Source: Limnephilus marmoratus (taxonomy: Eukaryota > Arthropoda > Insecta > Trichoptera > Limnephilidae). From it: 64,000 nt of DNA. Below are positions 1-64,000 of this stretch, one piece after another; the stretch's first letter is position 1, and every line of letters starts with the position of its first letter. The DNA lies in the NCBI GenBank assembly GCA_917880885.1, contig OU862913.1, forward strand, positions 3,286,001 through 3,350,000. The letters run 5' to 3'. Made by a program: the position numbers and the translations under genes. Below the pieces are notes generated by a model. That model had not been told where the DNA came from. It did not search any database and saw only the letters and a program-made list of their open reading frames with translations.

Positions 1-1779
1 GGCAAGTAATATTTCTGACTCTGGTTCATCTTCTTCCTCTGTGGTCTGCTGTAATGTAGAATCAAAATCAGTCAAAGCATTGAGATAATCAGATCCTGAA
101 ATAATGTTTAGACTTTCCGCACTATCTTCCTTAACACTCTTGACTTGACTGTCTGACTTATCAGTTTGGATTACATCCCCAACTGAAATATTTAGACTAT
201 CATCGGAGTGATGTTTCTTTTCAGTATTTTCATAGACTACTACATCTCTGCTTGTTGTGATTTTACGCTTCATAGGGTCATACACTCGGTAGCCTTTCAC
301 AATTTCTGCAAAACCAACAAGTATGTGTTTCCTTGACTTTGTATCCCACTTAAGTCGTTTCTCCTTTGGGATGTGGACCATTACTTGACTACCAAATATT
401 CGGATGTGCTTTAAGTCTGGTTTCTGATTTGTCCAGAGTTCGTATGGTGTTTTATTATTTAAACCTGACGCAATGGATCGATTTCTGAGATAGACTGCTG
501 TATTTGTGGCCTCTGCCCAAAACTTCTTATCTAAATCTGCGTCAAATAATAAACACCGAGCTCTCTCTACTATAGTTCTGTTGATACGTTCGCTCATACC
601 ATTTTGCTCAGGAGTATAAGCATTTGTCTTTTGATGCACAATGCCTAAATCCTTTAAAAAAATTTCAAATTCATTACTACAGAATTCTAAGCCATTGCCT
701 GTCCTAAATATTTTTATCTTTTTTATTTTGCTGATTTTCAACTAATGACTTAAATTCCTTAAAATAATTGAATACTTCACTTTTATTTTTAAGAAAGTAA
801 ACAAAAGCCATACGTGAGTAGTCATCAATATATATAAGAAAGTATCTTGATCCACCAATTGAGGTTATCTACATGGGTCCGCACACGTCCCCATGTACTA
901 GATCCAATGAATTGCTGCTTCTTGTTGCTACATGGACAAAAGGTAGTCGCGACTGCTTTCCTTCGCAACATATTGTGCAAGTACTCTTGTCAATCTTACA
1001 CTTATCTGTGTATGATATACCCGTGACTGCACCGTCTCGCATTTTATTCAAGTCATTTACATTTAAATGTCCCATTCTCCTGTGCCAGGTCACATCGTTC
1101 ACTGAAGTAGATGTAAACAAACACTGTTGATTATCTAAACTCAACTTGTAAACACCATCTATTTGTGTAGCAACTGCCACCAAATCCTTCTTTTTGTTGT
1201 AAACACGGCAACAATCATCTTTGAATTCTACACTATTGCCATTCTTTATGAGTTGACATATTGAGATCAAATTTGTGGTAAGATTAGGAACACAAAACTT
1301 CTTTCAAAGTAACCTCAAATTTGCAATTGTAGTGACTGTTATTATGTCTACACTACCAACGCACAATACAGGCATAGCACTTTGATTTGCTGCTATTATC
1401 TCCTTGATCTTTGGCGAATAAGATGCATTTTTTATTAGGTTTACACCCGGCGTCATGTGAACACTCGCACCACTTTCTAAGTAAAAATCTTTTTTACTAT
1501 AATTCCCGCTCAAGAAAACAGCCGAAAACGCATTAGTTTTCTTCATTTGTTGCTGATCATTCTGTTTACACTGCGATTTATAGTGACCGTATTGACGACA
1601 ACGGTAACACTTTATGTTATTTCTGTCAGTTTTGTTTACATTCGAACTGACCATAGACGACGAACTACGACGTTCATAGTTGGAACTGTCACTTCTGCCA
1701 GTGCTGCCAACTTTAGAATACTGTTGGCGACTGTGCTGCCCTCTACTCAAGAAAGCGCCACCACCGGAAGACGTATGTT
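1..1779 (-). pseudogene. Copia-type LTR retrotransposon fragment: integrase, protease and gag part
   Basis: Reading the minus strand from 1779 down, I see a CCHC zinc knuckle (CYRCRQYGHYKSQC), a protease-like site in which DSG reads ESG, a GAG-pre-integrase domain (WHRRMGHLNVNDL, within 869-1270), and an integrase core that continues to the window edge (IDDYSR, then an E in NGMSERINRT). The reading frame is broken: a stop follows CGPM near 868, there is a frameshift near 730, and another break lies near 1290. The second catalytic position reads GNG instead of DNG. Reverse transcriptase and RNase H would lie left of the window. The gag reading frame continues at 4432-4770 on the far side of a hAT insertion. 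The first residues of the open frame ending at 1867 come from the hAT end, not from gag. This is a dead copy, different from the copia element at 36178. Confidence 0.88.
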
Positions 1780-2829
1780 CAGTGGCGTAGCTAGCATGGG
1801 TGGCACCCGGGGCGGAAAACGCGGTGTCACCCCCCCCCCCCCCATTTTTTTTTTTTGAGAAATTCAAAACACAGATTTTGACTTCCTAAAATATAAAAAA
1901 AACATTTCTAGCTAGTTAAATATGTAAAAAAAAAATTTCTTATCCTCAAAATTAAAACACTAACAGAATAACAGCTTTTTCAACAATCGATAGGTGATAG
2001 TTTCCTTCGCGAGTTCTCGTCAATCACAATGTACGAAAGAAATGAGAATGACACAGGAGAAAAGCGAGGAATATTTCACGGTAATCCCCAATAAATCAAT
2101 AGCCAGAGCTAGGAACGAAAATAAAATAACAGAATTTTTGGGGCATGCTGACCGACGGAGCCATATAGCTACAAATAACAGGGTTCCGTTTGGAGTCTTC
2201 AATTCTAATATGCTGCAAAAATCTGAAGAAAATCATTTGCTGTCATGAAAACATAATAATCAATACTAAGGTTAAAACCAGTTTTGTGTTCAGAGTGTAA
2301 CGATAAAATTTCAATCGTGAAATAGTAAAGGGGGCGTTCAAGTATAACGTAACACAATTTTTGAAAATTTTTGACCCTCTCTCCCCCCATGCAACGCGCC
2401 GTAACATTTTTCTGCACCTCCCTCCCCCTAAACGTTACGTAACACTCAAGTGACTATTTTTCCATAAAAGTTTCAATTAAATTGCGCAAAGTACTGGAAA
2501 GTCGCTTAAATACCTTTTTCTTGTTTTAATCGCGTTTGCGGTAAAAATAAAACAAGAGATTTCAAACTTGCAATAGGTCCATGCGTATATTGTTTATTTT
2601 ATTGTTTTATATTGCAATTCATAAACAAATTGGGAAAATATTATTATTTTTGTCGGCCTTTCATTCCTTCCAGATCTCCGCAATTTAATACTGTCTTACA
2701 TTTAATACACCTACATGGTTTAACAACACATATTTCGTTTTACATTAGCTATACTGAGGAGGCCCTGAAGAAAGTAATTTTACAAAGGTTTCCATATGGA
2801 GCAACACTTTACTCCATAAGCTTACTCAG

Positions 2830-3456
2830 AGTGGATTTAAACCTTTTTCATGATCTGAATGCAGTTATACAAGTCCTCAAAACGAAGATGTAAAAGTTCA
2901 CAGTATAATTCACAGAAGAGAAAAACCTTTTTCATATCCAGATTGTAACTATTCGTGTTCTCAAAAGGGATACATAAGAAGTCAGTTGCTGACTTAGTGT
3001 GGAAAAAAACCTTTTTCATGTTTCAACTGCAACTATTCATGTACTATGAGGAGAAATCTAAAAATCACACGTTTACCGACAGTGGAAAAAACCTATTTCA
3101 TGTCCTGACTGCAACTATTCTTATTCTCGAAAAAATAACTAAAACGGCACTTGCAAACTCACAATTATGAAAAACATTTTTCTTGTCCCGACTGTAACTA
3201 TTCATGCGCTACAAAACGGTATCTAAAAATGCACATGCTTACCCATACTGGACCAAAACCTTTTTCATGTCCCGACTTCAGTAATACAAGTTTTTAAAGG
3301 GAATATTTAAAAATCCGCAGTACGACTCACAGAAGAGAAAAACCTTTTTCATGTCCTGATTGTAACTATTCGTGTTTTTAAAAGCGATACATAATAAGTC
3401 AGTTGCTGGCTCAGTTTGGAGAAAAACCTTTTTCATGTTCCAACTGCAACTATTCA
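2830..3456 (+). pseudogene. Decayed C2H2 zinc-finger repeats inside hAT copy 1
   Basis: The plus strand shows repeated units of about 84 bp translating to broken fingers of the form EKPFSCPDCNYSC..K..L..H, with stops and frameshifts in most units. Examples are near 2925, 3010, 3090, 3180, 3260 and 3345. The array resumes after the LINE insertion at 3866-4060, where the units at 3050-3180 are repeated almost unchanged. The same units, including that internal duplication, occur inverted in copy 2 at 42310-43140, so both duplication and capture predate amplification of the element. No functional protein is possible. Confidence 0.75.
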
Positions 3457-3864
3457 TTAAGAGAATTAAATGTATGACTTCACCATTCCATAGTGAAAAA
3501 CCCTTTTTAGCTTCTATCTATTTCACTCTTTTCTTTTAGACTTTTTAACTTTAATATATATATATGTAACTTTACAAATTAATATTGTAATTTAATTTAT
3601 ATTTCGATTATGCTTAAGTCCCTACTAATGCTGATTAATTTCAATCCCGTTATTTTTGTTTGTAAGTACAAAAAAAAACTGTTCTACATAATGGTATTCT
3701 ATATTATTTGTAAAACATTTATGTAGGTACTACACATATAATAATTATTTTATTCATATATGTACTTAAACTTTTATATGCCATATAGTTAATGTAATAA
3801 TACTTATAACAATGTATGTAAAAGCCCAATGGGCGTTTAAATAAATAAAATAAAATAAATTAAA
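3457..3864 (+). mobile_element. 5'-truncated LINE tail inserted in hAT copy 1
   Basis: This segment interrupts the finger repeats and is absent from copy 2 of the same hAT. It ends in a short hairpin (aaagcccaatgggcgttt) followed by an AATAAATAAAATAAAAT-type tail. The octamer taagagaa appears on both sides (about 3449-3456 and 3865-3872) and fits a target duplication. A very similar 3' end, aaagccccgaaaaagggcg plus an AATAAATAAATAA tail, closes the LINE at 58890-58940, so both probably belong to related families. Confidence 0.6.
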
Positions 3865-4060
3865 ATAAGAGAAATCTAAAAATCACACGTTTACCGACAG
3901 TGGAAAAAAACCTATTTCTTTTCCTGACTGCAACTATTCTTATTCTCGAAAAAAATAACTAAAACGGCACTTGCTAACTCACAGTGATGAAAAACCTTTT
4001 TCTTGTCCCGACTGTAACTATTCATGCGCTACAAAACGTTATCTAAAAATTCACACCTAT
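3865..4060 (+). pseudogene. Decayed C2H2 finger repeats, continuation after LINE insertion
   Basis: This is the continuation of the finger array in hAT copy 1: units FSCPDCNYSYSRK and FSCPDCNYSCATKRYLKIH-like with frameshifts. It nearly repeats 3050-3250. The captured region stops close to 4060, after which the sequence matches the other hAT flank in copy 2. Confidence 0.6.
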
Positions 4061-4431
4061 CTACCGTGTTTTTCAAATTGGTCTTTCAGCACTAATAAAC
4101 ACGCTAACACAATAATACCTTCTTCACTAATTCACGACAGTCCATAGATAACAATTCACTTCACGAGTCTACGATAATCACAATATACGAACGAAATTAT
4201 AATGACACAAGGAATATTTCAGGGAAATCCCTGACTGAGCTAGGAAAAAAAAAACATTTTTCGGGAATCCCCGACCAACCAAGCCATAGAGCAAAATAAC
4301 AGTCAGTGTTAACGTGTTAAATATTTTTTAAGGCAATTTCGCACTTTCGTAAGTTTTTTCTCCACGTTCGAGTGTCACCCCCTCCTCGGGTGGCACCCGG
4401 GGCGGTCCGCCCACCCCTCGCTACACTACTG

Positions 4432-4770
4432 CGTGTGTTCGCCTTCATTTCCTACAAGGTCAAGTAATTTGGCCTTCATGACATCAGCAGTAATGGCGAT
4501 ACCGGAATGCTCTAAAGCGATGATCATGGGGAAGTATTTTTCAGGTAAACCTGCCAACAGCAGGCTGCCAATTCACTCATCTCCGATCTGAAAGCCCGTA
4601 CCAGATAATCTTTACGCCGTTTCGATTACTTGCGTGACGTAGCTTGTCATTGACTCGCAACTTTCTAGACGAATCGAAATTAGGTTCCTCAGCAAAGTTT
4701 TTCTTCTGGAGAATCCTGAGTCATCGAACATAGATTTCAGCTTTTCCCATGAGTTCACGGCACTTGTTGC
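4432..4770 (-). pseudogene. Copia gag fragment (upstream half, separated by hAT)
   Basis: The minus strand encodes copia gag sequence of the UBN2 type (NSWEKLKSMFDD, SCESMTSYVTQVIE, then GLPEKYFPMIIALEHSG and KAKLLDLVGNEGEHT) with one frameshift near 4612. Removing the hAT at 1780-4431 together with one copy of its 8-bp duplication joins GEHT to SSGGGAFL in frame, so this is the same gag gene as 1-1779. Its upstream end is cut at 4771, where another hAT-type end begins. Confidence 0.85.
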
Positions 4771-5110
4771 CAGTGGCGTAGCGTGGGGGGGTGGGGGGGG
4801 GGGCGGCACTTTTTAGGGGGCGGAAAATTTTTACAATAAATATTAAATTTATCTTGGAAAAATTTAAACCATTTCAAAACATTATTTAAAAATGTTCTAC
4901 GATACTTTCGTTTACGAATCCAACTATTTTTAATATATTTTATTAAAAATATCAATAATTATATATTTTTAAGCTGCAAATTTCGCAATTCGTAGGAAAA
5001 CCGTACGCATATTATGAGAGTAATACTTATTAAAGCTGATAAATCGCAAACAGATTCACTCTTAATTAAAACCAGAATTGTTTTCAGAATGTATTAACAA
5101 TTAATTTCAT
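4771..5110 (+). mobile_element. hAT-type end, second insertion into the copia gag
   Basis: CAGTGGCGTAGC begins at 4771 directly after the copia gag sequence, followed by a G-rich run (4785-4803) and AT-rich sequence without coding content. The 8 bp before it are cttgttgc. I could not find a matching right end followed by that octamer, so the element is truncated or its right end has decayed. Confidence 0.5.
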
Positions 5111-5900
5111 TTGTGTATTCATTTGCTGATACATTTCGAAAGAGACCATTATTTTATTCGAAGTGCATTGGAGGACCCACCACTTACCCGCCCTGGTATA
5201 GGTAACAGATGGTTACCCCTTCAAGGCTCTTGCAAGGACTCTAATTTTTTTGGTAAAAACGACTCTACATTTGAAAATGAAACTAGACCTCCAATGTCCC
5301 TACATACGTTGTTAGCAAGCAGTATGCAAGTGCTTAGCGGGAAATACAGATACAATATGTGTTAGTATGACAAAGTATAGACAAGACAATGGGACAGGTT
5401 GGTGAAAGTCCACGCGGTGGCAAGCGCTGGGTGATTGTATCCAGCGTATCCTACAAGCACCTGTTTGGGAGGAAGACACAGTAGATAAGTAATATGGGCA
5501 TGGCAAACGGTTGGGAGTCCTCTCCAATCGATTGGCAGTCCCAGCAAGAACGCGCATGACGTTAGGTCTAGTCGTGAACCACACTCAGCTTCCGCGCCCC
5601 TTAGCCGGTTCCTCGGTGATGCCTCAAAAAAAAGTAAATGGGAGGCTGGGGGGAAATACCCGACGACCCTAAGGAATTCAGCGTCGAGTAGCCGGAGGCA
5701 AGGCGAAGGAGAGCCGAGGTCGCCCCCCCCGAACCCAAGGCCTGCACATGTTGCTGGGGGTGGCGCAATTAATTTTAGAGGGCACCGTGCCATCGTCCAA
5801 TGACTCTTGTTGATGCAAGGACAAAGTCATGCAAGAGGCATAGATAACTAAATACACAACAGTACAACAAATGATGTTAGGTACTTAGTTTATTTAATGT
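5111..5900. other. Unrecognised segment, with a GC-rich block at about 5365-5800
   Basis: 5365-5800 is clearly richer in G and C than its surroundings and contains open frames on the minus strand, but none resembles a protein family I know and composition alone can explain them. It may be part of an unrecognised mobile element. Nothing was recognised at 5111-5365. Confidence 0.3.
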
Positions 5901-5979
5901 AACCCGGAATTAATTCCAACAGTATGAATGGTGTTTAAACATATGTGGTCGTGTTGTCGTGTAAAATGTTTGTGTATTC

Positions 5980-7094
5980 TGATTCACAGTAGAGAAAAAC
6001 CTTTTTCTCTTTCCGAGTACAACTATTCATGCTCTCGGAAGGGCAGTCTGACGATCCACAAGCTAACTCACAGTAGAGAAAAACGTTTTTCTTGTTTCGA
6101 GTGCAGAGTTTTCAGGCTCTCGAAAGAGCAGACTGACGATACACAAGCTGACTCACAGTGGAGAAAAACCTTTTTCTTGTTCTAAGTGCAACTATGCATG
6201 TTGTCAGAAGGGAGATTTGAAGAGACACATTCTGCTTCACAGTGGAGAAACACCTTTTTGTTGTTCCGAGTGCAACCATGCATGCACTCAAAAGGGCAGA
6301 CTGACGATCCACAAGTTGACTCACAGTGGAGAAAAACCTTTTTCTTGCTCCGAGTCAACTATTCATGCTCTAAAAAGGGCAGGCTGACGATGCACATGCT
6401 TACTCACAGTGGAATAAAACCTTTTTCTTTTTCCGAGTGCAAATATTCATGTTCTCAGAAGGGAGATTTGAAAAACACATACTGATTCACAGTGGTGAAA
6501 AACCTTTTTCTTGTTCCGAGTGCAACTGTTCATGCTCTCGAAAGGGCAATCTGACGATTCACAAGCTGACTCACAGTGTAGAAAAACCTTTTTGTTGTTC
6601 CGAGTGCAACTATTCATGCTCTCGAAAGGGCAGACTGACGGTCCACAAGCTGACTCACAGTGGAGAAAAACCTTTTTCTTGTTCCGAGTGCAACTATTCA
6701 TGTTCTCAAAAGGGCAGTCTGACGATCCACACGCTGACTCACGGTGGAGAAAAAGCTTTTACAAGTGTCAAGTGCAACTATTCATGTTCTCCGAAGGGAG
6801 ATTTGCATTAATACATACTGATTCACAGTGGAGAAAACCTTTTTCTTTTTCCGACTGCAACTATTAGATACCTAGATTGCTTTTTGTAGAACATGAATGT
6901 TCTACAAAAAGCAATCCGACGATTCACAGACTGACTCACAGTGGAGAAAAACCTTTTTCTTGTTCCGAGTGCAACTATTCATGTTCTCGAAAGGGCAATC
7001 TCAAGAGCCCTTCTCACGGCGGAGAAAATCTTTTTTGTTATCTGATTGCCGCTATTCGTGTTCTCAAACGAGAGATTTGAAGAAGCACGCATAA
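5980..7094 (+). pseudogene. C2H2 zinc-finger array, about 13 units, frameshifted
   Basis: Tandem units of 84 bp encode fingers with the pattern HSGEKPFSCSECNYSCSRK followed by G.LTIHKLT. About 13 units run from 5999 to 7080. Intact ones include those near 6000, 6173, 6257, 6504, 6588, 6672 and 6952. Others are broken by single-base indels (near 6105, 6350, 6475), lost cysteines (near 6756) or a stop (6810, 6864). The longest open piece, 6437-6811, has four to five fingers. No acidic amino-terminal exon of the kind found in the two intact zinc-finger genes was seen upstream. A family member of this sort would bind DNA in the nucleus; this copy looks dead. Repeat units are much more alike in DNA than is usual for old finger genes, suggesting recent tandem expansion before decay. 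Confidence 0.82.
6875..6916. repeat. Perfect 20-bp inverted repeat with 2-bp spacer in the finger array
   Basis: gattgctttttgtagaacat, then ga, then its exact reverse complement. It replaces the second half of one finger unit and part of the linker. A local template switch during replication would produce this. Confidence 0.9.
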
Positions 7095-7473
7095 GCTTGT
7101 AAAACATTTACTTATCTCCTTTTAAAATCAAATTTATGAATTATTTTTAAAAAATGCTATTCCGTCATACTTTCATCACGAACAATAAATAAATATGTTT
7201 ATGTACGTAATAATAAATTTTGATTTTGTTTTCAAGTAAACGATTAATATTAGGTCCTTACATATGAAATTGGCGTTTTGCCGTAGTGGCAACTTTGATC
7301 TTAAATATCGTCCCTTTGGTTAGGAATTCCAAATTCAAATGTATACAGCTATTTACTCATGTACTTGTATTTCGAAAATTATAATACATTTGTTTTTTCC
7401 TTGATTATTTTTTTTTCCTTTGCGTCACTTAGTTTACAAAATGGAAATCTTAAAAAAACACAGGCTGCGGTGC

Positions 7474-7719
7474 TGGTGATAAAACTGTTTTAATCCACGT
7501 GAAGCGAATTGGGACGGTGAAAAAGCTTGAGAGGTGGGTGTGAGGTACCCACCTTGAGTGAAGCAAATCAACAAACGCGCGTTGACCGCTAGACCACACA
7601 CTGCACAACAGACGGCTACCAAATTAGAGGAGCTTAAATTGGAATGTCTAAGACATCCATCGTACTCTCCGGACCTTGCCCCAACAGATTACCATTTTTT
7701 TCGAAATTTGGATAACTTC
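7474..7719 (+). pseudogene. Mariner transposase remnant, amino-terminal and catalytic parts
   Basis: One frame gives HVKRIGTVKKLERW, resembling the helix-turn-helix region. After a stop and an internal deletion comes ARPHTAQQT and SYSPDLAPTDYHFFRNLDNFL, the region holding the second and third catalytic aspartates of mariner; the HDN position before ARPH reads LT. The sequence stops at the TTAA where piggyBac inserted. The carboxyl-terminal end is at 14640-14843. Confidence 0.82.
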
Positions 7720-7723
7720 TTAA

Positions 7724-9087
7724 CCCTAGAACCGTACCCTGGGGTACAAATTTAAAAAAAAAATTGAAAATTTGCGATAAATTTTTCGTTTCACAACGGA
7801 TCTTTTCGCGCCGCCGCGTATTTGCAAGTGGGGGGGAGTCGCTTCGAAGCATCAGTTGAGCGGGAGTCCTGCTAGTGTGTGGTCGTGGCAAAACGTGCGT
7901 GGAGCGCTCCAGTACCCCTGGGTACGGTTAAGGTAATTATTTTCATTACTATGATTTTAATGTTTTTGCGAAATAAAGCATGTTATTGTTATATTTGATA
8001 CGTGTTTCTTTATTTGAATGTTATTTTTATTTGCATAATAACCTTGCACATAACTTTGTTTTGGAAAAAATGTGTAATTATTTATTATATTTAGGTATTT
8101 TGCATTTAGTTGCGTGTAACTTAAATAATTCTTTTTTTTTAGATGGCTTTACGTCAAAATCTATTGCAAGATGAAATTCAACGCCTTCTATATATAGAAG
8201 TAATATATATATATTACAAAAGTTGGAACACTGAAAAAAATAAAACAGAAATACCTACCCATTTCTTGGAAACAAAAGACCGCCATATGAATACATCAAT
8301 GTTTGCTTTTCATAACGAACTTACTTCACTATCATATGTGCCTCCAAAGCTAAGCAAAGGAAAAAAGAAAAACGTGCTTATGCTTTCCACTACACACTTC
8401 CAACCAGACCAAGACAAATCAGTTGATTTACCAGAAATAATAAGTTTTTACAACCAAACCAAGGGGGTGTGGATACGTTTGATCAACTTTGTCATACATA
8501 CAGTGTGTCTCGTAAAACTCGTCGCTGGAGCCTTTGTTTCTTCTATGGAATTTTGAATATCGTCGGAATCAATTCTATGATATTACTGCATTAATCTAAC
8601 GCTACCGGGAAACAAGTTTTCAAGAATAGACGAACTTATCTGAAGACTTTAGCTTTTGACCTTATAAAACCTCACTTGGAGGATCGATTTTTTACAAAAC
8701 TTTGCCGATGCATCTCCAAGAAAGTATTGGTGGAATATTAGGAAAAAAGCGGTCTTATGATGCTCCAACCCCTTCAGAATCAAAATCTGGAAGATGTTCA
8801 TTTTGTCCCAGGTCAAAAGATCGTAAGTCACGCACTCAATGTCACAAATGTAAACGTTTCATATGTTTAGAGCACCAAACAAAGATTTGCCAAAATTGTT
8901 AAGAAAAGTTACTTTCAATTAAGCCTTATTGTATTATGTTAGACTGAAATAAGTGCCATAACAGTCTATGTAAGTAAATTTTGAATAAATGTTTTTTCTC
9001 ACGTAAAAAATATGTTTTATTTAACAGGGTACTCCACTACCCCTGGGTACTGTTAGTGTATGGTCTATGATGGGTACGGTTCTAGGG
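7724..9087 (+). mobile_element. piggyBac element, internally deleted
   Basis: TTAA at 7720-7723 and 9088-9091 flanks inverted ends CCCTAGAACCGTACCC. Internal copies of a CCCCTGGGTAC motif at about 7912 and 9042 fit subterminal repeats. The interior carries only the carboxyl-terminal third of a transposase. The insertion sits in a mariner transposase gene. Confidence 0.92.
8143..8902 (+). pseudogene. piggyBac transposase remnant, carboxyl-terminal domains
   Basis: 8143-8556 encodes part of the catalytic domain: a segment like FLETKDRHMNTSMFAF, then LTSLSYVPPK, KNVLMLSTTHF, PEIISFYNQTKGV. After KGV the frame shifts, so the final catalytic aspartate region is lost. 8702-8902 encodes the cysteine-rich carboxyl-terminal domain (CSFCPRSKDRKSRTQCHKC, then CLEHQTKICQNC). 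A run of T and AG precedes the ATG at 8143, resembling a splice acceptor. The amino-terminal half is missing, so it cannot make a full transposase. Confidence 0.88.
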
Positions 9088-9091
9088 TTAA

Positions 9092-9734
9092 CCTGTTGAG
9101 GGCCAGGCTTTTTTTCCAGAACAACACGGAAATTTCACGATCTTCAATTGAATATTTTGTGGATTAAATTTAACCTATCGTATATTTTATTGACTGAAAC
9201 ACATTCCTAGAACAATAAACTATTTACCAAAATAACATTACTTGCGTTATTTACGTAAATTGATAGGTTTTATGATGTTATTCGAGGTCACGCATCGGCA
9301 TAATGTGACGCGGCCGCCACAATGACACAAATATACTAACCCCTAGATCGATATCTTCGGGCTTTTTCCTCCTAGCGGTTTTCGTCACCAACTTAACCAG
9401 CCCCCCCCCCCCCCTCGCCCTTCCCGCACCTGCCAGCGCTAATAGACTAAAGATAGAGGAAACTTATTTGTCTACCATAGACAATATAATCGCTCTCGAC
9501 CTACTTCATTAGCCCAATAAATTATTGAACAAAATTATTGGAATCAGAAAATGTCACATCAGACAAATGAAACACTGAGAACATCTTTAAATATGTTTAT
9601 TTTCAGTAAAGACAATTGATATTAAATAACACATAAGACAATTGATAATAAATAACACATAAGACAATAATTGATAATAAAACATAACACAAAAACTAAG
9701 GTATCCTAACCGACCTAACCTCAAATTAATTTAC
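9092..9734. other. Non-coding stretch after piggyBac; minor repeats only
   Basis: No gene was recognised. A segment at 9343-9400 (ccctagatcgatatcttcgg, then ctttttcc) recurs near 33490-33545, so it is a dispersed repeat. Pure C runs at 9403-9414. About 9600-9690 holds three imperfect copies of a 26-bp unit (aagacaattgataataaat). Confidence 0.5.
9600..9690. repeat. Short tandem repeat, 26-bp unit, about 3 copies
   Basis: Units begin aagacaattgat and end aacacat; the third is diverged by a small insertion. Confidence 0.7.
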
Positions 9735-9905
9735 GGACGAATGCTGAATGTTGATGTCCTGGTACTGGTTCTCATCCTGGTCATCTTGTAGATACTCCAC
9801 TGACCAGCTCTCTTCACCTTCACCGTCAGACTCCCATTTGACATCGGAAATGTCTCCTTCCAGTGCAATAGTTATTTCTTCATGTGACAAACCTCTAACA
9901 GCCAT
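9729..9905 (-). CDS. Small acidic ORF, possible amino-terminal exon of a piggyBac transposase
   Basis: The minus strand starts ATG at 9905 and encodes MAVRGLSHEEITIALEGD, then an acidic stretch (SDGEGEESWSVEYLQDD). The R-G-L-x-x-E-E-I start followed by an acidic region resembles the amino terminus of piggyBac transposases, by memory of the family; this is inference. No catalytic part follows on this strand. A TTAA preceded by gccgaggg at 12183-12193 could be the other end of a second piggyBac. It is either a remnant of such an element or a chance open frame. Confidence 0.4.
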
Positions 9906-12555
9906 CTATAAAAATGATAACAATAAGTTATATATAGTCTACCGGAAAACATTAAAATAAATTAATACATCTTGAAAGAATCAAATTAAAATACGTAAAA
10001 CAATACAAAAGGCCAAAACAAGAAGATCTCCATTAAAACCCTCCCGTTGCTGAAAGGGGTTCCCATAATTTCTAAATTTACTATTCTCCATGTAGAATTT
10101 TTAATAGAGACTTAACGATTTCGATATTTTTTGTATTCCTGCAAAACCAATAAACACATATTCTTCCATTAAAAAATATATAAAATTGTCCTAGATTAAA
10201 GCGTAAAAAAATATTTTGTTACTGTGTAGGTATCATTCCTTGCCTCGTATGATATTTCGTGCTCGCTGGAACCACATCTACGACAAAATAAACTATGAGA
10301 AATGCTCCATCTCTCTCCCACATTAGTTCGCTAAATGGATATGGTTCCCTGTTCTATTCGCACCTTGGCAATTTACGGCATCTCGTTCCCACGCACTACA
10401 TCGAAAGCTGCATAAGGGTGTAAGGACATAGGGTCCTTTACCTAGTGCGTCGCCCGTCTGGCTGACCCAACCAGCTGTGTTTATTGGGGTTTAGCTACAG
10501 TGCGTGTCAAAACACTACAGCGGACGGTAAAACAATAATTTGAATAGTAAAAAGTTTGAATTGCGGTTTTTGTGGTAAATCGTTCCATTCTTGTAATATT
10601 GCCTTTCAATAATTGCGTTAATAATGACAAGAAGGGGTATAATTGATGAAGAATTATTAAAATTTCAGTATTTCGTCAGGAGCGTTACAGCATTGCTTTT
10701 TTTTAGTATATATCTACGACAATAATGTCATTTTTTTCGTGAATCCAGATATTGTTGACAATTCTTCCCTGTTTTTATTACTATGTACTTTTTATATCCA
10801 TTTCGCCCATACAATTTTATACTAAAAAATAAGTTAAAATATAACAATCTATGTATGTACCTTCACAGTTTTAAAAAAATCAATAAGAGTTGGATTACTT
10901 TGTTTGAATTTTATAGATATAATTTATCAAAAATATGTGAAAGGTTGGCGACAGAAGATGTTTATTATTAGAATTTCCCATCGTAGTTGGAAGGGTATTC
11001 CGAGTAAATAGTAATAATTAGTGGCAGAAGGGTATTTTTAAAATGAACCGTCAAAATAACATCAAGGCAATGCAAATAGCATGAATATAATGACATTTGG
11101 GAAATAACCCATTAATGGTTTATTCTATTGTACCTATAACAGGTATTATTATTTTCCAGATATTCATGGATTTTTAGAAGCATTATTTGCATATCATTGC
11201 TCTGGTACTGCCTTCTAAGAAACTTATAATGATTATTGCGGAACATGGAACTCACATTTTTTTCGTTTCATGTAAGGGGCACTTTGGGGGTCATTTATTT
11301 TTATTTATCTCAAAATGGGGTTCATAAAAATTATTTTAAGATTTTTACAGGCTCAATCGTTCGATTTATAAAACAGTTTAAAAACGTTCTTCAACTAGTT
11401 TTTAGTGTAGGTAATTTTTATAAAACATACGTTCAATTGTAATAAATGATCTTATAGTTAAGTGTTCTAGCTCTTTTTTTTAAACCACCACTATATAGTT
11501 ATTTATACAATTTATAGTACTTATTTGATTCTTTGCATTGCTTTTATATGTTACTTTGCTCCTCTTGGACCTTGCTAAATAACTGTTTTTGAAGATGATT
11601 TAAATAAATATTAAATATATAATTTTATTATTTTATGCTGAATTTAAATAAATGATAAAATTGTTAAGTTTTTTATGTAATTGTTGTAATATCGACCAAT
11701 TTGTATGTATATCTTGCGTAGTTTAATGTTTAACAATTTTTGATGTCTGTTTATTTTCTATGTGTGTAAATCAATTATCGTACCCCAAAAAATGAAATTT
11801 TAAAAATCATTGTTTTATTTTTAATATTATTTTTGTTATTTTGGAACCACCCAGTTATTCGCTCTGTCAGCCGCCGACCGCGGCGATACGCCGGCCGGCA
11901 GGTACCAAAGTACCGACTAGGAAGCAAGCCAAAGCTGTCGCGGCCGGAGCCGGAGCGTTCGATGATGAATGATTTTGTTTGAAAATATATCAATAAGTTT
12001 AATATTATGAAATTAACTGTATTATGATAATTATTTAACGGAAATACATTAAACGTGCAAGCCACAAGAGTAATTTTCCATTAAATTTATAAATAAATTG
12101 GAAAAGTGGCATTGAAATGATAAAATCCCTGGGGTTGTAGCATCACCCCTCATAGTACCCAACGTTTTGTTTTGCATCTTGGCATGCCGAGGGTTAAAAA
12201 CATCCACCAATGCGCCATCACAGGATAATGAACGTTTTTAGCGAAAACAAAATGAAAAAGCAATGTTTTTGAATGGAAATCATATTTATCGATCAGATTA
12301 AACATCTGTATGCAGTATAATAATTATTTTCAACAGAAAAATGCTATAAATATCTTACCTTTTAATGTTATGCAGAAAACCAAGATGTCAAACCGTTTTG
12401 TCTAAGACGCCATTTCCAAATATTTTGTGTTGCCAGTACGCGATTTGTTATATACCTTATAAAACATATCTTTCTCAAGCGATACGCAAAATACGGGGCT
12501 GTTTGTTTCATAAAATCAAGAGATATTAATTTTCATCCATCAAATGACCTGACGA
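9906..12555. other. AT-rich stretch without recognised genes
   Basis: I found no supported gene on either strand. A GC-rich island sits at 11860-11960 (gccgccgaccgcggcgat). A small inverted motif (ggttgtagcatcacccct, 12134) and TTAA at 12190 may mark a piggyBac-type end. Short open frames at 10783, 11236 and 11775 have no family signature. Confidence 0.4.
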
Positions 12556-12970
12556 CCTCCGTAGTCCAGTGGGTAAGACTCTTGACTCACGATCCGGAGA
12601 TTGGGGTTCGAACCCGGCATGCGCAAGTAAATTTTATTTGATTAATTTGTGTTATTTCACAATTAATTCATTTAAAATAATATATATTATAGTATATTTA
12701 CGGCATGTTCCAGAGTGGAAGATACTATCAGTATCGCCCTGGTGTAAGACCACCATTCAGAATTGAAATGTTGCTTGAAAATGGCTTTAGCCGTGTTTGG
12801 TGACCAGATCTGAATAGCCAGGTACTTCCCAACCCTCCTCTTCCCCACCTCCTTCCCCTCCTCACTACCTTCAGCCTCACAACATACCTAATTTGGGGAA
12901 TGCCATAGTCTCACTGGCTTCAGACGGAGCAGTTGAGATTCTTGTACGGTATTTACTGTAAAAAAAAATA
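12556..12970 (+). mobile_element. tRNA-derived SINE, family A, copy 1
   Basis: The head has a tRNA-like A box (tagtccagtgggtaagac) and a perfect B box (ggttcgaaccc), the internal promoter for RNA polymerase III. The body (atgttccagagtggaagata, then ccaccattcagaattga) and a poly(A) end match the copy at 23824-24247. It is not a functional tRNA, because no full cloverleaf forms. Confidence 0.82.
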
Positions 12971-13694
12971 TCATTTTCTTCAAGATCTTGTGATATATTT
13001 AGAAAATCAAAACCAAAACACATTGAAGCTGTATGGATCAGGTGTTCTCGGAAATTAAAAAAAAAAATTCTACAACTTCAAGAGTCCACCAATTTTTCCA
13101 TTTGTGAAGGCACAAGTCGTTTCAGCAAGTTTTTGTACAATAAAAATAAATCCTCAAATAAGAAGTGTGCGAGTGCTCCGTGTATACGATGTAATAAAAA
13201 TTTTAAAAAAATATATGGAATCACAAAACCCCCAAAAATACCACAAAAAATACTCCAAAACACCTATTAAATCAGTAAAAAAATCCCATCCCACTTATTT
13301 TACCCCTAAGTTGGCAACCCTGAGCGAGAGATAGCGAAAATCAAAATTACAAACCTATCTTTACAGCTCCATCTATGAAACTTTATCTATGAGTGGCAGC
13401 ACTTTTACGTCACGGACCACGGTTGAAAAATTTGAACGAAGTTATACGCCCCTGCAATGACAGTTCGAGATGCCCACAGATAAAAATTATTTTAAAATAT
13501 TTTGTGGCTAAAGAGTGAATAAAATCTTTACCAATACCATAGGGAATGTTGGCGCTAGCATTTCTGACCGTGTTCTTAAGAGCTCGTTCACATTGAGCAT
13601 ATAAATATAAAAGATCATAGCACGCCACATATCGCTCTCCAACAATCCCTTCAGACCGTTCATACCTGAGCGCTTTAAGCGGGAGGCGTCTACT
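12971..13694. other. Intergenic stretch, nothing recognised
   Basis: No gene signature on either strand; the open frames at 13078, 13104 and 13410 lack motifs. Confidence 0.35.
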
Positions 13695-14105
13695 TATATC
13701 TACAGGAATTCTAAAAACTGAAAAAATCGAACTAATATCTATGAGAATCAAAGTGTTGACGAATATCTACAGCTCAAACTGTTGATTAATATCTATGAGA
13801 ACCAACGTGTTGACGAATATCTACAGCACTGGCAGAGGTTGGATTTGCAATTATGTATAGCATATTGGAATAACGTAATATTGCGTATGCAGTTTAAAAA
13901 ACTTAATTTATGTAAGTATGTGTGTAAAAATCCCTAATATCGGACTATTGGGCACATTTAGCTGATTAGTCCAACCTACGCTCTGTAGATATTAGTTCAA
14001 CCTACGCTCTGTAGATATTAATCAACACTCTGAAGTTCGTAGATATTAGTTAAACATATGTGCTGTAGATATTCGTCAGACATACAGGCTGTAGATATTC
14101 GTATC
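13695..14105. repeat. Two opposed arrays of a short motif, gaatatctacagc
   Basis: Left array at about 13695, 13732, 13761, 13787 and 13814 reads (g/t)aatatcta(c/t)ag. The right array at about 13983, 14009, 14037, 14063 and 14089 reads the reverse complement, ctgtagatatt. Spacing is 26-30 bp. Five copies per side surround a spacer of about 155 bp. Such opposed arrays are typical of subterminal binding sites of a DNA transposon, but I could not assign the family. Confidence 0.75.
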
Positions 14106-14639
14106 TGGAGTCCTTTAAGCGCACATCAACCATAGACAATGCACATCTTACGCCGTAACCGCTCCTGAGGCGATATGCCAACAGTTAAGCGCCCCCCACT
14201 AAGACGAAAACAGGAGAGGGGGTCATTTTAATTACGGAGCTGCCAATATCGGTGGGTGACAGCTGTCAAATTCATAGATTCAGTACAAAAAATGCGCACT
14301 CCGTGGCCGCTCGCTAATTCAACTGACCCCCTCTCTTACCATAGGATGAAATATTTTATCTGCGCCGTGTGAACAACGCCGTTCAACAGATACCTGCTCG
14401 CGGTTATATTAGATGTCTGAACGTAACTTAAGTTCTTATACAAATTTTGTACATAGAAGGGTAAAAATCGTAGTTGAAAATATATTTTTTCGCGCATGCG
14501 CAAGACCTGCGCACATCCCGCCCGACGGAAAATTTAATATAAATTATTCGGAGTGACCGGCTGCATTGCAGCTTTTTCTATGGTAAAGGGCGATAATAGA
14601 GCAAGCGTTTCTGACATTGTTCTTCATACACTTTCTTTA

Positions 14640-14843
14640 TACATAAGGGTCAAAATTGCATTTCAAAGTGCCGCGGCCACCTCTGGGATACCGGGTTCCC
14701 AGCGGCCTCTAAAAAAATTAACTCCGGTGGGGCAGTCCAAACAGCCGTTTGGACCCCGTCCATGTTTTTTAAGTAAAGGGGTCGATGAACTACCTATGAG
14801 ATGGCAAAAGTGCATAGATAGCAATGGTACATACTTTGATTAA
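14640..14843 (+). pseudogene. Mariner transposase remnant, carboxyl-terminal part
   Basis: The frame ends KGVDELPMRWQKCIDSNGTYFD plus stop, matching the well-known mariner carboxyl terminus. Upstream, VKIAFQS is separated from this by an unrelated insertion of about 100 bp (14672-14770). It lies just inside the right inverted end of the mariner at 14920. Confidence 0.85.
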
Positions 14844-14989
14844 ATAAATGTATTATGTTAAAAAAAATCGACTTTATGTTACTCCAATACGAAACGCCAA
14901 TTTCATATGTAAGGACCTAATATTTTCCCATTTCCAATTTAAAATTGTCCCATGACAACACTCAACTTAACGCATTTATAAAACAAACT

Positions 14990-15310
14990 TCTCTCTCTCG
15001 TTGACCCCAATTAAAATATCGGTCCCCATATTATTGCACTGTTATTCTTACAGCAGCGTATCACCATTCTGGCTTATCCTCTCCGCACCATCTTCAGGCA
15101 TTCTTTGTCAGAAAGTACATTTCCTGATCTATGGAAATAGAATTATTTGACTCTAATCTTCAAAAAGGGGGATAAAAAGGAACTCACCAATTATAGACCG
15201 ATTTGCATATTATCAACAATTTTATAGCTTTGAAGCTTCTTATGGTTAAAATAATTGGCACAGTCAAAGACAGCATATGTCCTGAACAGAGGGCTTTATA
15301 ACCGTCTAAT
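14990..15310 (+). pseudogene. LINE reverse transcriptase fragment (Jockey/CR1-like)
   Basis: The plus strand reads a broken frame with LAYPLRTIFRHSLSE, FPDLWK, then LIFKKGDKKELTNYRPICIL, the conserved start of a LINE reverse transcriptase (KKGDK..NYRPI). Stops follow. It is truncated at both ends; the catalytic YADD-type box is missing. Confidence 0.78.
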
Positions 15311-15381
15311 GAACACTTAATAAAATAAATAAATAAACGGTTTTCTTCAATTACATGGTTATTAATATCATAGATCTCTAT

Positions 15382-16175
15382 GTAATCTTTTTTTATTTTT
15401 TTTTTTTTTATTGGCAATGCTTATTAAAAGTACATATAAAGTTACATAGTTACATCGTTACATAAGGTTAACAAAAATATAAAAAAAATGCCTTTCCTCA
15501 CCATAAAGAGACAATGCTCTTGTGTTTGGTGAGGGAGTTCCAGCTCAATTAGTAAATTAATGATCGTGTAAGTTAGCAATACCGGCTATTGTAAATAATA
15601 AGTAGGTTAAAAAATCTTGTATAAATTTAAAAATAAAAATCCTGAAGAGTTTGAAAAAATCAGTAAACATATTTGGGACTTTTATAGCAGTTTAAGGTAA
15701 TTTTTTAATTTGGGCTTTAATTCCTGCATATTTTCGATGGTTTTTAATTTTAATGGGAGGTTGTTATAATAGATTATGCCCAGATATAGATAGGAATTTT
15801 GAATGTGCTTAGTATTAAATTTAGGGATTTTAATAGTTTTCTGGTATCTTGCTGATGTATTGAATTGGTAGTTACGAGTATTTAACTGTATTTCTTTGTA
15901 AATTTGAAGTATTGAATATTTTTTATAGATTTTGTCTATTGTAGGCACATTGAATATTGAAAAAAGAATTTCAGTAGGAAATTTTGACGGTTTTTTCAAG
16001 ATTACCTTAATTATCAACCTTTGAACAATTTTGAGGGGATTTAAAATATTGTCATATGTTCCTCCCCAGCCAATAATACCATATTGCAATATAGATTGGA
16101 CAGTTGCATAGTACACTCTTTTTAGGTTTTCTAAGCTAAGAATATTTCTAAGTCTAATAAATATAAAATAAGGAG
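15382..16175 (-). mobile_element. 5'-truncated LINE, same family as 44606-47762
   Basis: 15682-16188 on the minus strand encodes the carboxyl-terminal part of ORF2: FIRLRNILS, then QSILQYGIIGWGGT, VQRLIIKVILKKPS, and a PKFNTKHIQ stretch. The ORF at 44630-47038 has the same blocks in the same order. A 3' untranslated part and an A-rich tail (seen as T runs at 15387-15411) complete it. The first few residues of the open frame belong to flanking sequence. Confidence 0.85.
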
Positions 16176-16189
16176 AGGCGATCCGCATT

Positions 16190-17010
16190 ACTTATTTTAT
16201 TACTAATTATTACACTAATAATGTACTCGTATTTTGGATTCTCCCTCAACCACCCGCCGCCGACCGTCGTCGATTATCCGATCGCATTCTGTAACCTTCG
16301 TATATTTTTATGCCGTATCGGTACGGTATTGTTATGTATGCCCACACTAGTGACGGTATGTCAAGGGAAATTTGACTAGACCTAGGGGAGAAAAATATTT
16401 TTTTGGGAATATCAGCATAAAATCTAGGGAAATGTCGTTGTAATGTAATTTTTTTATTACATATGGCAATATTACTGGTATGGGCATCACTTACATTCAT
16501 TTTTACGTGTGGCATCACCGCCACCTCTCCGAAAATATCTCGGGACCGCTCCGAGAATTACCAAGCAGATTATTCCGTTCCTAGCACTCGATTCAACCGC
16601 CCGTTCGCGTTTTGTACCTCTCTACCCGTTTCATACGTGAACACTAATTGTGTAAATTATTAAAATCTTAAATAAATGTTAAATCACTCAAATAAGAGTA
16701 CAGTGTTATCAATCATCATCCAGTATAATCTTTGAACACAGGATCGCGGCCTGAAAGTACCGCGACCCCCAGGAGCCTGAATATACCTCATGGTTAAGTA
16801 TTAATATACACCCGTCTGATGAGAAGACGGAGCCCAGGTCAAACATCCTCCACCAGCTCCCAGTCCTGGATTTGTCAATAGGCCTTATAGGCCGCGGCCT
16901 AGGGGCGGCAGAGTTCAGGGGGCGGCGCTCGCTCGCTTTGGTAAGCCGTTAATTTTATGTTAGATTATAAATAACATAAAAGTCACTGTGGATAGATAGA
17001 GTTTTCTATC
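16190..17010. other. Unassigned sequence, possible LTR remnant
   Basis: A stretch around 16660-16800 (aaataaatgttaaatcac, then agtacagtgt) resembles the R-U5 part of an LTR, but I found no matching partner, primer site or target duplication. No gene was recognised here. Confidence 0.25.
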
Positions 17011-17017
17011 TATTAAC

Positions 17018-17150
17018 CTTTAGAAGCCCAGTGGTCACCGCAGATTTGTGTCGTTCAATGCCCAACGGTCCAATACGGGACCAGTGATTGTGGTGCGAAT
17101 ATTTCACAAGAAAGGCTTTGACAGTGGGCTACCTTTATTGCACGAGCGTT
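17018..17150 (+). repeat. Dispersed repeat, copy 1 (partner at 18545-18665)
   Basis: acctttagaagcccagtgg, then gattgtggtgcgaatattt and cagtgggctacctttatt recur in the same order and orientation near 18545-18655, with differences. No coding content; family unknown. Confidence 0.6.
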
Positions 17151-17221
17151 TAAGGGAGAAATAGGTGTAGGATCTCGTATTTTTAGTGATTTTCATGATT
17201 TTTTTAAATACATAAGGAATA

Positions 17222-17425
17222 CCGGTCAGTGGTTGAGTGGGCATAGTGCTTGGGTCCCACCTGGGCGTCACGTATTCGATTCCTCGGCTGGCTAAGTCTA
17301 AGTCTAAGTCCTCCATCACAACACAAGCAACATTTTCGGCTTTCTGTGGTGGTAGTAGGAGATTTTCAAACATTGTTGGGTTATTCGTAACCCGGGAATG
17401 TTTGTCTTTCTTTAAAAAAAAATAT
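17222..17425 (+). mobile_element. Candidate tRNA-derived SINE, family B
   Basis: ggtcagtggttgagtggg resembles an A box, and tattcgattcc at 17273-17283 is one base off the B-box consensus. An A-rich end follows near 17413-17425. Only one copy is seen, so support is moderate. Confidence 0.42.
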
Positions 17426-17929
17426 ATATACATGTATTTTATTTATACCTTGCGGTCATTTTACATATATGTACTCAAGAATATATTCTAAAATTTTCAA
17501 ATATTTTCATCAAAAAATAACGCAGATAACAACTGCCGCGCATTGTAAGTCGCCATCCGGCAGGACAATTTGTGTAACTCCTGGAGGTCACAAATTTCAT
17601 CCGAAATCAATTTTTCAAAAAAAATTGTTTTTTATATGTTTTTCTTCTATTTGAACCTTACCTTTTACAAAAAACTCGAGAGATGTGAAAATTTATTATT
17701 CATGATTTTTAACATTCTTTTGAAAGTTTTTTTGCCATAAAAAATAGTTAAAATAAAGATATTGTTTAGGATTGGGGTTCAAATAGAGCGCATTTATATA
17801 AAGAAACTATGTGCTGAGTTTGATAAAGATTGATATAAAAAAAACTGTAGGAGCTAGAGGTTACACAAATTCGAAAAAGTACTTTCCAGAAAAATGCGTT
17901 TGGAAATAAGAGTGGCAGTAAAATAGTGG

Positions 17930-18480
17930 TAGTTCGACCGAGGGACACTCACTCAAACGCATATAACTTTTAAATGGCGTGGAATTTTGGTTTGAAATTT
18001 TCAGGAAATATTTTTGAACTAGATGTCCCAGCATGCGTTGCTATGCCATTTATTAAAAAAAAGTATATCTCCCTGCGTGTCCTTTCCCATTCGTCCCATT
18101 CCCCATCCGCCTGCCCTTTCTCTCCTGCGTCCCCTAGCCCTCTCGCGTTCCCACTCCTACACCTTTCCTCTTCCCACTCCACTCCCCCTTCCCCCGTCCT
18201 GCGAACCCCCTCTCGAGTTTCCCTCGCCCCTCCCAGGTTCCCCTCCCCCCTCCCGCATTTCATACATTCATTCTCGGTACATTCAGTTTTTAAACAGCTC
18301 GCGTGCCACCTATTGCAATTCTTTTACACATTTCATAATGCCAGAGCTCCTATATGTTATTCTTATATATGAGCTATATTATTGTAAAGTTTCATTAAAA
18401 TCCATTCAGTAGTTTTTTGAGTGAAATAGTAACAAACATACATCCATTCAAACTTTTTCCTTTATAATATTGGTAAGATA
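17930..18480 (+). repeat. Dispersed non-coding repeat with pyrimidine-rich centre
   Basis: 18065-18265 is a long C/T-rich tract. The right part (ttcattaaaatccattcagt, then gtaacaaacatacatcc and ctttataatat) is a 3'-end type that is widespread in insect genomes and usually linked to non-LTR elements; that link is from general knowledge. The left junction (cagcatgcgttg) and the C/T tract resemble 63890-64000 at the right edge of the window. The open frames at 17974 and 18023 arise only from the C/T bias. Confidence 0.55.
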
Positions 18481-18544
18481 GTTCTACCATCGATTTATGA
18501 AAGAAAAAAGATTTTTTGAAGCCTCTACGCCTATTTCCCCCTTA

Positions 18545-18665
18545 AAGGAACCTTTAGACGCCCACTGATCCCGTACGGCACTGCGGATTGCGTCGTTCGA
18601 TTGTGGTGCGAATATTTCACAAAAAATGCTTGGGCAGTGGGCTACCTTTATTTGGTTAGGTACTA
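18545..18665 (+). repeat. Dispersed repeat, copy 2 (partner at 17018-17150)
   Basis: Shares cctttagacgcccactg, gtgcgaatatttcac and cagtgggctacctttatt with 17018-17150. Confidence 0.55.
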
Positions 18666-18669
18666 ATCG

Positions 18670-19200
18670 TATTTTGAAATGCTATTTTGGAAAGACTAAA
18701 TAAAGTGAGTGCTCAGATTCACAGCTCATATGTTGATTTACTGACGGTATCTGATTTTTATGGATCTCTTCTCCAGTTTATACCAAGAAAACTTTGATTA
18801 TTTCGAAGAAAGTGCAATTGAAATGAGCGCACATTAGCAATATCAAGGCGACATTCAGAGGAAGATATCCTAAGAGAAAAAACTTTATAGACGAAACATA
18901 AAATGAGGATATTGAAATAACTTCCTGGCTGAGATATGAATTAGAGAGAAGGCATAAAACTTCAAAGCAAATTTTTTTTTAAATGAGTGAACTTTCAACA
19001 GAAAGAGTATCAGGAAAAGCTCAGTCACTTGTGCAATAATTTAGAAGACGATTTAGTTCAGGAATGGGTACACTTTCAAGGTCACCTTTTCTCTAATAAG
19101 ACGGCAGATAAAACTGAATCTACATCATTACTGAATCTTTCTAAGGAAAGTTTTTGTGAAAACCATATGTATGCAACGTTTACCCAAACTTGGATATAGC
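18670..19200 (+). pseudogene. hAT-related (ZMYM1-like) transposase fragment
   Basis: Two frames together give ILERLNKVSAQIHSS, then LLTVSDFYGSLL, then (18987-19199) FQQKEYQEKLSHLC, DDLVQEWVHFQGHL. The pattern resembles the zinc-finger MYM-type 1-like proteins derived from hAT transposases, by memory of that family. Several stops and frameshifts interrupt it. It could also be another hAT branch. Confidence 0.45.
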
Positions 19201-19390
19201 CCTCCGCGTCGCACTTTTTTTTGTTTAAAGCGAGTGAAGAAATACTGGTTACGCACATACTAATACCTACACATACACATACCTACACAGCACGCATACA
19301 TACTATCACTGCTTGGACTTGGTATTAATTATTGTTGCAAGTCCTTTTGTCCTACCTTTTCCCCACTCGCATACCCGCCAACCTTATCCA

Positions 19391-19572
19391 GTCTGCAATA
19401 AACTCCCGCTGCATATAGCCATCACTGTGCTCTGCTCACGAAAGTCTGCAATAAACTCCCGCTGCATATAGCCATCACCGTGCTCTGCTCACGAAAGTCT
19501 GCAAAAAACTCCCGCTGCATATAGCCATCACTGTGCTCTGCTCACGAAAATCTGCAATATAACTCCCGCCGC
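19391..19572. repeat. Tandem repeat, 53-bp unit, about 3.4 copies
   Basis: Units start at 19391, 19444, 19497 and 19550 with gtctgcaataaactcccgc and end tgctcacgaaa. The first three differ at only one or two positions. Confidence 0.92.
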
Positions 19573-21050
19573 GAAAATAACTGCTCCGTGCACTATAAAA
19601 ATAACGAACATTTACGCCTATTGTGATCGTGCCTCTTGGATGGAAGCGAATGCAGCATTACTAGCATACAAGATCCGTATCCTTTTTCCGGTGAGTCATT
19701 CCTTCTATGCGACATTTAATTTTACTATTGCAAGCAGTGATTAGTAACACAAAATTCAAGGTCCTTTGCCAGTCATTTTACAAAACACAAAACCACTCTC
19801 ACAACATAAATAACCATACAAATACCAAAGGTCTTCATTATCGCAAGAAAAAGTTTACTCTTCGGATCTTCTAGGCATAGAAGCAAAATCATTTATAATA
19901 GCTTCATGGTTGATACAAATAAAAAATCCCGTAAAAATTGTAATTCTTTTTTCATGTTACACTTTTATTTTACGAATAATTCATTCTATATTTCATTTTT
20001 AAATACCTACTTAACGTATATTTGAATATTTATTTTTAAAATTGTGCGTCACCTAATAAAAGCCTACAAGTGAGTGATCATGGTAAATGGCGACTTCTAA
20101 GAAGGAGGAAGGGGCGGCGCAAATGAAGTGGCCTATACTGATGAAAAGTGTAAATACGGCCCTGCCAGCTCCTCAGCCTCTGGAACCAATTCTTTCCACA
20201 TTGGTAATCCCGACGCTCAAAAACCACTTTCAACACTGGTATTATAAACCAATATGTTTTTTGCAATTCCCATGAATCTTAAATATTGTTGATGTACTTA
20301 CAAGCAATTTTGTTAACCAATGTTATTTTTAACACTGACAACTCAAAATGATATTATGTATCTAAAAAGATTAATGGGGACCTCTGAAAAAAAAAAAAAT
20401 TTCAAGTTCCGTTTTATCGGTGATTGCGGTTGATTTTTATTTTGCAAAGTGATTTTTATTTGAAATTCCGTTTTTAATTTTCGTTTCTAATCAGTGGTAA
20501 GTGTATACGTACTTTGAAATTATTATTTCGCTTAGCAAAAATTGTTTAATAAACATATAACAGGATTAGTGTTACAGTCAGGTGAATAGGTACTTGCGTA
20601 AATGTGATTATTAGAATAATTTGACTACTTAAAATGTTATCACATGTACCTACAACAAACGTTTATTATGAATTATGTTTTGAAAAGTTTTATTTTCTAT
20701 ATACATTTGTTACTTTAATTTTATTAAAAAAAAAGAAAAAAGAAATCAGTAACTAATATACATAGAAAATAAAAGTTATCAACACAAAATGTCTACAAAT
20801 TTTGTTATAGATGCCCAAGAAATACAAAGTCCGACAATACCCCCCACCCCCCCTCCCACTGGTACGAGTTTTTATTTTCTTGAACCCGCCCCCGATACTA
20901 AAACCTGGCTTCGCCCGTGCTAGTTATAATTGTAAATCTTAATTGTAAGCCAGTAAAATAAGTCTCTAGCTACAAGTCTTAGATGTAAGTCACTAGTTAT
21001 AATTGTAAATCTTAGTTGTAAGGTAGTAATATTAATTCCTTCAAATACTT
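19573..21050. other. Intergenic stretch, no gene recognised
   Basis: A 20087-20275 open frame lacks family features. ctagttataattgtaaatc is repeated at about 20921 and 20993. AT-rich otherwise. Confidence 0.35.
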
Positions 21051-21051
21051 A

Positions 21052-21120
21052 TTTGTACAGCGCCCTTGTGGTGATTTTTCACAAAAACGGCGCTATATAA
21101 ATTAGCCAAATATTATTTTT
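21052..21120 (+). repeat. Short LINE/SINE 3'-end repeat
   Basis: tttttcacaaaaacggcgct, then atataaattagccaaatatt with an ATT-rich tail. The same tail occurs at 33649-33708, where it has apparent target duplications. Confidence 0.55.
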
Positions 21121-21446
21121 ATTATAATATTCTATCAGTTTTATTATTCTAGGCAGAAATAGACCTATGTATATTGTTTTGTATGTTTTGCATGATTCTT
21201 AATTACTGTAAACATTTTTATATATGTATTTTTTGTGTTTTTGTTGCAACCTTTTCTGTCATTATCTTTATATTTTTTTCTCTATTGTTTTCATTTTTAA
21301 GTATTTCTTGAATACAAACAGCTTGTAAAATTTTATAAGAAAAACCCACAAGGGCGTGTAATAAATGAATAAATAAAAATATGTGATTTTTTATATTTTC
21401 CCTAAGAGAACATGAACAGCAGTCGTAGGACGACAAAAAAGGTTTT

Positions 21447-23487
21447 TTATTCAGTATGAAAGCGTAAGTGCCTTGTTAAACCTGATTTGCTTGAGCAGGA
21501 GTAGTAACATTGGGGACATGAAAAAGGTTTTTCTCCAGTATGGGTGCGTAAGTGCCTTGTTAAATTTGACATCCGTGAGCAAGAGTAGTTACAATGGGAA
21601 CAAGAAAAAGGTTTTTCTCGAGTATGAGTGCGTAAGTGCACCGTTAAGCGAGATTTGTTTGAGCAGGAGTAGTTACAATGGGAACATGAATATGGTTTAT
21701 ATCCAGTATGGGCATAATAGTGCCTTGTTAAATCTGATTTTGCTGAGCAGGAGTAGTTACAATGGGGACAGGAATGAGGTTTTTCTCCAGTGTGGGTGCG
21801 TAAGTGCCTCGTTAAATGTGATTTATCTGTGCAGGAGTAGTTACAATGGGAACATGAAAAAGGATTTTCCCCAGTATGGGTGCGTAAGTGCACTGTTAAC
21901 GCTGATTTCCGTGAGCAGGTGTAGTTACAATGGGAACATGAATGAAGTTTATCTCCAGTGTGGATGCGTAAGTGCTTTGTTAAATCTGGTTTGGCTGAGC
22001 AGGAGTAGATACAATGGGGACAGGAATGAGGCTTTTCTCCCGTATGGGTACGTAAATGTCTCGTTAAATGTGATTTATCTGAGCAGGAGTAGTTACAATG
22101 GAAACAAGAATGAGGTTTTTCTCCAGGATACGTCTTCAGGTCCGTTAGCAAGTCTGAAAATAATGGCGGATATGGATTATGAAATATGAAAATTATTTAA
22201 ACAAATTCAGACAAATAAAAATCGATTTTACCAGAAGCCCTTTCAGAGTATTCAAAGCATTCCTTTTTTACATCTGTCAGGTCTATGTCTATTTCCGTAT
22301 AATGGATTCCCTCTCCATCTTCCTCTCGGGGTCCTGGTTCTACTTTAATGGGTACATTCTCCACATGTACGCTACCTGGAAAAATACGAAACAATAATAC
22401 AACGAAGAAGAGAAGTATATTAAAAATTCGTTGTGGGTCGGTTAAAACCTGGCGGATTGCTTTTTTATTGATCATGAATTGATTTTTTTCTTGGTCCCTT
22501 CCCCCCTCTTTACCTCTTCCCCCCCAGATTTCAGTTGGCACTCGTTCGAAGCAGTTCATTCGTAAAACCACATATAAAATCACATCACAATATTACGAAA
22601 TTAACTGCATTTTTCGAATGAACCCACATAACGGACAATACCTACAGCAGATGAGATATAATTACCTTTTCCCACTCTAAGTATGTTTCCCTTTTTTGAC
22701 ATTAGCTCCACACAGGAGGCCCCAAGGAAAATAATTCCCCTCAGGACCTGTGCGTCTTTGGGGATGCTGTGTGGAGGGTATTTTTAGGAAAGGAAGGAGT
22801 GGAAGTTTTGGGAAGGAAAAAAGGTATGTAGGATGGGTAAGAACCTAATCCATTCCCCCGTTTTGGGGTGCAAGGCGATGGTTAGAGTGAGTTCGGCTGG
22901 AGAAATCATAAGGTCTCCCTCAATCTGTCTCACCCGATCCGGCTGGCATCCATTAGTTGGGCATCTACTGTCAAGACCTAGACAAACCTCACCCAATGAA
23001 CACGGGCACCCCTGCTTCCTCACCAAACGTTCGAACCCCTTGGGGTGACCTATGGAATCTTTTACATAATCCAAAAGTTTTTTTTCGGACTGGAGAAAGA
23101 GATATGATTTACTTTAGTGATCAAATTTGGTGAAGCAACAACTTATATAATTAAACAACAAATAATTAGGAATAGCTTGAGGGTATAATAAATTAAACGT
23201 GGTCTTAGTTCACCAATAGCAAAATTTGGGAGTGTAAGAACAACAGAAGGAGGATACGAGGGGAAGGAGACAACAAACAGATGTTCTGACAGCGTCCATC
23301 GAACACCTGTGTGATATACGCAAGGTAACTTACTAATTGGCTGAACACTCTCGGCATACTGCAACCATTCCTTCTTTACATCCGTGTGGAGGATTTCTAC
23401 ATCCATGTACGTCATTCCACCTGAGCCTTTTTCTTGCGGCCATGGTTCAGTCTTGATGAAAACATTATATGCGTTGGGAAGATCCAT
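21447..23487 (-). CDS. Zinc-finger gene A: acidic-motif exons plus eight C2H2 fingers
   Basis: A three-exon model is supported on the minus strand: 23334-23487 (ATG at 23487), 22232-22375, 21447-22153. Splice sites are AG/GT throughout (donors gtaagt, gtaaaa; acceptors tttttccag, ttattttcag), every junction is in phase 1, and the total of 1005 nt gives 334 residues. Exons 1 and 2 each encode an acidic motif: IKTEPWPQEK..MDVEILHTDVKKEW and IKVEPGPREE..YTEIDIDLTDVKKEC. Exon 3 encodes eight C2H2 fingers (C-x2-C, H-x3-H) with TGEKPHSC-type linkers, ending HTE-stop inside a linker. A further acceptor at 23535-23536 would allow an upstream exon, again in phase 1, so the true start may be farther 5'. 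Such a protein would bind DNA in the nucleus; its target is unknown. The intron at 22376-23333 holds a dispersed repeat. I see no inactivating change. Confidence 0.85.
22690..23080. repeat. Dispersed repeat inside an intron of zinc-finger gene A
   Basis: agacctagacaaacctcacc, then accaaacgttcg recalls 48130-48165 (acctggacaaacctcactca, then ccaaacg). Spurious open frames on both strands come from this repeat. Confidence 0.4.
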
Positions 23488-23823
23488 GGCACTACTGTGA
23501 TGGCGTCTAGTTATGTGATGGTAATAAGTGTCAGCTGAAAACAAATAATAATAAGGCCTAAAATTAAACCGCTCTATTTAAACATCACGTTCACTTCACT
23601 TGAACATAAAACCCAAGTCCACCCAAAATATTGTGAGTACGGAATTCGTCAAAGCATTTTATAAAGTAGGTATACAAAAAATCAGTAATTCAACTACACA
23701 TATAAATTAATAATACTTCTTTCACCTGACCACGAAATGAATGCAATCCTGTAAATGAATTTATTCCATTTTTATTTTAGTCCAAACTAAATTTTCTTTC
23801 ACACATCAACGCAACAACAAGTA

Positions 23824-24247
23824 CCTCGTAGTCCAGTGGGTAAGACTCTTGACTCACAATCCGGATGTCGCGGGTTCGAACCCGACATGCGCAAATAAAT
23901 TTTAATTGATTAATTTGTGTTATTTCACAATTAATTCATTTAAAATAATATATAGTATATTTGCGGCATGTTCCAGAGAGGAAGATACTATCAGTATCGC
24001 CCTGGTGTGTATGACCACCATTCAGAATTGAAACGTTGCTTGAAAATGGCTTTAGCCGTGTTTGGTGACCAGAACTGAATAGCCAGGTACTTCCAACCTT
24101 CCTCTTCCCCACCTCCTTCCCGTCCCCACTACCTTCAGCCTCACAACTCACAACATACCCCAATTGGGGATGCCATAGTCTCACTGGCTCCAGACGGGAG
24201 CAGTTGAGATTCTTGTGCGGTATTCACTGTAAAAAAAAAAAAAAAAA
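23824..24247 (+). mobile_element. tRNA-derived SINE, family A, copy 2
   Basis: It has the same head and body as 12556-12970, a B box gggttcgaaccc, and a poly(A) tail of about 18. aagtacct before the head (about 23819) and after the tail (about 24247) fits a target duplication. Confidence 0.85.
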
Positions 24248-24259
24248 GTACCTAAAGGC

Positions 24260-25000
24260 TTATAAATGCTTGACTGCATTCTCCTTAATTCCAGTTCAAG
24301 GAACATTTCAATATTAGACATGTTGTACTCCTATTTATTTCGCAGACAAATTCAATTCAATACTTTTACTTGCTCCCACACTTTAAAATCCTGTCCGATT
24401 CCAGCGAAAGAATTCAATACAAATTTCAAAGCTATATTAAAGTTTAACCGGGTCTCTCAATTGAAATAGTATATAACAATTACTTGCCAAAATAATTTAA
24501 ATACATTAAAATTCTCATAGATAACTAATTTCCGAGAGACATTATAGACAACGTTGATTTTCTTGGCCATATTGCTTTTAAAATACAGAAAACAGCTCTA
24601 TCCGAAATTCTGTTTAATTGTAAAATATAATAATATGAGAATCACCATGCAGTTCTGAGAGAAGCATGCAGTTGATATTTTTTTCTGAAAACTGGCAGAT
24701 ATGTTCCACTGCACACAGTGCAGGCACAAGAACTCCGAAAAAATATCACAATTAAGAATTGAGATGTTTCTTTAATGGGCCGTTTTCTGAGTAATTCCAA
24801 AATATCCACGAGATGGCAGCACGGTGTTTAGCGGTCCTCCTGTCATCTAATTTGTGGACCAAATCTATGGACGCACTGACGTCTTTCAATGATTGATCTG
24901 TCATTTCGATAATTTGCAATTTGTTTTCCGACAAGTTTAGTCAAACAAAGTTTGCTCGATTTGTAAGTAAAATGCACAAAAAGTAAGATGCTGCTCTGAG
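24260..25000. other. Likely intronic or intergenic stretch upstream of METTL9 exons
   Basis: No exon was recognised. If the METTL9 gene continues upstream in this window, I could not identify its Rossmann-fold exons. The open frame at 24752-24934 (minus) has no family signature. Confidence 0.35.
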
Positions 25001-25097
25001 CCACAGACCGTGCTGCTCAACGGCCTCGACGAGGCTCTCAACGGCGATGGACTCCTTATCGTAGCGCTGGTTCTGCCCTTCAAACCATACGTTGAAT
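25001..25097 (+). CDS. METTL9: METTL9-like histidine methyltransferase, penultimate exon
   Basis: Encodes QTVLLNGLDEALNGDG and then LLIVALVLPFKPYVE, matching the end of the methyltransferase domain of METTL9, the enzyme known to methylate histidine at the N-pros (N1) position in HxH motifs of proteins using S-adenosylmethionine. The donor gaat|gtaag at 25097/25098 splits a codon after its first base. The acceptor is less certain: either after ctctgag (25000) or after ccacag (25006). High GC relative to flanks and no stop support coding. Upstream exons with the SAM-binding motif were not found and probably lie left across large introns. Confidence 0.8.
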
Positions 25098-25194
25098 GTA
25101 AGATATGGATTTTATTATACCTCTAATACTTTAACCAGGGATTTAACCGGTCTTTTAAATGTGATCAATTTTTAATAAGTGGTACTATAGCACC

Positions 25195-25345
25195 CTCAAT
25201 CAGGGTATGTTGTGAGGCTGAACTGAATGGGGAAGGAAAGAATATGGGAAATGTGAAGGCTGGGAAATGCCTGGCTATTCACACCTGGTTACTTAACACA
25301 ACTATTGCCATTTCAAGCAATGTGTCCCTTCTAAATGGTGGTTTT
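25195..25345 (-). mobile_element. SINE family A fragment in the METTL9 intron
   Basis: The reverse complement carries ccaccatttagaaggg, then the tgccatt..ggtaaccaggtgtg..tagccaggcatttcc order and the ttcagcctcacaacatacc block of the SINE body. The tRNA head is missing. Confidence 0.65.
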
Positions 25346-25841
25346 TCACCGGATGTTTAAGGAAGGGCCTTAAAGAATGGATTTTTAATAAACATCTTGA
25401 AAATACCACTATTAAATAAGGGAGGAGAGGGAAATATTGCATGAGAACAAGTCGAATGCTGCTGTCATCTACTGTGGATGGATGTTCAGCTCTTGTCCGG
25501 CGAATTTCTTGCTGGTGAACCGATACCAAAGGGATCTCATCAATTTATTAACATTATCTGCTACGTGTATTGCCTAGATCTGAATAACCAGCTAGTTACC
25601 AATTTCCTCCAGACTCAAAAGCTGCTGTTTTGTTACTCTTAATTTTTCATTATTTTTGACATAGGTAAAAGCAAAGCTTAAATCTCAAAGCATAAAGCTC
25701 GAGGCAAAAATCTAATCGCTTAACATTCAAGCTTAAACTCAAAGCTTAAAGCATAATATTTAATTTCTCCCAACTATGTCTAGGATATTGCACTGGTCGT
25801 CTTCTCTCGGATTCCTTGTACTATTCAATTATAATTTTCAG

Positions 25842-26074
25842 ACGAATCTGACCACATGGCGAAGGAGCGTCTGCCCATCCGAGGCCACACATTCGATGAG
25901 CACGTGGAATCCTTCATCAGCTACTGCGCCACCACCGTGGGGCTCCAGGTCATGCAGTGGTCACGCTTGCCCTGCCTCTGCGAGGGGGACTTTAACCAGT
26001 CCTACCACTGGCTGAACGACTCCATCTTCATCATCAAAAAGGACCCAAATTTCCCCGACACCACGGCTGAATAG
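25842..26074 (+). CDS. METTL9: METTL9-like histidine methyltransferase, last exon
   Basis: After the acceptor ataattttcag (25841) the exon opens in the phase left by 25097 and encodes ESDHMAKERLPIRG, then FDEHVESF, then WSRLPCLCEGDFNQSYHWL and NDSIFII, ending at TAG (26072-26074). The RLP-x-LCEGD block followed by Y-x-L-x-D is a hallmark of the METTL9 carboxyl terminus. GC-rich codons contrast with the surrounding repeats. A polyadenylation signal aataaa occurs at 26168. Nothing suggests damage. The intron before it contains a SINE fragment. Role by family: methylation of histidine in target proteins, in cytoplasm or endomembranes depending on species. Confidence 0.88.
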
Positions 26075-26079
26075 AAGTT

Positions 26080-26686
26080 TTAATAGGTTTACTTATATTA
26101 CCTCACACCTTTGTATTTTGATATCCCTCATCTGTGAAATAGATTATATTTCTATTGAACGTTTACAAATAAAATTTTAGCATAGGAAAAAAAATGGTTT
26201 ATCAAGTAAATAAATGTTAATTAATGTTGTATGGTATGGGGGTTGCGAGATTTTTTCGATTAGTTACCCCAAAATAAATATGTGTCAAAATATGTAGTGT
26301 GCAATGCTATTTATTACCCCTCTGAGACTTGAAATTGAGAAAAAACTGACTTATTTATTCTACACTATTTGCTAATCTTATTTTCTTTATTTTAACAGGT
26401 TGACTGTTCACAAAGTTGTTCACGCGTTGACCGATGCTATCATAACTATATAATATAAGAATGTAAAAAAAAAAAAAATGCCAAAACAATAAATAATTTA
26501 TGTATAATGTTAATTATTTGTTGTACTGATGTGTTCTTCTATGTGTATAATGTTTGTAAATGTTTTACGACACATTTATATTATGTCTGTAGTCTTGTTC
26601 TTTTCATACCTCGAGAAATAAAAGAAACTTTTTTTTATTTATTTATATATTTGTTAAATTATTTTGTGTTATTTAGTACAATTAAA
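26080..26686. other. 3' flank of METTL9, no further gene recognised
   Basis: AT-rich; the 26507-26743 open frame runs into a LINE end and has no family features. The 13-bp target duplication of the following LINE (tagtacaattaaa) sits at 26674-26686. Confidence 0.4.
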
Positions 26687-27211
26687 GGCCAGGACGGTGG
26701 CGCTAGTGAGCTACTGTTTACTTTGACTCCGTATTATTTGTGACTGTAAAGTTAAATATTGTGGAAAAACTCAGCGATATAGACAAAAAATAGTAAAGAG
26801 ACAAATAAATCATAACATACAATGTGGATAAACCCTAATAATAAGTAGAAACTGTGAAAAACAGCGAAAATACCGCGATTGAGTGTTTACATCTCTAGTG
26901 CATTTTACGCCCACATACCGAAAAAACTGAGTCTAAGAGATAAAAAGACAATTAACAGAAAGGCAACCGTGAGTAACAACTTACCATAGTGCTTTTTTAA
27001 ATAAAATCATTGAAATTATAACCTCACTTCTTTGAAATGATATGCAAGATTTACTTTAACTAACTGACGCCATCTGTTGAAAAACTCAGAAAGTACGTCA
27101 ACAAGTTCCGAACCATTCGAGATCGAAAATCGGCTATTAATCGTGTTTCTGTGAAAATCCACGAGAGGGCACCCGTAGTATCAAAACAACAGACTATCTC
27201 AAAAAATTACC

Positions 27212-28033
27212 ATGGAAGAAGTCATGAACGCACTTCGTAAGATCCAAAGCGAACTCGATTCACAAAAAAGTACAATCCTAAAATGCGGAGAAAAAGTAAC
27301 AGAAACAGTTACACAAAATATAAACAACATACTGGAGGAAAAGTTTAAAATTTGGGATGAAAAATATGAAAACCTCAAAGAAAAGTTGGAAAACCAAGAA
27401 AAACGAATGTATTTCATGGAAAAACAGGCACGAAAAAATAATATCGTCTTTTTCGGCATTGAGGAAGCCGAAACCTCATACCAAATATTGGAAAACATTA
27501 TTATCAACTTTGTAAAGGAATATTTCTCTCTAGACCTAGATCCCAGAGATATCCAAGAAGTCAAGAGAATAGGCAAAAAAGGAGAAAAATCTCGACCAAT
27601 AATTGCTACATTCACCACACTTGGCACCAAAATAAAAATATTTAAACAGAGAAGAGAGGCACTGAGAGAAACCATACATTACATAACGGAAGACTATCCG
27701 AAACAAATACTAGAAAAAAGAAAAGAGCTACAAGTGCAGGCAAAACTCGAGAGAGAGAAAGGCAATATAGCGAAAATTAAGTATGACAAACTTGTCGTAC
27801 AAGTCAAAGACAAAACCACGGACAGCAATAAGAGAATGCTTTCATTGTCTCCTGAAACACCTACAGACGACAGAACAAAAGAACAGGCCAACAAGAAAAA
27901 TAAACAGCATTCAAAGAGAAGAACTTCTAGCATGTCTGAAGGAATTATGAAACCAAGCATGCTTAACTTTTTAGTAAATAAAAATCAAAACAACAGGACC
28001 AGAGCTCAGTGTAACAAAGCTGATAACTTGTAG
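27212..28033 (+). CDS. LINE ORF1 protein, coiled-coil nucleic-acid-binding type
   Basis: 273 residues without interruption. Residues about 1-75 have heptad-like charged helices (NINNILEEKFKIWDEKYENL), then ARKNNIVFFGIEE begins an RRM-like domain (about 75-160) and a charged region follows (ITEDYPKQILEKRKEL). The tail (about 205-245) is Lys/Glu/Gln rich. This layout matches L1-type ORF1 proteins, which trimerise and coat the element RNA. The open frame is preserved even though ORF2 is deleted, so mobilisation would need another element's reverse transcriptase. Confidence 0.85.
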   Translation: MEEVMNALRKIQSELDSQKSTILKCGEKVTETVTQNINNILEEKFKIWDEKYENLKEKLENQEKRMYFMEKQARKNNIVFFGIEEAETSYQILENIIINFVKEYFSLDLDPRDIQEVKRIGKKGEKSRPIIATFTTLGTKIKIFKQRREALRETIHYITEDYPKQILEKRKELQVQAKLEREKGNIAKIKYDKLVVQVKDKTTDSNKRMLSLSPETPTDDRTKEQANKKNKQHSKRRTSSMSEGIMKPSMLNFLVNKNQNNRTRAQCNKADNL

Positions 28034-28224
28034 CAACTACCGCCCCCCTCCGATACAGGCAACATGCAAAAAACAAAAACAACAATAAAAACCAAACCTC
28101 ATCTTCCAACCCGGCTGGTCACCGTGGAAGATCAAGACCAAAACCCTCTGAAGAAGAAATTCCAAACTTCCTCAAAAATACAAGAAGTGACACAAACACA
28201 AAAAAAATTCTAAACCCTACGAAC

Positions 28225-28365
28225 AAAACAAAAGATGAGCTTTTCATAGTAACCTATAACGTCAGAACTTTATCTACTCACGAACGTTTAAATCGAACTA
28301 AGTGAAACAATCAAAGGAATAAAATACGACATAATTGGCTTGTGCGAAAAAGAATTCTTTAGAGG
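28225..28365 (+). pseudogene. LINE endonuclease remnant
   Basis: DELFIVTYNVRTLSTHERL, then after a one-base shift ELSETIKGIKYDIIGLCEKE. These are the first two conserved blocks of an APE-type endonuclease (N in TYNVRTL, E in GLCE), in the style of RTE-related LINEs. The remainder is deleted. Confidence 0.78.
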
Positions 28366-28677
28366 AGGCCTTCACCCTCGCCTGAGAGAGGGGTTCTTGC
28401 ATATGAATTAATTTAAGATACGTTTATAATATTTTTTTTCAACAAGATTGTAAATAACATTAATTATACTTATTATTACTTTTATAACTCGGCAACTTTG
28501 CAAGAAATAAAAGGCTTTTTATTTATTTATTTTATAGTACAATTAAAAAACAATATTTTTTAACCATGGCAGTAGCTGTCGTGCAAGGCTGCAGAAAACC
28601 ATGTCAAAACTGCAGCAACTCACTCTTTATTTTAATAAAACAAATATAATAATGATCTTTTCGATATTAGTTTTTGG

Positions 28678-28832
28678 GGTGTTACGCCGTGTTGCGCTAC
28701 CTCCTTTAGCCAACGTTCCAGACAGCGTTGCAATGTTGCAGTGATCCGGTAGATCTGCCCTGATGATGGACACTGCAACGCTGTCCGAAACGTTGGCTAA
28801 AGAAGGAGGTAGCGCAACACGGCATAACACCC
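28678..28832. repeat. Inverted repeat with a hammerhead-like core
   Basis: Arms 28678-28738 and about 28773-28832 are inverted copies (ccgtgttgcgctacctcc, then agccaacgtt). In the right arm, ctgatga (28760-28766), a stem ggaca/tgtcc (28768-28772, 28782-28786) and gaaac (28787-28791) follow the order of a hammerhead ribozyme core. The other arm lacks ctgatga and reads ggaac, so only one copy could be active. Hammerhead motifs are known at the ends of Penelope-like elements. Confidence 0.6.
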
Positions 28833-29052
28833 CAAAAACAAATAACGAAAATACTTTTGGCCGTGAAAATCTTAAAACGTATCATAATAATGATCGTTTA
28901 TTTCAGAATGTTGTGCAAAGCAATACATTCCATATTTTGAAATAGTTCAAACATTGACAAAATAACAATGCATTCATACATAGAATGGAACAGAAAATAA
29001 ATGAAAAATATAGTATATAATAATAAATCCAAAAAAATATGCAAATATCCGT

Positions 29053-30204
29053 TCATGGGGGATATTTGACAGGCTCCCATTTCCAGAAGGGCATCTCAGG
29101 GGGGACTCCATCTCCATCCAGGCAACCATGGAAGTGATGATGGTATTCTTCGACTTGCGTAGTCTGCGCCATAAGCTTCCCCTGCGGTGGAACAAAAGTT
29201 TATTTTAATATAAACAGTTAACTTTTCCTTTTTATTATCTATCTATCTGAGTGTCTGTATCTAGAGTCGGTCTGTCACACGGAGTATCAGAAGGCAATAT
29301 GACTTCCACTGCCACGTCTTCTAGATTTACAGGTAACACCGCTTCATCTTGTGGTTTTGGTTTTGTAGAATTCATATATATTTTTTCACGTATCAGACAC
29401 CTTCCCTGTCTGTTTCTTAATTCTAAATTGCCTACTTCTACTTTTATCCAGGGAAATATTGAAGGAACTACACCTTTCAGTAGCTTTTGCCTGTACGGTA
29501 CATCTGAAAATAAAATTAGGCTCAAACTTCCATACTAAACTTACATGATATAAAATACGAAGCGGTCTACGTTGAAATAATAATAATTTGAATTTTTTCC
29601 TAAAACACTGAAAATTAAATTACAATCACAAGTATACAGACACGGGACGAGAAATGCAAAGCAAATTAGACTGCCAACAATGAAGAATCACCCGCCCAGA
29701 AATCTCATGCCAGACAGTTTGATAACCGTGTAATAAAATTATTGCAATACTTAATTGAAAATGTTTAATATGAAATAAGGTATTATGTCTACGGTAATTA
29801 TTATGTTAGTTTTGATTGACTACACTCATATTTAGGTACGTTTGTCAAATAATGTCAACTGCGAAGGAAGGCAAAATATTGTGTATAAAATTTTGTGCAT
29901 TCTATGTCAAATGTTTCTTTACGTGTTCATTAAACTATACAAGTACTATCTATATTATATTGGGGATTCAATTATAGTAAGATATTAATTGAATGAGTCA
30001 TGTACTTACTGTTAAAGTTATTATTATTGAATACATAATCTGTGTCCCTGAAATGAGCTTTACAGACAACAGAATCAGGAGTCGGTACCCATTTGGAACG
30101 CCTAATTTAATGAATCCATTTCGCTTTCAAGTCTTTCAATCTTTGGGAAACTCGTGTCCACCCCTATTTCTACACATTGGAACACTACAACAGGTTGACG
30201 GCAT
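29053..30204 (-). pseudogene. THAP-domain gene, damaged
   Basis: Minus strand. Exon at 30010-30204 starts MPSTCCSVPMCRNRGG and later reads RRSKWVPTPDSVVCKAHFRD, the C2-C-H zinc-binding framework of a THAP DNA-binding domain, ending at donor aaca|gtaagt. Exon at 29503 and down begins in the matching phase and encodes VPYRQKLLKGVVPSIFPW, the end of the THAP fold (L-K-x-x-x-V-P-x-I-F), followed by an open tail to 29235. A third candidate exon (acceptor ttccaccgcag, 29181 to stop 29053) encodes EEYHHHFHGCLDGDG. The first exon has a frameshift after EFPK and a stop after KWIH, so as written the gene is broken. THAP genes are commonly derived from P-element transposases; here no transposase body is visible. 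Confidence 0.68.
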
Positions 30205-30214
30205 TATTATAATA

Positions 30215-31179
30215 TTTAAAAACACTAAATTGCGTCAAACGGCCTAAAAAATGTATGGGATCTGACAGTTAAATAAAATAGTTGGACCGCTAGAACATTA
30301 GCGAACCTAGCGGCCAAAATCGTGCGAAAACGGCCCATTAAAAGGAGTAGAAATTGAATTAAAACTAAACCTTGGTGATTTCAGCGTCCTTGAGATGTTA
30401 ACGAAAATAGCTTTACAGAAAATATCAATGTATTTTACTCTGCAATAAACTTCCACCTGCATCAATAAAACAACGGAAGAATGATCGCTCAGTTACGGAC
30501 ATTTTAAACAATAAATACTTGCTACACAAAGAGGAACCACAGAAAATATCATTAAACGGTACGTTTTCCGTTAAATTAAGTCATTCTCATGTACTTTAGA
30601 CGCACTGACGTCAAAACTGTCAATTTGATGGTGGTGTAGTTTTGTGTGGGTTGAAACAGTTGTTTAATATATGAAATAGGTATATAATAGTAACATTGTA
30701 AATGTCGTCATAAAGTCAATTGTACGAAATTAAGGCCGAAAAATAAAACACACTTGTTGTCGTCTATTAAGTGCAAGGAAATAAAAGACAAAAGATGTTG
30801 TAATAATGAAGTTTACTTATATGAAACCAGTTAAATAGGTAGTTAAGAGTTAAGATTAGATCATTAGATGAACAAATTTGGTTTTACTATGTGACAGCGG
30901 TCCTGGTGAATGGGCGTAGCTAGGTTTTGATTTAGGGTGGGGCAAAAAATAAAAATCTAGAGTAGGTACCGAAAAAATAGGCTTCTACAACATATTCTAT
31001 ATATGATTCCATGTACGAATACAAAGAGTATGAACGGAAGAAAGAAAAACCATCCTATGAAGTGTTGTAAATTTGAAAACATGACTCTGTCGACAATCTG
31101 AGAGGTAATTCATCGTCCAGCTAGGGTGGGCCAAGGTGGAGAACCGTGGCTACGCGAGCGGTTGTGGGTGAAATGCAGA
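30215..31179. other. Stretch without genes; decayed hAT-type ends
   Basis: gggcgtagctaggttt at about 30912 and aaccgtggctacgcgag at about 31141 look like worn hAT ends about 250 bp apart, without a clean target duplication. No gene recognised. Confidence 0.35.
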
Positions 31180-31740
31180 TCCGGGCACAGTTTGGAAATT
31201 GAATAAAAAGGCACTTTCTAGATGAGAAAAGTGTGGAGAAGATGAATAAAAAATAAATTAAGGCGCGCTCGGCAAAATTGAGGGAGATACAACCGTTCAA
31301 AGTATTTAAAAATTCACTTCGCGAACTGATATTGACAGTTCGTTCGTCATGTTTTCATTGCTTATGTTGGATCCCAGACCTAATACAGAATAATAGTACG
31401 CCAAAATCACAAACCATATTACACAAACCTAGCGTAGCCGCTAAACCACTTGAAAACTGGGATGTTTTTTTGCCGTGACGCGAGCAGGCGCTACGAAGGG
31501 GGCACTTTCTTTTCTATCACAAACCATGTTTAGCGTATTAGGTTATAAAAAAAATGGCGGGCGGACGCGGGCGAACTGTCAATATCAGTTTGTAAAGTGA
31601 AATTTTAAATACTTTGAACGGTTGTATCTCCCCCAATTTTGCCGAGCGCGCCTTAATTTTTGTTTTATTCTGCTTTTCCACACTTTTCTCATCTAGAAAG
31701 TGCCTTTTTATTAAATTTCCAAACTGTGCCCGGATCTGAA
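31180..31740. mobile_element. Foldback element with arms of about 165 bp
   Basis: Arms at about 31180-31346 and 31577-31740 are near-identical in inverted orientation (cagatccgggcacagtttgg, then gcactttctagatgagaaaa, then aaggcgcgctcggc). The loop of about 230 bp has no coding content. Family unknown; it resembles a MITE. Confidence 0.82.
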
Positions 31741-31744
31741 TTCC

Positions 31745-32435
31745 TCCCGCGGTTGTAAATGAACATTAAACAAACTCCTGCACTTGTCACGTGTCCTGGA
31801 TAGTGTTGGGCTGGTTGGGCAGCTCAACATTACATACAACATTACGTCGCGAATTCTCTAAAAACTGATCAATCAAGTGTCTTATAATAAACAAGTACCA
31901 GTAAATTAAAGAGTTTAGTTGTCATTTAGTCAATATCACTAGAACCTACTTACGTAAAGGCGAAGGGCGGCGGTCAATTAAAAACACTTTGTTGTAAACG
32001 TTATGGTTATTGAAATAATCGCAGGTGTCATCAATTTAACAATATTAATGTGTAGTTCGCACGATATTACTTTAGAAAGACAGAACAACGATAAATTACA
32101 GGCGACAGCTGGTAGCACAGGAGACGCAGACGTCGAATATCGACTGATTGACATTAATTTGACATATCCGATTTTCAAGGCTACAAGGAACCAGTTCCTT
32201 TGCCTGTCACTGGAACCGCCGGAATGAATGCTCTTAGAAAGCGTTTATTTTTCAAACTGGTTCTTACCACGAAATCACAAATAAATGTAAGAACTGTTTA
32301 AAAGTAACAAAGTATTTAGAATTTTAGCGAGGAACCGGTTTATTTTCGACGGGGGGGGGGGGGGGGGGGGGTACGTTTCAAATTTTCTCTCTCGAAAATC
32401 AAGAATTTGGCTCAAAAACTACAATCACAACATGA
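31745..32435. other. Intergenic stretch with a 21-base G run
   Basis: No gene was recognised; open frames at 31978 and 32003 are antisense to each other and lack motifs. A pure run of 21 G lies at 32351-32371. Confidence 0.4.
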
Positions 32436-33310
32436 AAATGGTTTCTCTTTGATTCTGGCAGCACATACATAGTCTGCAACTAGAATTTTATGACTGCACT
32501 TCAAATAAGAGAAATGTTTCATTAGATGAATCCACATCACAAACTTTAGCTTCTGAACGCAAAGCTGGTTTAAATTAAATCTTTATGCGGCGAATTAAAA
32601 CTACACTCAGAATATGAAAATAGTTTCATGTTTAGCACATACATACTAATACATAGTCCCTGTGGCGTAGCTAGGCAAGGGTGGCACCCGGGGCGGATAA
32701 CGTGGTGTCACCTCCCCCCCCTCTCCAATTTCAAATTCACAAACGTGTAAAAAATTGGTCTGTCCTGGGGGGGAGGTGGTTGGCTAGAGAATTTCAGAAA
32801 TAGGCTATTTTAGTCTATAAAAAGACCGCCAGGCATGAAAATAACGCCGTGTTCAATATTTGTGTGACAATATCCTTCGTAATTTTTAACCCCCCCCCCC
32901 TCACCGTCGGGTGGCACCTGGGGTAGGCCACCCCCCCTCGCTATGCTACTGCATAGTCCGCAACTAGAATTTTATACCTGCACTTTGAATAAGAGAATGT
33001 TTTCCTTCGAAATATGTCATTAGATGAATCCAGTTAACATTTTACACTGTGAACACAAAACTGGTTTAAATTAAATCTGTATGCGGCGCAGTAAAACTAC
33101 ACTCAGAACATGAAAATGGTTACTCTTTGATTCTGGCAGCACATACAATTGCAACTAGAATTTTATACCTACTGCACTTCGAATAAGAGAATGTTTTCCA
33201 TCGAAATATTTCATCGTATGAATCCAACTGGAATTTAACATTCTGAACACAAAACTGGTTATTTATAATTAAGAATATCTGTATGCGGCGCATTAAAACT
33301 ATACTCAGAA
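32436..33310. repeat. Three direct copies of a 185-191-bp unit, one split by a MITE
   Basis: The marker gcaactagaattttat starts at 32475, 32960 and 33151. Each unit also has tgcggcg, aaaactacactcaga and gaaaatggttt. Subtracting the MITE and one duplicate gives periods of about 184 and 191 bp. gaacacaaaactggttt also resembles sequence inside the hAT copies (2275, 43680). Confidence 0.75.
32659..32951. mobile_element. hAT-type MITE with perfect 8-bp target duplication
   Basis: Left end ctgtggcgtagctagg; right end reverse-complemented cagtagcatagcgagg. catagtcc is at 32651-32658 and 32952-32959. 293 bp, non-coding, with C runs. Its ends resemble those of the larger hAT elements at 1780 and 41930, so it could be moved by the same transposase. 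Confidence 0.9.
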
Positions 33311-33628
33311 CATGAAGATAAAAACTTTTGCAAGAAAGGAAATTCATTTTGAAATTCAGTGAATTACAACTTCGCTTTTTCGCGGTCGGCGGAATGGTCA
33401 ACAAATTATTTGATTTTTAAATGAAAAAAAAAATACGGGTTATCAATTCAATACTACACTGGCGCTCTTTGGCTTATCTAAATAAAGCAATCCCTAGGTC
33501 GATATCTTCGGGCTTTTTCCAGGGACAAATTTTGTCATCAACTTAACCACAGATGAACGGAAATGATTAAAATAGATTAACTTTGAGAAAGTTTATTTGT
33601 CTGCCATAGACAATATTACAAAAATATG

Positions 33629-33795
33629 GGAATGCGGGACATGCGGGATTGAGGCGATTTTTCGCAAAAACAGCGCTATATAAGTTGTCCAAATTTATTA
33701 TTATTATTATGCGGGACGCTTTAGACGATTTGCGGGACTATTTCATTAAATTTTTCAATGCGGGACTACAACCGTCAATGCGGGACGGTTGGCCG
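33629..33795. repeat. Cluster of the motif atgcggga(c), with a short retro-insertion
   Basis: The motif or a close form occurs about seven times (for instance 33632, 33641, 33709, about 33731, 33759, 33778). 33649-33708 is a LINE/SINE tail (caaaaacagcgctatataag, ending in ATT repeats) flanked by atgcggga on both sides, which fits a target duplication, although the motif is itself repeated. Confidence 0.6.
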
Positions 33796-34667
33796 CCTTA
33801 GTCTAGCCAATAATTTCCTCAAAGATGGGGAAAATTTTATTAGAAATTCTCTAGCAAATGTTTTTGTTAGTAACTACAGCGCACTCTTCATTCGCAGACA
33901 GTGACTTCAAACTAGCTATGGACACAATCATTTAATCATCTCTGATTTCCAGATCTCTTTTCCCAGTCATAGCTCCACTCATACATCCACTTCTTCAATG
34001 ATAATGTTCGCAAAGGTAACACTAAACATAAACTTCAAACAGCATCCCCATAAATGAACTAATACCATCATCCCGGTCCCGTGAGTCCGTGACTCACGGA
34101 CCGTAAGTGATATATTAATGTCAGTCTCCTTTATTTTCTCCCCACACATTTTTTGTTACTCCGCTTTCACATCATTGTTGCTCAGCCATGGGCCATGGCT
34201 CACCCTTTCTAATAGTAACATCCTATAAACTAATTGTGTTAAGTTTATATTATTAAGATTATTCCAATAATCGTCATATTTTTATATCAAAGTTTTTGTA
34301 ATTCAACTCCCACGGTACTTCACCTTGTAGTGAGTAGGTTCTTGTTATATTAACTACCTAACTTCTCATTGGCTGTGTTACCGAACCAATACTTCAAAAT
34401 CGGGAGAATTTTCACCAGGAGAAAACGGGAGAATTTCGAAGAAATCGGGAGATGACTAGAAATATTAGAACGAAATTTCGCCCTTATCAATAATCCGAAT
34501 CCCTATTATTATTCCGAAGCAACAAACGAAAAAACCCATCAGCAGCGCCGTCAATACGACTATTGTAGTTGTTGTACGTGGAATAACGCAATTTTCCCTA
34601 ACGTTCAACGGTGCCTTATTTAACATATGGCAACTCAGCACAAATTTTTGTGAAACTTCGACCTTGG
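33796..34667. other. Intergenic stretch, nothing recognised
   Basis: No coding signal. A related short motif, cgggaga, occurs three times at 34401-34451. A small palindrome lies near 34085-34100. Confidence 0.4.
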
Positions 34668-34734
34668 GGGCCGTTCAGTATAATGTAACGCAAATTGTGG
34701 GGAGGGGGGGGGGGGGAGTCCGTTCTTGGACGTC

Positions 34735-34900
34735 CCTTTTGAGAACATGAAAAGATGCAGTCGGGACACGAAAAAGGTTTTTGTTCACTATGGTTTAACG
34801 TGTGATTTTTTAGATGCCCATTGCGACAACATGTAGGTATTGTGGCTATCGCGATATGAAAAAGATTTTTCTTCTCTGCGGGTAAGTATGTGACGTTTAA
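34735..34900 (-). pseudogene. Zinc-finger repeat locus C, left part
   Basis: The minus strand shows finger remnants (EKNLFHIAIATIPTC, then EQKPFSCPDCIFSCSQKG) of the same style as those in the hAT copies. The locus continues at 35870-36177 and 40812-41160, separated by a SINE cluster and a copia element. Its outer edges at about 34668 (gccgttcagtataatgtaac) and about 41590 are inverted relatives of the flank seen at 2333 and 43630, so the finger unit may have inverted ends of its own. Confidence 0.6.
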
Positions 34901-35071
34901 GTTGTTATTTTGTGGAACATGTATATTTGCCATTATTATTTTTAATTGTAAAACTAACGTTTTTAAGACAAGATTTTTTATGCATAGCACAAAGGGTAAC
35001 AATTATTATAAGCAATAATTATCAGCCTGAAACACTCATCCACATTGAAAAATCTTCCGAGAAAAGATACA

Positions 35072-35144
35072 TGACGCCAACGGGACTTGAACCCGTGTCC
35101 TCTCGATTGCCGGTCGATTGCTCTGACCACTGAGCTATGGCGGC
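35072..35144 (-). repeat. tRNA-like SINE head, copy 1
   Basis: 73 nt with acceptor, D, anticodon and T arms in outline; D stem gctc/gagc and B box gggttcaagtccc are clear. The acceptor stem has one mismatch, the anticodon stem one, and position 33 is C, so it is more likely a SINE head than a working tRNA (anticodon would read GGC, Ala). Confidence 0.7.
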
Positions 35145-35485
35145 TTATCTCGTACCCGCCAAATGATTCAATATATGCTAGTGTTTCATTCAACAATTAC
35201 TGCTTATTATATTTTTTTCCACCTGAAAACAACCAACTTTATTTTTGCGAGAGAAACATTGTAAGTGTTAAATCCCTCGCTAGGTGGCGTCGAGACAAAT
35301 TATGTCTTCATTTATTGGGGAAATACTTAAACTTGTCAAATATTAATTATTATTTTTAATTGTAAAACTAACGTTTTTAAGACAAGATTTTTTATGCATA
35401 GCACAAAGGGTAACAATTATTATAAGCAATAATTATCAGCCTGAAACACTCATCCACATTGAAAAATCTTCCGAGAAAAGATACA

Positions 35486-35558
35486 TGACGCCAACGGGAC
35501 TTGAACCCGTGTCCTCTCGATTGCCGGTCGATTGCTCTGACCACTGAGCTATGGCGGC
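35486..35558 (-). repeat. tRNA-like SINE head, copy 2
   Basis: Same sequence as 35072-35144, 414 bp to the right. Confidence 0.7.
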
Positions 35559-35711
35559 TTATCTCGTACCCGCCAAATGATTCAATATATGCTAGTGTTT
35601 CATTCAACAATTACTGCTTATTATATTTTTTTCCACCTGAAAACAATAATAAGCAGTAATTGTTGAATGAAACACTAGCATATATTGAATCATTTGGCGG
35701 GTACGAGATAA

Positions 35712-35784
35712 GCCGCCATAGCTCAGTGGTCAGAGCAATCGACCGGCAATCGAGAGGACACGGGTTCAAGTCCCGTTGGCGTCA
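35712..35784 (+). repeat. tRNA-like SINE head, copy 3, opposite strand
   Basis: Same sequence as the two minus-strand copies; body continues to 35854. Confidence 0.7.
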
Positions 35785-35869
35785 TGTATCTTTTCTCGGA
35801 AGATTTTTCAATGTGGATGAGTGTTTCAGGCTGATAATTATTGCTTATAATAATTGTATATTTGCCGCC

Positions 35870-36177
35870 GGGGCACGACAAAGGTTTTTATCCACTAGGG
35901 GAAAACTTACGATTTTTTAGATTTATCTTCGTAGTACATGCATAGTTACACTCAGAACATAAGAAAGATTTTTCTCCACTATGAATCGCGCTGTGGCTTT
36001 TTAACTCTTCCTTTCGAAAACTTGAATAACTGCATTCGGAACAAGACAATTATTTTTGTCCGCTGTGCGTAAACATTTGATTTTTTGGTGCTTTTTTGTA
36101 GAACATGACTAGTCGCAGTGGAAACATGTAAAAGTTTTTGTGTCACTGATGATTTCTAATAAGTTCCTTTGTGAAAC
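35870..36177 (-). pseudogene. Zinc-finger repeat locus C, middle part
   Basis: Finger remnants on the minus strand (units near 35880, 35960, 36040, 36120) with stops. It stops at gaaac (36173-36177), the target duplication of the copia element, and resumes at 40812. Confidence 0.6.
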
Positions 36178-36389
36178 TGTTGGAATCTCCAGGTTGGATT
36201 TGAAGGAAAACACGTGTAACATATTTAATCAGTAATATATTTATTCAACTACAATACAATGTTTATCCAACGGGATTCTGTTGACAAGTAACACAAACAA
36301 ACAACGGTTGCTAGGAATCTAATTCCTCAAACTACATACTGGCGGCAGCACCATACAGTACAAATGTAATTAGAACACAACTTCCAACA
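36178..36389 (-). repeat. Copia 3' LTR
   Basis: 212 bp. Reading base by base, I found no difference from the other LTR, which implies a recent insertion. Confidence 0.95.
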
Positions 36390-36433
36390 CGCCCCTTTAC
36401 ATTTGTACTTTTTATAATCATAAACATTTTTTT

Positions 36434-39400
36434 TTATTCTTCCAATTTCAACAGTTTTCTTAACTTAACAAACTTTGGCTTGCTCAAGGATTTGGTTAAT
36501 ATATCAGCAATATTTTCATCAGTATCGATCTTTACAATATCAATATTTCCATTCTCATAACTCTCATGTACGTAGTGATACTGAACCTCTATATATTTAG
36601 ATTTTTTAGAAAAATTTCCGCTTTTAGCAATTGATACCGCTCCAGAATTATCCTCATACATTTTGACTGGATCATTCAATTTAATTTTGAACACTTCACT
36701 TACTAAACCTTTCACAAACTTCAATTCAGTCAAAGCGTCAGACAATGCTACGTACTCTGCTTCAGTGGACGACTTAGTTACAGATTTTTGTTTACGAGAC
36801 TTCCAATAAACAGTATTGCCAAACAATCTTATTAAATACCCCGATGTAGACTTTCTATCATTAATATCTCCAGCCCAGTCTGAGTCTACTAAACAATCCA
36901 GTTCATCATTTTCACTTGAGCTTGAGTACAGCAATTTCAAATTTCTTGTTAAGTATAGATATTTTAGAATTCTCATCGCGTACTGGAAATGAGTCTCATT
37001 GTAACTACTCTGGAACCTACTTAAATAATTTACGCTGAAGGCGATATCTGGTCTCGTTCCAGTACTTATGTATAACAGTTCTCCAATCAAATTGCGGTAC
37101 TTGACTTGTTCATTTAATTCATCAGCTGGCTCTAGTCTCAAGTTTGTTTCCATTGGTGTATTGTACAGTTTAGCATTTTCTAAGTTATACTTTTTGGCTA
37201 AAGAATTAATATACGTTTCTTGACTTAGACCCATTACATTTGACTCGAGATCATGCTTAATGTTAATTCCGATATAATTACTCACTGGACCCATGTCCTT
37301 CATTCTGAAACGTTTAGATAATTCATCTTTCACTCTTTGCACTCTCATCAAGTCTTTGCCACATACCAACAAATCATCAACAAATATCAAAATATAAATC
37401 GGATCATTTCCCTCATTTCTCACGTACAAACAATAATCATGAGTGCTTCTTCTAAACTTTGATTCAACCATGAAACTGTGAAAACATTCGTACCATGACC
37501 TCGGACTCTCTCTCAACCCATAAAGTGATTTTCGTAATTTATAAACTTTACCGGATCCATCATCATAACCAGGAGGTTGTTTGACGTATACTTCAGACAT
37601 TATTTTTCCGTTTAAAAAGGCTGTTTCCACATCCATTTGTTCAACATTCAATTTGTTTTGACAACTATACGATAATAAAATCTTAAGAGTTTCCATTTTT
37701 GCAACTGGTGAATAAGTGTTTTCAACTTGTTCATTTTGTTGATATCCCCTTACAACCAATCTAGCTTTAAACAAATCATCAGACTTCTTTTTAAAGATCC
37801 ATTTAACATCAATAGCTTTCTTATCATCAGGTTTTTCTACTAGAATCCATGTTTCATTCTTCTCAATACAATTAATTTCTCTATTCATTGCATTTGCCCA
37901 TTCACCGGACTCTTCATGTTCAATTGCCTCTTCAAACGTATTCGGTACATCTGCATTACAACAATTTACGTACACACAGTAACTCACGAAATCGTCGTTC
38001 ACATATTTCTTATTCGGTTTTCTTTCTCGCATTGAACGTCTCACTGATACATCTTCACTTACTTTTTTGTCACTCTCATTATCTCGATTTGACTCAGCAG
38101 ACTCATAAATGGATTCATTTTTATTTTCATTTTCAACAATATCTTCCACACTATCATCAGACTCATTTGTAATCATCTCATTGTCTTGATTTTCGAACCC
38201 AATGTATTTAATATCGTTTTGAACAATATCAACGTGTCGCGCTACGATTATTTTGTTGTTTATCAAGACACGATAGCCAACTTCACAATACCCTAATAAA
38301 ATTCCCAATTTCGCTTTATCATCCCACTTTGATTTCCTCAATTGCTCTGGTGTTCGGACATAAACTCTACTCCCATACAAACGTAGATTGTTTACATTTG
38401 GTTTGACTTTAAAAAACATTTCATAAGGCGTTTTCATTTCAATGGTATTTGCAAGTGTCCTGTTTCTCAAATACGTTGCTGCTTTAATCACTTCGGGCCA
38501 ATATCGAATATTTACTTTGGCTTCTTTTAACAAACATCTAGCATTGTCCATAATTGTACGATTGAATCTCTCAGCTACCCCATTTAATTCGTGAACATAT
38601 GGCGGACAAGGCATAACTCGAATTCCCTTTTCTCTCGCAAACTGATCAATTTTCCTGTTAATAAACTCGGTGCCATTGTCACATCTCAAAATTTTTATTC
38701 TTTTCCCTGTAATGTTCTCGACTTCATTTACATAATTCACAAAGCAATCATAGACTTGATCTTTGGATTTGATACAATAAACTCTCGCCAATTTACTGTA
38801 ATCATCAATGAAACTCAAAAAATATTTTTCCCCACAATTTCCGACTGTTGGGTGAAGCCCATTAATATCTGTATGAACGATCTCTAGTACTTCAGTTGCT
38901 TGTTTTCTCTTGTTATCGAAAGGCAAATTATGCATCTTTGATTCAATACACGTAGCACATTTTAAAATCTCAGACTCTAGTTTTTTTGGCAATCCAATTA
39001 AAAGTTCTTTTTCACTTAATGTTTTTAAATAATTGAAATTTACGTGACCCAATATACGATGCCATTTTTCTTTCAAGGTCATTCCTCCATCATTACTACA
39101 AGACATTGTATTATTTACTTTACTCAATTTTCCGTCTCTCTTGATAAAGCTTGTCATGAAATACAAATTATTCTCTTTTACCGCAATAGCTATCAACTCA
39201 TTATTTTGATTATACACCTCAGAAACATCATCGTACGAAATAATTGAATTGTTCATCGTGACTTTTGCATAGCTCAGTAGATTTGATCTCATGTCACGCA
39301 CATAAAAAACATTCAACATAGTTACCATACTCTCTCTACCATTGACCACAAACAATGCTTTTACTTTACCAATTTTCGTCGCTTTCATTACTCTACCATC

Positions 39401-40486
39401 TCCTAATTTTACATCAATGGGATTTTTTAAAATTATACATTCATCGAATAATTCATCGTCATTAATAATGTGGTCAGTACATCCACTATCCAGGATCCAG
39501 ATTATTTCATTTTCATTTCTGTTCCTCTCATTCTTAATTTCAGTTTTATTCACTTGAGTCACAAAAACTTTACCAGAGTTCCCAAATTGATTTTGATCAC
39601 TACTCGACGCTGTGTTGACACTCCCATGGTATAAACCTCTGTTGCCTCTGAAGTCGCCTCTGCCTCTGTTGTTGTTATTGCCTCTGTAATGACTGTTGCC
39701 TCTGTAGCTGTTGTTCCCTCGATAATTCTTACTGCCTGGGTAACTGTATCCTCCTCTGTTTGACCGACCTCCTCGATATGTTTGATTTGACTGTCATCTG
39801 CTTCTGCATTCCCGCAATATGTGACCAGCTTTGCCGCAGTTGTAACACTTTTTCGTCTCTGTACTAAAAGCACTCGCTTTCACAGACTCATCACTATCTT
39901 TGTTCTTGTCTTTTACTTGACTTTGATTTTTTTCATATTTTAACTTTATTTTGCTTTTTAGAAATTCCACTGTTCTATCCTCTGTCGGTAAAACATCAAT
40001 CAAGTCTCCAATGTAACTATATGATTCTGGGAGAGACTTGATCAAATAATTTAATATTTCTTCGTCCTGAATTTTCGCCCCTGCGGCTTTCACTTCATTA
40101 ACCGATTATTCAAAGTCATCAAAAAATTTCTTGGTGTCTGAATAATTCACAAGTTTTATTTTTTCTAGTTCGTTTCTTTTCACAATTTGTAGGGCTGTCG
40201 ATTCTTTTAAGTACTCTCTGTCAAATTTTTTTATTATTTCAAATGTGGACGGTAGGTGCTTCACATACTCTAACTGCTTGTTCGAAATGGCACTATAAAT
40301 GTAATTTGTTGCTTGTATGTCTTTATCATTCCACTCGGTTTCATTTTCAGTTATTTGTATCTCTCTTGTGGCCACAACATAGCACTTTTTATACTGTAGG
40401 AACTTCAAAATTCGGGTTTTCCAATTTGAATAATCTTGTCCATCAAAAATTGGAATAAGCACATCATCTTGTTTCACGTACGCCAT
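36434..40486 (-). pseudogene. Copia gag-pol polyprotein, one frame with two in-frame stops
   Basis: ATG at 40486, end at 36434: 1351 codons in a single frame. Gag starts MAYVKQDDVLIPIFDG (DUF4219/UBN2 type), has a CCHC knuckle CYNCGKAGHILREC and a Gly/Arg/Asn-rich stretch (NNSYRGNSHYRG). Pol has protease DSGC, GAG-pre-integrase WHRILGHVN, integrase with HTD, RCDNGTEF and NGVAERFNR, reverse transcriptase with QMDVETAFLNG and FVDDLL, and RNase H with DSDWAGD and KSSTEAEY, ending NIADILTKSL. All catalytic residues I know to look for are present. The only breaks are TAA at 40106-40108 and TGA at 39794-39796, just after the zinc knuckle. The length from 39562 is 1042 open codons. I call it a pseudogene because of the stops, although readthrough or sequencing error remain possible. 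Confidence 0.9.
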
Positions 40487-40599
40487 TTTTTTTTTTCGTT
40501 ACAACGGTTCACCGCATTCACGTGTTCCACAATTTCACAACTTTATCCTTTTTCTTTATCTTTCTATTTTTTCCGTATCAAACCATAGAACTGCTACCA

Positions 40600-40811
40600 T
40601 GTTGGAATCTCCAGGTTGGATTTGAAGGAAAACACGTGTAACATATTTAATCAGTAATATATTTATTCAACTACAATACAATGTTTATCCAACGGGATTC
40701 TGTTGACAAGTAACACAAACAAACAACGGTTGCTAGGAATCTAATTCCTCAAACTACATACTGGCGGCAGCACCATACAGTACAAATGTAATTAGAACAC
40801 AACTTCCAACA
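40600..40811 (-). repeat. Copia 5' LTR
   Basis: 212 bp, followed on the minus strand by the tRNA-Met primer site. Confidence 0.95.
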
Positions 40812-41160
40812 GAAACATGAATAATTGCAGTCTGGATATGAAAAAGGTTTTTGTCCACTGTGGGTAAACATGTGAATTTTTAGATACCGTTTTGGAACGA
40901 ATGAATAGTCGCCGTCAGGATATGAAAAAGGTTTTTCATCACTGTGAGTTAGCAAGTGCCGTTTTAGCATTTTTTTCAAGTAGAGGAATAGTTGCAGTCA
41001 GGACATGAAAAAGGTTTTTCTCCATTGTGGGTAAACATGTGATTTTTAGATTTCTCTTCGTTGTACATGAATAATTGAGGTCAGAACATGAAAAACGTTT
41101 CTCTCCACTATGAGTCAGCTTGTGAATCATAGTGGAGTATAGTGTTGTTCCACAGGGAAA
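40812..41160 (-). pseudogene. Zinc-finger repeat locus C, right part
   Basis: Finger units on the minus strand: HSDEKPFSYPDGDYSF, HSGQKPFSYPDCNYSC and HSGEKRFSCSDLNYSC, with stops and frameshifts. Upstream (41160-41590) it shares its leader with 43140-43640 of hAT copy 2 and then diverges. Confidence 0.65.
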
Positions 41161-41639
41161 CCATAGGAAAATTACTTTCCTCAGGGCCTCCTGGAGCTAA
41201 TGTAAAAAAAGTTTGTGTTGTAAAACCATGTAGGTATATTATAGATAAGACAGTGTTACATTGTGAAGATCCGGAAGGAATACAAGGCCGATAAAAATAA
41301 TATAAATTTCCAGTGTTTGTATAAATATCAATATCAATAAACTAATTTCACAATATACGCATGTGTCGCGAGTTAGAAATCTCGTATTATTTATTATCGC
41401 AAACGCGATTAAACCAAGAAATAAGGTATTTGAGCGACAATTCAGTACGTTGCGCAACTTAAATGTGACTTTCAGGTAAAAATTGTCACTTGGGTGCTAT
41501 GTAACATATAGGGGCGGGGGGATACAGAGAAAAACGTTACATGGGGGGAGGGAGGTTCAAAAATCTTAAAAAATTGCGCCCTAACGGTTACAAATTAATG
41601 TGAAGGTTGAAATTGCTTTTTTGCAACTCAATTAGTGAT

Positions 41640-41929
41640 ATTCAGGTCGATGTTACTATGAAGCTGTAATCTAAAATCAGATTCCAGTTGTATTTGTCTT
41701 TAGGATATTCAATTCAATGCAGAGAATGTCTTTTCAAAGAGGTATGTAGTTGAGTAAAGCAGTAAATGTTTCAGTGATTCTTCTTATTTCCTTATAACCT
41801 CTCTTTACATTCACCCAAAAACTTGATAAAGAGAATTCTTTGAAATTACATTTCAAAGCTGAAGCACAAGGCATTTCTGTTAATTGGTTTTCCTGAGCCG
41901 TTGTCTAGCTAGTAATATCAGTGACATCC
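41640..41929 (-). pseudogene. hAT (ZBED5/FAM200-like) transposase pseudogene, carboxyl-terminal part
   Basis: The minus strand gives DVTDITS-stop, then TTAQENQLTE, CNFKEFSLSSFWVNVKRGY and ITETFTALLNYIPL. The order (acidic start, FW-x-x-VK, then the hydrophobic hAT dimerisation block) fits the carboxyl-terminal end of ZBED5/FAM200-type proteins. Stops and a frameshift near 41735 show it is dead. Upstream parts lie at 44184-44605 and 47765-47935. Confidence 0.7.
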
Positions 41930-44183
41930 AGTAGCTTAGCGAGGGGGGGGGGGGCTGGGGGGGGCGGACCGCCCCAGGTGCAACTCCAGGAGGGGGTGAC
42001 ACTCGAACGTGGAGAAAACTTACGAAAGTGCAAAATAACCGTAAAAAATATTAACACTAACTGTTATTTTGCTCTATGGCTTGTTTGGTCGGGGATTTCC
42101 GGAAAATGTTTTTTTTTGTTCCTAGCTCAGTCGGGGATTTTCCTGAAATATTCCTTTTGTCATTCTAATTTCGTGCGTATATTGTGATTAACGTAGACTC
42201 GTGAAGTGAATTGTTATCTATGGACTGACTTGACTTAGTTAAGAAGTTATGTTAGCGTGTTAAATAGTGCTGAAAGACCAGTTTGAAAATCAATGCAGTT
42301 AGGTGTGAATTTTTAGATACCGTTTTGTAGCGCATGAATAGTTACAGTCTGGACAAGAAAAAGGTTTTTCATCACTGTGAGTTAGCAAGTGCCGTTTCAG
42401 TTTTTTTTTTTCGAGAATAAGAATAGTTGCAGTCAGGTCATGAAATAGGTTTTTTTTCCACTGTCGGTAAACGTGTGATTTTTAGATTTCTCTTCATAGT
42501 ACATGAATAGTTGCAGTTGAAAAATGAAAAAGATTTTTCCCCACACTGAGTCAGCAACTAATTTCATATGTATCCCTTTTGAGAACACAAATAGCTACAA
42601 TCAGGACATAAAAAAAGGTTTTTCTCTTCTGTGAAACGTACTGGGGATTTTTAAATCTTTCCTTTGAAAACTTGTATTACTGCAGTCGGGACATGAAAAA
42701 GGTTTTTGTCCAGTATAAGTAAGCATGTGAATTTTAAGATACCGTTTTGTAGCGTATGAATAGTTACAGTCGGGACAAGAAAAAGGTTTTTCATCACTGT
42801 GAGTTAGCAAGTGCCGTTTTAGTTATTTTTTTCGAGAATAAGAATAGTTGCAGTCAGGACATGAAACAGGTTTTTTCCACTGTTGGTAAACGTGTGATTT
42901 TTAGATTTCTCTTCACAGTACATGAATAGTTGCAGTTGGAACATGAAAAAGTTTTTCTCCACACTGAGTCAGCAACTGACTTCTTATGTATCCCTTTTGT
43001 TAACAAGAATAGATACAATCAGGACATGAAAAAGGTTTTTCTGTTGTGTGAATCATACTGTGGACTTTTAAATCTTCGTTTTGAGGACTTGTATAACTGC
43101 ATTCAGATCATGAAAAAAGGTTGTACTCCACTCTGAGTAAGCTTATGAATCATAGTGGAGTAAAGCGTTGCTCCATATGCAAACCTTTGTAAAATTACTT
43201 TCTTCAGGGCCTCCTCAGTGTAGCTAATGTAAAACAAAATATGTGTTGTAAAACCATGTAGATGTATTAAAGGTAAGACAGTATTAAATTGTGGAGATCC
43301 GAAAGGAATAAAAGGCCGATAAAAATAATAATATTTTCCCAATTTGTTTATGAATTACAATTTAAAAAAATAAAATAAACAATACACGCAAGGGCCTATT
43401 GTGAGTTTGAAATCTCTTGTTTTATTTTTACCGCAAACGCGATTAAAACAAGAAAAAGGTATTTAAGGGACTTTCCAGTACTTTGCGCAATTTAATTGAG
43501 ACTTTTAGGTAAAAATAGTCACTTGGGTGTTACGTAACGTTTAGGGAGGTGCAGAAAAATGTTACGGCGCGTTGCATGGGGGGAGAGAGGGTAAATTTTT
43601 TTCAAAAATTGCGTTACGTTATACTTGAACGCCCCCTTTACTATTTCACGATTGAAATTTTATCGTTACACTCTGAACACAAAACTGATTTTAACCTAAG
43701 TATTGGTTATTATGTTTTCATGACAGCAAATGATTTTTTTCAGATTTTTGTAGCATATAAGAATTGAAGACTCCACACTGAACTATATTATTTGTAGCTA
43801 TATGGCTCGGTCGGTCAGCATTCCCCAAAAATTCTGTTATTTTATTTTCGTTACTAGCTCTTACTATTGATTTATTGGGGATTCCCGTGAAATATTCCTC
43901 GCTTTTCCCCTGTGTCATTCTCATTTCTTTCGTACATTTTGATTGACGGGAGCTCGCAAAGGAAATTATCACCTATCGATTTTTGAAAAAGCTGTTATTC
44001 TGTTAGTGTGTTTAATTTTGAGGACAATTTTTTTTTTTTAAATATTTGACTAGCTAGAATTGCTTTTTTTATATTTAAGGAAGTCAAAATTTGTGTTTTG
44101 AATTTCTCAAAAAAAAAATGAATGGAGGGGGGGTGACACCGCGCTTTCCGCCCCGGGTGCCACCCATGCTAGCTACGCCACTG
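41930..44183. mobile_element. Non-autonomous hAT element, copy 2, carrying zinc-finger sequence
   Basis: Ends cagtagcttagcgagg and (reverse complement) cagtggcgtagctagc. gtgacatc at 41922-41929 and 44184-44191 is a perfect 8-bp target duplication. It is collinear with copy 1 (1780-4431) in inverted orientation, including captured finger units at 42310-43140 and the leader at 43140-43640. It interrupts a ZBED5-like transposase pseudogene. Confidence 0.93.
42310..43140 (-). pseudogene. Decayed C2H2 fingers inside hAT copy 2
   Basis: The best stretch, 42601-42810, encodes HSDEKPFSCPDCNYSYATK, then RYLKIHMLTYTGQKPFSC and a broken unit. Other units (near 42420, 42500, 42850, 42940, 43030) have stops. 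The spacing of about 84 bp matches the other arrays. Confidence 0.75.
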
Positions 44184-44605
44184 GTGACATCTGTGTTGAA
44201 AGGGTCTAATATCCAATTTTTATTTATGTCCGAGTACAAAAATATTCCGAAACTAAGACCTGCGCGGAGGTGTTTAATCATTTATCATTCCGCCTTGTAC
44301 TTGTGTTGGCAACATTGCTCCACCAGAGGATTCCAAAAACGCTGACAGTATAGGAAAGTGATATATTTTTTAATTGTTTGATTTGTCCAAAGGTCAAGCC
44401 TTTTTAGCATCGTTTCAATTTTATCTTCAACTTGGAAGGTGTCACCTCTCCCTTGTAGACCCAAGTTGAGCTAGTTAAGGGCACTAAAGATATCAGCTAA
44501 ATATACTGCTATCATGAACCACCCAAAGTCAACCAAGTGAGCAACATGTTTGTTGACGCTGCCTACAGAATTCTTCAAAAATAACATTCTGATCTCAGGA
44601 GTAAA
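44184..44605 (-). pseudogene. hAT (ZBED5/FAM200-like) transposase pseudogene, middle part
   Basis: The minus strand reads FTPEIRMLFLKNSVGS, then AVYLADIFSALN-stop, LNLGLQGRGDTFQVEDKIE and LKRLDLW, then further left GLSFGIFLYSDINKNWIL. LADIF-x-x-LN-x-LN-x-x-LQG is a strong signature of the ZBED5/FAM200 branch of hAT-derived proteins. The frame joins the part at 41640-41929 across hAT copy 2. Confidence 0.78.
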
Positions 44606-47600
44606 ACGAAGGATGATTATATAAATGTAATGACATCGCTAAACTATAAATCATTTATAAATAATCCAACACGGAATGTCAGCGGACAAATTCCTACCTG
44701 CATCGATCACATATGGTGCAACTCAAATAACAATGAAAAAAACATGTCAATATTATGGAAAACCAGCACAACCGATCACTACACCTGTATATTTATTACC
44801 AACATTGATAAAAGAAGTAACAACTCTAATACAACTGACAAAAAAAAATATGAAAAAAAACATCTAAATATGGAAATTTTAAGAACAAATCTTAAAACGG
44901 AAACCTGGGCATCAATATTTGAATCGGAAAATCCAAATACCTGTGCTGAGAATTTCGAAACAGTTTTCCAAAACCACATAAACCTATCCACACAAATAAT
45001 TGTTACCAAACCAAAATCTAAGCACAGATTAATAAAGCCATGGATAACCCATGGACTAGTGATTTCAATCAGAAATAAAGAAAAATACTACCACCAGTCA
45101 AAAAAATTCCCTAATGATGAAAAAATAAACACCTTCTACAAGAAATACCGTAACAAACTTGCGCTTTTAATAAGACTGACAAAAGAAAAATATTTTCGTA
45201 ATAAAATAAAAAATGCTGGTCAAGACAGCAAAGAGTTTTGGAAAATCATCAATACAATAACCAATAAAAGCACAAAAAAAAAATTACCAAAAGAAATTAC
45301 TCATCACGGAATCAACACTGACACCGAAAAAAATGCAAAACTGTGCGGTAACATTTATAATGAATATTTTACTAATGTCGGCCCTAATCTTGCGCGTAAT
45401 ATTATCCTAGACAACAAACAAACACAACAACCTGAGCACAACTCAACTATTGAAGAAGGCTTCCACACATTTGCTTCGGTAACTGATAAAGAAGTCGAAA
45501 ACGCTGTAATAAGTCTACGGGGATCAGCAAGCCCTGGCTATGACAATATAACCGTAAAAACATTAAAAGCCGTTCATGAGATAATCAGTAAACCGATTGC
45601 TCATATAATAAATGTAAGTCTAAAGAAGGGTATATTCCCGAACAACTATAAGAAGACTATTGTCACCCCTGTTTTCAAATCTGGAGATGAAAAAAATATT
45701 TCCAACTATCGTCCCATAGCACTCACATCAAACATTGCAAAAATCTACGAAAAAATTGTTAAAAAACAACTCAACAATTACATAAAAGAAAAAAAGATAA
45801 TGAGCCCAAACCAATTTGGGTTTAGGGACAATCTCAGCACTCAAGATGCAATTGCTAAATTAACTTCAACAATAATACAAAATTTAGATAATGGAGAAAA
45901 GTGTCTTGGTATATTCATCGACCTACGCAAGGCATTTGATAGCATATCACACTCCAAACTCAATGAGAAACTCATGCAAATTGGATTGGACGGAACAGTA
46001 CTGTCATGGTTCCAAAGTTATCTAAAAGAGAGATTTCAATACGTCAAAATAAATGATACCCTAAGTGAACCCAAAACCTCATCATTTGGTATACCGCAAG
46101 GAACTGTCATCGGTCCAATCCTTTTTATTATATATGTTAATCAAATGTTCACTCTTCCCATAGTTGGAGATATCATATCTTATGCAGACGACACAGTAGT
46201 TATCACTAAAGGGAAATCATGGGAGGAAACGATGAGTAAAGCAAATACAAATATAAACATACTCAAAACATGGTTTGACCTAAATTGTCTCTCACTAAAT
46301 ACAGAGAAAACTTATTTTATTCCATTCTCTTTGAAAGAAAAAAATGTCGAGAACAATATAACTATTAAAATCCATTCATCACAGTGTGAAAATAAAAAGG
46401 AATGCAACGATGACAATTGTCTACAAATAACATGCAAAAATAGTATTAAGTATCTGGGTGTCATTGTAGACAAACACTTAAAATGGAACGAACAAGTCGA
46501 AAATACGGTAACCAGAGTAAGAAAACTTATTTACATATTCATTAGATTGAGAAACATTCTATCATCTAGTATGATTAAAACTGTTTATTTCTCTCTTGCC
46601 CAATCTATTCTAGAATATGGTATAATCGGGTGGGGGGGAACTTTCAAAACTAACCTCCAACCTGTGGAAAGGGTACAGAGGTTGATTCTAAAAGTTATCA
46701 CACGTAAACCATCTTTATTTCCAACAATACAACTATTTAATTCTTTTAGGGTACTCAGTTTAAATAAAATTTTCAAAAAGAACACTCTGTTACAAACACA
46801 CAAAGATCATTTTAATTCTACAACAACAATCACAAAAATAAGTAACCGTTCAAGATCACGTGGTAATCTAGAAATCCCTAAATTTAATACGAGTGCTTTT
46901 CAACAACATTATACTTATAAAGGTATAAAATTTTTTAACGCCCTCCCATATAAAATCAAATCCGAAGAAAATTATAAAGTCTTTAAATCACTAATTAAAC
47001 AACTGCTTGATCAACCAAACACTAATTATAAGTTTTAATTTCAAAGAAAGAATTTCTACGTATATTTTTTGATTACAATGTACTAATTAGTAAAAATTGA
47101 TCAAGTCTTAATTATAATTTTATGTACTTTATTTCAAAATTAATCACTTAACTCCATCATTAATTAACAAAAAATAAATTATAAATTAATGTAGTCTTAT
47201 TGATTGCACATATCCTCTTAAAATATTTCATCAACTTTTGAACTGAAATGTAAGCGATTATTGTCGTAAAATAACATTATGTACCTACTCCTGCAATATT
47301 ATCAGTTAATCCCATTGTCAGAATGGGATATATGTACTTACCATCTCAACACCTACCTATTAAGAGAAATGCAATAATATTATTTTTATTTTTACTACAT
47401 CTATTGTATATTATTACTTTTAAAATATCTATACTACATGTATATCTAATTTAGCAACTGCCACGTTAGTATATTTCTTTATTTAATATTTTGTTTTTAT
47501 TCATAAGTTTTATTTGTTTCTTAATTTAAAAAAAAAAATATATATAAGTATATCTTATTTTTTTTTTATCTTTTTTCTGTAATGACACGACTCCCCAATT

Positions 47601-47762
47601 TAAACACGAGAAATTTTTTCTCTTTTAAATTGGGTAGATTCATTAACAAGAAACTATTTTATTTGTAATTATTTATAAGAACCATGTATTTTCCTTATGT
47701 AAATCTGTTATATGTATGTATATTTCAAATAAAAAAAAAAAAAAAAATAAAAAAAAAAAAAT
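44606..47762 (+). mobile_element. 5'-truncated LINE with a long open ORF2
   Basis: It starts abruptly inside the transposase pseudogene, contains the ORF at 44630-47038, an AT-rich 3' region of about 700 bp, and an A-rich tail at 47730-47762. It lies between two parts of one pseudogene, which proves insertion. I found no clear target duplication. Confidence 0.85.
44630..47038 (+). CDS. LINE ORF2: end of endonuclease plus reverse transcriptase
   Basis: 802 residues, uninterrupted. Residues about 10-55 hold the end of an APE-type endonuclease (TCIDHIW, then TTDHY with the final catalytic His near 50). The reverse transcriptase spans about 300-600: KSGDEKNISNYRPIAL (350-365), DLRKAFDSIS (431-440), FGIPQGTVIGP (486-496) and YADDT (518-522). 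The carboxyl-terminal region includes QSILEYGIIGWGGT. By motif style it belongs to the CR1/Jockey group, but clade placement needs a tree. The endonuclease front is lost, so the copy is inactive, yet there is no internal stop, which implies it is young. A truncated relative is at 15382-16175. Confidence 0.9.
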   Translation: MTSLNYKSFINNPTRNVSGQIPTCIDHIWCNSNNNEKNMSILWKTSTTDHYTCIFITNIDKRSNNSNTTDKKKYEKKHLNMEILRTNLKTETWASIFESENPNTCAENFETVFQNHINLSTQIIVTKPKSKHRLIKPWITHGLVISIRNKEKYYHQSKKFPNDEKINTFYKKYRNKLALLIRLTKEKYFRNKIKNAGQDSKEFWKIINTITNKSTKKKLPKEITHHGINTDTEKNAKLCGNIYNEYFTNVGPNLARNIILDNKQTQQPEHNSTIEEGFHTFASVTDKEVENAVISLRGSASPGYDNITVKTLKAVHEIISKPIAHIINVSLKKGIFPNNYKKTIVTPVFKSGDEKNISNYRPIALTSNIAKIYEKIVKKQLNNYIKEKKIMSPNQFGFRDNLSTQDAIAKLTSTIIQNLDNGEKCLGIFIDLRKAFDSISHSKLNEKLMQIGLDGTVLSWFQSYLKERFQYVKINDTLSEPKTSSFGIPQGTVIGPILFIIYVNQMFTLPIVGDIISYADDTVVITKGKSWEETMSKANTNINILKTWFDLNCLSLNTEKTYFIPFSLKEKNVENNITIKIHSSQCENKKECNDDNCLQITCKNSIKYLGVIVDKHLKWNEQVENTVTRVRKLIYIFIRLRNILSSSMIKTVYFSLAQSILEYGIIGWGGTFKTNLQPVERVQRLILKVITRKPSLFPTIQLFNSFRVLSLNKIFKKNTLLQTHKDHFNSTTTITKISNRSRSRGNLEIPKFNTSAFQQHYTYKGIKFFNALPYKIKSEENYKVFKSLIKQLLDQPNTNYKF

Positions 47763-47764
47763 CT

Positions 47765-47935
47765 CTCAACTTATATAAACACGCGACACAACTTTGCCAA
47801 GGGGGAAACAACGCACTTCAGCATGAAATAACAACTGTTTCTGAATACTTGGTATAGGCCAGCTTCAATAAAATTCACTACCTATGTACCTACACTATGT
47901 GGTCTAACACTATTTTTAATTTTTTGAGCTAAGTA
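47765..47935 (-). pseudogene. hAT (ZBED5/FAM200-like) transposase pseudogene, upstream part
   Basis: The minus strand has VNFIEAGLYQ, then after a shift LLFHAEVRCFPLGKVVSRVY. LL-x-H-x-EVRW-x-x-x-GK is typical of ZBED5-like proteins (here the W is C). The next residues continue at 44605 beyond the inserted LINE. No start was found. Confidence 0.72.
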
Positions 47936-49340
47936 GGCGTAGCAAATACGAGACTTTTAATGGCATTTATGTATTATTGTTAGATTATATTAAAGTTATT
48001 AAATGGTCCAGAGATGTGTCTATGGACCCCTTATACATGTGTGAAGAAACGCTGCTTTATTGGTAACTATTTGTGAAAGAAAATGCGATGGGTCGAGAGA
48101 GTCCGACTGCAGAGGTCACCGGTAGGCTCTGCCATTAGACCTGGACAAACCTCACTCACCAAACGTAGTGAACAACTTGGGTGTCCTACGGCAGTTGTGT
48201 ACCTACGGTTCTGCTTATCCAATACATGGTTTCCGGGCTGGAAATGGTTAGAAAGGAATAAGGGTCCCAAACCACTTCCCAAATTAATAATATGTAAAAC
48301 GAGCTCCCGTGGCGGAAAGGTAATTTTTTTTAAAGTTCGTTAAATCTTCGTATATTGATTATGAAGGCGATTTGATTACATAGTTTTTTGAGCAACGTTG
48401 CATTTTTCCAAAATATTAAAAATCGCTCATAGTGCCGAAAAAAATTGTCTTTTTAAAAAAGCGACTCATGGCTAGAATGCTGCGTGTCACAAATTAATGA
48501 GTGATAATCATCGTTTTTGAATCGTCAGTTAGGACAATGATCGTTCTTGAATAGTAATATGGACAATCATCGTTTCGTAACGGAATCTTCCGAGTTGCAT
48601 GAACATTTTTGTTTTCGGCATGTAATACTTTTTTTTTTAATGGTAACAATACTCTAATATGTATTCATTATTAAAAGAAAATAATTAATCCATTTATCAA
48701 CACCTGTGTTTTTTCCGACAGTACAAAAACTTAAAAAGTCCACATCTCACAATCATTTTCATTTGTTATTATTTAATATTAAAAAAATCTGGTTTTTCAT
48801 AAATAATGATTCTGACTTTTTATTCAGAAGATTAACTGATTTTAACATTAAAGAACACTAGGTGAAATGTAAACATCTCGTCACTAATGTTATTATTGTA
48901 TCGAACCAAAGTGCAAGAACACATCCATGACCACACTCGATAAACAATTTATCAGTTTTTAAAAACCTGCATTCCAGGAAAGAAATGGTGTGACGCCATC
49001 AAACCAATCACTAGAAAACAGCTTATTTTTTTTCAGTTGGGCAAACTGAGTTTTGTTCCGGGGATCATTTTAATGCGAATACATGTTGGTGGTTTACTAA
49101 AATTTTGCTGTTAATTTTGCCTACATTGAATTTATAGCATGTTTACGCTTTGGTAAGTCAATTGCAATTTTTTTTTAATTACATGATAGTTTCTAGAATT
49201 TTCCCTTTGTGGAAGTTTCACAGTTTTAGTGTGAAGTAATAAAAATCCGGGCAATAGTAGTAGTAGAAGTATAATAAAAGGGTGACCATGAATGCTAGGA
49301 GCAATTACACCGGGATCCCAAACACATAATGAAGTTAAAT
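47936..49340. other. Intergenic stretch with minor repeats
   Basis: 48067-48343 holds a dispersed repeat related to 22690-23080. 48510-48600 has three diverged copies of a unit of about 30 bp (gacaatgatcgttcttgaat). No gene recognised. Confidence 0.45.
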
Positions 49341-49679
49341 TTAATCATCGACTCTAAGTTCAGGCCATCTCTCAACCCAGATCCTTGTAAATTTCCTCAG
49401 GCATTCGAGATTCTCCTTGTTCGACACGAGATTCGCATTCCATGTTGGTCTCGTAGTTACTTTCAGACCTTCCAACATTTCATCTCTTGCGTCCGTCAAA
49501 ATCTCACAGTGCCACAGAATGTGCTCGGCTGTTTGGTTTGCGTCACCACACGCACAATTTGGATGGGGAGGCAGGGTCAGGCTGTGCAGTCTTCCCCTGA
49601 ATTCACCATGACCTAAAAGTATTTGTATTAAGTTATGAACCAATTTGGTGAACGCCCCTTCCATTAGGAGAAATATCAA
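49341..49679 (-). pseudogene. R1-like LINE ORF2, carboxyl-terminal end
   Basis: 112 codons: LLGHGEFRGRLHSL, then PNCACGDANQTAEHILWHC. The spacing C-x-C-x(8)-H-x(4)-C after a TGHG-like block is the cysteine-histidine motif that follows the RNase H/connection region in R1-type LINEs. The reverse transcriptase is missing and upstream sequence is out of frame. Confidence 0.75.
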
Positions 49680-51980
49680 ATATAAAGTGTTACCTGAACA
49701 CTCTTCGACTGGCTAGCCAAACGCTGCTCGATTTCACTTTTGGTGGTCTTACCTGATCAAACTCCAGTCTCTTCTTCTCATGTGTGGGCTTCATCATCCC
49801 GCACAAATTGAATAACACCTACAAAACCCTGATGCCTGACGCCCTTGAACTCGCTGCGCTACCACTGGCCATCTTGCTCTGGGCTGCTTGCCTGGGGCCC
49901 CCTTGCCTCGAGCCTCGTTTCTCTCTGCTCTGATGCTGACGCCCGAGCCCTCAACCCTACCGCTACTATCTGAAACTGCTAGAAACCCGGTGAAGATGAG
50001 GATATACAATTCGAATCAACTGAGGAAGCACTGCGTAGGCTATGCCAAAAGATGCATGATAAGGTCTCCCACCACGTCTGTCAAATGATGACACCATTTA
50101 GAGATGCGTGCTATGCACCCGTGCTAATGCCTAATAGAATGCAGACCGATCACCCTGAAGCCAAACAAAATGTGATTGGCTGCGACAAGGACTCCGGCCA
50201 CGCTTAATAAAATGCTAGTGACCCACCGCCATGCAATGACAAGCCAGCTTTATTGTGAGTTGCTGTGACAATCCCTATACGCAGTAATCCATGAGAACAT
50301 ACACCATCTGGGGCGCAGACCGTCTCGATTACTAGCAACCAAGAGCATTCCATCTCACAATGCATGGTGGAAGACCCAATAGCACTCCACCTCAATGCGC
50401 AGCAGAAGATGCCCGTCCAGCATAGACGCTTCAGTAACACTCTCTTCTTACAATGCATATTTGTATTTTGCAGTAACCGTGCCACGGAACTTTAACAGCC
50501 GTCAAGGCGAGAAAATATATCAATCACAATGCAATTGTCGAGCGTCTCTGTGTGCCGACGCTTATTGTTTACAGTTTTCGTGCAGGCCTACAGGTCTTGT
50601 ACACAAAGATGAGGTTCATTGGCTCCATATTGACTCACAGCTCAAATGTGTAGGTATATTGTAGACTTGTAGATCTTAGATACTTATAGCAATCACGTAG
50701 ATTGGTTGTGAAGTTACAGTCGGAGTCAAATTATTCTCTGGGATTCCTTATTGTAATATGGTAATGCTACCTACTGCGTAGGTTTCATCAAACAATACTT
50801 GTAACCAGCCAGTTCCGGAATAAACATCCTTGCGACTAGATGTGTGTTTCATTCACCACCGTAAATTACACTTATTATAATTATTATATAATATTTACCA
50901 AATTTTTTTCAAGACTAATTACGAAAAAATTTGTAATTATCTCCTCTCTTTTGATTGGTGATCTAAGCAATATGATAATATCAACACAGCTACCAATAAA
51001 TTTTATTCTGTTTTTGGGAAAGGCTATTAGCATTTATATTCCAACCGTAATATGTAAGCCACACACCTATCCAAAATGTGTTCTCCAAAGAACTTATAAA
51101 TCTACTTATCACCAAAAACTTAAACATAGACAGCCTTACTAAAAAAAACCACAGCACGGCCGATAACCTGTGTTGCAGCAGCAACATGAATAAAACCAAA
51201 ATACACTAAAACACGATAACATTACTAATAAGATTTGATCTTAAAATATATTTTATATCTGGCAACAATGCAATTTTTCATAGTGTATATAATTTAATTG
51301 TTTGTTTTTCTACAGAACCGCTAGGTGGCGGCGCCTTCACATTCGTCATTCGCGTTGAAACCGCAAAAAAAAACTCACTCCGCGGGTGTATGTGAAATAT
51401 TACACAAATCTGATCGTAATATCTATTAATATGACTAATTCACTATTACATTCGCATAATTGATATATTTACTGTGTTTTTTTGTGGTTTTTAATAAGTT
51501 TTAGTCAAGTTATAATAACCATAATCATACTTTGAAAATTGAAATGTCAATAAGTATTTTATGTAAAACATGAAAATTCAAATTTACATATAAAGGATTT
51601 TATTTTATGAGAATTTCATAAAAGTGGTGTTTTTTAAAAATATTAATATCTAATACATGTGTTCCTAAACGTATCAATGAAATTAATGTCTTTAGAGTTG
51701 CAAGAAATCTGTTATAAAAGTCGGTATTATTTTTTTTAGGTAAGTTTTTTGGCAATAAAAAAACTTTTTATCATTTTTTTATTGTATGCACGATGAAAAA
51801 GTGAGGTGACAGTTTCGTTCCAAATTCATTATATAATAGGTCCGTATTTTTTAAATTTTGTTTTTTTTTATAAATTTCTGTACACTTTCATCAAATATGT
51901 TTTGGTAAAAAAAAAACATTTTTTTTCGCGTTTGAATCTTAATATATGGCAGTTTTTAAAAACTATAGTTTTGTAAAATA
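49680..51980. other. Unassigned stretch
   Basis: No gene was recognised. 49800-50650 has higher GC and several short open frames without motifs. aataaacatccttgcgac near 50820 could be the end of an LTR, but no partner was found. From 50880 the sequence is AT-rich. Confidence 0.35.
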
Positions 51981-52022
51981 AATTGAAATACACTAGTAAA
52001 ACTATACTAGTGTATTTCAATT
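51981..52022. repeat. Perfect 18-bp inverted repeat, 6-bp spacer
   Basis: aattgaaatacactagta, aaacta, then the exact reverse complement. It has no coding context. Confidence 0.9.
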
Positions 52023-52284
52023 ACACAAATGTAAAAGGTAATTTTATCTAGTTTTCATAAATGGTATTTGTTTTTACGACACCTTCAAAAATAAGAAATA
52101 TATAGAACATTCAAAACACTTTGGAAAAATTTCAAATTTTGTTCAGATATCATTACTAAAACAGATATAAACTACCCTCTCAGGCCGTGTAAACCAAATA
52201 TATTTTTTTCCATGAACAATTTTTTAATAAGTAATGTTTTCACATCCGCGGCCGTTTGTCAATTGAATAAAATTTTCACTGGGT

Positions 52285-52663
52285 TTTTTAGTAAGGCTGA
52301 AAGAATATAAATTTAAAAAAAATTCTGATTACAGTGAATTTAAATATTTAAGAACTTCATGTAAAAAAATTCTATGACCTGCTACCGTAACCATATAAAT
52401 GAAATTCAAAACTCCATAATAAACAATGTTAATTATTTTTGGAAATATTTGAAATCTCTTAAAAAAGATGATTCTGAATTCCCGAGCATTATACATCTAA
52501 ATGGCAGCCATAGCAATAATACTGGCATTGTTAACTTGTTTGCAAAAAATTTTAAAAGTGTTTATTCAACAGACTCAAATAATGCTCCTCTAAATGAAAA
52601 CTAAAAAAAACTCTAGATGAAACTCTTGATATTTCGCAGTGAACCATAAGTCTCTCTGATATT
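52285..52663 (+). pseudogene. Old LINE ORF2, part before the reverse transcriptase
   Basis: Frames give FKYLRTSCKKIL, then CYRNHINEIQNSI, NVNYFWKYLKSLKKDD and an LFAKNFKSVYST block, equivalent to the region upstream of the reverse transcriptase in the intact LINE at 53069-55930 (compare HFWTFVKSKQK). It continues at 57345 after the nested LINE. Confidence 0.75.
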
Positions 52664-53068
52664 ATTTTATTTATTTTATTTATTAGCGTTATAAACAGTC
52701 TGTACAAAATTCATAAATGACAGTGATAAAAATAAGTATGTCATAGACCAATAAAATAACGACAAATAATTTAGAACCGTAATGCAAAAATACACAATAC
52801 CTATACCTGATATAAACAATTCTGATAAAGTGTATATTCTTACTTAAATCTACAAAAAGTAATTAACTGATGTTTTTCAAGGGTTTACATTTAAATTTTG
52901 ATTGATATAAATAATATATTTCAGGAAGTGATTTTATTTGAATTTCAACTGCTAAAAGTAGGAGAGAAAATGTGGTGATACTAAAAATAAAAAAAATTTA
53001 AAAAAAAGAGAAATACAGACATCAATGAAATATTAAGTTATTAGTTAAACATGTGGCATTCAATAGTG

Positions 53069-55930
53069 TTATTTTTTTATGCATGCTGTGAATTTATCAA
53101 GGTTTGTATTAAACACATCGATATTTGGGCATAATCTGTTAAATGTGCTACAGCTTCTTCTTACAAATACATTTTCAAGATAATTTGTCTTGCTCTTAGG
53201 GATATAAAAGGTGTCTGGAGATCGAGTAACTCTTAATGGACATCTGAAATGAATATTTTGTAGTAAGTACGGGCTATCAATGAAGTTATGAATAATCTTA
53301 TAGAGCATTAATAGGTCTCTGATATCTCGGCGTTGATCAAGAGATTTAAGGTTTACGGGGACATAGTTTTCATCATTTCGCACGCGATAAGAGACATATT
53401 TCATAAACTTTTTCTGAACTCTTTCTATATTTGCTTTATATGTAGAACAATGAGGGTTCCACACTGTAGAAGCATACTCCAGGTGGCTTCTAACATAGGA
53501 TATGTAGAGAGTCTTAAATGTTTGTGGATTTTTGAAAGCTGAACTTACTCTAAGAATAAATCCCAACATTTTCAAAGCCTTCGACGTGATATGCTCGACG
53601 TGAGATTGAAAAAGAAGCTTACTATCTAATAGCACTCCAAGATCTCTTATTACATTTACTCTGTTTAAAATATTGTTCTTAATAATGTAGGGATATAATA
53701 TTGTGTGTTTCTTTCGAGAATAAGATATAACACTACATTTATCTGCATTTAAAAGAAGGCGATTTTCTATACAATATACATTAACCAGAGAGTCAAGGTC
53801 ATTCTGGAGCTCTAGACAATCCATCTCAGACTTAATGATTTTGACAATCTTTTTGTCATCCGCATATAGGTACAGTTGAGAGTTACGGATAGTTTTGTTA
53901 ACGTCATTCAAAAAAATATTGAATAAGAGGGGGCCAAGGTGAGATCCTTGGGGAACTCCTGAGGTTACGGGGACGAAACTAGAGCAGAATCCTTGTACAG
54001 TCACAGCTTGCGTACGATTGTCGAGATAAGAGGCTAACCAACGAAGGAGGTCACCATGTATACCCATTGCTTCGACTTTCTCAATTAAGATGCTGTGTGG
54101 GATTTTATCAAAGGCTTTGGAGTAGTCTGTGTAGACTACATCGACTTGATATCCGTTATCCATAGCAACAAGGACTGTGTGAACAAACTCACATAGATTA
54201 GTTTCTGTTGATTTTTTGGTGACAAAACCGTGTTGATTCGAAATTATGTGTGGTCGTATGCAAGGAAAAATGATATCAAAAACTATTTTTTCAAAAAGTT
54301 TACCCATTACATTTAACTTAGAGATTGGTCTGTAATTTTCAATATTATGCTTGTCTCCTTTTTTGAATATAGGCACAATGTATGAACTTTTCCATTCCTG
54401 CGGAAAAATTCCAGAAGACAATGAAGCTTTGAATATTAGACATAGCGGATAACATAGAACACTAGCGCAATTCTTTAAGAATACAGGGTGTATACCATCA
54501 GGCCCACTGCCTTTGGTAGGGTCTAATGATTTAAGATATTTACAAACTAATTCAGTGTTTATATTAACATTATTAAGATTGAGAACTGAGGTGTTTGGAT
54601 TATATATTCGAGTTGTAGACGAGGTGCACGGGGCGGGGGATTGGAAGGAGGATTGGAAATGCATGTTAAATAAGTTACTTATATCTTCCCCACCCGATAC
54701 ATGCTGAGAGCGAAGAAACATATTGTTAGGAATTTCAGAGTTTTTTTGCTTAGATTTAACAAAGGTCCAAAAGTGTTTGGGATCGGTATTAATATTAATT
54801 TCAGCCATATTAATAAAATTATTGTAGCACACTTTTTCCATACACTTTTGTCGTTCTCGGAGAAGAGAGAAAGTTTGATAGTCAGAGTTACGGTTATAAA
54901 TTTTGTATTTTTTATGAAATTTAAGTTTATCCTTAATTACTTTTTTTAATGCGGGACTGTACCATGGAGGATACCTGGAGTCTATGTTAATTGATCTACA
55001 TGGTACATGCGTGGCAATTACCTTATTTAATTCGAAATAGAATCGTGCCGTAATTGAGTCTACATTGCTGCTGTTTAGAATCGTTGTCCAGTCAACGGCT
55101 GCTAAGGCGCTATTAATCTGCACATAGTCAGCGTTGTGATAGGAGCGGACCGTGCGCGAGCGCGGCGTTTGGAGGGACAGCTCGCGGGATATGCGCAGCG
55201 ACACCTCCAGCGAGCGGAGGTGTGCATCCTCTGGCACTAGCGGCATGTCGCACCCGATTACAGTGCACGCGCAATTCGATATCACCAGGTCCAGAACACG
55301 CTCGTTTACATTAAGCTGGCTGTTGAATTGACGGAAACCGGTAAAGTCAAAAAAATCAGAAAGAGTTGAAGTCAGTGCATCGATTGAGGATCGATTAAGT
55401 ACCAGGGAACCGTCCGCGGTTGAAGGCGGAAGCCACGGGGCATGTCGTATGTTAAAATCTCCCAATAGAAGGAATTCATCATTGGGGAAATTGGTATGCA
55501 ACATAGATATAAATTCAAAAAAGTCACCTAATGATTTAATCTGCTCTGCGCCTTGCACGAAATATGAACAGTATATACGTAGTTTAGAAGCACTTGCTCC
55601 AGAGTCTAGTGCTAGAGTAGCTGTAGCTGTCTCTGAACGCTTGATGGGCGGGAGGAAGGGTGAGGGGCATGTGGGCAGTTCGCGGCGTACTGCAATAAGT
55701 GAGCCACCGCCGAGTGCCTGGTCTAACGAAACATAGTCGCGATCACAACGATACACTACATACCGTTCATCAAATAATTCAGAGTCAAATATGCTTGGCA
55801 AGAGCCATGTCTCAGTCAGGCATATCACGTCATAATTGGCATTCAAAACACCTGATAGGAAAACATGGGATTTAGTTCGGAGACCTCTAGCATTTTGATA
55901 ATAAATATTCAAATCACCGATAATATACAT
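53069..55930 (-). CDS. LINE ORF2: APE endonuclease and reverse transcriptase, intact
   Basis: 953 residues without interruption. Endonuclease about 8-245: YYQNARG (Asn 13), CLTETW (Glu 40), LLLGDFNIRH (157-160), LDLVISN (213-219), PEDAHLR (His 237). Reverse transcriptase about 470-760: KKGDKHNIENYRPIS (523-537), TDYSKAFD (601-608), SGVPQGSHLGP (657-667), YADD (689-692). The carboxyl-terminal part has SHLEYASTVWNP and LKSLDQRRDIRDL. All catalytic positions I can recognise are intact, so the element may be competent for retrotransposition. The second half of the endonuclease is GC-richer than the rest. Confidence 0.93.
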   Translation of the reverse strand: MYIIGDLNIYYQNARGLRTKSHVFLSGVLNANYDVICLTETWLLPSIFDSELFDERYVVYRCDRDYVSLDQALGGGSLIAVRRELPTCPSPFLPPIKRSETATATLALDSGASASKLRIYCSYFVQGAEQIKSLGDFFEFISMLHTNFPNDEFLLLGDFNIRHAPWLPPSTADGSLVLNRSSIDALTSTLSDFFDFTGFRQFNSQLNVNERVLDLVISNCACTVIGCDMPLVPEDAHLRSLEVSLRISRELSLQTPRSRTVRSYHNADYVQINSALAAVDWTTILNSSNVDSITARFYFELNKVIATHVPCRSINIDSRYPPWYSPALKKVIKDKLKFHKKYKIYNRNSDYQTFSLLRERQKCMEKVCYNNFINMAEININTDPKHFWTFVKSKQKNSEIPNNMFLRSQHVSGGEDISNLFNMHFQSSFQSPAPCTSSTTRIYNPNTSVLNLNNVNINTELVCKYLKSLDPTKGSGPDGIHPVFLKNCASVLCYPLCLIFKASLSSGIFPQEWKSSYIVPIFKKGDKHNIENYRPISKLNVMGKLFEKIVFDIIFPCIRPHIISNQHGFVTKKSTETNLCEFVHTVLVAMDNGYQVDVVYTDYSKAFDKIPHSILIEKVEAMGIHGDLLRWLASYLDNRTQAVTVQGFCSSFVPVTSGVPQGSHLGPLLFNIFLNDVNKTIRNSQLYLYADDKKIVKIIKSEMDCLELQNDLDSLVNVYCIENRLLLNADKCSVISYSRKKHTILYPYIIKNNILNRVNVIRDLGVLLDSKLLFQSHVEHITSKALKMLGFILRVSSAFKNPQTFKTLYISYVRSHLEYASTVWNPHCSTYKANIERVQKKFMKYVSYRVRNDENYVPVNLKSLDQRRDIRDLLMLYKIIHNFIDSPYLLQNIHFRCPLRVTRSPDTFYIPKSKTNYLENVFVRRSCSTFNRLCPNIDVFNTNLDKFTACIKK

Positions 55931-56237
55931 TTGTATGAAACATATAGGTTAAGCATAAATATAAACATTAAGAGTACATACTTAATATAAGAAATTGTCA
56001 ATAAAATTAATGCCACATTGTTATTATAATACCTGTAACTTGTAAAAATAAACAATAAAAATAATAAAGAGTTATTGTAAGTTCCAAAACCTGATCCTAT
56101 GATTATGAAGCATACTAAAAGCACATACCTACGTAAATGAAAAATGAACAGTAAAAATGGTAATATTATGATGGTTATGTTTGAATTTTTTTTTTTATGG
56201 TAATATTTTAATATTTTGGTGGTAATATTTTGAAGTT

Positions 56238-57023
56238 TTATACAATTTTGTTTAAATCCTCATTTTTGAGGATTGCTCTTATATGCGAGCCTTCTGTTTT
56301 CCTAATAAGGATTCTACAATTCCGGACCCAGACAAACCGATAGTGGTTAAGCTTGGCCGCTTCCTTCGTCAGGTGTAGCAGCCGTTTAGATGCGCTCGTC
56401 AGGTGGTCATTGGCGTAAACACGGGAATCACCGCCGCAACCGATATCACTGCTAATTAAGTTTCGCTTCGATCGGATTGAGGCCAAGAAATCATCTTTTC
56501 GGTACCTCGCTTGCATCTTGATGATTATTGATTTATGTTGCCCTTTCTTAGACTCCTTCGGTGCCACCCGGGTGACAAAATCAGTATCCATTTTTGGATC
56601 TAGGTCGAAACCAGTTTTTTTGGCAAGGCTGGTTATTATGTTTATTAAATTTTCATCCTTCTTCTCAGGAATGCCAACTAATTCAATATTTGAGCGGCGT
56701 GCCCACTGGTCGCGCTGCTCAATGTCTTCCTGAATGTTGGCGATGCAGGCCTTCAGGGAATCCACTTCATTTTTCAGTAGGTCGACCATCTTAAGCTTGT
56801 TTTCCAATGTTGAAATTTTTTTGTCAATATCCTCAACTTCTTTGCTACTGAAGTCTATTGAGAGTTTCACTTCACTGACCTCGTCCCGCAATTCCTTGAC
56901 GGCGGCCGGCAGGTAGGAAAGCGCAGCCAGCTGGTCGCTGATCTTCATAAGTTGCTCCATAACGGAGCTGGACGAATCACCCGCTGAAGGGTTGGATCTT
57001 GTTTGGCGATTTGATGTGGCCAT
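56238..57023 (-). CDS. LINE ORF1 protein, coiled coil plus FP-like RNA-binding domain
   Basis: 261 residues. A Ser/Asn-rich start, a long coiled coil at about 25-105 (VKELRDEVSEVKLSID, then EDIDKKISTLENKL), RRSNIELVGIPE beginning the RRM-like part (about 109), and a carboxyl-terminal block (ASKRLLHLTKEA, then YRFVWVRNCRILIRK) similar to the FP domain common in insect LINE ORF1 proteins. By family it binds the element RNA. No stop or shift is seen, and ORF2 follows after about 300 bp. Confidence 0.85.
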   Translation of the reverse strand: MATSNRQTRSNPSAGDSSSSVMEQLMKISDQLAALSYLPAAVKELRDEVSEVKLSIDFSSKEVEDIDKKISTLENKLKMVDLLKNEVDSLKACIANIQEDIEQRDQWARRSNIELVGIPEKKDENLINIITSLAKKTGFDLDPKMDTDFVTRVAPKESKKGQHKSIIIKMQARYRKDDFLASIRSKRNLISSDIGCGGDSRVYANDHLTSASKRLLHLTKEAAKLNHYRFVWVRNCRILIRKTEGSHIRAILKNEDLNKIV

Positions 57024-57344
57024 TATGATGTATGGATGCGTACGTTTGGCTTGGCTACTGCAACGTTATATATTGTGGAACAAATAATGAAAGTAATCAC
57101 TGTCACTTATTATTGTTGTATGTTCCAGTAAGTATTTTGGAACTAGGATTTAGATTTTTGTTTAATGTTTTTTATAGTTAGGTGCACTCGTACACACAAA
57201 TAAATTATTTCAATAAATGCACCGGAAATCACTGCTGCGATTATGCCACTTTTGAAGAAGTATGGTTCAATTTTCATTTAACTTTTTCTATTTATTTGCG
57301 GAGCAAAGGTAAAGCAACTGTCAGGCAGGTAGTGTTGTTGTTGT

Positions 57345-58940
57345 TAAATTGTTAAAATCATTAGATGTGTTAAAATCATTAGATATTAACACATCTGTGG
57401 GATCGGATAATATCCCCTCAATATTTATCAAAGAATGTATCAAAGTAATTGCTCTTCCATTAACCAAACTTTTTAATTTATTTTTATCCAGTGGAATTTT
57501 TCCCGATAAGTTGAAAACTAGTTATTTGACTCCAATTTTCAAAAAGGGCGATAAAAGTGATGTTTGTAATTACAGACCAATATGCATTCAATCCACCATA
57601 CCGAAACTATTTGAAAGCTTAATACTTGACACACTTTTTGCCCAAATAAAACCTGTAATATCACCTTACCAGTTTGATTTTATGCCAGATTGAAGTACAC
57701 TTTCCAACTTGATTATTTATGAAAATTTTATAACAAATGCTTTTAAAGAAAAAAAAACAAGTAGGTAGACTCTGTATATACTGATTTTAGTAAAGCCTTT
57801 GATTCAGTTTCCCATAAATTTCTCATTTGGAAATTAGAAAAGCTTGGTATACGTGACAGTATATTAGCCTGGTTTGAAAGATATCTTACTGGTAGACAAC
57901 AAATTGTTAGAATAAAATCCTCCTTGTCGAAAAAAATTTATGCAACAACTGGAGTTTCACAGGGTTCACACCATGGCCCAATATTATTTATCTTGTTTAT
58001 AAATGATCTTACAAAAATGTTTAATAATGTATTTATCTTACTTTTGGCTGATGACTTCAACATTTTTAGAATAATTCAAAATATTTACCATTGCAAAATT
58101 CTTCAAGATAATATCAACAAATTGTTAATTTGGTGTAATGAAAGTAGACTTTACTTAAATATCTCAAAATGTCATATAGTTAGATTTTCTCGAAATTCAG
58201 TGATCTTTAATTACAACATTGATAACAATACTCTGGAGACATTAACACGAATTAAAGACTTGGACATCACTTTTCAATCAAATCTTTCATTTGTTAACCA
58301 CATAACAGAAATCTCTAATAAGGCCTTAAAATGTTAGGATTTATAACTAGGCTAACTAGAAATTTTAACAATATAAAGTGTATTAAACTGTTATATTTTG
58401 CATATGTTAGAAGTCAACTTGAATACAATTCTCCCGTCTGGAACCCATATTACAATAAACATGTACAAGCTGTTGAAAGAATACAAAACATATTCTTACG
58501 TTTTCTTAATTATAACATGGGTAAGCAATTATGTTGAACTACAATTCTGTTTTGAATGATATGAATATGCTCAAATTGTCAGACAAAAGAACATTCACTG
58601 ACTTGGTATTTCTGTATAAAATTCTAAATGATTTAGTTGACAGTCCGGTCTTGCTCGAATTGATAAGCTTCCGGATTCCACTACGTAATACAAGAAGTCA
58701 GGATTTAGTTCAGTGCAGTAATTCTGGAACTAACTATCATATGTAATCCTCTTTGCCCAGAATTCTAATGGAGGGAAACAATTATACCAAGTCAGTGGAC
58801 ATCTTCAATTTATCTTTAAACAAATATAAAATATTGTTACGAAGGCAGTTCAGTTATGTACAATAAATACTCTATATTTCTTACAATTCATATGTAAAAG
58901 CCCCGAAAAAGGGCGTTAATAAATAAATAATAAATAACAT
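57345..58940 (+). pseudogene. Old LINE ORF2, reverse transcriptase and 3' end
   Basis: 57349-57693 has DKLKTSYLTPIFKKGDKSD, then CNYRPICIQS; 57770-58337 has TDFSKAFDSVSH, GVSQGSHHGPILF and LADDF; 58331-58746 has RSQLEYNSPVWNP and the carboxyl-terminal block. Frameshifts and stops occur near 57694, 57770, 58335 and 58535. It ends in aaagccccgaaaaagggcg and an A-rich tail. It is the continuation of 52285-52663 interrupted by the full-length LINE. Confidence 0.85.
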
Positions 58941-59084
58941 ATAAATTTAAAAAAATACAAGAAAACTATGATGATTACGTTAAACTATATTGGTATAAGT
59001 ATCGTATTGACTAAGTAAGATAATCATACCTGCATACTAAAAAAGAAATAATAAGTTAGACACTATGCTACCTAGTCATAAAAG

Positions 59085-59165
59085 AGCGGTGTGCAAATGA
59101 ATAGTTCTAGTTAGAGCACAAGAATGGCTTTCATTTAGTGTGAGTGCGCGTTTGTATAATTAAAT
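59085..59165 (-). pseudogene. Isolated zinc-finger remnant left of the nested LINE
   Basis: Minus-strand remains of one finger unit (HTK-like linker, then a KPFLCSN-like start). It is the leftmost piece of the finger array of gene B, cut off by the LINE at 59180-60640. Confidence 0.55.
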
Positions 59166-59179
59166 TTGAGTTATCTGAA

Positions 59180-60640
59180 TATTTTATTTACAATAATACA
59201 TAACCAATAATAAACATACATTTTATTTTATTAAGTAATAATAGCGTTTTTGAATTGATCAATATTTAGTTTAAAAATATCTGTATCAGGGGGCAGGAAA
59301 TTTAGTAAAATAATCATTTTTCCGAGCGACATTACTAATGGTAAGTTAGTTCTGCATCTCGGAACAACAAAAGTTCTGTGTCTGCGTGCTCTTGTGAAGT
59401 TGTCGGGGACATAAAACTCAAATTTTTGTAATATATCGGGAATACAGATGTTACCGTTTAAAAGTTTATATGCTGTTGTCAGCAAAGCAGTTTTCCTTCT
59501 TTCGGCGAGGCTATTAATACCCAGCATGCCGGACAAAAAGGCTGATGGATATAACCAGGGATAATATCCGAAGTCTCTAAGATATATATATCTCAGAAAC
59601 TTCTTTTGCAATTTCTCAATCATTTGAGAGTATGTTAAATCCACTGGTCCCCATATTACTGAACCACTTTCCAAAATGCTACGTACTAAACTATAGTATA
59701 GCAAACGAATTGCGGCTGAGCTGCAAAAGTGTCTGGAGTTGCTTAGCACAAATCCTAGCATTCTTAGAGCTTTGCTGCATATCGTCTCTATGTGGACGTG
59801 AAATGTTAGGTGCGCATCAAATGTGATTCCCAAATCTCTCAAAATAACAATGTGCTGAAGAGACGAATAAGACATTTTGTAGTTATAGTAAATCGTTTTG
59901 TTCGCCTTGGTGTAGCACATGATAGAGCATTTGTTAATATTAAATCCTAATTTATTGGTGTGACTCCATTCGACGATAGAATTTATATCACTTTGTAGCT
60001 GCAAGCAATTTTCCAAAGATTTTATTAAAAGGAATAGTTTAAGGTCATCCGCGAAGAAGAGAAACTTAGAAAATTTTATGCAATGATAAATGTCGTTGAT
60101 AAATAACGAGAAAAGTAAGGGTCCAAGATTTGACCCCTGCGGAACTCCAGAGTTTGTGATGAAGTTGGAAGATTGAAATATACCATAAGTTACGTATTGC
60201 TGTCTGTTTGAGAAATAACTTAGAAATAGACGTAGAAGTTTCGCTGAAAATCCAAATTGGTCGAATTTATTTAGGAGAATAAGCGGATCTACCGAGTCAA
60301 AGGCTTTTGCGAAGTCGTTGTATGATACATCTACTTGATTGTTGCTATCAAGAGCTTGAGATATGTACTCCGTAAAAACCATTAGATTAGACACAGTAGA
60401 TCTGCCAGACCTAAAACCGTGTTGCTGGTCTATTATAAAGGGTTCAACTTGGGTATAAATGAATTTATGAATTATTAGTTCAAACAACTTGGCTGGAGAG
60501 GATAATTACGCCACTGTTCCGTAATTAGAGACTGGAGCCTTATCACCAGTTTTATGTAACGGTGTAACTTTCGAGATCTTCCACACGTATGGGAATATTC
60601 CGGAATTAAGTGAGAGATTATAAATATACGCGAGAGGTGT
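59180..60640 (-). pseudogene. 5'-truncated LINE inserted in the fingers of gene B
   Basis: 59231-60487 encodes 418 open codons of reverse transcriptase and tail: DQQHGFRSGRSTVSN, NDFAKAFDSVDP, SGVPQGSNLGPLLF, FFADDLKLFL, then SLVRSILESGSVIWGP. Upstream at 60506-60640 is SLNSGIFPYVWKISKVTPLH and KTGDK before a frameshift near 60495. It is related to the LINE at 53069-55930 but a different family. An AATAAAATAAAA tail lies near 59225. Finger remnants flank it on both sides. Confidence 0.88.
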
Positions 60641-60644
60641 TAAT

Positions 60645-60936
60645 AATATGTATTGTAACAGTAAGTGCATCAGAATGGCATTTCTTAAGTATGAGTGCGT
60701 TTGTGTGTAGTTAAAGCGGATTTCTGTGAACAAGAATAGTTGCAATAAGAGCACAAGAATGGTTTTTCTTTGGTATGAGTTCGAATGTGTGTAATTAAGT
60801 ATGGTTTCCGTGAACATGCATAGTTACAGTAAATGTAAGAAAATAGTTTTTCTTTAGTATGAGTGTCTATATGTGTATTTAAGCTTGTCTTCTGTGAACA
60901 TGAATATTTACAAAAAGAGCATGAGAATGGTTTTTA
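60645..60936 (-). pseudogene. Zinc fingers downstream of the gene B stop, still in frame
   Basis: After the paired stops TAA TAA at the end of gene B, three finger units follow in the same frame (FSCSFCKYSCSQKTSL, FSYIYCNYACSRKPYL, FLCSYCNYSCSQKSAL), then HT-stop-EMPF. The stops sit in linkers, where AAA and GAA codons became TAA. The earlier protein therefore had at least three more fingers. Confidence 0.75.
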
Positions 60937-63623
60937 TTAAGTATGAGTAAGGTTGTGTCTAGTTAAATGTGATTTGTGAGCAAATGAAGAGTTACAATAA
61001 GAGCATAAAAATGTTGTTTTTTCGGTATGAGTGCGAATGTGTTTAATTAAGCGGGCTTTTATTGAACATAGAAAGTTACAGTAAGAGCAAGAGAACGGTT
61101 TTTCATCATTATGTGTGCGCGTGTGTCTAGTTAAGCTTGACTTCCGTGAACATAAATAGTTACAGTATGAGCAAGAAAATGGTTTTTCTTTAGTATGAGT
61201 AAGGTTGTGACTAGATAAGATTGATTTCTGTGAAAATGAAGAGTTACAGTAAGAGCATGAGAATGGTTTTTCTTTAGTATGTGTGCGGGTGTGTCTAGTT
61301 AAGCTCGACTTCTGTGAACATGAATAATTACAGTATGAGCAAGAAAATGGTTTTACTTTAGAATGAATAAGGTTGTGTCTCGTTAAATGTGATTTGTGAG
61401 CAAATGAAGAGTTACAGTAAGAGCATGAGAATGGCTTTTCTTTGGAATGAGTGAGTAAATGAGCAACTAGGCCAACCTTTAAACCAAGTTTTCTGTCACA
61501 CAAAGAACAAGGGAAAGGTTTTAAATTGTAAAATTCTTCTTTATCGCGCTTTTGTTGAACAGAAATGATGTTATTTATTCCGAATGATGCACCTGGAAGA
61601 GAAAAAAAACTAATCAATACTCTCGTTACAGTGTGCATGCGTTTGCTTCTGAATGTGTAAAATTAACAAAAAATAAATATTTGTTAAAAAAGATACTTAT
61701 TTTTAAATATATTTCCTAAGGACAATCGAGTTAATCAATCCCAAGGTATTAGTTTGTCATTCTTTCACGTCACAATGGAGCGACCGATCGACAAGATGTT
61801 TTGCATAGGGCGGGCTGGGAAGTGCAATAAGTTACTTTTCATACCGAAAAGAACATTTCATTCCCGTGGGAAACTTATTTTTACAGTAATGTCTCCATAA
61901 CACCACACCTCATTATTAATTCGATAAGCTGTAAGAAAATAAAGTATCTGTACGCTTCTCCCTTTGTATCTACTTTGTTTATTTTATAAAATAAAGGTGT
62001 TTTAATTTGAAATTGAAGAACGTCAGGTCACTCTGCATGCTATGGAGAATCAAATAAGACAAAATGGAGACCATAGTATGTATGCTCGTTGACCCAAAAA
62101 GGTTTACTCTACAACCAAAGGCAAAGAAAACCTTAATGAAAACCTCCCTCCCCGCAAAACTTGGTTTGTTCCCCTCACCAGTAAGAACATGTAAAAAAGT
62201 GCATAAAAGTGAAGACAGACAAATTAATTTTTTACCCGTTCGTATTTTGTAAAACAGAAAGGAAACTGATAAATATTTTGATCGTAGCACCTGGAAATCT
62301 GATAAAATTATTCGAGGCCCAAGGCCAAACCTATAAGTTAGTGTATTTTTGATTTTTTTTAAGTATTTTGAATTTACTTTGTTCATTTTCTGACATCAGA
62401 CCGTGTGGTAGGTTATTCTAAAAATTTGGACTCAACGCATCAAATACCCTGACTCAAAAAAGCATAATTAAAATAAATGGTTTTACCCGCCGTTTGACAA
62501 CTTCTGTCAGAGTTCTCCGAGCATTCCTGTTTAATGTCTGGGAGTTCAATGTCAATTTCTGAATACAAAATTGCAGTTTCATTTGCTTCTTTAATCTCTG
62601 GTTCTTCTTTGATGGTAACGCTCTCCGGAAGAGAATGCTCTGTTGAATTTTTTTTATCTGATAACAATTTTTTTTACATAAAATTGGATATACTACTTGT
62701 GAGTACTTAATTGTCAAGAATAAAACTAATATAACATCGAAAATAAAACTTCGGTTTAAGCATAACTACATTGGCATGCTCAAGGTCGCATTCATCTCAA
62801 CCGTTCATATAATGTCAAATATGTTAGAACAGTTCAACTATAAGGTTCAAATCAAACAAATTTCGGAAAAAAATCGGTGTTTGGGCGAAATTCCTAAAAA
62901 ATAAAACTAGTTATTTTTATACTAATTTGGGGTCGGGGAATCCGAATCTGAAAGAATTAGGCGGCGGCAAGCAATATTAACTGAATTACACGACTTTAAA
63001 ATTTTCTATACACACACACATGAAAATAATCATTTCGGAAGTATTTTGACACACGAAGTACAAGGTCACGAAGTTTCTATGATCTTTGTACTTCGTGTGT
63101 CAAAATACTTCCGAAATGATTATTTTCATGTGTGTGCGTATAGAAAATTTTTAAAGTCGTGTAATTTTGTTAATATTGCTTGCCGCCGCCTAATTCCTTC
63201 AGATTCGGATTCCCCGACCCCAAATTAGTATAAAAATAACTAGTTTTATTTTTTAGGAATTTCGCCCAAATACCGAACTTTAGCCCAAATTTCTTCCGGA
63301 CAAAAAGTGGCAATACGAAAGGAGATGTTGTTGTGTTCGGTGAGGTTAGGTTCAAATTGACATGCACGGTGCGCGATCATGAACATGTCGATACAGCCAT
63401 GCAAAACCTCTAATTATTACTAAATAATTTTAAATTACATTTTGCGCCTGTTTAACAGTTATGTATCAAAATTGTACAATAAAATACCTGGAATATTTTC
63501 CCAAATAGATTCTGAACATTCTCCCTTGATCAAAGGATAGTCTATATCGATTTTTGTATATGTCACAGCGACGCTCTCTTCCGAACTTGTACCTGGTTCT
63601 AACTTGATAGTGGTGGAATCCAT
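60937..63623 (-). CDS. Zinc-finger gene B: acidic-motif exons plus seven C2H2 fingers
   Basis: Three exons on the minus strand: 63488-63623 (ATG at 63623), 62487-62657, 60937-61592. Splice sites are AG/GT (donors ccag|gtattt, gcgg|gtaaaa; acceptors gttatcag, tctcttccag), all junctions are phase 1, and the 963 nt give 320 residues. Exon 1 encodes IKLEPGTSSEE..YTKIDIDYPLIKGEC. Exon 2 encodes IKEEPEIKEA..YSEIDIELPDIKQEC. Exon 3 encodes a short linker and seven fingers, the first FPCSLCDRKLGLKVGLVAH and the rest FSCSYCN-type with KEKP linkers. It ends at a double stop inside a linker. The design matches gene A. A DNA-binding nuclear protein is expected; target unknown. Intron 1 holds the palindrome at 62865-63303. 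The start codon is the first ATG of the exon; no in-frame extension with signal was seen. Confidence 0.87.
61640..62486. other. Intron 2 of gene B, nothing else recognised
   Basis: AT-rich; the open frames at 61979 (minus) and 62064 (plus) overlap in opposite directions and have no motif. Confidence 0.4.
62865..63303. repeat. Near-perfect palindrome of about 440 bp in intron 1 of gene B
   Basis: Left arm about 62865-63064 and right arm about 63084-63303 are inverted copies (gggcgaaattcctaaaaaat, then ggggtcggggaatccgaatc, then cggcggcaagcaatatta) with a loop of about 20 nt. A transcript of gene B would fold here into a long hairpin. It is probably a MITE or foldback element; no clear target duplication was found. 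Confidence 0.88.
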
Positions 63624-63879
63624 GCTATTAATTAAAAACCCGCTGTTTCAGTTTTTCTTTACTTTATAAAGATTGAAGGATTTCTTGGAAAGAGGTGGAA
63701 GATGATGCGCAAATTACGATACTAGTAGAGTCAAAATATCATAGCCAACAAATAAGTGACAGCAATCAAGCGGGAAACATTTTCCATAGAAACTACATAA
63801 TTAAGATATTGTGATGGGATAAGTGTTGCCATTTCAATTCGGAAACTAGCGAATAAACCATTTTTATAAACCAGAGGGT

Positions 63880-64000
63880 TCCCGGGATGCGTTGAAAAGA
63901 AATATTCAAAGAAATTAATTGTTTTTCCCTGTATATCCTTTCCTGTGCTTCCCCGTTCCCTTCCCACACCCCCTACCCTCCCAGGTTACCCTTCCAACTT
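63880..64000 (+). repeat. C/T-rich dispersed repeat at the window edge
   Basis: gggatgcgttg followed by a C/T-rich run (ttcccacaccccctaccctc) resembles 18030-18260. It is cut by the window end. Confidence 0.45.

What the first reader, a model, noticed from the sequence alone, without database searches (positions are those of the whole stretch)
21447..23487. A modular acidic exon (KxEP ... IDID ... KKEC) heads the zinc-finger genes
Gene A carries two and gene B two exons that each encode one copy of the same layout: I-K-x-E-P, an acidic run, Y-[TS]-[EK]-[IV]-[DE]-[IV]-[DE], then [DL]-[VI]-K-x-E-[CW]. The middle exons (144 and 171 nt) are symmetrical phase 1-1, so they can be added or lost without shifting the frame. 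This looks like an effector module comparable in placement to KRAB or ZAD, and I do not recognise it as a named domain. Part of it recalls SUMO-acceptor-like KxE sites (I-K-x-E-P).
Basis: partly seen in the sequence, partly recalled or inferred. Interest (0 to 1): 0.75.

Follow-up and report, generated by a model that had tools for sequence, protein, structure and literature searches.

The report
SUMO-site exon heading zinc-finger family
A short unnamed acidic protein module with two conserved SUMO-type lysine sites, usually one copy per exon, heads a very large and recently multiplied zinc-finger gene family in this animal genome (probably an insect), much as the KRAB domain heads the mammalian genes that silence mobile DNA.

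Summary
The four exons encode one homologous module (leave-one-out profiles find each), and the middle exons (144 and 171 nt) are phase 1-1. The window's own genome (1.63 Gb) could be searched. Two capped searches listed 300 distinct module exons, 247 on the window's chromosome, 232 of those in its first 21.2 Mb. All 50 loci read from the top of the first list carry a C2H2 array closely downstream on the same strand; 46 of those 50 modules have a phase-1 acceptor and 47 a phase-1 donor. Both psi-K-x-E sites are nearly invariant while x varies; module dN/dS is about 0.26. The fingers vary mainly at DNA-contact positions -1, 3 and 6. The module matches no Pfam family, no PDB chain significantly, and no protein found in a 5.8-billion-sequence set at the sensitivity used. 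Best reading: a disordered SUMO-acceptor effector exon on a KRAB-ZNF-like, rapidly diversifying family, recruiting SUMO-dependent repressors. Family, exon phase and conservation are shown; SUMOylation, repression and transposon targeting are inferred. A canonical SIM was tested and is mostly absent (6 of 49).

The parts
23334..23487 (-). Gene A exon 1, coding part from ATG: module A1 (IKTEP ... YMDVEIL ... DVKKEW), phase-1 donor
   Evidence: L002
22232..22375 (-). Gene A exon 2, 144 nt, phase 1-1: module A2 (IKVEP ... YTEIDID ... DVKKEC)
21447..22153 (-). Gene A finger exon: 8 C2H2 fingers and stop; fingers differ chiefly at helix -1, 3 and 6
63488..63623 (-). Gene B exon 1, coding part from ATG: module B1 (IKLEP ... 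YTKIDID ... LIKGEC), phase-1 donor
62487..62657 (-). Gene B exon 2, 171 nt, phase 1-1: module B2 (IKEEP ... YSEIDIE ... DIKQEC)
60937..61592 (-). Gene B finger exon up to and including the first in-frame stop (7 regex-matched C2H2 fingers)
60655..60936 (-). Second in-frame stop and further finger remnants of gene B

Best explanation
The exon is a roughly 45-residue, probably mostly disordered acidic effector module: a psi-K-x-E-P site, an acidic spacer, a conserved Y-T-E-I-D-I core and a second psi-K-x-E-C site. It is the N-terminal module of a large, recently expanded C2H2 zinc-finger family. A second module exon lies upstream in 21 of 50 loci read (11 of the 20 read with 4 kb on each side); one locus has three, and one other place has three in a single open frame. 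Proposed mechanism: the fingers choose DNA targets and diversify at their contact residues; the paired lysines are SUMO-modified; the SUMO groups, multiplied by exon number, recruit SUMO-reading repressors (MEP-1/Mi-2 = dMec, SetDB1-Windei type) that silence chromatin, most plausibly at transposable elements. Shown: homology, copy number (lower bound), exon phase, linkage to finger arrays in the loci read, purifying selection on the module, contact-position diversity. Inferred: SUMO conjugation, repressor recruitment, transposon targets.
For: Own genome: A2 search 5342 first-look candidates, 150 scored, all 150 at E <= 4.1e-15 and none with an internal stop; B2 search 4959 candidates, 150 scored, 151 matches, 150 listed at E <= 2.6e-5; the 300 listed places are distinct. 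Finger arrays: 50 of 50 loci. Phase: 46/50 acceptors and 47/50 donors for search-found copies. Over 70 module cores (45 unique): motif 1 I, K, E 70/70, P 68/70, x free at 1.5 bits; motif 2 K 70/70, E 68/70 (my extraction regex required [IV]K.[ES] at motif 1). Among 20 full-length linked modules that the search had not selected, motif 1 20/20 and motif 2 19/20. Module dN/dS 0.26 over 815 pairs. 453 fingers in 50 arrays: entropy 3.4, 3.2 and 2.5 bits at -1, 3, 6, at most 1.9 elsewhere; 38 of 50 arrays have a unique contact string. Sixteen near-identical array pairs: pN/pS 1.17 at -1, 3, 6 and 0.50 in the framework. Same theme elsewhere: in 116 of 120 fetched finger-matched proteins, psi-K-x-E before the first finger is 93 observed against 12.9 expected in 42 without the Pfam KRAB label, and 26 against 28.1 in 74 with it; reversed and K-to-R control motifs are not enriched. 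Pathway: dMec is guided to DNA by SUMOylated transcription factors (PMC7272611, passages).
Against: No SUMO conjugation, expression or binding datum was available. psi-K-x-E alone does not prove modification. The conserved Y-T-E-I-D-I core is not explained by SUMO acceptance, and only 6 of 49 unique modules have a canonical SIM there. The helix of one model has no counterpart in the other, for which DSSP returned nothing. Copies and proteins compared are related, so counts are not independent. The 50 loci are the top of one search list, not a random sample. In 2 of 4 other places no finger array lay within the 4 kb read. Duplicates are up to 99.8% identical, so part of the conservation reflects recent copying. 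In 29 of 50 loci no second module was seen in the stretch read. In Drosophila, ZAD-ZNFs appear not to target transposons (PMC10547256, passages), and loss of the SUMOylated repressor Bonus raised only 6 of 207 transposon families with one driver (PMC10672805, passages).
Confidence: 0.6

Rival explanations
1. The module is an acidic transcription-activation domain (acidic plus aromatic/hydrophobic residues) and the lysines are incidental.
For: Net negative charge, median 7; conserved Y, I, V, C and following L/Y residues; one model shows a C-terminal helix.
Against: The two lysines are among the most conserved residues and sit in psi-K-x-E context with a free x at the first site; activation domains do not as a rule require invariant lysines (recalled); the helix has no counterpart in the second model.
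Confidence: 0.15
2. The module binds a specific folded partner (a corepressor or TIF1/Bonus-like protein) through the whole Y-T-E-I-D-I ... D-V-K-K-E-C strand or helix, as KRAB binds KAP1; the SUMO resemblance is secondary.
For: The core between the sites is almost as conserved as the sites (Y 66/70, I 69/70, D 67/70, V 69/70, C 67/70).
Against: No fold predicted with confidence (pTM 0.24 and 0.17); x in motif 1 is free, as in SUMO sites.
Confidence: 0.2
3. The family is a passively amplified segmental repeat, largely pseudogenic, without an arms-race role.
For: Copies up to 99.8% identical over 3 kb, also between distant sites; some copies near contig ends (C2 74.4-74.6 of 75.6 Mb, C29 32.2 of 32.3 Mb); gene B has in-frame stops; TE-rich surroundings.
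Against: No stops in 150 of 150 A2-type matches (the score favours intact copies) and in 148 of 150 listed B2-type matches; module dN/dS 0.26; high finger entropy confined to contact positions.
Confidence: 0.12
4. Compositional coincidence in unrelated acidic stretches.
For: An 18-residue chance match exists in a bacterial efflux pump.
Against: Leave-one-out tests, 300 own-genome places, shared exon phases.
Confidence: 0.01

Closest known systems
KRAB-ZNF (KZNF) system of tetrapods, with KAP1/SETDB1
   Same: Exon-encoded N-terminal acidic effector module ahead of a finger exon; clustered, recently duplicated genes; fingers variable at contact residues (KZNF features partly recalled).
   Different: No KRAB homology; module can be repeated on separate symmetrical exons; psi-K-x-E sites are the core here, whereas KRAB-labelled hits show none above chance.
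FiNZ-ZNF of cyprinid fish (Wells et al. 2023, PMC10547256, passages read)
   Same: Short acidic module with no known domain, on an exon upstream of the finger exon, about 700 genes in zebrafish, linked to transposon repression.
   Different: FiNZ is 28 residues, on one exon and unique to cyprinids. FiNZ letters were not held, so homology was not tested; from memory FiNZ also holds K-x-E repeats.
ZAD-ZNF of insects
   Same: N-terminal module heading expanded C2H2 genes in insects.
   Different: ZAD is a cysteine-rich zinc-binding fold (recalled); these modules usually hold one cysteine and match no Pfam model.
SUMO synergy-control motifs ([IV]KxE with flanking prolines; definition recalled)
   Same: I-K-x-E-P, with P in 68 of 70 cores.
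   Different: The second site has C or W, not P, after E; no functional test.
Repeated IKEE/VKTE segments before fingers in fish ZNFs (for example P0009, P0093, P0106)
   Same: Several psi-K-x-E sites in an acidic leader ahead of C2H2 arrays, without the Pfam KRAB label.
   Different: No significant alignment to the module (best 3.2 bits over 120 proteins); looks convergent.

Membership tests
KRAB-ZNF | KRAB domain homology (PF01352) | tested here: not met
   Pfam scan of 4 and of 16 modules, no family at E<=10 and E<=1
KRAB-ZNF | Effector on its own exon upstream of the finger exon | tested here: met
   50 of 50 loci; phases 46/50 and 47/50. In some loci (for example L009, L020) module and fingers also lie in one open frame. 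No transcript evidence
KRAB-ZNF | Binds KAP1/TRIM28 | not testable with these tools
   No binding data
ZAD-ZNF | Cysteine-rich ZAD fold | tested here: not met
   No Pfam match; one conserved cysteine in the core
FiNZ-ZNF | FiNZ sequence | not tested
C2H2 zinc-finger genes | Tandem C2H2 fingers with TGEKP-type linkers | tested here: met
   Pfam PF00096/PF13465 for gene A; 453 fingers in 50 arrays
SUMO-acceptor sequences | psi-K-x-E consensus beyond chance | tested here: met
SUMO-acceptor sequences | Covalent SUMO conjugation at the lysines | not testable with these tools
   Needs an experiment
SUMO-interacting motif (SIM) | Canonical [VIL]x[VIL][VIL] or [VIL][VIL]x[VIL] beside acidic residues | tested here: not met
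   6 of 49 unique modules
Transposon-silencing ZNF family | Binding and repression of transposons | not testable with these tools
   Only TE-rich surroundings seen

The most novel reading that the evidence does not exclude
An insect counterpart of the KRAB-ZNF system evolved independently: hundreds of fast-diversifying zinc-finger repressors, largely in a roughly 21-Mb stretch of one chromosome, whose effector is not a folded domain but a disordered SUMO-acceptor exon. Because the exon is phase 1-1 it can be added or lost without shifting the frame, so evolution could tune repression strength by counting SUMO sites. Fish leaders rich in the same psi-K-x-E motif would be a convergent case.
Probability: 0.4. 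Interest if true: 0.86.

Novelty: new variant of a known kind. Interest (0 to 1): 0.7.

Why it matters
Effector modules define how large lineage-specific zinc-finger families work; KRAB, SCAN, BTB, ZAD and FiNZ are the examples I know of (partly recalled). If this module is a SUMO-acceptor cassette, it would give insects a direct route from DNA-binding proteins to SUMO-dependent heterochromatin, give a simple rule (copy number of a symmetrical exon) for effector dosage, and suggest why unrelated ZNF families keep evolving acidic leaders rich in psi-K-x-E. It may also flag genes easily lost as repeats during annotation: no relative was found in the protein collection, at the sensitivity and protein lengths searched.

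Tried and rejected
KRAB, ZAD or any Pfam domain: no match to the module. Relatives in solved structures: best E 0.34 with the 4-copy profile, none at E<=1 with 16 copies. Relatives in viral contigs: 34 and 48 pattern matches, none confirmed. Bacterial and archaeal contigs: 88 pattern matches, one confirmed by the tool, an 18-residue chance match in an RND efflux gene, rejected. Relatives in 5.8 billion proteins: region searches gave 12 and 28 word-sharing candidates and no hit (at E<=1e-3, about 184-584 aa proteins; at E<=10, about 219-698 aa). A whole-protein search hit 7724 proteins, through fingers in those listed; the 120 listed proteins were fetched and none carries the module (best E 0.54). 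Canonical SIM in the core: rejected. A stable fold: two low-confidence models; one has a C-terminal helix, DSSP returned nothing for the other. Paper searches for such a module or a lepidopteran ZNF megacluster; from titles and abstract starts none describes it; only passages of the papers named in the report were read. One search was an empty script.

Full report
WHAT IS THERE. On the minus strand the window holds two zinc-finger genes. Gene A runs from an ATG at 23487 through exon 1 (to 23334), exon 2 (22375-22232, 144 nt) and a finger exon (22153-21447) with 8 C2H2 fingers. Gene B runs from an ATG at 63623 (to 63488), exon 2 (62657-62487, 171 nt) and a finger exon from 61592. The four introns read GT...AG and both middle exons are phase 1-1. 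Gene B meets two in-frame stops after 7 regex-matched fingers and has finger remnants beyond. These are sequence readings, not transcript evidence.

THE MODULE IS REAL. The four first or second exons align with 8 invariant columns, I K E P Y I K E. Leaving one out, the other three recover it at 24 to 62 bits, against at most 14.2 bits for 5000 shuffles of the left-out copy. No further copy was found in the six-frame window. Pairwise nucleotide identity is only 41 to 62%, so these look like old duplicates whose protein pattern has been kept.

HOW MANY. The genome that holds the window (1.63 Gb, 67 contigs; window = C8:3286001-3350000) could be searched. Module A2 gave 5342 first-look candidates; the 150 scored all had E <= 4.1e-15, 70 to 100% identity (100% being the window copy) and no internal stop. 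Module B2 gave 151 matches, 150 listed, E <= 2.6e-5, 2 of the 150 with an internal stop. The two lists do not overlap: 300 distinct places in 272 groups more than 6 kb apart; 247 on C8, 41 on C2, 4 on C24, 3 on C22, 2 on C29, 1 each on C17, C6 and C30; 232 of the 247 on C8 lie in its first 21.2 Mb. Both searches scored only their best 150 candidates, so the number is a lower bound.

GENE STRUCTURE. I read 50 loci: the 30 fetched (1.5 kb each side) and the next 20 on its list (4 kb each side); they are the best of the list, not a random sample. All 50 have a C2H2 array on the same strand, its open frame starting within about 0.5 kb of the module or running through it. They hold 72 modules: 50 found by the search and 22 linked upstream ones. 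A second module was seen in 21 of 50 loci (11 of the 20 wider ones); one of them (L051) has three. Taking the best pyrimidine-backed AG and the first open GT, 66 of 72 acceptors and 68 of 72 donors are phase 1; for the 50 search-found copies alone, 46 and 47. The acceptor count means less for linked copies, because 15 of the 22 open with MDL[PTS]N in frame just before the module, i.e. they look like first coding exons; one more opens with MELPN, two are cut by the locus end, and four look like middle exons. A place on C24 has three modules in tandem inside one open frame (L053). Of four further places chosen from then on other chromosomes, two (L052, L054) show fingers after the module and two (L053, L055) show none within the 4 kb read.

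WHAT IS KEPT AND WHAT CHANGES. Over 70 cores (2 partial copies of 72 dropped; 45 unique): first site I 70, K 70, E 70 and P 68 of 70, with x at 1.5 bits; second site V/L 70, K 70, E 68, C/W 69 of 70; middle Y 66, I 66 and I 69 of 70. My extraction required [IV]K.[ES] at the first site, so that site is partly imposed; the second is not. In the 20 full-length linked modules that the search had not chosen, the first site is present in 20 and the second in 19. dN/dS is 0.26 over 815 pairs with 0<dS<1, and 0.32 over the 526 pairs with dS<0.4. In 453 fingers of the 50 arrays, entropy is 3.41, 3.21 and 2.54 bits at helix -1, 3 and 6, and at most 1.91 elsewhere; helix position 2 is nearly fixed as S (0.77 bits); there are 177 contact quadruplets and 38 of 50 arrays have a contact string of their own. 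In 16 near-identical array pairs, pN/pS is 1.17 at -1, 3 and 6 and 0.50 in the framework (33 nonsynonymous and 7 synonymous contact changes, pairs not independent). So the module is held fixed while DNA specificity diversifies.

IS IT KNOWN. Pfam: no family for 4 modules or 16. PDB: best E 0.34 for the 4-copy profile and nothing at E <= 1 for the 16-copy profile. In 5.8 billion proteins, two region searches found no relative (E<=1e-3, E<=10); the tool needs shared exact words and proteins of similar length, and genes this repetitive may have been masked before annotation. A whole-protein search hit 7724 proteins; the 120 listed were fetched and none carries the module. The collection does hold lepidopteran ZNFs (Cydia, Maniola, Dendrolimus). 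Seven paper searches, judged by titles and abstract starts, listed nothing that describes it.

HOW IT LIKELY WORKS. Each of the four window modules holds two psi-K-x-E sites, the SUMO-acceptor consensus (recalled definition); the first, I-K-x-E-P, resembles synergy-control motifs (recalled). Of 158 lysines in 49 unique modules, 96 are in psi-K-x-E and 41 of the other 62 are the neighbouring K of V/L-K-K-E. The central Y-T-E-I-D-I stretch suggested a SIM, but only 6 of 49 unique modules meet a canonical SIM pattern, so I do not claim one. Two structure models are low in confidence (pLDDT 71.7 and 69.7, pTM 0.24 and 0.17); one has a C-terminal helix and DSSP returned nothing for the other, consistent with disorder. 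A wider test: before the first finger, 42 of the fetched ZNFs without the Pfam KRAB label have 93 psi-K-x-E against 12.9 expected by shuffling, while 74 with it have 26 against 28.1; the reversed and K-to-R motifs are not enriched in either group (4 of 120 dropped for lack of a usable leader; many are orthologues, and some unlabelled frog proteins may hold a divergent KRAB). [quoted passage not shown] The TIF1 protein Bonus acts through Mi-2 and SetDB1, and the title of the paper says that its SUMOylation works by recruiting repressive complexes (PMC10672805, title and passages). I therefore infer that the zinc-finger protein is itself the SUMOylated factor. This step is untested here.

PLACE AMONG KNOWN SYSTEMS. 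It looks like KRAB-ZNFs and FiNZ-ZNFs in layout and dynamics; FiNZ, too, is a short Glu-rich leader on an exon upstream of the fingers, and its knock-down derepresses transposons (PMC10547256, passages). It is not a KRAB or ZAD member by sequence. Against a simple transfer of the arms-race idea: the same paper reports that Drosophila ZAD-ZNFs do not appear to target transposons and sees no ZNF-TE correlation in dipterans. A survey of silkworm C2H2 proteins found BTB but no KRAB or SCAN (PMC6613534, passages).

LIMITS. Genome letters were rationed and the search machine was mostly busy, so no random sampling of the cluster and no exon-1 search were possible. No expression, binding or modification data exist here.

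Noticed in passing
window 62855-63295: Foldback element in intron 1 of gene B: 151-nt arms 93% complementary with a nested 69-nt inverted repeat, MITE-like.
   Followed up: no
window 36440-39793 (-), 53075-55948 (-), 44585-47035 (+), 59237-60505 (-), 57765-58334 (+), 4-741 (-): Dense retroelements: one long Copia-type open frame (RVT_2, integrase), an SH3_retrovirus fragment and four open frames with RVT_1, LINE-like, one of them just downstream of gene B's fingers. Described only.
   Followed up: partly
window 25835-26071 (+): 3' exon of a DREV/METTL9-type methyltransferase gene between the zinc-finger loci (Pfam PF05219).
   Followed up: partly
window 3184-3246, 6178-6742 (+), 34616-35002, 35981-36043, 42293-42861 (-): Scattered degenerate C2H2 finger relics with no module found nearby, suggesting turnover of finger genes.
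   Followed up: no
L040 finger array: Seven successive fingers with the same contact set (RFDL) inside one array, perhaps a recent internal expansion.
   Followed up: no
L053 1664-2053 of the reverse strand, G000:C24: Three modules in tandem in one open frame at a 129-nt period, i.e. module duplication inside an exon.
   Followed up: no
proteins P0009, P0042, P0093, P0106: Fish ZNF leaders carry repeated IKEE/VKTE blocks; psi-K-x-E is about sevenfold enriched in leaders of the 42 ZNFs without the KRAB label in this set, a possible general rule.
   Followed up: partly
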